DNA from: Syntrophorhabdaceae bacterium PtaU1.Bin034
GTDB taxonomy: Bacteria; Desulfobacterota_G; Syntrophorhabdia; Syntrophorhabdales; WCHB1-27
Direction: 5' to 3'
NCBI GenBank assembly: GCA_002067405.1
Contig: MVRP01000044.1
Span: forward strand, 1-26,616
Length of the DNA: 26,616 nt
Of this stretch, positions 1 through 26,616 are shown piece after piece (positions within the stretch are counted from its first letter, which is position 1; each line of letters opens with the position of its first letter). The translations under genes were made by a program, and so were the position numbers. Below the pieces are notes generated by a model, which saw only the letters and a program-made list of their open reading frames with translations, had not been told where the DNA came from and did not search any database.

Positions 1-28
1 AAATAAAAGCTTTCTGAGGGAGGCCATT

Positions 29-427
29 TTGGAAAAGAGAATTAAAGTGCTGATCGGGAAACCGGGCCTGGACGGCCACGACAGGGGTGCCAAGGTAGTG
101 GCTCAGGCACTTAAGGATGCCGGTATGGAAGTGGTTTATACCGGCCTTCATCGGACCGTAGATCAGATTGTCCGCACGGCGATTCAAGAGGATGTTGATG
201 TAATAGGGCTTTCGATCATGAGCGGTGCACATATACCTCTTACCGCAAAGCTTATGCAAAAAGTGCGTGAGCAGGGTATCGAAGACAAGATGGTGGTCGT
301 GGGTGGGGTAATCCCGAGCAGGGATATCCCGAAGCTGAAAGAGATCGGTGTTGCCGGAATTTTCCCGGGCGGTGCCTCTTTTGATGACATTGTGACTTTT
401 CTGAAAGAAAATGTGCGCGGTTCGTGA
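29..427 (+). CDS. B12-binding small subunit of acyl-CoA (methylmalonyl-CoA-type) mutase
   Basis: This 132-residue protein is the stand-alone cobalamin-binding domain of a two-gene acyl-CoA mutase. It would supply the adenosylcobalamin radical to the TIM-barrel subunit encoded just downstream. The base-off/His-on signature DxHxxG is present as D15-G-H17-D-R-G20, with His17 as the expected lower axial cobalt ligand. Later family motifs, GLSIMSGAH near residue 60 and VVVGG near residue 90, are also present. The start is TTG at 29, placed about 5 bases after a GAGGGAGG ribosome site; no ATG fits. The protein has the usual length for this subunit. The gene order is small subunit first, then large subunit after a 56-base gap. 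The family assignment is firm; the exact substrate is not set by this domain. Confidence 0.93.
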   Translation: MEKRIKVLIGKPGLDGHDRGAKVVAQALKDAGMEVVYTGLHRTVDQIVRTAIQEDVDVIGLSIMSGAHIPLTAKLMQKVREQGIEDKMVVVGGVIPSRDIPKLKEIGVAGIFPGGASFDDIVTFLKENVRGS

Positions 428-483
428 TCGGCTTCACGTTTCTTTGTTTGTGTCATATAAACGCGCCAATAAAGGAGTAACCA

Positions 484-2112
484 ATGGGAGTTGCCAAATA
501 TACCAAGGATAAAAAAGGCCGGATTACAGAGGTGAAATACCCGTCTGGCATAAACGTGAAAACCGTGTATGGGCCGGAGGATTTGGAGCGGATAGGGTTT
601 TCGTATGACAAGGACCTTGCTCAGCCAGGCGACTACCCCTTTACAAGGGGCATACATCCTGAAGGGTACAGGAGCAGGGCATTTACGATGCGGCAATATT
701 CGGGATTCGGCACCGCTGCCGAAACGAACGAACGTTTCAAGCTCCTCATCTCCCACGGCCAGACAGGCTTGAATGTTGCCTTCGATTTACCCACTCAGAT
801 GGGCTATGACTCCGATGACCCTGTGGCGGAAGGCGAGGTGGGAAGGGTGGGGATGGCGATCGACAGCCTTCGTGACTTCGAGATTGCCTTTGAAGGCATC
901 GATTTGGCAAGAATTGGCGCGGGCCTTACCGTCAACGCAGTGGCCTCCATTATTCTGGCTATGTACCAGGCCACGGCGGAAAAATACGGGTTTCCCGCTG
1001 ATGTGATATCAGCGACCCCACAGAACGACATACTCAAAGAAATGATAGGACGAGGGGCCTGGATCTTCCCGGTGGACCCCGCAGTCAAGCTGATCGGCGA
1101 TACCATTGAACATTCGATCAAGACTATGCCGAAGACGAATCCGGTAAGTATCAGCGGCTACCATATACGCGAATCAGGTGCGACGGCCGCCCAGGAAATG
1201 GCGTATGCCATTCTCATCGCAAACGCATATATCGATAACGTTCGGGATCGGGGATACGACGTGGACGACTTTGTCGGCCGGTTCTCGTTCAATATGAACA
1301 TATACGGCAACATCTGGGAAACGGCGGCAAAGTACAGGGCGGGAAGAAAGCTCTGGGCCAGGAACCTGAAAGAAAAGTATGGCGTGAAGAAGCCCCAGAA
1401 CATGATGCTGCGCGGCATGTTCGGCGGCGGAGGGTACGGTCTTACCAAGGCCCAGCCCGAGAACAACATCATGCGAGGCGCATATTACGGACTGGCAGCC
1501 GCACTTTCCGGGGCGCAAAGTACGGGGCTCTGCAGTTTTGACGAGGCCTATACCATACCTACGCCTCGCGCCGCCATCTTATCACTCCGCACTTTACAAC
1601 TCCTGATGGATGAGATAGGACTCCGCGACACGGTTGACCCGCTCGCCGGAAGTTATTTCATCGAAACGATCACAAAAGAGATGGAGCAAAAGATTGAAGA
1701 GGAGATGGCCAAGGTCGAACAGGCCGGAGGGATCATCAAGGCAGTCACCTCCGGTTACGCCCAAAGAACGGTGGCCCGCCAGGCCTATGCTTTTGAAAAA
1801 GGCATACAGACCGGGGAACTGCTCAAGGTGGGCGTAAACATATATACCGAGGGCGAGGAAATGGAAGTCGAGCTTCACGAGTACAATGCCGAATCGGCAG
1901 AGAGACAGATTGAAAATCTGCGTACTCTTAAGAACGAGAGGAATGGCCGTGAAGTAGCAAGGACGCTTTCCGAATTGGAACAGGCAACAAAAGCAGGCAA
2001 AAACGTTATGCCTTACCTCGTCGACTGTTGTAAGGCTTATGCCACCCTGGGAGAAATGACACGGGTGTTCAGAGACGTGTACGGAGAGTTTCAAGAACCA
2101 TCGATCCTGTGA
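484..2112 (+). CDS. Acyl-CoA mutase large subunit (methylmalonyl-CoA mutase N-terminal type)
   Basis: This 542-residue protein is the substrate-binding TIM-barrel subunit of a B12-dependent carbon-skeleton mutase, and the B12 domain is on the preceding gene. Family motifs include YPFTRG (51-56), TMRQYSGFGTA (68-78), QTGLNVAFDLPTQMGYDSDD (93-112) and QNDILKE (180-186). Aligned by eye to Propionibacterium methylmalonyl-CoA mutase, Tyr72 matches Tyr89, Arg190 matches the carboxylate-binding Arg207, and His227 matches His244. This favours a substrate with a free carboxylate over isobutyryl-CoA or 2-hydroxyisobutyryl-CoA. The pocket positions of Tyr75, Thr77 and Met78 are instead His58, Glu60 and Gly61, so a substrate somewhat different from methylmalonyl-CoA is possible. 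An AAAGGAG site precedes the ATG. The MeaB chaperone gene at 11269 belongs to the same cluster. Confidence 0.92.
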   Translation: MGVAKYTKDKKGRITEVKYPSGINVKTVYGPEDLERIGFSYDKDLAQPGDYPFTRGIHPEGYRSRAFTMRQYSGFGTAAETNERFKLLISHGQTGLNVAFDLPTQMGYDSDDPVAEGEVGRVGMAIDSLRDFEIAFEGIDLARIGAGLTVNAVASIILAMYQATAEKYGFPADVISATPQNDILKEMIGRGAWIFPVDPAVKLIGDTIEHSIKTMPKTNPVSISGYHIRESGATAAQEMAYAILIANAYIDNVRDRGYDVDDFVGRFSFNMNIYGNIWETAAKYRAGRKLWARNLKEKYGVKKPQNMMLRGMFGGGGYGLTKAQPENNIMRGAYYGLAAALSGAQSTGLCSFDEAYTIPTPRAAILSLRTLQLLMDEIGLRDTVDPLAGSYFIETITKEMEQKIEEEMAKVEQAGGIIKAVTSGYAQRTVARQAYAFEKGIQTGELLKVGVNIYTEGEEMEVELHEYNAESAERQIENLRTLKNERNGREVARTLSELEQATKAGKNVMPYLVDCCKAYATLGEMTRVFRDVYGEFQEPSIL

Positions 2113-2214
2113 GGAGGAAGAGAGACGTTTCTTTAGTATTGGGACCCGAATAAGAGGCTTGAATAGTAGAAACCTTACAAGAGTCTTTTAGAGCACAAAC
2201 AAGGAGAGTGAGTT

Positions 2215-3231
2215 ATGAAAGTAACGGGTAGTAAGTGTGTGATCGGAATCGTTCTTTTGATGTTTTTTGCTGTCGGCTTTCTTCCCGCAGATGCCCAGGC
2301 GACAAAAATGGTGGTGAAAATGGTCGGAACGCTGCCGCCCCAGCACCATTTAACCAAAGCCCTGGAGATGTACAAGCAGATAGTCGAGAAGAAAGCAGGG
2401 GATCGAGTGACAGTGCAGCTCTATCCCTCGCAACAGCTATACAGCGATAAGGACCTGGTAATGGTCCTGCCCAAGGGCGCCGTCGAGGCTGCCATATTAA
2501 ATCCTGACCTGTGGTCCGGGCTAGTACCTTCCCAGGGTATCTTCTATTTTTCCTGCTATTACCCGAGCAGGGAGAAGTATTTCAAGCTCTTTGACACTGA
2601 AGCTTTTGACATCGTTGCTCGTGACTTCGAAAGCAAAGGTGTCAAGATTTTGAGCCAGATCGAGTATGGTTCCCAGACCGGCATTATGAAGAAGCCCATC
2701 AGGAAGATGGAGGATATGAAAAACTTGAGGATAAGGGCTCAAGGCGAATACATAGCGGTTTTCCTTAAAGCCATGGGAGCTGCGCCTGTAGTTACAAGCT
2801 CTTCCGAGGTGTATCTCATGCTTCAAAGAGGCACGATCGATGGCGCCTGGTCGGGACCCAGCACTTTTGTCGACAGAAAATGGTACGAGGTAACAAAATA
2901 TTTTCTGGATACGGACACCGGTGTTTCCTCTACCTTTCTCCTCGGCTTTAACCTTGCGTTCTGGAAAAAGCTTCCTCCCGATCTGCAGAAAATCTTCTCT
3001 GATGCCGCTATTGAAGTCCAGAACTGGACGCGACAGTATTCATATGAAGCGGATATGAATTACAGGAAGATCCTCAAGGCGAAAGGTCTCACCGCTACGT
3101 CACTCGACGCGAAGGAATGGAAAAGATGGCACGACAAAATAGCACCGGAGATGGAGGCCACCTACAAGAAAGCGGTGGGTGCGGAAAAGGGACAGAAGAT
3201 CATAGATATCGTAAGGAAGAACTGCTTATAA
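2215..3231 (+). CDS. TRAP transporter periplasmic solute-binding protein (DctP family)
   Basis: This 338-residue protein is an extracytoplasmic solute receptor that captures an organic acid and delivers it to the TRAP permease encoded next. An N-terminal signal peptide (basic MKVTGSK, a hydrophobic core to about residue 22, then PADAQA) indicates export. The mature part has the DctP pattern: a GTLPPQHHLTKALE-like first strand and helix, the NLRIRAQGEY segment whose Arg normally pairs with the substrate carboxylate, and a late SEVYLMLQRGTIDGAWSG segment. A strong AAGGAGAG site lies upstream of the ATG. It follows the mutase genes by about 100 bases. The TRAP family mostly carries C4-dicarboxylates and other carboxylates, so the cluster substrate is probably an organic acid; the identity cannot be read from the sequence. 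Confidence 0.92.
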   Translation: MKVTGSKCVIGIVLLMFFAVGFLPADAQATKMVVKMVGTLPPQHHLTKALEMYKQIVEKKAGDRVTVQLYPSQQLYSDKDLVMVLPKGAVEAAILNPDLWSGLVPSQGIFYFSCYYPSREKYFKLFDTEAFDIVARDFESKGVKILSQIEYGSQTGIMKKPIRKMEDMKNLRIRAQGEYIAVFLKAMGAAPVVTSSSEVYLMLQRGTIDGAWSGPSTFVDRKWYEVTKYFLDTDTGVSSTFLLGFNLAFWKKLPPDLQKIFSDAAIEVQNWTRQYSYEADMNYRKILKAKGLTATSLDAKEWKRWHDKIAPEMEATYKKAVGAEKGQKIIDIVRKNCL

Positions 3232-3291
3232 GCTCGGCTATAGAGCTTCGGACAACGTTTTCGAGCCCGCGGCGGGTTGAGGAGGTTGAAA

Positions 3292-5226
3292 ATGGCCGAC
3301 ATACAAACAAACGATTCCACGGCTAAACGCAGCATCATTGTTCGGCTGCTTGATGTGCTGTTTGTCGCCTGCGGATGGATGGGGAGCATACTCATCCCCA
3401 CGGCCGCGCTTTGCATCACCTATGAAGTAATCATGCGTTATCTCTTCAACTCGCCGACGGTTTGGGTGTCGGAAGTCACCATCTATCTGGTCATGGCTGC
3501 AACTTTTCTTTCCCTTGCCTTTGCGATGAAAGAGAAGGCCCATGTCAATGTCGATTTCATAATCAACAAGCTGTCAGGCAAGAGCCTTCTTAACTTGAAA
3601 CTCCTTGGGCTTTTTCTGGGCCTGCTGTATTCCGGGATTCTCGTCTATCAGGGGAGTTCCTGGGTGTACGACGCCTACAAGAACTGGGAACTTGCCGGGA
3701 TGATTCTGAAGGTACCTAAGTTCATCCCCGAGTTCTTCATCCCTTTCGGTAGCGCGCTCCTTTTTATTCGTCTCCTTATTGAGAGCAAGGATACCCTGGC
3801 GCGGCTCTTCAATCCCTCCTTGAGCGGGGTGCTCCGGCCCGGCGCGGGGGGAATACCGAGTTTCGTTTCGAGCACGAAGATCACGGTATTTTTTGTCGCC
3901 ATACTACTGGCCGGGATTATACTGCTGCAAGGACATACTCACCTGGGGCTCGCACTCCTTTTCTTCGGTCTTCTTTTTTGCGGCACACCCGTCGCCTTTG
4001 CTTTAGGTCTTTTTGGAGTATTCGGTTTTGTATTTCTTTACGGCGGATCATCAATGCTCGTGCGTCTGCCGATCGTTGCTTACTCGACCATGGATTCGAC
4101 TGTTCAGGTCGCCCTCCCCCTCTTTATTCTCACCAGCAGCGTGCTCAGGTACGGGGACGTTGGAGGAAGAATATACAGGTTCGCAAATGTGCTGGTTCGT
4201 CATCTTCCCGGCGGCTTAGGAGTGGCATCGGTCATTTTCTGCGGGCTCTTTGCTGCCATGACAGGTTCGAGCGTGGCTGTTGCCGCTACGGTAAGCCTTA
4301 TTGCTCTACCAGAGATGCTCTCAAGGGGCTACGACAAGAAACTCTGTATAGGCCTGCTCGCTGCAGGAGGCACTCTGGGCATCCTTTTCCCTCCGAGCCT
4401 GCCGCTGATGCTCTACGCCTCAATGACCAACGAGTCGATGGGCGATCTTTTCATGGGCACCCTTATCCCGGGCATTATACTCTCGCTCGGCTTCTGCGTG
4501 TTCATGATGATCGTGGGAGCCCGCAACAAAAACATAGCGAGGGAGAAAAGAGCGGGTTTTAGAGAGATATTGGAAGCAACAAAAGTTGCTTCGGGCGGGC
4601 TTGTCACTATTCTTATAATCATCGGCGGTATCTATAGCGGCGTGTTTACCCCTACCGAATCAGGCGGCGTGGCTGCCATCTATACGATACTGCTGTGCGC
4701 GTTTATCTATCGGACCCTCACGCTGAAGAAACTCGTTCAAGCCTTGATGGATACTATGAGATTCACCGCGATGATCATGTTCATCATCATCGGCGCCAAT
4801 ATTACCGGTCAGGTAATTGCATTGAGCCAGATTCCCCAGGATATTCTCAGCTTCGTCGCATCGAGCGGTTTTCCGAAATGGGCAGTTATTATCTGCATCA
4901 ATATTTTCCTGATCTTTATGGGCGGCCCGCTCGAGGCAGTCACGATCCTGGTAATCACGCTGCCCATACTTTATCCCCTCGTGACCGGTCTCGGGTTCAG
5001 CGGGATATGGTTTGCGGTAATCATGGTCATTAATATGGAACTGGCTCTCATATCTCCGCCTGAAGGCTTGAATCTTTTCGTACTTCAAGACCTTGCAAAG
5101 GCTACCGCTGCTGAAGTTACCAGAGGTGTGATACCTTTTCTCGTCATTATCGCCCTCTTCCTGATTCTTATCGCTCTTTTTCCTCAGTTGACGATGTGGC
5201 TGCCAACAGTGCTAAAGCCTGGATAA
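3292..5226 (+). CDS. TRAP transporter fused small and large permease (DctQM)
   Basis: This 644-residue inner-membrane permease has both TRAP membrane components in one chain. Residues of roughly 15-170 form the four-helix DctQ part, with the typical VMRYLFNSPTVWVSEVTIYL-like stretch. A linker follows, then a DctM part of about 450 residues from about 195, with motifs such as GTPVAFALG, GGRIYRFA, TGSSVAVAATVS and GTLGILFPPSLPLMLYA. It would use the sodium or proton gradient to import the ligand bound by the preceding DctP protein. ATG at 3292 is preferred because GAGGAGGT lies 5 bases upstream; a TTG at 3277 in the same frame would include that site. Fused QM forms are common in the family. 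Confidence 0.93.
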   Translation: MADIQTNDSTAKRSIIVRLLDVLFVACGWMGSILIPTAALCITYEVIMRYLFNSPTVWVSEVTIYLVMAATFLSLAFAMKEKAHVNVDFIINKLSGKSLLNLKLLGLFLGLLYSGILVYQGSSWVYDAYKNWELAGMILKVPKFIPEFFIPFGSALLFIRLLIESKDTLARLFNPSLSGVLRPGAGGIPSFVSSTKITVFFVAILLAGIILLQGHTHLGLALLFFGLLFCGTPVAFALGLFGVFGFVFLYGGSSMLVRLPIVAYSTMDSTVQVALPLFILTSSVLRYGDVGGRIYRFANVLVRHLPGGLGVASVIFCGLFAAMTGSSVAVAATVSLIALPEMLSRGYDKKLCIGLLAAGGTLGILFPPSLPLMLYASMTNESMGDLFMGTLIPGIILSLGFCVFMMIVGARNKNIAREKRAGFREILEATKVASGGLVTILIIIGGIYSGVFTPTESGGVAAIYTILLCAFIYRTLTLKKLVQALMDTMRFTAMIMFIIIGANITGQVIALSQIPQDILSFVASSGFPKWAVIICINIFLIFMGGPLEAVTILVITLPILYPLVTGLGFSGIWFAVIMVINMELALISPPEGLNLFVLQDLAKATAAEVTRGVIPFLVIIALFLILIALFPQLTMWLPTVLKPG

Positions 5227-5341
5227 GAAAAGAAACAGCAGTGTGATATTGATGGTCTGACCATGCTGCGGGGTGACCAGGCTAACCCGGCTGCTTGGAT
5301 GTCCGAAAACAGCGTAAATCAAAGGAACTAGGAGACAACAT
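5227..5341 (+). other. Intergenic leader between dctQM and acyl-CoA ligase
   Basis: This 115-base gap contains several short complementary stretches, for example GGTC/GACC around 5252-5261, GGGT near 5270 against ACCC near 5286, and CAGCA near 5236 against TGCTG near 5263. No T-run follows a stable stem, so no terminator is called. The gap could simply be a spacer with the ligase ribosome site AGGAG just before the ATG at 5342. No small reading frame with a good ribosome site was found in it. Confidence 0.3.
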
Positions 5342-6895
5342 ATGAACGCGAACAATGTAAACATCGGCCAGTGGGTAACGAAATGGGCTTCTTTGAATCC
5401 CGGGAAACCGGCCATTATCTACGAAGGTAACACATTTACGTACAAGGACCTCAACGAACGGATCAATCGGACAGCACACATGCTGCAGCGGATAGGCATC
5501 GGTAAAGGAGACCGGGTAGGTGTGTTGATGTACAACACGTATCAACTGGTTGAGATCTTTTTTGCACTCGCAAAGATCGGCGCCATCCTGGTGCCGCTCA
5601 ATACCCGATTTGTCAGTGCGGAGCTTGACTATATCATTAAGGACAGCGGTTTGAAGGCACTTGCTTTTGGAGAAGCGTTTATTGGAGTGCTGGAGCCGTT
5701 GAGCAGGACGCTTCCCATCGAAAAAGAGTGCTATCTGTGCCTGGGGAAGCCTCCGGCATGGGCAAAAAGCTACGAGGACTCACTCACGGCCGAACAGTCG
5801 GTGAAAGAACCTCTTGCGGAGGAACCGGCGGGCGGCGAGGACCCCATAATCATTATGTACACATCGGGAACGACAGGTGCTCCTAAAGGTGCGATCCTTT
5901 CGCATAGAAAGACGTTTTTTAACGCCCTTAACGCAAATATCTATTACGGGATTACACCATCGGACATTATGCTCGCCCCGAGACCGATGTTCCATTCAGG
6001 CGGATTGCTGGTTGAACTCTGCCCGATGATATACAAGGGCGGAACCCTGATAATGAAGGGACGGTTCAGTCCCGAGGAAATTCTGATACACGTCGAGAAA
6101 TACAAGGCGACTATTTTGGAGATTGCCGCTACTGTGCTGCGCTTCATTCTCGAACAGTGCGACATCAGCAAGTACGACCTCAGCTCTCTGAGGGTCTGTT
6201 ACACGGGGGGAGAGCGTGTGCCCCCGGCGCTCCTTGAGGATTATGCAAACATCGGGATCACGGTTTCTCAAATATACGGCCAGACTGAGACATCCACTTT
6301 GACGTGGCTTGCACCGAAAGATGCAGTCCGGAAAAGGGGCTCCGTCGGTAAGCCGGTATTCCATGGCGACGTGAGGATTGTGGACAAGGATGGCAATCAG
6401 GTACGGCCCGGCGAAATCGGCGAAATCGTGGTCTCGGGATTTATTCCGATGAATGGGTACTGGGGCAAGCCGGAACTTACCGAAGGCACAATCGTCAACG
6501 GCTGGCTGCACACAGGGGACCTCGCTAAAATGGACGATGAAGGTTTCTTCTACATAGTCGACCGCGAGAAGGACATGTACATCAGCGGCGGAGAAAACGT
6601 GTATCCTGCAGAGATCGAAAAGGTCTTTCTTGATAACCGCAAGATCCTCAATGTGGGTGTATGCGGCATCCCTGATAAAAAATGGGGAGAGGTAGGGCTG
6701 GCCTGCATCATACTCAAGGACGGCGAAACAATGACTGAAGAGGAAGCGATCGCCTTTTGCGACGATAAACTCGCACGGTACAAAATCCCGAAGGTAGTTC
6801 GCTTTGTGAAGGAACTGCCTATTAACGCAGCACAGAAGATTATCAGGAAAAAGCTGAAAGAGGAGTATCTTCAAACATTGGGGGCCGGTGCATAG
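5342..6895 (+). CDS. AMP-forming acyl-CoA synthetase / ligase
   Basis: This 517-residue class I adenylate-forming enzyme converts a carboxylic acid plus ATP and CoA to acyl-CoA, AMP and pyrophosphate in the cytoplasm. The phosphate-binding loop YTSGTTGAPKG is at 173-183, the adenine-site motif YGQTET at 312-317, the ribose-binding TGD at 391-393, and the hinge DREKDMYISGGENVYP at 407-422. The C-terminal lysine is at 499, within INAAQKIIRK, where PRTASGKILR-like motifs are more usual. AGGAG precedes the ATG. Its place after a TRAP importer suggests that it activates the imported acid. Fatty-acid, aromatic and dicarboxylate ligases all share these motifs, so the substrate is open. Confidence 0.92.
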   Translation: MNANNVNIGQWVTKWASLNPGKPAIIYEGNTFTYKDLNERINRTAHMLQRIGIGKGDRVGVLMYNTYQLVEIFFALAKIGAILVPLNTRFVSAELDYIIKDSGLKALAFGEAFIGVLEPLSRTLPIEKECYLCLGKPPAWAKSYEDSLTAEQSVKEPLAEEPAGGEDPIIIMYTSGTTGAPKGAILSHRKTFFNALNANIYYGITPSDIMLAPRPMFHSGGLLVELCPMIYKGGTLIMKGRFSPEEILIHVEKYKATILEIAATVLRFILEQCDISKYDLSSLRVCYTGGERVPPALLEDYANIGITVSQIYGQTETSTLTWLAPKDAVRKRGSVGKPVFHGDVRIVDKDGNQVRPGEIGEIVVSGFIPMNGYWGKPELTEGTIVNGWLHTGDLAKMDDEGFFYIVDREKDMYISGGENVYPAEIEKVFLDNRKILNVGVCGIPDKKWGEVGLACIILKDGETMTEEEAIAFCDDKLARYKIPKVVRFVKELPINAAQKIIRKKLKEEYLQTLGAGA

Positions 6896-6897
6896 CC

Positions 6898-8262
6898 ATG
6901 GGGCATACGGAACAGCTTGCCCGGTTCATCTCTGATTGCACCTACGCGGGGTTGCCCCATGACGTGGTCGCTGCGACCAAGCGATGTTTTCTCGATTGGA
7001 TAGGCGTCACGCTCGGGGCGACAGGCGACGAGGCCGTGAAGATCCTTCTCGGCATAGTGCGGGACCACGGAGGTAAAAGACAGGCGTCCATTTTCGGCTC
7101 ACGGGTGAAGACGAGCATGCTTCAGGCTGCACTCGTCAACGGGACCATGTCCCATGCGCTCGACTATGACGACGCTCACAACATCATAAGAACCCATCCG
7201 AGCGCCCCGCTCGTTCCCGCATTGTTTGCCGCGGCGGAACACCTCCGGCTTTCCGGCAAGGAATTGATAACAGCGTTTGTGGCCGGGTATGAAACCACGG
7301 TACGGGTAGGGTATGCCCTTGGAAAGGAATACTACGAACGAGGCTGGCACGCGACCTCCGTGCTCGGCCGCCTCGGAGCCGCGGCAGGAACCGCAAGACT
7401 TTTTCGACTCCCTCCTGACAAAACCGCCGTTGCGCTGGGTCTTGCGGCTACCCAGGCCGGCGGTGTTCGGGACGTTTTTGGCACAATGGGAAAAGCCTTC
7501 CACGCAGGCAAGGCGGCGGCCGACGGTCTCTTCGGCGCTCTCCTCGCACGAGAGGGCTTCACAACGGCCGGGGATATGCTTGACGAGAAAAGCGGCTTCT
7601 CGCAGGTTTTCAGCCGCGAGTACAGCCCGGAGTCTATCGTTAAGGGCCTGGGGGTGGAGTACGCGCTTGGAGAGGTAAATTTCAAGCCGTATGCAGCGTG
7701 CCTGCTTGTTCACCCGGTTATTGATGCGGTACTTGCAATCCGGGACAGCCACCACCCGGACCACGGTCAGGTTGAGAAGATCGATATACGGGTAGCGCCT
7801 CTCAACCTCAGGGTAACTGGTGATTCTGATCCGCAGACGGCCTTCCAAGCGAAGTTCAGTCTGCCCATGGCGGCTGCCATGGCCTTGGTCTTCGGCGATG
7901 CCAATGACAGCCTGTTCACTACTTCCGTAGTGCATGACCCCTCTGTGCGCGCGGTGATGGGCAAAGTACGGGCAGCTTCAGATGAATCGATGGCCGAAAA
8001 CGAAGCCGTTGTGAGTGTCGTGATGAATGACGGGCAGCAATATTCGAGCCATATAACGGCGCCGAAAGGGAATCCCGGGAATCCCATGACTTTCGTTGAG
8101 CTCGCGTCAAAGGCGCGTGACCTTTCAACCAAGGTGCTGGCTCCAGAGGTGGCGGAGCGTGTGATCGATACCGTGGCGAGCCTGGAAAAGCTTGAAAATA
8201 CCGCGAAACTCGTCCGGCTCTGCTGTCCGGTTGATGGACAGCGCGGGAACGGTTCGAGATGA
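6898..8262 (+). CDS. MmgE/PrpD family protein
   Basis: This 454-residue protein belongs to the family of 2-methylcitrate dehydratase (PrpD), cis-aconitate decarboxylase and iminodisuccinate epimerase, enzymes of small di- and tricarboxylic acids. The family motif SHALDYDDAH is at 85-94, followed by HPSAPLVPALFA. A GWHATSVLGRLGAAAG-like stretch and a GEVNFKPYAACLLVHPVIDA-like stretch follow at the expected places. The ATG lies 2 bases after the ligase stop, which indicates translational coupling. The ORF overlaps the following MFS gene by 4 bases (ATGA). Catabolic clusters often carry a member acting on a carboxylated intermediate. Here it suggests a dehydratase, decarboxylase or epimerase step, but members are too diverse to name one. 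Confidence 0.9.
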   Translation: MGHTEQLARFISDCTYAGLPHDVVAATKRCFLDWIGVTLGATGDEAVKILLGIVRDHGGKRQASIFGSRVKTSMLQAALVNGTMSHALDYDDAHNIIRTHPSAPLVPALFAAAEHLRLSGKELITAFVAGYETTVRVGYALGKEYYERGWHATSVLGRLGAAAGTARLFRLPPDKTAVALGLAATQAGGVRDVFGTMGKAFHAGKAAADGLFGALLAREGFTTAGDMLDEKSGFSQVFSREYSPESIVKGLGVEYALGEVNFKPYAACLLVHPVIDAVLAIRDSHHPDHGQVEKIDIRVAPLNLRVTGDSDPQTAFQAKFSLPMAAAMALVFGDANDSLFTTSVVHDPSVRAVMGKVRAASDESMAENEAVVSVVMNDGQQYSSHITAPKGNPGNPMTFVELASKARDLSTKVLAPEVAERVIDTVASLEKLENTAKLVRLCCPVDGQRGNGSR

Positions 8263-9485
8263 GATTGCGATATCAGTGGGTGATCGTGGCAGTAGTATGG
8301 ACTTCCCATACCATTTATTACTTTAACTACATGGCCTTGGGTACGCTGGCGCCTCTGATCAAATCTGACCTGGGTCTCAGCTCGGCCCGTATCGGGCTTC
8401 TGACGAGCGCCGTCAGTATAGGGTCGATGGTATTCCAGATACCGGCAGGCATATTCTCCGACCGTCTCGGTGCGCGATGGGTAATGGCAATGGGCCTCGC
8501 ACTGGTGGGAATCTCGTCAATCCTTATCTCGTCGGTGTCATCCTATGTAGTTATTTTTCTCCTGCTTGTGGCACTTGGCGCCGGCATTAGCGCTAACCAG
8601 ACTCCTGGCAGCAAGGCCATTATCATGTGGTTCACCGCAAGCGGAAGGGCCACGGCAATGGGCATAAAACAGACCGGCGTTACAGTAGGCGGTATGCTCG
8701 CATCCTTCTTTCTTCCGTTACTTGCACTCAGCACCCAATCGTGGCGTTATCCATGCATAATCGCAGGCGCTGCATCCCTGATTGGGGCAGTGATCCTGAT
8801 TCTTATCTATCGCGATCCCGGAGAGGAAACCTTTCACGCGTCTATTATTGTCGGCAGTTATGCCGACGGTCTACGAAGCCTCTTGCGCAACAGGGATTTC
8901 CTGCTTGTGTGCATGGCCGGCGCGTTGTTGATGGCGAACCAGTTCGCTTTTTGTGCCTATTTTGTCCTGTATGCCTCGACAGCTCTGCGCTTTCCTCTCA
9001 CAGAGTGCGGAATATTGCTCGCCATTTCATTTCTGGCCGGTGCTCTGGGAAGAGTTGGCTGGAGCGTTGCAAGCGACTATCTCTTCAAAGGCCGGCGAAA
9101 CGGAGTGCTCGCTTTTGTCTGCGTGGTGTGCGTCTTGGTGTGTTGCGGGATAGGATTGCTCCCCGTAGGAGCCCCGCTCGCGTTCGTCTATATCGCGGCT
9201 ATCATATTCGGTTTAACGGGGCTCGGCTGGAACGCCTTGTATCTCACGCGCGTAGGGGAGATGCAGGGAAAAGAGCTGGCCGGGACAGCGACCGGCGTTT
9301 CTTTTGTATTGTGCAACATTGGCGCGGTTCTGGGGCCTCCGCTATTTGGCAGTCTCGTCGACTTAACCCACGGTTACACGATCCCATGGTTTTTTCTTGC
9401 ATCGTGCATGGCGACAGTCGCGCTGTTGACCGTGGTCCAAAAGAAGAGCGGCATGAACCAAGGCAGAGAGGTGGAGTGTGCTTGA
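8259..9485 (+). CDS. Major facilitator superfamily transporter
   Basis: This 408-residue protein has about 12 hydrophobic helices. The MFS loop 2-3 signature GIFSDRLGARWVMAMG lies around residues 64-79, and a weaker counterpart (GRVGWSVASDYLFKGRR) occurs in the second half. Its start overlaps the preceding stop as ATGA, so it is probably translated together with the MmgE/PrpD gene. The overall look resembles the organic-anion symporter branch (oxalate/formate or ACS-like). It could be a second route for uptake of the cluster substrate or for export of a product or a counter-ion. The substrate is inference only. Confidence 0.88.
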   Translation: MRLRYQWVIVAVVWTSHTIYYFNYMALGTLAPLIKSDLGLSSARIGLLTSAVSIGSMVFQIPAGIFSDRLGARWVMAMGLALVGISSILISSVSSYVVIFLLLVALGAGISANQTPGSKAIIMWFTASGRATAMGIKQTGVTVGGMLASFFLPLLALSTQSWRYPCIIAGAASLIGAVILILIYRDPGEETFHASIIVGSYADGLRSLLRNRDFLLVCMAGALLMANQFAFCAYFVLYASTALRFPLTECGILLAISFLAGALGRVGWSVASDYLFKGRRNGVLAFVCVVCVLVCCGIGLLPVGAPLAFVYIAAIIFGLTGLGWNALYLTRVGEMQGKELAGTATGVSFVLCNIGAVLGPPLFGSLVDLTHGYTIPWFFLASCMATVALLTVVQKKSGMNQGREVECA

Positions 9486-9999
9486 CCTTGGGAAAAAAAT
9501 TAGAGAGGAACGCAATAAAACAGGGCTGTCGCTCAAGCAGCTGGCAGATAAGGTGGGGATCAGCACGATGACCCTGCAGAGAATCGAGACCGGGAAGACA
9601 AGTCCGTCGGTGTCCGTTCTCTCCCAGATTGCGATTCACCTGAAGCAGTCCCTCGTCAACTTCATCCAAGAGGAAAAGCCCAAAATAAGGATACTGAGAA
9701 AAGAAGATCAATCCGTAATTGAATCGTCGGGACGACGAATCCAGGTAATCGCATCGGATGGAGTGATTGACGGCATGCTTGTAAACCTCAGCGAGGTGGA
9801 CTTTATCGATCCCCACACGGAAGATGGTTGGTCCCTCGTCTATGTCCTTGAGGGAAAGGCGATAATCGAACACGACGGCACGGAATACGTCATAGACGCG
9901 GGTGATGCGCTTTACTACGATTCCCGATATCCGCATTCCATAAAAGCACTCGATAAGACCCACAGGGTTCTCAGCATTTTTTTCAAGGGAAAGACGTGA
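9478..9999 (+). CDS. XRE-type helix-turn-helix regulator with C-terminal cupin sensor
   Basis: This 173-residue protein has an N-terminal XRE helix-turn-helix at about residues 5-60 (KIREERNKTGLSLKQLADKV, then STMTLQRIETGKTSPSVSVL). A cupin beta-barrel follows at about 95-170, including GWSLVYVLEGKAIIEHDG and a DAGDALYYDSRYPHSI metal-site-like segment. The start is GTG at 9478, overlapping the MFS stop by 8 bases, with a GAGAGGTGGA ribosome region upstream. Regulators of this type sense small ligands through the cupin and usually control neighbouring metabolic genes. It is the only regulator in the 1-15.7 kb cluster and is the natural candidate for controlling it. No operator was identified. 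Confidence 0.92.
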   Translation: MLDLGKKIREERNKTGLSLKQLADKVGISTMTLQRIETGKTSPSVSVLSQIAIHLKQSLVNFIQEEKPKIRILRKEDQSVIESSGRRIQVIASDGVIDGMLVNLSEVDFIDPHTEDGWSLVYVLEGKAIIEHDGTEYVIDAGDALYYDSRYPHSIKALDKTHRVLSIFFKGKT

Positions 10000-10041
10000 G
10001 AGGTTGCCTCACAGAACGACCGGCTTGTAAAGGAGGAGGAA

Positions 10042-11190
10042 ATGAATTTTGCGTTAACTGAGGAACAGGAATTCTTTCAGAAAACAATAAGGGACACCGT
10101 CGACCGGATGATTGTTCCGAAGGCCAGGGAGATTGATGAAAAGGACGAATTTCCCACGCAATTATGGAAGGACTTTTCCGCTCTCGGCTACCTTGGCATT
10201 CGCTACCCCGAGTCCGTTGGCGGCATGAACGCGGACAAGATCATGTGCATGATGTTTTGGGAAGAAGTGGCCCGAGGATCGGTAGGCTTCTCTCAAAGCG
10301 TCAATCAAAACGCCATGATGGGGACACATTTCGTCTACCGGTACGGAAGCGATGCAATAAAGGAGCGATGCCTGTATCCCGCTATGCGGGGAGAAAAGAT
10401 CACGACCATCTGTTTTACCGAGGACCAGTCAGGCTCAGACCTCGCCGGCACCAGGACCACCGCCGTAAGAGACGGGGATGGATGGCGGATCAATGGGACC
10501 AAGCAATGGATCACCAACGGACCCATTTGTGATTTCTGCACCGTGTTGGCCACGACTGACCCTGGAAAAGGCTTGAAAGGGCTGAAATTCTTTCTTGTGG
10601 AGAAAGGGACACCCGGATTTTCGCCGGGACAGATACTTCACAAGGTCGGGTGTCATGGTACGGTCACGGGAGAGCTGGTTTTTGATAACGTTTTGGTTCC
10701 TTACGAAAACCTGCTTGGCCTCGAGAATGAAAACAGTATGGCCGCGGTGAGCGAGATTTTTAGCGAAGTGAGATTAATGGTAGGGGCAAGTGCACTCGGT
10801 GTTGCAAAGGCAGCCTATGCGGAGGCGCTGGAATTCGTGAAGAAACGGATGGCTTTCGGAAAACCGATCGGCAGCTTTCAGCTCATCCGGGAAAAGCTGG
10901 CAAACATGGATACGGAAATGAACGCCGCGAGATTGATGGTATATTACGGCGCCTGGCTGCTTCAAAACGGCATGGACGCGACAATGGCTGCTGCCGAGGC
11001 GAAGCTGTTTGCAAGTGAGGTCTGCCTGAAGGTGGTAGATGAGCTGACCAGGATTTACGGCGGAAACGCTATGGCCCACGAGTACGCACCTCAGCGGTAT
11101 TTCAGGGATTCCCGTCTATTCCTTTACGGCGGCGGGACGCACGAGGTGTTGAGAGACTTTATAGGGAAGACGCTTATTGGAAAGCTATGA
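10042..11190 (+). CDS. Acyl-CoA dehydrogenase family flavoprotein
   Basis: This 382-residue FAD enzyme is expected to oxidise an acyl-CoA between alpha and beta carbons, or run the reverse reaction, and pass electrons to ETF. The ETF genes lie downstream. Family motifs are CFTEDQSGSDLAGTRTTA (124-141), KQWITNG (154-160), RMAFGKPIGSFQ (269-280) and the C-terminal YGGNAMAHEYAPQRYFRDSR (339-358). In the last motif the position of the usual catalytic Glu (YEGT in MCAD) is Gly364 (LYGGGTHE). The alternative position used by isovaleryl-CoA dehydrogenase, directly before Arg244, is Val243, with Glu242 one residue away. The catalytic base is therefore unclear. AAAGGAGGAGG precedes the ATG. The family call is firm; substrate and direction are unknown. 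Confidence 0.93.
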   Translation: MNFALTEEQEFFQKTIRDTVDRMIVPKAREIDEKDEFPTQLWKDFSALGYLGIRYPESVGGMNADKIMCMMFWEEVARGSVGFSQSVNQNAMMGTHFVYRYGSDAIKERCLYPAMRGEKITTICFTEDQSGSDLAGTRTTAVRDGDGWRINGTKQWITNGPICDFCTVLATTDPGKGLKGLKFFLVEKGTPGFSPGQILHKVGCHGTVTGELVFDNVLVPYENLLGLENENSMAAVSEIFSEVRLMVGASALGVAKAAYAEALEFVKKRMAFGKPIGSFQLIREKLANMDTEMNAARLMVYYGAWLLQNGMDATMAAAEAKLFASEVCLKVVDELTRIYGGNAMAHEYAPQRYFRDSRLFLYGGGTHEVLRDFIGKTLIGKL

Positions 11191-11252
11191 TTGATCGTGA
11201 GACAGCGACGTTGCGTTCGCTCATCGAGGGCTTCAGATCATTACTGCGTTGA
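11187..11252 (+). CDS. Possible 21-codon leader ORF before the MeaB-type gene
   Basis: An ATG at 11187 overlaps the acyl-CoA dehydrogenase stop as ATGA and opens a 21-residue frame, MIDRETATLRSLIEGFRSLL plus a final Arg. It ends with TGA at 11250-11252, just before the AGGAGGA ribosome site (11257-11263) of the next gene. It may carry ribosomes across the gap and so couple translation of dehydrogenase and chaperone. It may also be a chance frame or the remnant of a lost gene. No family is recognised. Confidence 0.25.
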   Translation: MIDRETATLRSLIEGFRSLLR

Positions 11253-11268
11253 AAAGAGGAGGATTGGT

Positions 11269-12228
11269 GTGCTGAATCTGGCTGAGAGAATTATCCGGGG
11301 TGACGAGAGGAGTGGCGCCAGGCTTATCAGCCTCATCGAGGCCAGAGACCGAAGGGGTTATGAGGAGCTTACACGACTTCTTTCCTATATCAACCGGGCA
11401 CATGTAGTGGGGGTTACCGGCCCCGCCGGCGCAGGAAAGAGTACATTGATCAGCCAGGTGGCGAGCCGTCTCCACAAGCAGGAAAAAAAACTTGGCATTA
11501 TTGCAATAGACCCCACCAGCCTCCACAGCCGGGGTGCCCTGTTGGGAGATCGTTTTCGAATGAAGGAAGCTGAAGATACAGGAGACATTTTTATTCGTTC
11601 GATGGCGGATAGGGATCAGCCCGGTGGCGTGTGTCATGCGGCTCTCGGAGCCGTATATGTAATGGAAGCCCTTGGAAAGGACGTCGTAATAGTCGAGAGC
11701 GTGGGCGCAGGCCAATCGGATAAAGCACTTTTCTACTTATGCGACACTATTGTCACCGTCTTTACCCCGGAATTCGGAGACGAACTGCAGTTACTGAAGG
11801 CAGGGCTTCTGGAGATTGGCGATATGGTCGTGCTGAATAAATGTGACAAGCCCGGTGCAGAAGACGCAATGGGTGCTTTGTCTGCTCATATACCGGTGAA
11901 AACAGAAGGAGAATGGTCGCCTCCCATCCTTCTTACAAAAGCACACGCCGGCGAGGGGATCGATGAGTGCGTCTCGGCAATCGAGCGCCGATGGGACTTT
12001 CTTCAGAAAGATGGAAGAACACCGGAGAGCAGGAGACAGAAAATCACCATGTTCGTAATGACCCTTTTGAAAGAGGAGTTATGGAGGCGCTTTGCCGGGA
12101 TATGTGCCAACGACAGGGAGTATGAACGGATCATGGGTGAGGCGCAGTCGAATGTTATTGACCCTTATACCGCCATAGAGCGCATTGCTGACAGTGCAGA
12201 AACAAGACTTCGGAGGGGAACGCAATAA
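11269..12228 (+). CDS. meaB: MeaB/ArgK-type G-protein chaperone of the B12 mutase
   Basis: This 319-residue P-loop GTPase gates cofactor loading and protects adenosylcobalamin mutases. The Walker A sequence GPAGAGKST is at about residues 51-59. IIAIDPTS, GALLGDRFRM, FIRSMADR, VESVGAGQSD and the guanine-specificity NKCD follow in the family order. I place the start at GTG 11269 because AGGAGGA ends 5 bases upstream and the protein then begins with the family-typical LAERIIRGDERSGARLI. The same frame is open up to a TTG at 11191, but the extra 26 residues look non-native. The gene sits about 9 kb from the mutase genes yet in the same gene run, which supports one functional cluster. Typical members read VETVGVGQSE; the variant here is VESVGAGQSD. 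Confidence 0.92.
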   Translation: MLNLAERIIRGDERSGARLISLIEARDRRGYEELTRLLSYINRAHVVGVTGPAGAGKSTLISQVASRLHKQEKKLGIIAIDPTSLHSRGALLGDRFRMKEAEDTGDIFIRSMADRDQPGGVCHAALGAVYVMEALGKDVVIVESVGAGQSDKALFYLCDTIVTVFTPEFGDELQLLKAGLLEIGDMVVLNKCDKPGAEDAMGALSAHIPVKTEGEWSPPILLTKAHAGEGIDECVSAIERRWDFLQKDGRTPESRRQKITMFVMTLLKEELWRRFAGICANDREYERIMGEAQSNVIDPYTAIERIADSAETRLRRGTQ

Positions 12229-12322
12229 CGTAAGTTATGGGGTGGTAAGTAAGCTGACGGCTGCGAGACGATGACACGGGTACGTCACGGTTGTTCAGAT
12301 CAGTCTCTAGGAGGAGAAGCAT

Positions 12323-13105
12323 ATGAATATAGTTGTTTTGGCGAAGCAGGTTCCGGATGCTGAGGCCATCATAGAAATTGCCGGTGATGGCCAAAGCCTT
12401 AAGATCGAACAGAAATTTACGGTGAACGTGTTTGACGAGTTCGCCATGGAAGAAGCGATTCGGCAGAGGGAAAAGAACGGAGGCAAGGTAAGGGTAATTA
12501 CACTGGGCACCGGGAAAGCGACAGAGGCATTGAGAACAGGGATAGCCATGGGCGCGGATGAAGCTGTCCTGCTCGAGGACCCGGCTTTTTTGAATGGAGA
12601 CGGGTACGCCACCGCGCTCGCACTGAGTCGGGCAACTGCCTTGGAACCTTTTGACGTTATCCTGTGCGGCAAACAGGCGATTGACGACGACCGCGGGGAA
12701 GTTGGCGCGATGGTTGCACAGTTTCTGGAAATTCCGCACGTAGGGGGAATCGTGAAACTTGACGTTAATGACGGCAAGGCAGTGGCCGAATGTCTTGTCG
12801 ATGGGGCAAAAAAGACCCTCGAAGTGCCGCTCCCGGCAGTATTTACCGCCCAGAAAGGTCTGAATGAACCGCGTGTGCCACTTATCACCGGAGTAATGAA
12901 GGCAATGAAGGCAACAATCACTCGGATAACACCGGACCGGATAGGCGTATCGCCGGAGGAAGTGGGAACAGCGGGATCGAAAGTAAAAGTAGAAAGATAT
13001 CTACCGCCCAAGAAAAGGGCTGCGGTGAAGATGCTGTCTGGCGAACCGAAAGAGGCTGCGGCTGAAGCGGTGAGAATTATCATGGACGTGGAACGTATAC
13101 TTTAG
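12323..13105 (+). CDS. etfB: Electron transfer flavoprotein beta subunit
   Basis: This 260-residue protein is the smaller ETF subunit, which binds AMP (or a second FAD in bifurcating types) and docks with acyl-CoA dehydrogenases. Family features are the N-terminal VLAKQVPDAEAIIEI, the TVNVFDEFAMEEA motif, the CGKQAIDDDRGEVGAMVAQF segment, and the recognition-loop region VFTAQKGLNEPR with the following GVMKAMKA. It has the normal length. GGAGGAGAAG precedes the ATG. It heads an etfB-etfA-fixC-fixX set that matches fixABCX in order. By eye I cannot decide whether it is the bifurcating (FAD) or the classical (AMP) form. Confidence 0.93.
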   Translation: MNIVVLAKQVPDAEAIIEIAGDGQSLKIEQKFTVNVFDEFAMEEAIRQREKNGGKVRVITLGTGKATEALRTGIAMGADEAVLLEDPAFLNGDGYATALALSRATALEPFDVILCGKQAIDDDRGEVGAMVAQFLEIPHVGGIVKLDVNDGKAVAECLVDGAKKTLEVPLPAVFTAQKGLNEPRVPLITGVMKAMKATITRITPDRIGVSPEEVGTAGSKVKVERYLPPKKRAAVKMLSGEPKEAAAEAVRIIMDVERIL

Positions 13106-13114
13106 GGGGCAAAA

Positions 13115-14092
13115 ATGGAGAACTTGCTACTATTCATCGAAACAAAAGATAACGAGCCCAAGAAGGCCTGCCTGGAGCTGCTTAGCGAGGCAAAGAGGCT
13201 CAAAAATGAAGGTAAATTCAAGGTCCATGCGGTAGTGATGGGAAAACCCTCAGAAGACCTCAAGAATAAGGTCCGGCCGTACGTCGATATCCTGGTCGGT
13301 ATTTCCGATCCTGTCCTTGAGCAATATACACCCGAAGCTTTTGCCGCGGCCCTTGCCGCTTATGCGAGAGAGATAACTCCGCAGTTGATCCTTTCCTCGG
13401 CAACCCAGGTGGGGAGGGATTTTATGCCGAGGGTAGCGGTGCTTTTTGGAGCAGGGATTGCCTCCGATGTCACGGCCGTTGATTGGTCGAGAGATCCTGT
13501 CAAATTCGTGCGACCGGTATACGGCGGAAAGGTACTTTCAGAGGTATCATTCAGCAGCTATCCGGGTGTTGTGACAGTGAGGCCAAATGCATTTGTCAAG
13601 GAGGAGCCGGGTGCAGACATTGGGGACTATGCGGAAAAAGTGGTGGGTGTCCATGCCGACCAAGTGAAAACAAAAGTCCTCAATATAAGCGAGCCCACGA
13701 AAGGCAAAATGGACCTGATCGAGGCAGACATCATAGTCGCCGGTGGGAGAGGATTGAAATCAGCCGAAAACTTCGCCATGCTGGAAGAACTCGCCGATGT
13801 TATCGGAGGGGCTGTCGGGGCCGCGAGATCAGTGGTAGACGCGAAATGGCGGGATCAGGAAGAACAGGTCGGAAAGAGCGGTAAGACTGTTTCGCCGAAG
13901 CTCTATATAGCCGCCGGTATTTCAGGTGCAGTTCACCATATCATGGGAATGGATACTTCGAAGGTGGTAGTAGCGATCAATACAGACCCGAATGCTATTA
14001 TCTTCAATTATGCCGACTATGGCATTGTCGGTGATTTCGCAGAAGTCGTTCCCCCTATGACCGAAGAGTTCAAGAAAAGACTGGGCAGATAA
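13115..14092 (+). CDS. etfA: Electron transfer flavoprotein alpha subunit
   Basis: This 325-residue FAD-binding ETF subunit pairs with the preceding gene product to carry electrons from acyl-CoA dehydrogenase to the FixC-type oxidoreductase. The C-terminal FAD domain contains AGGRGLKSAENF (209-220), GAARSVVDAKW (235-245), QVGKSGKTVSPKLYIAAGIS (251-270) and DPNAIIFNYADYGIVGD (291-307). In the FAD loop it reads GKSGK where GQTGK is usual, and GAVHHIMGM where GAIQHLAGM is usual. These are moderate deviations within the family. AGGGGGC lies before the ATG, 9 bases after the etfB stop. Confidence 0.93.
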   Translation: MENLLLFIETKDNEPKKACLELLSEAKRLKNEGKFKVHAVVMGKPSEDLKNKVRPYVDILVGISDPVLEQYTPEAFAAALAAYAREITPQLILSSATQVGRDFMPRVAVLFGAGIASDVTAVDWSRDPVKFVRPVYGGKVLSEVSFSSYPGVVTVRPNAFVKEEPGADIGDYAEKVVGVHADQVKTKVLNISEPTKGKMDLIEADIIVAGGRGLKSAENFAMLEELADVIGGAVGAARSVVDAKWRDQEEQVGKSGKTVSPKLYIAAGISGAVHHIMGMDTSKVVVAINTDPNAIIFNYADYGIVGDFAEVVPPMTEEFKKRLGR

Positions 14093-14095
14093 TCT

Positions 14096-15385
14096 ATGGA
14101 TAAATTCGATGCGGTCATTGTCGGGGGCGGGCTGGCCGGCTTGGCAGCAGCCTACAGGCTTGCAGACGCGGGCAGGCAGGTGATCCTCCTGGAAAGAGGC
14201 GATGCTCCGGGCAGCAAGAATGTCACAGGCGGAAGGATATACCTCTCGCCGATACGCCATCTCCTGCCCGGACTGTTTGACGACGCTCCCTTTGAACGGC
14301 AAGTCGTGAAGGAGATATTGACCATCACTGACGAGAAGAGCGCGACCCGGATAGAATACACGCACGACAAATGGCGGGAAGCACCTTTCATGAGCCACAC
14401 AGTGCTCCGGGCACGGTTCGATAATTGGCTTTCAGAGAAGGTTATGGAGAAGGGCGCTTTCATTATCCCCAGGCGACGGGTTGATGATCTTCTATGGGAG
14501 GACGGACGAGTCGCGGGGGTGCGTGCAGGCACCGAAGAAATACCCGCGCAGGTGGTCATTGCAGCGGACGGGGCACTTTCTTTTATGGCGGAGAAAGCGA
14601 ACATGAGGCAACCGCTTATTCCCGGGAATTATGCCGTCGCGGTCAAGGAAGTTTACTCGCTGGGCAGTGATGCGATAGAGGAGCGATTCGGGGTAGGTCC
14701 GGGAGAAGGAGCGGCAAACCTTTTCATGGGTTCCGTGACCAACGGCCTCTTCGGCGGAGGCTTCCTTTATACCAACATCGACAGCCTGTCAGTAGGTATT
14801 GTCATCGGCATCAACGCACTGGCCGAGGCCAAACAGGCAGCAAGCTTGCCTGAGCTTGTAGCACAGTTCGAATCGAGACCCGAAATACAACGGTATATAA
14901 AGGGTGCGGAGCTTAAGGAGTACTCCGCTCACGTGATAACGGAAGCCGGTATCAACGGTATTTCGCGCCTCTCTATGCCCGGGATGCTCGTTGTCGGAGA
15001 TGCAGCCGGTTTTGCATTGAACATGGGCGTGACGGTGAGGGGCATGGAGTTCGCCATAGCATCAGGGGTGACAGCCGCGGAAGTCGTGGATGAGGCATTA
15101 AAAAAAGGGGATTTCTCAAGTCAATCACTTTCCCTGTACGACAGACGGATGAAGGAAAGCTTCGTAATCAAAGATATGGAGACATTCCGCCACTCCCGCG
15201 ACATCCTCGAAAACCCGAGGCTGTTTACTGTCTATCCGCGTTTTATATCCAACCTTCTCGGCGCTGTCTTTGAGGTGAACAGCGAGCCTAAGAAAGGTCT
15301 CTACCGGACGGCCAGTGAGATAGCCCGAACATACGTAGCTAATTGGGAAGGATTTAAAGATTTTCTCTCCTTCAGGAAGGTGTGA
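14096..15385 (+). CDS. fixC: FixC-type ETF:quinone oxidoreductase
   Basis: This 429-residue flavoprotein transfers electrons from ETF to the quinone pool. The Rossmann motif VGGGLAGLAAAYRLADAG begins at residue 9, followed by LLERG and the family-typical NVTGGRIY segment. The second FAD motif VVGDAAGFALNMGVTVRGME and a following FAIASG near residue 300 are diagnostic for FixC/EtfQO-like proteins. It is shorter than mitochondrial ETF-QO because the Fe-S domain is on the next gene. It starts 3 bases after the etfA stop and its TGA overlaps the start of the ferredoxin gene. It is probably associated peripherally with the membrane. Confidence 0.92.
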   Translation: MDKFDAVIVGGGLAGLAAAYRLADAGRQVILLERGDAPGSKNVTGGRIYLSPIRHLLPGLFDDAPFERQVVKEILTITDEKSATRIEYTHDKWREAPFMSHTVLRARFDNWLSEKVMEKGAFIIPRRRVDDLLWEDGRVAGVRAGTEEIPAQVVIAADGALSFMAEKANMRQPLIPGNYAVAVKEVYSLGSDAIEERFGVGPGEGAANLFMGSVTNGLFGGGFLYTNIDSLSVGIVIGINALAEAKQAASLPELVAQFESRPEIQRYIKGAELKEYSAHVITEAGINGISRLSMPGMLVVGDAAGFALNMGVTVRGMEFAIASGVTAAEVVDEALKKGDFSSQSLSLYDRRMKESFVIKDMETFRHSRDILENPRLFTVYPRFISNLLGAVFEVNSEPKKGLYRTASEIARTYVANWEGFKDFLSFRKV

Positions 15386-15663
15386 TGATGACCGTTGAAG
15401 AGAAGTTGACGCGGAACATGATAAGGAATGCTCAGAAAAGCCACATACGACTGGACCGGAATATCTGTAGCAGCTGCAGGAAAAAGATCTGCATTTCGGT
15501 CTGCCCGGCCCATCTTTACTCGCAAAGCGAAGAGACGGGAGAAGTTGTGGTCGAATACGCCGGGTGCCTGGAATGTGGGACATGTATGATCGCCTGCAGG
15601 GCAAAATCGGTTTCATGGGGCTATCCGGAAGACGGGTTCGGCGTGCAGTATCGCTACGGCTGA
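15385..15663 (+). CDS. fixX: FixX-type ferredoxin-like protein
   Basis: This is a 92-residue Fe-S partner of FixC. Two cysteine groups are visible: C28-x2-C31-x4-C36-x3-C40-Pro and C61-x2-C64-x2-C67-x3-C71. This is enough for two [4Fe-4S] clusters, whereas the E. coli form keeps fewer cysteines. The C-terminal GFGVQYRYG is the characteristic FixX tail. ATG 15385 overlaps the fixC stop (TGATG) and AGGAAGG lies just upstream. ATG 15388 and GTG 15382 are alternatives in the same frame. It is the last gene of the cluster and is followed by a terminator. Confidence 0.93.
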   Translation: MMTVEEKLTRNMIRNAQKSHIRLDRNICSSCRKKICISVCPAHLYSQSEETGEVVVEYAGCLECGTCMIACRAKSVSWGYPEDGFGVQYRYG

Positions 15664-15684
15664 TGGAGGCAGAGGCCTTGATAT

Positions 15685-15704
15685 GCCCGGCCACCGGGCT
15701 TTTT
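15685..15704 (+). terminator. Rho-independent terminator of the catabolic/ETF cluster
   Basis: A six-pair G+C-only stem, GCCCGG / CCGGGC, with a CCA loop is followed directly by five T residues. It lies 21 bases after the fixX stop and marks the end of the co-oriented run. Confidence 0.85.
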
Positions 15705-15833
15705 GATATAATAGTGGCTGCGCTCTGTGCTCGGGGGAAGACAGGGCGGTACGGAATACGGGCTGTTTGCCCTCCGGCATGCTTACTTCCGGCTAATCTG
15801 GCCGGGCACAAAAATCCTCGTCGGTCACACAGC

Positions 15834-16409
15834 TCAAGCGTGGGGCGTGATCCCTTCTCTGAATATTCTTGCTTTTGTTAGGGAAGCGGACTCCAGGGGG
15901 TGGGAACGGGCTTTCAGCGCTCCGTGCCCTCCAAACAGTTTAACGAGCATGCGCTGATACCGGTTCTTCGCGAGGAAGACCTCCCATATGGCGTCCCTGT
16001 TGTGTTCCAGTGCAGCCAGCGCCTTCTTGAACGGCTCATGGTCCATCTCATCGGCACAGTCGATCAATCCGAACTCGGTGAGACTGTCATTCAGCACGGG
16101 CGATATGAGCAGTTTTCCTGCCGGAGTAAAGGCAAACACCTTCACATCGCGAAAGTTGTAATGGGAGGTGGGGTTTTCTATCTCGGGGAAGGCTGCTCCA
16201 CCCTTTTCTTTGATCCGGGATGCCGCGTCGTCGACGACGATCCGCACGAATTCCTTTTCCTCCAGGGGGTAGTTCAGCCCGCCGCCCACGATAAAGACCC
16301 TCCCTTCGGGTGTCGTCACCTTGAAATGACAGGAGGATTTGGGGACCGGGTAGAACTTGCCGGGCACCCACCAGGAATAGTGCACCCAGGCGTGCGGATT
16401 GTTCCTGAC
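15834..16409 (-). pseudogene. 5'-truncated cache-domain-like sensor fragment
   Basis: The minus strand is open from a stop at about 16410-16412 to the stop at 15834, giving about 190 residues. There is only a GTG (16385) and no ribosome site at the upstream end. The sequence begins inside a domain (HAWVHYSWWVPGKFYPVPKS), continues with KSSCHFKVTTPEGRVFIVGG and includes RDVKVFAFTPAGKLLISPVL. This resembles periplasmic single-cache sensor domains. No signal peptide or N-terminal membrane helix is left. The missing start coincides with the beginning of an unrelated fragment on the other strand at 16407, so the gene was probably cut by a rearrangement. The family assignment is tentative. Confidence 0.55.
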
Positions 16410-16718
16410 TCAAAGAAGAGCCTCGTCTTCTACAAATCGTCTGCCTCCGAAAAAGGCAAGATCATGCTCATGGTCGACGATAATATGTGGATTTATATGC
16501 CCGGCAACAGGCGCCCCATACGAATTTCGCCTCAGCAACAGATACTCGGCAGGGTGTCGAACGCCGACGTTGCAATGGTGGTATTCAACCTTGATTACAG
16601 CGTCGATTCGGTCAAGAACGGCAGGATCGACAACAAAGACGCGCTCAACATATCCCTCAAGGCAAGGACGGCCGGTACCGCGTACAGGTTCATCGACGTG
16701 ATTTGTTTCTTCACATAA
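16407..16718 (+). pseudogene. Fragment of an outer-membrane lipoprotein-sorting (LolA-like, COG2834-type) protein
   Basis: About 100 codons read KKSLVFYKSSASEKGKIMLM, then DDNMWIYMPGNRRPIRISPQ and SNADVAMVVFNLDYSVDSV. This is the central part of the TP_0789/COG2834 lipoprotein-sorting family, which normally carries a signal peptide and about 250 residues. Here the N-terminal part is missing and the C-terminus ends after YRFIDV with unrelated residues before a stop. No start codon with a ribosome site belongs to it. The longer open frame extending upstream to 15900 is the complement of the minus-strand cache fragment. It is a relic, not an active gene. Confidence 0.6.
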
Positions 16719-16719
16719 G

Positions 16720-16770
16720 TTGAAAATCCAGGAATTTATGTGTTATGTATAGTATATGTGCGACATCATA
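16720..16770 (+). promoter_or_regulatory. Possible promoter and PadR operator upstream of the PadR gene
   Basis: TTGAAA at 16720-16725 with a weak TATGTA-like -10 at 16744-16749 could form a promoter. The AT-rich stretch TATAGTATATG follows. A short perfect dyad, ATGT-GCG-ACAT, is at 16756-16766 and fits the ATGT/ACAT half-sites known for PadR-family operators. Autoregulation by the downstream PadR protein is inferred, not shown. Confidence 0.35.
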
Positions 16771-16798
16771 TGGTGGTAATTCAACATGGAGATGAGAT

Positions 16799-17374
16799 AT
16801 GTCACTTCCACACGCCCTTTTGGGTCTTATCAACTACAAACCGGCAACAGGGTACGAGCTGAAGGCGCGCTTCGAGCAGTCGGTCCATTTCTTCTGGAAC
16901 GCCGGGCTACCGCAGATCTACCGCAGCCTCAACGAGATGAAGTTAAAGGGGTGGCTCTCCCTGACCGTCCAGCACCAGGACGGGAGACCGAGCAGAAAGG
17001 TCTACTCCCTGACCCAGTCCGGTAGAGAAGAGCTTCTCAGATGGCTGTCGGAGCCGGGGGAGATGTCCGAATCCCGCCATCAACTGATGATAAAGGTGTT
17101 TTTCGGCAATCAATCGGGCATGGACTCCCTGGCCGACCATATCAAGGGATGGCGGGATCATCACCTGGCCATGGTCCGGACGTATGAAACGAATGCCTCC
17201 TCGCTCCTGGAACGGTACGCAGCCCTTGTCGGCTCTCCGGGTGACGCCTTCTGCTGGGGACTGACCCTCGATTACGGGAAGCGGCACGCCCAGATGGTGG
17301 TCGAATGGTGCGACCAAGCCCTGAAAGAGATAGAGGGATTGCAACAGAGAGGGGCAGAAAAGAAAGACAAGTAA
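16799..17374 (+). CDS. PadR-family transcriptional regulator
   Basis: This 191-residue protein has an N-terminal PadR winged helix at about residues 5-80 (PHALLGLINYKPATGYELKA, GLPQIYRSLNEMKLKGWLSL, the GRPSRKVYSLTQSGREEL wing). A helical dimerisation domain of the Vir_act_alpha_C kind follows, with GWRDHHLAMV and DYGKRHAQMVVEWCDQAL. ATG 16799 is preceded by a GGAGATGAG region; the ATG at 16786 is in another frame. The next gene starts 34 bases downstream on the same strand, so this regulator probably controls that SCP2-flavoprotein fusion. PadR proteins respond to phenolic or lipophilic ligands in known cases; the ligand here is unknown. Confidence 0.9.
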   Translation: MSLPHALLGLINYKPATGYELKARFEQSVHFFWNAGLPQIYRSLNEMKLKGWLSLTVQHQDGRPSRKVYSLTQSGREELLRWLSEPGEMSESRHQLMIKVFFGNQSGMDSLADHIKGWRDHHLAMVRTYETNASSLLERYAALVGSPGDAFCWGLTLDYGKRHAQMVVEWCDQALKEIEGLQQRGAEKKDK

Positions 17375-17408
17375 GTAAGACCGAACACCCGCCTATGAAG
17401 GAGGGCAC

Positions 17409-19466
17409 ATGAAACGAAGGCTTCATATCATCCTTTTTGTGACGTCTTTTCTCCCAGTGATCCTCTTCAAGCTCCTCTCCCGGGGAGGCGGGGGAACTAT
17501 CGGGCAGGTAAGGGCGGCGGTAGTTCTCGGTTTTGTCCTCGGGGTCGTCCAGTTCTTTCTCTCGAGAAGGCTGCTCCGTCACAACACGTACCTGGAGAAG
17601 GCATTCCTCGGTTTCCTCGGCATAGGGATCCTCTGGATCTTCCTGGCTCCGCCGGAGGCCGCCGGTCTCTTCGCCCTCTATTCCACATCCCTCCTTTACC
17701 TGACTCTCTTTCTCACGACCCTCGTGCCCCAGATGGCCGGGCGGGACCCCTTCACCTACGCGATCGCAAAGCAGTGGTACCCGGCCAGCGTCTGGAACAC
17801 GCCCGACTTCCGCATTATCAACCTCCGCATCACCTATGTCTGGAGCGCGATCTTTCTGGTCTGCTTTCTGTCGAGCTTCGGCGGCCACGGCAGGGTACTC
17901 TTCACTATCGTGATCCCTCTCGTCCTCATCCTCGCACTGGGCATCCCCTTCTCGAGGCGGTATCCGAAGCTCTATTTGAAGCGGCGGTTCGCGGTGGCCG
18001 GCATCGACCGCTCTGCAATGCCGTCGAGTGCCCGGGAGCTTGTTCTCGGCATGCCGGGGGTATTCGACGGGGTCAAAGGGCGGGATATCGCCGGGGATAT
18101 CCAGTTCGACCTCTCCGGCGAGGGGGGAGGACTGGTCTTCCTGTCCATGGCGGGAGGGCAATGCGCGAGCCATGAAGGAAGGAGCCCCAACCCCCTTCTT
18201 ACCATCAGGTCTCCGGCCGATGTATGGCTGAAGATCGCCTCCGGGGAGATAGACAGGCCGGGGGCCCTGATGGACGGTCTCTATACGGTTGAAGGCGATA
18301 TGGGCCTGCTGTCGCGGATGGGAGAGCTCTTCCGCCGACCCGGAAGCAAGTCTGACACCCGGCATGAGGTACGGAGAGATGGACCGATGAAGACAAGAAT
18401 GGAGCCTGTGCGAATACTGGCAGTGCAGGGAAGTCCCCGGCCAAAGACCGGCAATACCGCCGTTCTCCTGGAGCGGTTCCTGAAAGGGGCAGAGAGCCAG
18501 GGGGCGGTTACGGAGGTCATATACCTGAAGGAGAAGAATATCCGGCCATGCCAGGGCTGTTATACCTGCTGGACCAAGACACCGGGTGTCTGTGTGTTCG
18601 ATGACGACATGACCGAACTGCTCGAAAAGGTGAAGGCGTGCGACGTCCTTGTCTACGCGACTCCTCTTTATGTGTACAATGTCAGCGCCCTCATGAAGGC
18701 CTTTCAAGAGAGAATGATACCTCTCTTGGACCCGCATCTCGTCAAAGACGACGGCATCCACCGTCACCCCGGCAGGTTCGTGACTTACCGGAAGATGGTC
18801 CTTGTGGCAAACTGCGGTTTCCCGGAGGTCGCTCATTTCAACGGTGTAAGGCAGGTGTTCCGCCAACTTGAGCGATCTTCCGGCATGCCCCTGGTAGGGG
18901 AGATCCTGATGCCGGCCGGGGAGCTTTTAGCGCGGCAGGGTTTTAGACCGGTCGTCCAACCCGTGCTCGATGCGGTGTACAGGGCGGGTGTGGAACTGGT
19001 GACGGACGGCGCTGTCTCAAAAGAGACCGAAGCGGCGGTACAATCGCCGGTCATGGGAGCGGACGAATTCGCTTCCATGGCGAACATGTATTGGGACAGT
19101 CATGCTGAGGACGCACAAGAAGAGTCGCCTCTGCATGCAGGCAGGATAAACGACATGGACCAACTCCTGAGAGGCATGGCCGCCTCCCTCGACTCACAAG
19201 CTGCGGGCGACATGAAGGCGACGATCCAGTTCCGCGTCACCGGAAGTCAGCCGGGCAACTGGTTTCTTACCATAGGCGACGGGAAATGTACGGCAAGCGT
19301 TGGCAAAACGGCATCGCCGAGCCTCACCATTCATACGCCCTCCGATGTCTGGCTTGCTATTGCCAACCGGGAACTCAACGGGCAGAAGGCCTTTATGGAA
19401 GGGAGATACACGGTCGAGGGGGACATGGGAGTCCTTATGGCTATGCAGCGCATCTTCAAGAAGTAA
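17409..19466 (+). CDS. Fusion protein: membrane domain, SCP2, iron-sulfur flavoprotein, SCP2
   Basis: This 685-residue protein has an unusual layout. Residues 1-190 contain about five to six membrane helices. Residues about 205-310 are an SCP2 sterol/lipid-carrier domain (LLTIRSPADVWLKIASGEI, YTVEGDMGLL). Residues 333-530 are a flavodoxin-like NAD(P)H:FMN oxidoreductase domain with AVQGSPRPKTGNTA (338-351). Its Cys381-x2-Cys384-x2-Cys387-x7-Cys395 matches the compact cluster motif of iron-sulfur flavoproteins. Residues about 580-685 are a second SCP2 domain with matching motifs (LTIHTPSDVWLAIANRELNG, YTVEGDMGVL). GGAGGGC precedes the ATG. An internal ATG at 18387 with GGAGAG upstream could start a shorter soluble form. 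A membrane-bound reductase of a lipid-like or quinone-like ligand is inferred. Confidence 0.85.
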   Translation: MKRRLHIILFVTSFLPVILFKLLSRGGGGTIGQVRAAVVLGFVLGVVQFFLSRRLLRHNTYLEKAFLGFLGIGILWIFLAPPEAAGLFALYSTSLLYLTLFLTTLVPQMAGRDPFTYAIAKQWYPASVWNTPDFRIINLRITYVWSAIFLVCFLSSFGGHGRVLFTIVIPLVLILALGIPFSRRYPKLYLKRRFAVAGIDRSAMPSSARELVLGMPGVFDGVKGRDIAGDIQFDLSGEGGGLVFLSMAGGQCASHEGRSPNPLLTIRSPADVWLKIASGEIDRPGALMDGLYTVEGDMGLLSRMGELFRRPGSKSDTRHEVRRDGPMKTRMEPVRILAVQGSPRPKTGNTAVLLERFLKGAESQGAVTEVIYLKEKNIRPCQGCYTCWTKTPGVCVFDDDMTELLEKVKACDVLVYATPLYVYNVSALMKAFQERMIPLLDPHLVKDDGIHRHPGRFVTYRKMVLVANCGFPEVAHFNGVRQVFRQLERSSGMPLVGEILMPAGELLARQGFRPVVQPVLDAVYRAGVELVTDGAVSKETEAAVQSPVMGADEFASMANMYWDSHAEDAQEESPLHAGRINDMDQLLRGMAASLDSQAAGDMKATIQFRVTGSQPGNWFLTIGDGKCTASVGKTASPSLTIHTPSDVWLAIANRELNGQKAFMEGRYTVEGDMGVLMAMQRIFKK

Positions 19467-19491
19467 TCCGCACATACTCGGCTCGAAGAGG

Positions 19492-19572
19492 AACTTCAGT
19501 CCGTGTGATATGGACGCCTTCTTCGCCTCCGTCGAGCAGCGGATCAGCGGGATGCAGGGCCACGATGCTTAG
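19492..19572 (+). pseudogene. Remnant of the N-terminus of DNA polymerase IV (DinB)
   Basis: Translation around ATG 19510 gives CDMDAFFASVEQR, the hallmark N-terminal strand and helix of DinB Y-family polymerases, including the catalytic Asp. It then reads ISGMQGHDA and stops at 19570. Nothing else of the roughly 350-residue protein follows. It is a decayed or recombined stub lying between the fusion-protein gene and the tRNA-like relic. Confidence 0.65.
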
Positions 19573-19576
19573 CCGG

Positions 19577-19677
19577 TACTACAGTTTCGCTTCAGCCCTA
19601 AATCGCGGAAAGCGCACGGCGCCAATGTATACAGAACCGTGCAGGTACAAAAGTTACTACAATTTTACTACAGTTTT
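19577..19677 (+). repeat. 11-bp TACTACA-type repeats, left group
   Basis: TACTACAGTTT occurs at 19577. A tandem pair TACTACAATTT-TACTACAGTTT occurs at 19655-19676. The same unit recurs as a tandem pair at 19871-19892 on the other side of the tRNA-like sequence. Such 11-bp spaced repeats beside a tRNA gene resemble the arm-type binding sites of tyrosine integrases. No integrase gene is present in the window. Confidence 0.6.
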
Positions 19678-19700
19678 GGTGTATACTCTTAGAAATCGTT

Positions 19701-19769
19701 GCGCCCGTAGCTCAGCTGGATAGAGCGTTGGCCTCCGGATTCTAAGAGATCGGCTTTGCAGGGTTCGAA
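19701..19769 (+). pseudogene. Broken tRNA-Arg(CCG)-like sequence
   Basis: The 5' part matches a bacterial tRNA-Arg closely: acceptor strand GCGCCCG, TA, the D-arm GCTCAGCTGGATAGAGC, then TTGGCCTCCGGA with a CCG anticodon in the loop. The 3' half of the anticodon stem (TTCTA) does not pair with TTGGC. A T-loop GGGTTCGAA appears at 19761, but the T-stem partner and the CGGGCGC 3' acceptor strand are absent. It cannot fold as a tRNA and looks like an integration or excision scar. Confidence 0.6.
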
Positions 19770-19870
19770 AAAGCTGGTCAACCCCTTGATATTACTTGGT
19801 AGTCTCAAAGAAGCTGTCTAAAGCGATTTTACTAGATTACCCCCTTTTTTAACGGCTCTTCCTACATTTT

Positions 19871-19892
19871 TACTACAGTTTTACTACAGTCG
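19871..19892 (+). repeat. 11-bp TACTACA-type repeats, right group
   Basis: Tandem units TACTACAGTTT and TACTACAGTCG lie directly next to each other, about 100 bases downstream of the broken tRNA-like sequence. They match the left group in unit sequence and 11-bp period. Together they bracket the tRNA relic, as arm sites bracket the core of an integrase attachment site. Confidence 0.6.
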
Positions 19893-20062
19893 ACTTCCCA
19901 TTGGTCCCGAGGCTTTTCCAAAGCGCATCTGAGTGCAGTTAAGGCCGGCAAGTGTCAACCTACCGGCTAAAGTCAAGCCTTTTGCAGACCTTAAGTGCTT
20001 TTTACGGCCTTTCTTGACTTTGGAAACACCCGTCACTTAACGTGATCTTGGAAGACGGCCCG
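19893..20062. other. Intergenic stretch without recognised gene
   Basis: Together with 19573-19870 this is about 490 bases with no coding sequence. It holds only the repeats and tRNA relic described separately. A short dyad GCCGG...CCGGC occurs near 19945-19970. The strand is otherwise unremarkable and is broken by stops in all frames that I followed. Confidence 0.4.
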
Positions 20063-20776
20063 ATGAAAGAAGTGTTCTTATCCAACCATCTGCAACGAGA
20101 AGCGAACAAAAGTCTCGCGATCTGCCTGGTATCTGCGGCCGTCGTTCTGGCTCTGCTGGTTGCCGGCATCGCCATGACAAGCGTTCTCGTTATCTGGGCC
20201 AGCATGGTCGCCCTGGCGATCTCCGGTTTCATCGTGACCAATCACGGCCGCACTTACATGACCTACCGCTGCGGGATGCAAGGCGAGCGGATTCTGCGTG
20301 ATCGACTCCGCTCGTTGGCACTAGGTGACGAACACACCGCCTACTACAACCCCCCGACCACCGGCAACGGAAAGACGTCCGACATCGACTGTGTCCTCGT
20401 CGGTCCCCTCGGACTCTTTGTGCTCGAGGCAAAGCATCATCGGGGCCTCATCTTCCAGAGAAACAGCATCTGGACACAAATCAAGGCCGGTAGAAGGGGC
20501 ACCCCCTACGCCGGTCATCTCGGAGACCCTGCCGCTCAGTTGTCTCGCAATATCAGAAGGCTCAAGACATCGCTAAGACAGGCTGGCTTGGACGCAATCT
20601 GGATCCATGGCGCTATCGTCTTCACGAACGCTCGGGCCGTCCTTGACATCGAGGGACTCCGTTGGCTTAAGGCGGTCGCGGTCAAGGATCTTCACCAAGT
20701 CTTCACCGGAAAAGCTTTCCTGCCTCTCGATCAGGTCGACAGGATAAACGCCTGCCTCTCCGCTTCCGCGAAGTAA
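20063..20776 (+). CDS. Membrane-anchored NERD-domain protein
   Basis: This protein of about 237 residues has two N-terminal membrane helices (roughly residues 20-65) followed by a NERD nuclease-related domain. Domain features are GMQGERILRDRLRSL, the core SDIDCVLVGPLGLFVLEAKH with the Asp...Glu-x-Lys arrangement of the restriction-endonuclease-like fold, and later WIHGAIVFTNARAVL. The start is placed at ATG 20063 with GGAAG 8 bases upstream; GTG 20042 in the same frame is an alternative. NERD proteins are predicted to process DNA or RNA, often in mobile or defence-like regions, but few have been tested. It follows an attachment-site-like scar, which fits an accessory gene. Confidence 0.85.
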   Translation: MKEVFLSNHLQREANKSLAICLVSAAVVLALLVAGIAMTSVLVIWASMVALAISGFIVTNHGRTYMTYRCGMQGERILRDRLRSLALGDEHTAYYNPPTTGNGKTSDIDCVLVGPLGLFVLEAKHHRGLIFQRNSIWTQIKAGRRGTPYAGHLGDPAAQLSRNIRRLKTSLRQAGLDAIWIHGAIVFTNARAVLDIEGLRWLKAVAVKDLHQVFTGKAFLPLDQVDRINACLSASAK

Positions 20777-20868
20777 TACCCGAATAGTGATCTAGACAGC
20801 CCGACCCAAGAGGTAGCGTAGGCTCGTCTGGAATACCTTGATTAGGCAATTGCCGAATAATGAAAACC

Positions 20869-20893
20869 GACCCGGCGCGAAGCACGGGTTTTC
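20869..20893 (+). terminator. Probable terminator after the NERD gene
   Basis: The stem ACCCG / CGGGT around a GCGCGAAGCA loop is preceded by AAAA and followed by TTTT. It lies about 95 bases downstream of the NERD stop and before the regulatory region of the HD gene. Confidence 0.5.
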
Positions 20894-20909
20894 TGTTGCC
20901 GGAAGCGGA

Positions 20910-20955
20910 GTTACGCAAAAGTAACGCGCTACAATATGAATGTATCTATTCATAT
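20910..20955 (+). promoter_or_regulatory. Palindromic operator region upstream of the HD-domain gene
   Basis: Two dyads lie in this short region. GTTAC-GCAAAA-GTAAC is at 20910-20925. A perfect 8-bp inverted repeat, ATATGAAT-GTATCT-ATTCATAT, is at 20934-20955. A TACAAT -10-like hexamer (20930-20935) overlaps the start of the second dyad, although no good -35 is visible. The arrangement fits binding of a repressor or an activator-dependent promoter. The cognate regulator is not identified. Confidence 0.45.
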
Positions 20956-20985
20956 CATCCTCAAGCAAAAAGAAGAGAGGTGTCG

Positions 20986-22683
20986 ATGACAAGGATAACG
21001 GGAATGATGGAAAGGCTTCTTGGTGATCTCGCAGGCCTCTCCAAAAAAGAAGGCACGTTGCTCTTCGTTCGCTGGATAACAGGGGCGGACAAGAGTCTCA
21101 AGATTGGGTTCTTTACCGAATGGATGCGGTCTGAAGAGGACACGAAACTAAAGCGGACGCTTTTTGTCTCGTGGATGACCGCCGAAAGGGGGAATCCTAA
21201 GTTTCTCAAGGACATATGCATCAAGGCGTCGGCGGTCTGCATAACAAACGGCTTTGCCGGCCGGGATACGTCCGGGATCGAGGGATGGATGGAGCAGGTA
21301 TTCGAGAATGACATGACCCTCAAGCCGGGCGAGGTAGCCCGCCTGGCCATGAAGAAATTCGGGGTACCCCACAGGATGCTCCTTTTCGTGAAGAAGCTCG
21401 CCCGGACTGTAAAGGAAAGGATACGCCTCCGGCGGAGGACCGAAGCGGATGAGACCTGCGCAGTAAGCAGGGTTTCGACAACAACAAGGCTACTCGCTGA
21501 AGGCACTTACTCGATGGATGTTTCCCTCGCTGTGCCTGACATGGCTGCCTGTACCAGACCTGTCACTCAACTGACCCTGCCCGGCCTCCTCGATGAACCT
21601 CCCTCGCCGAACTCCAAACGGATGATCGAAGATTACGAAATTCTGATCGCTCCCTACCGGCCCCTCCTCGCTGGGCTTTCCTCGCTGGAGATCCTCGCTG
21701 AGCTTCTTAGGCTCCTCTACGAGGAAGGGGATGTTCCCTCGGTGGTCGACTGGTCGGGCAAAACCTCCGACCCGGAGTATATGAATCTCCGGGAGCACAG
21801 GCGCTTTCTTGAAATCCTTCAGGGCATCTCCCTCTACGACCACACGTACAATGTCCTGAAGACAGCACTGGATATCGCCCGGGACACGTTCCGGCAGCGC
21901 CATGACCTGCTGCTCCCTTCCATTATCATCGCCGCCCTTGCCCACGATATCGGGAAGATCCCCTCCATATGGCGTTCCTCCAACGTGAAGAGCCGCCGCC
22001 ATGAATCGGTGGGGGCCGCGAAGCTGGAGGATATGCTGAGATCCCACGGTAACGAGGTATTCAAGAAAAGCCTTACCAAGGCGGTGAGGTTACACCATAC
22101 CGGCATAGATAACGACACTAACACGAGGATCATACTGGATGCCGATATCCGTGCGAGGGAGTATGAGATTACTTCCGCCGACCCCACCGTCACCATAAAA
22201 CCCATGAGAGAATGGCTGGACCTCACCCAGTTGGCCGAAATCATCCTGCCCGCTGTCAATGAGCTTAGCATCAGGAACCGAAAGACTGTGTGGAACGCCA
22301 TGTCCTTTAACGGCATTGTTTACTGCATACCGGAATACGTCCGTAATGTGCTCAAGCGTCTTGCATCAGAAAGGAAGGTCCTCGACTACCGGCTCGTCCG
22401 CCAGTCCTTTCAGACGGATAACAAAGCGGTCCTGATCGAGTGTGCCGGCATGCTGAAGGAACGCGGCTATCTGGCTTACGATGTCAAAGACGAACACTTC
22501 GGCCAGAGGTTCCTTTTCGAATCAAGCGTCCCCGCCATAGGCCAACGGTCGTTATACGCCATTCCTATCCAGGAACGGTTCTTCCCCGCGCAACCGTCGC
22601 AGCTTGAAAAGCGAAAGACGGATTATCTGAAGACAATCGTCTCCGTGAGACCTGTCGTCGGCAGCTACGAGCGAACGAGATGA
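20986..22683 (+). CDS. HD-domain metal-dependent phosphohydrolase-like protein
   Basis: This 565-residue protein has a central HD domain. His286 (YDHTYNVL), His320-Asp321 (ALAHDIGKIP), His339 (RHESVGAAKLE) and His370-His371 (RLHHTG) give a full set of metal ligands, so hydrolase activity is plausible. Such domains act on nucleotides, cyclic nucleotides or phosphate esters. The roughly 230 N-terminal residues and the C-terminal region (from about 430) match nothing I recognise; the latter may be a winged-helix fold. ATG 20986 is chosen for the GAGAGG site 5 bases upstream; the frame is open further up to 20860. It ends 21 bases before the convergent DUF1254 fragment. Relaxase-associated HD proteins are one possible relative. 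Confidence 0.75.
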   Translation: MTRITGMMERLLGDLAGLSKKEGTLLFVRWITGADKSLKIGFFTEWMRSEEDTKLKRTLFVSWMTAERGNPKFLKDICIKASAVCITNGFAGRDTSGIEGWMEQVFENDMTLKPGEVARLAMKKFGVPHRMLLFVKKLARTVKERIRLRRRTEADETCAVSRVSTTTRLLAEGTYSMDVSLAVPDMAACTRPVTQLTLPGLLDEPPSPNSKRMIEDYEILIAPYRPLLAGLSSLEILAELLRLLYEEGDVPSVVDWSGKTSDPEYMNLREHRRFLEILQGISLYDHTYNVLKTALDIARDTFRQRHDLLLPSIIIAALAHDIGKIPSIWRSSNVKSRRHESVGAAKLEDMLRSHGNEVFKKSLTKAVRLHHTGIDNDTNTRIILDADIRAREYEITSADPTVTIKPMREWLDLTQLAEIILPAVNELSIRNRKTVWNAMSFNGIVYCIPEYVRNVLKRLASERKVLDYRLVRQSFQTDNKAVLIECAGMLKERGYLAYDVKDEHFGQRFLFESSVPAIGQRSLYAIPIQERFFPAQPSQLEKRKTDYLKTIVSVRPVVGSYERTR

Positions 22684-22704
22684 TGGATGTCTTTCGGGTG
22701 TGGG

Positions 22705-22950
22705 TTACAGGCTTTGGTCCTTCCAGATGGGCAGCACGTTATAGCCGGAACCGAACACCTTTTCGGAGCCGTCGCGCATGGCGAGCATGTTCACTACCGG
22801 CAGCGCGCCGAGATACACCTTGACGGCGCGCTGGAAGAGGTGCTCTTCCACCAGGCGGGCTCTCGCCTCCTCCGCGGGGTAGCCCTTCGGGAAGGAGAGG
22901 TCGGCGAGATCGTCCCAGCTCTTGTCTTGCAGCATGCCTTCGTTCTTCAT
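22705..22950 (-). pseudogene. C-terminally truncated DUF1254 protein
   Basis: The ATG at 22950 has AAGGAG 8 bases upstream. The 81 residues include FPKGYPAEEARARLVEEHLF, QRAVKVYLGALPVVNMLAMR and GSEKVFGSGYNVLPIW. This is the conserved N-terminal part of DUF1254/DUF1214 proteins, which normally run beyond 400 residues. After IWK the sequence departs from the family and stops four codons later, where the convergent HD gene ends. The gene is therefore broken by a deletion or recombination. DUF1254 genes are often found near arylsulfatase genes, and an arylsulfatase C-terminus lies at the window end. Confidence 0.7.
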
Positions 22951-22987
22951 GACTGGGCTCCTTATCGTTATTGTCGTGTGCCCAGTC
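22951..22987 (-). promoter_or_regulatory. Inverted repeat around the DUF1254 ribosome site
   Basis: A perfect 8-bp inverted repeat, GACTGGGC at 22951-22958 and GCCCAGTC at 22980-22987, encloses the AAGGAG ribosome site of the truncated gene in a 21-base loop. It could be an operator or an mRNA hairpin; no partner is known. Confidence 0.35.
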
Positions 22988-23107
22988 GGCAGTCCTCCGG
23001 ATTCGTCGACCACCAGGCGGAGTAAAAGAGAGTTTCTTTGACCTTCTGCCGACAGAGGTCTCCTCCTCAGAGGACCGCGATGTCCCCGGTCACCCCTGGC
23101 CCTTGCC

Positions 23108-23389
23108 TTAACGTGCTTTAAGGCCGTCCATAACATCCTTGGCGCTGATGTTTCCTTTTATTCCCATTTCGCTGAAGAGATCGATGGTCTCCGCTAACGT
23201 CAGATTGAGCAGGTCGGCGGCTTCCCGGAGGGTTAGTTTGCCCCTCTCGTATGATTTAGCCACGTACAGCTCGAAGCCGAGCCTTGTGAGCTTGCGCAAA
23301 GAACTGTTCTTTTCGAGCTTCTCGGAACGGGCTACGTAATCGATCGCCCTATCGATCTCCTCCGGAATTCTGATCGATTTGACTTTCAT
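23108..23389 (-). CDS. Antitoxin: ribbon-helix-helix plus UPF0175-like protein
   Basis: This 93-residue protein begins with a ribbon-helix-helix DNA-binding segment (MKVKSIRIPEEIDRAIDYVA) and ends with a UPF0175-like helix-turn-helix part (ERGKLTLREAADLLNLTLAE, then LFSEMGI). It is expected to bind and neutralise the PIN-like protein encoded just before it and to repress the shared promoter. Its ATG overlaps the toxin stop as ATGA, which shows tight coupling. Its position after the toxin is the reverse of most such pairs. Confidence 0.8.
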   Translation of the reverse strand: MKVKSIRIPEEIDRAIDYVARSEKLEKNSSLRKLTRLGFELYVAKSYERGKLTLREAADLLNLTLAETIDLFSEMGIKGNISAKDVMDGLKAR

Positions 23390-23859
23390 GCCCTTTCCTC
23401 CAGCAGAAGTTTGGTAACGCTGTATTCCTCATCGCTAATGAAGACCGAGAGCGCCTCAAGCCGTTGCAGGGCCGTCTTTCGATCAATATCGCCTTTTTCG
23501 TACTGCGCGTGAATGAGCAAAGCGGGGACTGTGAATGGGATTCCCGCCGCACGGAGGCTGCGGATCAGCTTGGTGTCATCGGTGGCTATGACCGTGTAAC
23601 GGCCTTCTTTGAAAACATCAACAAGGGCCTGATCTCCCGTCGAATGATGGGGCGAGGATTCCTCGGCCACCGCGATCAACCCGTTCTGAATATTCTGATC
23701 TACCAAGTCGGCGTCGGGCTGACCCTTGATCCTGCCGGCTTCGACTACCTCGCGTTGCACGGTCCGAGGAATGGTAACTTCCATGCACTTGCAAATCGGC
23801 TCTTTCAGCCCGGATTTTGTCAGTTTGATCAAACAGTCGGCATCCATGAGAACCTTCAT
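23386..23859 (-). CDS. PIN-like (DUF3368/VapC-type) toxin
   Basis: This 157-residue protein starts with MKVLMDADCLIKLTKSG, the first PIN strand with acidic residues at 6 and 8. Further acidic candidates are Glu37 (QREVVE), Asp76 (GDQALVDVF) and Asp94-Asp95 (VIATDDTKLIRSL). This matches the metal site of PIN ribonucleases. A VPALLI segment follows, as in DUF3368 proteins. It would be a single-strand RNase whose activity is held by the co-encoded antitoxin. The predicted promoter leaves almost no leader before the ATG. Confidence 0.8.
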   Translation of the reverse strand: MKVLMDADCLIKLTKSGLKEPICKCMEVTIPRTVQREVVEAGRIKGQPDADLVDQNIQNGLIAVAEESSPHHSTGDQALVDVFKEGRYTVIATDDTKLIRSLRAAGIPFTVPALLIHAQYEKGDIDRKTALQRLEALSVFISDEEYSVTKLLLEERA

Positions 23860-23867
23860 TGTAATCT

Positions 23868-23896
23868 ATTGTAATTTATGAATTACAGAAAGTCAA
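23868..23896 (-). promoter_or_regulatory. Promoter with palindromic operator of the toxin-antitoxin pair
   Basis: On the minus strand TTGACT (23896-23891) and TACAAT (23873-23868) are 17 bases apart, close to consensus. An 18-bp palindrome, TGTAATT-CATA-AATTACA, covers 23870-23887 between and over these elements. A further TGTAAT half-site occurs at 23860-23865. The predicted start point is only 2-3 bases before the toxin ATG (23859), so the mRNA would be leaderless. Binding by the ribbon-helix-helix antitoxin is inferred. Confidence 0.75.
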
Positions 23897-23968
23897 GCGA
23901 ACGGTCAACCTTATGGATCCCCATAAAGTGCCGTGGCTCTTGCGATCGGCATTCTCAATCCATCTGCA

Positions 23969-24964
23969 TCAAAACAAGAAGAGGGCAACCACATTTGCCG
24001 CATAGATCAGGAAGATGACGAAGGAGTCGAAGGAAAGCAGGAAGAGCTTTTTTTCGGCCCGATAGGTAAGCCCTATCACGGAGACGGCTGTCATGGCGAT
24101 GATAGAAACCAGGGAAAAGAGATGCCGGGGCGACACGAATGCGAAGAGCGGCCCTTGAACGAAAAAGAGGTCACTCACGGCAAGAATCAGAAAGTTGAAG
24201 ATATTGCTGCCGAAGATGTTGCCCACGGCGAGATCTATGGCCCCAGACCGGGTCGCCGAGATCGAGACGACCAACTCCGGCAATGTTGTCGAAAGTGCAA
24301 CAAACAGGGTGCCGACAATCGTCTGCCCGAGACCCGTCTGTTGGGCCACCTCTACTGCGGTGGAGGGCAAAAAGATTGAAGCCGCAACAGTGATCGCCGC
24401 ATAAAACGAAAAGTACAGCCAGGCTTTTCGGGAGGATATCGCTCCGTACCGTTCCTCTGCCTTAAGCACTTCAAACATCTGTGCCGCCCGTCGCTTCTCG
24501 TGAGCGTAGCCGAGCTTCATGGCCACGACGTAGACGGCTGCGACGAGCAGGCTGTAGGGGCTCACCCATAGCAGCGAACCCGATCTTTGACCGATCAGCA
24601 GGGCCACAATGACGGAACAGGCGAGGAGAATGCCCACAGTGGCGCTCAGTACGTGTCCCTGATACACCACCGATGAAAGCGGCTTGGGTCGCTGGAAAAG
24701 ATCGAGGACGGCGAGGAGCAGAAGGTTAAAAAGACAGGCGCCCGCCACATTGCCCATCACGATGTCTGGCGCCGCCGCGTAGGTGACGGAGCTTATCCCT
24801 GTGGTCAGCTCAGGAAGAGAGGTCGTGGTGCCGATGAGTACCGAACCGACCCAGGTGCGGCCGAGCCCGGTCTTTTCGGCAATGACATCGCCATACCGCG
24901 CGATCCGCACACCAGCAAAGAAGATGACCCCGGCGAGCACCATGAACTGTAGATAGAGAAGCAT
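23969..24964 (-). CDS. CaCA-family sodium/calcium-type cation exchanger
   Basis: This 331-residue inner-membrane exchanger is made of two similar halves with about ten helices. The two alpha-repeats are GTTTSLPELTTGISSV (45-60) with GNVAGACLFN (71-80), and ALSTTLPELVVSISATRSG (223-241) with GNIFGSNIFNF (248-258). The paired Glu52 and Glu230 are the expected ion ligands. The central loop near residues 155-180 is hydrophilic. The ATG at 24964 has GAGAGG upstream. The long leader holds two copies of a structured motif and a terminator, so expression is probably controlled by an ion or metabolite. The transported ion is likely Ca2+ or Na+, not proven. Confidence 0.92.
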   Translation of the reverse strand: MLLYLQFMVLAGVIFFAGVRIARYGDVIAEKTGLGRTWVGSVLIGTTTSLPELTTGISSVTYAAAPDIVMGNVAGACLFNLLLLAVLDLFQRPKPLSSVVYQGHVLSATVGILLACSVIVALLIGQRSGSLLWVSPYSLLVAAVYVVAMKLGYAHEKRRAAQMFEVLKAEERYGAISSRKAWLYFSFYAAITVAASIFLPSTAVEVAQQTGLGQTIVGTLFVALSTTLPELVVSISATRSGAIDLAVGNIFGSNIFNFLILAVSDLFFVQGPLFAFVSPRHLFSLVSIIAMTAVSVIGLTYRAEKKLFLLSFDSFVIFLIYAANVVALFLF

Positions 24965-24980
24965 GGGTTAAACCTCTCAA

Positions 24981-25038
24981 TGGCGGCCCGACCATTTGCG
25001 TTTACCTTCAGGAACACGGTTGTCCTGAACCCGATTAC
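24981..25038 (-). promoter_or_regulatory. Structured leader motif, gene-proximal copy (candidate riboswitch aptamer)
   Basis: The minus strand reads AATCGGGTTCAGG, a loop, then CCTGAAGGTAAA, a spacer, then TGGTCGGGCCGCCA. The same pattern recurs upstream (25121-25175). The TTCAGG/CCTGAA stem differs between copies with compensating changes. The motif ends only 5 bases before the GAGAGG ribosome site of the exchanger gene, so it could control translation initiation. It resembles, from memory, the DUF1646 (Na+-I) riboswitch consensus; this is unverified. Confidence 0.6.
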
Positions 25039-25088
25039 CTATTCGTTTACTCTATGGTCGTTTATTCTCGTTGACACCTTGAAACCAT

Positions 25089-25126
25089 AAAAAACCGCCA
25101 CCCGAAACTTGACATTCAGGTGGCGG
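25089..25126 (-). terminator. Intrinsic terminator inside the exchanger leader
   Basis: On the minus strand CCGCCACC and GGTGGCGG form a perfect 8-bp stem around a 16-base loop, followed by six T residues. The 5' arm overlaps the conserved GCCGCCA end of the upstream motif copy. Ligand-bound aptamer and terminator would therefore compete, the classic layout of a transcriptional riboswitch. Confidence 0.85.
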
Positions 25127-25175
25127 CCCGGCCATCCATCTTAACCTCCAGGGAAGTACCCCTGGACCCGATTGC
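25121..25175 (-). promoter_or_regulatory. Structured leader motif, promoter-proximal copy (candidate riboswitch aptamer)
   Basis: The minus strand reads AATCGGGTCCAGG, a loop, then CCTGGAGGTTAA, a spacer, then TGGCCGGGCCGCCA. It shares the AATCGGGTyCAGG / CCTGrAGGTwAA / TGGyCGGGCCGCCA skeleton with the second copy. Stem bases covary (TCCAGG/CCTGGA here, TTCAGG/CCTGAA there). Its 3' end is part of the terminator stem just downstream. A cation or metabolite sensor is inferred from the exchanger gene it precedes. Confidence 0.65.
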
Positions 25176-25201
25176 ATATTTATCTGATTGATACTTGCAT
25201 T

Positions 25202-25230
25202 CTTTTAAACCTGCTCCCCAAGGAAGTCAA
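25202..25230 (-). promoter_or_regulatory. Probable promoter of the exchanger leader
   Basis: On the minus strand TTGACT (25230-25225) and TAAAAG (25207-25202) are 17 bases apart. The predicted start point lies about 20 bases before the first conserved leader motif, so both motifs would be in the transcript. The -10 hexamer is a moderate match. Confidence 0.5.
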
Positions 25231-25374
25231 GGGGTTTTCCGGGATTCGTAACCACTCGGCCCTTGCTCCTCCTTGAGGGGATCAGTGCTGTTTGATGGAA
25301 GTATCATACAGGTTCCAGAGGCATTCTTCGCCGTCTCTTGGCAACTGAGGCCGGAGAGTTTTCCGACTCGAACG

Positions 25375-25403
25375 AAAAAGCCGTGTAACGTGATTTTCCC
25401 GGC
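25375..25403 (-). terminator. Weak possible terminator after the DUF4239 gene
   Basis: On the minus strand GCCG and CGGC, separated by 16 bases, are followed by TTTTT, about 25 bases after the DUF4239 stop. The stem is only four pairs, so this is a weak call. The rest of 25231-25425 shows nothing I recognise. Confidence 0.3.
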
Positions 25404-25425
25404 AAGACCCATGCCTTCTGTACCC

Positions 25426-26214
25426 TTACTTTATTCTCTGCTGCAGATCGGTCATGGGCCGCGCACTGATCTTAATGATTCCGGGTTTGCCTCCTCCACT
25501 GCGATCGAGATCGGCAATCAGCAGGATGACGAGGGAAAAGGCAAGGGAAAACACAACAACAAGGAGCCAGTTCGCTTTGTCCGACATGCCGAAAAGATAC
25601 CCTATCCCAAACATGGAAAAGATTGTGAGGCTGAGGAGAACTATCCACATAGCAACTGGTATGCGATAAAAGAGGCCTATGGTCACGCGCTTGGTCTGAA
25701 AGTCAAACATTTCGTTAAGGGAATCTACGAAAAGCGCAGCAAGGGGAGGGTTCCTGAGTTCGAGTTCCGGGAGTGCCGTAACATGAGACCATATTTGCCC
25801 CTGCAAGGTCTCCGACCGCCTGATAGCTTCTTCGATACGTTCAGGGTTTCTCGTCAGTTCGACACGAATATCGACATACTGCCTCAGAAGTTCCCGGACT
25901 GCTGACCGATGGGGTTCCGGGACCAGACTCGCTCGCAAGTAGGCAGTTTCAATGGCGTTGACCTCGCCGAGCAGCAATGTCTTTCTGGTATCGAAGCGGG
26001 ATGCTGTCAAGCCGAAGGTGAATGCCAGGATGAAAGCGAGCAGGCCCAAAGAAGCGCCAACGCCGGTACTGACAGCTCCTTCAGTATCCTTGCCCCAGCG
26101 CTTTTTCCGGAAACGCCCATAGCAAACGCCACCACGGATGGAAAGCAGGACGAGCGCCACCGTCAACACAAAAGCCAACCAGATAGGAATCGATTCGAGC
26201 AATTTACCGCTCAT
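25426..26214 (-). CDS. DUF4239-type (bestrophin-like) membrane protein
   Basis: This 262-residue membrane protein has one helix near the N-terminus (about 10-27), a second in VGASLGLLAFILAFTFGLTA (about 52-71), and two more near 183-205 and 212-235. The middle is a long hydrophilic helical part with EVNAIETAYLRASLVPEPHR and RELLRQYVDIRVELTR, the EA-x-AL-like pattern typical of DUF4239. The family is distantly related to bestrophin-like channels but has no established function. The start ATG is at 26214. It lies alone between the 27-bp inverted-repeat element and the exchanger leader. Confidence 0.75.
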   Translation of the reverse strand: MSGKLLESIPIWLAFVLTVALVLLSIRGGVCYGRFRKKRWGKDTEGAVSTGVGASLGLLAFILAFTFGLTASRFDTRKTLLLGEVNAIETAYLRASLVPEPHRSAVRELLRQYVDIRVELTRNPERIEEAIRRSETLQGQIWSHVTALPELELRNPPLAALFVDSLNEMFDFQTKRVTIGLFYRIPVAMWIVLLSLTIFSMFGIGYLFGMSDKANWLLVVVFSLAFSLVILLIADLDRSGGGKPGIIKISARPMTDLQQRIK

Positions 26215-26228
26215 GCGGCTATTCCCCC

Positions 26229-26344
26229 TACTCCCCTCCCTCGCTCATTCCTTCGAAAACAGGAACGTGTCACGAAACATCCGTTCATTGGCTCGTTTAT
26301 CAGTATATGGACAGGCACGAAGGAATGAGCGAGGGAGGGGAGTA
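26229..26344. repeat. Long perfect inverted repeat, MITE- or REP-like element
   Basis: Arms of 27 bases (26229-26255 and 26318-26344) are perfectly complementary and enclose 62 bases. The left arm contains CATTCCTTCGAAAACAGGAA, which resembles the small REP palindromes common in proteobacteria. TATTCC occurs at both outer edges (26220-26225 and 26343-26348) and may be a target-site duplication, although the right copy overlaps the arm. No coding capacity is seen. There is no T-run, so a terminator is unlikely. Confidence 0.7.
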
Positions 26345-26447
26345 TTCCGACAATGTCCGCGGATATAGTCTTCCACTGCACGGCCCGTTTTCGAACCGGC
26401 GACCGGTTGCATTCCTCTGTACCGAATTAATCGATGTTTCCTAGTGC
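26345..26447. other. Intergenic stretch with a short hairpin
   Basis: This stretch lies between the inverted-repeat element and the arylsulfatase stop. A perfect AACCGG-CGA-CCGGTT hairpin sits at 26394-26408 without a T-run. It could be part of a weak terminator for the arylsulfatase gene; nothing else is seen. Confidence 0.3.
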
Positions 26448-26616
26448 TTAATCACCCCCGGCTTTGTTCATCTTGTCCAGCGCGTCGTCGATGGTGAAGC
26501 TTGCCGCTTTCTGGCGCGGTGGGAAGTCTTTGAAGGTCGCCGCGAACTTGCCGGCGATGAACTGGGCCGCGAAGATGATGTAGTCCCGGTACAGGAACCA
26601 GTCGTAGTACGTGTTC
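26448..26616 (-). CDS. Arylsulfatase, C-terminal end (partial at window edge)
   Basis: The 55 visible residues, including NTYYDWFLYRDYIIFAAQFI, FKDFPPRQKAASFTIDDALD and a final KMNKAGGD, match the C-terminus of long bacterial arylsulfatases. These end with a hydrophobic helix followed by FPPRQKPxSF. The catalytic part lies beyond the window, so the active-site Cys or Ser cannot be checked. The reading frame ends at TAA 26448-26450. The truncated DUF1254 gene at 22705 is a common neighbour type of this family. Confidence 0.65.
   Translation of the reverse strand, partial: NTYYDWFLYRDYIIFAAQFIAGKFAATFKDFPPRQKAASFTIDDALDKMNKAGGD

What the first reader, a model, noticed from the sequence alone, without database searches (positions are those of the whole stretch)
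24965..25230. Tandem candidate riboswitch in the cation-exchanger leader
Two copies of AATCGGGTyCAGG / CCTGrAGGTwAA / TGGyCGGGCCGCCA lie about 140 bases apart, with covarying stem bases. The first copy overlaps an intrinsic terminator and the second ends just before the ribosome site. This gives one transcriptional and one translational switch in series upstream of a Na+/Ca2+-type exchanger. The motif looks like the DUF1646 (Na+-I) class from memory. If so, tandem use is unusual and may give a sharp or two-threshold response; if not, it is a new class.
Basis: partly seen in the sequence, partly recalled or inferred. Interest (0 to 1): 0.78.

Follow-up and report, generated by a model that had tools for sequence, protein, structure and literature searches.

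The report
Tandem sodium/lithium-type riboswitch before cation exchanger
Two copies of a known alkali-metal-sensing RNA switch sit one after the other in front of a membrane cation-exchanger gene, the first built to stop transcription and the second placed to control translation, with a one-letter difference at the spot reported to change sodium versus lithium preference.

Summary
Both copies are nhaA-I RNAs (Rfam RF03057; 42.3 and 44.3 bits, cut-off 37), not DUF1646/Na+-I (no RF03071 match at E up to 10). nhaA-I is the published Li+-I class; rare terminator-bearing variants sense Na+ (Na+-II), the tested one carrying C54 (PMC9646797). Copy 1 has both reported marks: C at the inferred equivalent of position 54, and an overlapping terminator. 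Copy 2 has the Li+-I-like U, no terminator found, and a ribosome site touching its end. Tandems of this class are published (6 doublets, 1 triplet). I found 8 further tandem loci: all 17 copies carry U, 16 of 17 a terminator. The C/U mix was seen only in the window; the transcription-then-translation layout has one sampled parallel (G103). The gene is a YrbG/NCX-like exchanger of a Syntrophorhabdaceae relative. Against a Na+/Li+ gate: C does not mark terminator-bearing copies (12 of 12 C, 67 of 74 U, p = 0.59), and C and U copies both precede LivJ-type genes (6 and 4). Likeliest: a two-checkpoint ON switch, chiefly for cytoplasmic Na+.

The parts
25119..25169 (-). nhaA-I aptamer copy 1 (upstream). 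P1 position 5 = C (25165); inferred position-54 equivalent = C (25131)
   Evidence: Rfam RF03057, 42.3 bits, cut-off 37; model R2, 59.0 bits, which was built with this copy included; letters read
25089..25129 (-). Intrinsic terminator whose 5' arm is the P2 loop and 3' strand of copy 1; T run 25094-25089; expression platform of copy 1
   Evidence: 15-pair stem 25129-25092; predicted fold -42.8 against -27.3 kcal/mol with the aptamer held
24978..25032 (-). nhaA-I aptamer copy 2 (downstream). P1 position 5 = U (25028); inferred position-54 equivalent = U (24991)
   Evidence: Rfam RF03057, 44.3 bits; model R2, 49.4 bits, which was built with this copy included; letters read
24973..24977 (-). Shine-Dalgarno-like AGAGG directly after copy 2, 8 nt before the start codon; supposed translational platform of copy 2
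   Evidence: Sequence; predicted paired in a 7-bp hairpin with codons 2-4 whether or not the aptamer is held
23969..24964 (-). Regulated gene: 331-aa CaCA-family cation exchanger, YrbG/NCX-like
   Evidence: Pfam Na_Ca_ex 101.2 bits; 96% identical to 'Inner membrane protein YrbG', Syntrophorhabdaceae bacterium PtaU1.Bin034; NCX_Mj match 42 bits

Best explanation
A tandem of two nhaA-I family (Li+-I/Na+-II) alkali-cation riboswitches that act in series as ON switches for a cation exchanger. Copy 1: ion binding stabilises P2, whose loop and 3' strand would otherwise form the terminator's 5' arm, so transcription continues. Copy 2: ion binding changes access to the AGAGG ribosome site that abuts P2, so the finished mRNA is translated. 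Expression then needs ion at two checkpoints, giving a steeper response and leaving the mRNA switchable after synthesis. The ion is most likely Na+ at copy 1; copy 2 may sense Na+, Li+ or several monovalent ions. Shown here: family membership, the two platform layouts, covariation, the C/U difference. From published tests of relatives: ON direction, ion response. Inferred: the ion of each copy, the translational step, and the physiological role (Na+ or Li+ efflux coupled to Ca2+ or H+).
For: RF03057 matches for both copies and covariation. Terminator and P2 of copy 1 exclude each other by sequence. A Desulfobulbus propionicus variant with a terminator and C54 was turned on by Na+ in transcription assays, and its C54U mutant answered Li+, Na+ and NH4+ (PMC9646797). 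Copy 2 has the layout of the copies sampled outside the Desulfobacterota: none of 24 has an overlapping terminator, and in several of those an SD-like GGAG or GGAA follows P2 within about 6 nt (read by eye, not counted). The gene is a cation exchanger. G089 (L149) also has nhaA-I plus a terminator upstream of a Na_Ca_ex gene, which is split between frames in that assembly. G103 (L136) is a sampled parallel of the terminator-then-RBS layout.
Against: No ligand was or could be tested. No alternative structure specific to copy 2 was found: the ribosome site is predicted paired with and without the aptamer, and shuffled coding starts gave an equal or larger energy gap in 224 of 300 cases. No promoter-like site was found by the simple scan of 24800-25500. 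The nearest exchanger relatives fetched (12 loci, L172-L183) have no nhaA-I match, so conservation of this arrangement is not shown. DNA of the closest relatives (12 proteins at 75-96% identity) was out of reach.
Confidence: 0.72

Rival explanations
1. Two-input AND gate: copy 1 is a true Na+-II switch and copy 2 a Li+-I (or broad monovalent) switch, so the exchanger is made only when both conditions are met.
For: C/U difference at the inferred position 54, the position whose C54U change broadened the ion response in D. propionicus. The platforms also split as published, terminator with Na+-II and ribosome site with Li+-I. The copies are only 67% identical; of the seven other tandem loci compared, G040 is 73% and six are 92-100%.
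Against: Both copies have the pyrimidine P1 base seen in 84 of 87 Desulfobacterota-sample copies, not the G of 23 of 24 copies outside. C54 is not tied to terminators. C and U copies both precede LivJ-type genes (6 C, 4 U). With C in 12 of 87 copies, a mixed pair would arise about one time in four if letters were drawn independently (own arithmetic). A gate needing Na+ and Li+ together makes little sense for Li+ defence.
Confidence: 0.2
2. Same-family transcriptional switch with a decaying second copy: copy 2 has lost its terminator and does nothing, so copy 1 alone regulates.
For: In the Desulfobacterota sample 79 of 87 classified copies have an overlapping terminator, so copy 2 is an exception; no RBS-switching structure could be shown.
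Against: Copy 2 keeps the whole core and scores higher than copy 1 against Rfam (44.3 against 42.3 bits), with a compensated P1 pair; the ribosome site sits close after P2, as in several translational-type members.
Confidence: 0.15
3. DUF1646 (Na+-I) tandem or a new class.
For: The nhaA-I and Na+-I consensus models are described as similar.
Against: RF03057 matches above cut-off; RF03071 absent at E up to 10; RF03071 members differ in core.
Confidence: 0.01

Closest known systems
Li+-I riboswitch (nhaA-I motif, RF03057)
   Same: Family model, core GGGU / AGGU / CGGGCC, two hairpins; copy 2 shares U54 and placement beside the ribosome site
   Different: P1 position 5 is a pyrimidine in both copies; 23 of 24 copies sampled outside the Desulfobacterota have G there. 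Copy 1 has C54 and a terminator.
Na+-II riboswitch (nhaA-I variant of D. propionicus, PMC9646797)
   Same: Copy 1: C at the inferred position 54, overlapping terminator, host of the former Deltaproteobacteria
   Different: Copy 2 has U and no terminator. A 2022 review lists Na+-II among classes not found in tandem (PMC9481103, passage).
Tandem Li+-I riboswitches (PMC9646797, PMC9481103)
   Same: Two aptamers of this class in series before a cation-transport gene
   Different: In the 8 tandem loci sampled here all 17 copies have U54 and 16 have terminators; the window mixes C with U and terminator with ribosome site. The layout of the published tandems was not seen in detail.
Bi-mechanism SAM-II/SAM-V tandem (PMC9481103, passages)
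   Same: Transcriptional switch first, translational switch second
   Different: The SAM pair uses two aptamer classes, and the first terminates on ligand binding; here both copies are of one family, whose published members are ON switches.
Na+-I (DUF1646, RF03071)
   Same: Similar two-hairpin plan, Na+ ON switch (published)
   Different: Different core sequence; no match in the leader.

Membership tests
nhaA-I RNA (RF03057) | Score above curated cut-off (37 bits) | tested here: met
   42.3 and 44.3 bits
nhaA-I RNA (RF03057) | Two hairpins P1, P2 supported by covariation, conserved core | tested here: met
   95.2% of cells paired, 11 of 15 pairs with two-sided changes, 59 sequences
Li+-I riboswitch | Selective response to Li+ | not testable with these tools
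   Needs in-line probing or reporter assays
Li+-I riboswitch | U at position 54 (equivalence to the letter before the CGGGCC loop is inferred) | tested here: inconclusive
   Copy 2 has U, copy 1 has C
Na+-II riboswitch | Selective response to Na+ | not testable with these tools
   Needs in-line probing or termination assays
Na+-II riboswitch | C at position 54 (inferred equivalence) | tested here: inconclusive
   Copy 1 met, copy 2 not met
Na+-II riboswitch | Intrinsic terminator overlapping the aptamer | tested here: inconclusive
   Copy 1 met; copy 2 not met
Na+-II riboswitch | Host in the former Deltaproteobacteria | tested here: met
   Exchanger 96% and HD-domain protein 88% identical to Syntrophorhabdaceae bacterium PtaU1.Bin034; NCBI phylum Thermodesulfobacteriota; that this lineage was in the Deltaproteobacteria is recalled
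Na+-I (DUF1646, RF03071) | Score against RF03071 | tested here: not met
   No match at E up to 10 in 24900-25300
nhaA-II, yybP-ykoY, NiCo | Score against their Rfam models | tested here: not met
   None among the 6 matches at E up to 10 in 24900-25300
Bi-mechanism tandem riboswitch | Terminator platform first, ribosome-site platform second | tested here: inconclusive
   Terminator clear; ribosome-site control rests on position only, no switching structure found

The most novel reading that the evidence does not exclude
A natural heterospecific, bi-mechanism tandem within one riboswitch family: a Na+-II copy gating transcription in series with a Li+-I-like or broad-monovalent copy gating translation of a cation exchanger, the two differing at the inferred specificity position. 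It would be the first Na+-II in a tandem that I know of, and a built-in test of how one family tells Na+ from Li+.
Probability: 0.22. Interest if true: 0.68.

Novelty: new variant of a known kind. Interest (0 to 1): 0.47.

Why it matters
Published work left the ion specificity of tandem nhaA-I RNAs open, and the text I read tests position 54 in one RNA. Here one mRNA carries a C and a U version, so both can be measured side by side. The survey also shows that most copies of the Desulfobacterota sample (74 of the 86 with a readable letter) have U54, and 67 of those 74 carry terminators, a combination whose ion is not stated in the text I read. It also suggests a P1 base difference (pyrimidine against G at position 5) as a candidate specificity or lineage marker.

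Tried and rejected
DUF1646, nhaA-II, yybP-ykoY, NiCo: no Rfam match. Of those 119, only L041 was searched with the RNA model (no match), so other tandems may be missed. The same pattern in viral contigs gave 2 stretches, neither with a model match. The exchanger in viral contigs gave nothing. Own genome of the window: not held. C54 as a marker of terminator-bearing copies: rejected in this sample. An anti-ribosome-site pairing for copy 2: none better than shuffles. Class of G264 as the window's own class: 22 of 23 genomes lack the HD-domain protein and the one match is 28% identical. Model R1 had P2 misplaced by three columns (my error); R2 replaced it and only R2 was used for searches.

Rows left out: of 91 distinct RF03057 matches in the Desulfobacterota-sample genomes, 6 were not classified (G259:C155, G338:C361, G1138:C34, G1138:C21, G1154:C109, G1157:C119). 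The 87 classified copies are the other 85 plus two weak ones found only by R2 (L125 third copy, 25.1 bits; L166 second copy, 19.1 bits); the window is not among them. Alignment A1, for the covariation count, holds 59 sequences: two of 61 listed copies were left out as exact duplicates of a tandem partner. The terminator script allows one mismatch; L167, scored as lacking one, looks to have one by eye, and L168 has a hairpin with T run further downstream that does not overlap the aptamer; L216, outside the phylum, has a non-overlapping one.

Full report
What is there. On the minus strand, between a Bestrophin-like gene (25426-26214) and a 331-aa Na_Ca_ex-family gene (23969-24964), the leader holds two copies of one motif 137-140 nt apart. 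The two-copy pattern is absent from 100 shuffles of the window. Rfam identifies both as nhaA-I, RF03057, at 42.3 and 44.3 bits against a cut-off of 37. A permissive scan of 24900-25300 lists six matches at E up to 10, and none is RF03071 (DUF1646, Na+-I), nhaA-II, yybP-ykoY or NiCo. RF03071 members fetched for comparison have a different core.

Platforms. Copy 1 (25169-25119) is followed by a 15-pair terminator, 25129-25092 with a T run to 25089, whose 5' arm is the P2 loop and 3' strand. The predicted terminator fold is -42.8 kcal/mol against -27.3 with the aptamer held, so the two exclude each other and the choice would have to be made during transcription. Copy 2 (25032-24978) has no terminator that the scans found; AGAGG follows at once, 8 nt before the ATG. 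A switching structure at copy 2 could not be shown: the ribosome site is predicted paired with or without the aptamer, and 224 of 300 shuffled coding starts give an equal or larger energy gap than the observed 2.1 kcal/mol. Translational control by copy 2 is therefore an inference from position.

What is published. PMC9646797 (abstract, the whole results section, the concluding remarks and the first part of the methods seen) validates nhaA-I as Li+-I, an ON switch, thought mostly to act on the ribosome site. Rare variants with terminators, found there only in Deltaproteobacteria, include a D. propionicus RNA that is turned on by Na+; it has C54 where most nhaA-I RNAs have U, and C54U made it answer Li+, Na+ and NH4+. 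The authors named these variants Na+-II. They mention several tandem Li+-I RNAs from an environmental sample, specificity undetermined, near cation-transport and osmotic-stress genes, and one triple before nhaD. PMC9481103 (passages seen) counts 6 doublets and 1 triplet of Li+-I, lists Na+-II among classes not found in tandem, and describes bi-mechanism tandems for SAM classes while noting that not all tandems were checked for mechanism. PMC9337991 (passages) describes Na+-I and its tandem with c-di-AMP. Searches for Na+-II, Li+-I tandems and lithium or sodium riboswitches (listings) showed no paper that I recognised as describing a mixed Na+-II/Li+-I tandem; supplements could not be read, and most subscription papers are not held.

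The position-54 letter. The letter just before the CGGGCC loop is the likely equivalent: in the alignment this column is U in 48 and C in 10 of 59 sequences as standard pairs, and conserved loop Gs at 56 and 57 in the 73-nt P. monteilii construct fit that register. This is inference. In the window it is C in copy 1 (25131) and U in copy 2 (24991).

Survey. RF03057 was found in 39 of 395 genomes of the phylum of a Desulfobacca record; in 11 of 23, 28 of 46 and 6 of 17 in three classes within it, overlapping the first set; in 10 of 249 in the phylum of an Alloalcanivorax record, 7 of 112 in that of a Myxococcales record and 4 of 119 in that of a Holophagaceae record. The name 'Desulfobacterota sample' and the other phylum names are mine, from the record titles. 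Large searches used stricter filters and scored only some first-look candidates, so these are lower bounds. Of 87 classified copies in the first phylum, 79 have an overlapping terminator; of 24 outside it, none. P1 position 5 is C or U in 84 of 87, and G in 23 of 24. Over both groups, a terminator is present in 78 of 85 copies with a pyrimidine there and 1 of 26 with G (Fisher p = 1.7e-17), a test that ignores kinship and is confounded with phylum. By contrast the 54 letter does not go with the terminator inside the first phylum: 12 of 12 C copies and 67 of 74 U copies have one (p = 0.59; one copy unreadable).

Tandems. Eight loci had two or three copies whose starts lie within about 165 nt: G320, G040, G110, G103, G330, G170, G139 (three) and G1150. 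All 17 copies have U, and 16 have an overlapping terminator. The exception, the second copy of G103 (L136), lacks the T run; its hairpin's 3' arm holds AGGAG just before the ATG, so it looks like an independent terminator-then-ribosome-site tandem (an assembly error is not excluded). The window copies are 67% identical; of the seven other tandem loci compared, G040 is 73% and the rest 92-100%, and the two G1150 copies read the same. So most sampled tandems look like recent duplications and the window pair does not. In G320 a degenerate third match (25.1 bits) lies further downstream.

Against a simple Na+/Li+ reading. Ten copies, all in loci of the class of G264, precede a LivJ-type motif, six with C and four with U (Pfam was run on two of these proteins, L131 and L150, and confirmed both). 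The letter thus toggles in one gene context. With C in 12 of 87 copies, a mixed pair is not improbable by chance (about 0.24 if independent). Copy 2 also has the P1 type of the Desulfobacterota sample. I therefore favour a two-checkpoint switch for mainly Na+ and keep the two-input gate as the bold alternative.

The gene. The exchanger matches Na_Ca_ex (101.2 bits), TIGR00367 below its cut-off (98.3 against 179.65) and NCX_Mj (42 bits). In that alignment the residues at NCX_Mj 54, 81 and 213 (E, N, E) are kept and D240 is N; that these are ion ligands is recalled. Its ion is unknown. It is 96% identical to a protein named YrbG from Syntrophorhabdaceae bacterium PtaU1.Bin034; the HD-domain protein at 20860-22683 is 88% identical to one of the same bin, both on contigs of 18281 bases. 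NCBI places the family in Thermodesulfobacteriota. In 395 genomes the best exchangers were 51% and 49% identical, and the 12 fetched loci had no nhaA-I match. One other nhaA-I locus, G089 (L149), has a Na_Ca_ex gene after a small membrane-like protein.

Verdict. A real tandem of a known riboswitch family in a combination I did not find elsewhere: mixed platform and mixed 54 letter before a cation exchanger. New variant of a known kind, interest 0.47.

Noticed in passing
L136 (G103), 1637-1730: Second of two identical nhaA-I copies lacks the T run; the hairpin's 3' arm carries AGGAG directly before the ATG of a pentapeptide-repeat protein, which would turn a terminator platform into a translational one.
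   Followed up: partly
L149 1594-1797, L151 1258-1470, L160 2246-2443: A conserved small membrane-like protein (about 65-70 aa, 66-72% identical, no Pfam match above cut-off) directly follows nhaA-I plus terminator in three genomes; in L149 a Na_Ca_ex gene split between frames follows.
   Followed up: partly
L221/L226 (G1076 C61 45636-45991): Three Na+-I (RF03071) copies in a row: 49.1 and 48.1 bits, and a third at 33.5 below the cut-off.
   Followed up: no
L222, L223, L224, L227: Na+-I followed by a c-di-AMP riboswitch (RF00379), the published kind of Na+/c-di-AMP tandem.
   Followed up: no
L129, L136, L139, L140, L154: nhaA-I plus terminator upstream of small pentapeptide-repeat proteins; why a cation switch would control these is unexplained.
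   Followed up: no
L131, L134, L147, L150, L155, L161, L162, L186, L189, L191: nhaA-I upstream of a LivJ-type periplasmic binding protein motif in one class, six with C and four with U at the 54 letter.
   Followed up: partly
window 25426-26214, minus: Bestrophin-like protein gene directly upstream of the leader, same strand.
   Followed up: no
window 23108-23859, minus: Overlapping pair downstream of the exchanger: UPF0175-like (27.4 bits, cut-off 27.9) and a 157-aa protein with only weak PIN-like similarity (E 0.027); possibly a toxin-antitoxin pair.
   Followed up: no
window 484-15385, plus: Cluster with methylmalonyl-CoA mutase, TRAP transporter, acyl-CoA ligase, MmgE/PrpD, MFS, acyl-CoA dehydrogenase, MeaB and ETF genes.
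   Followed up: no
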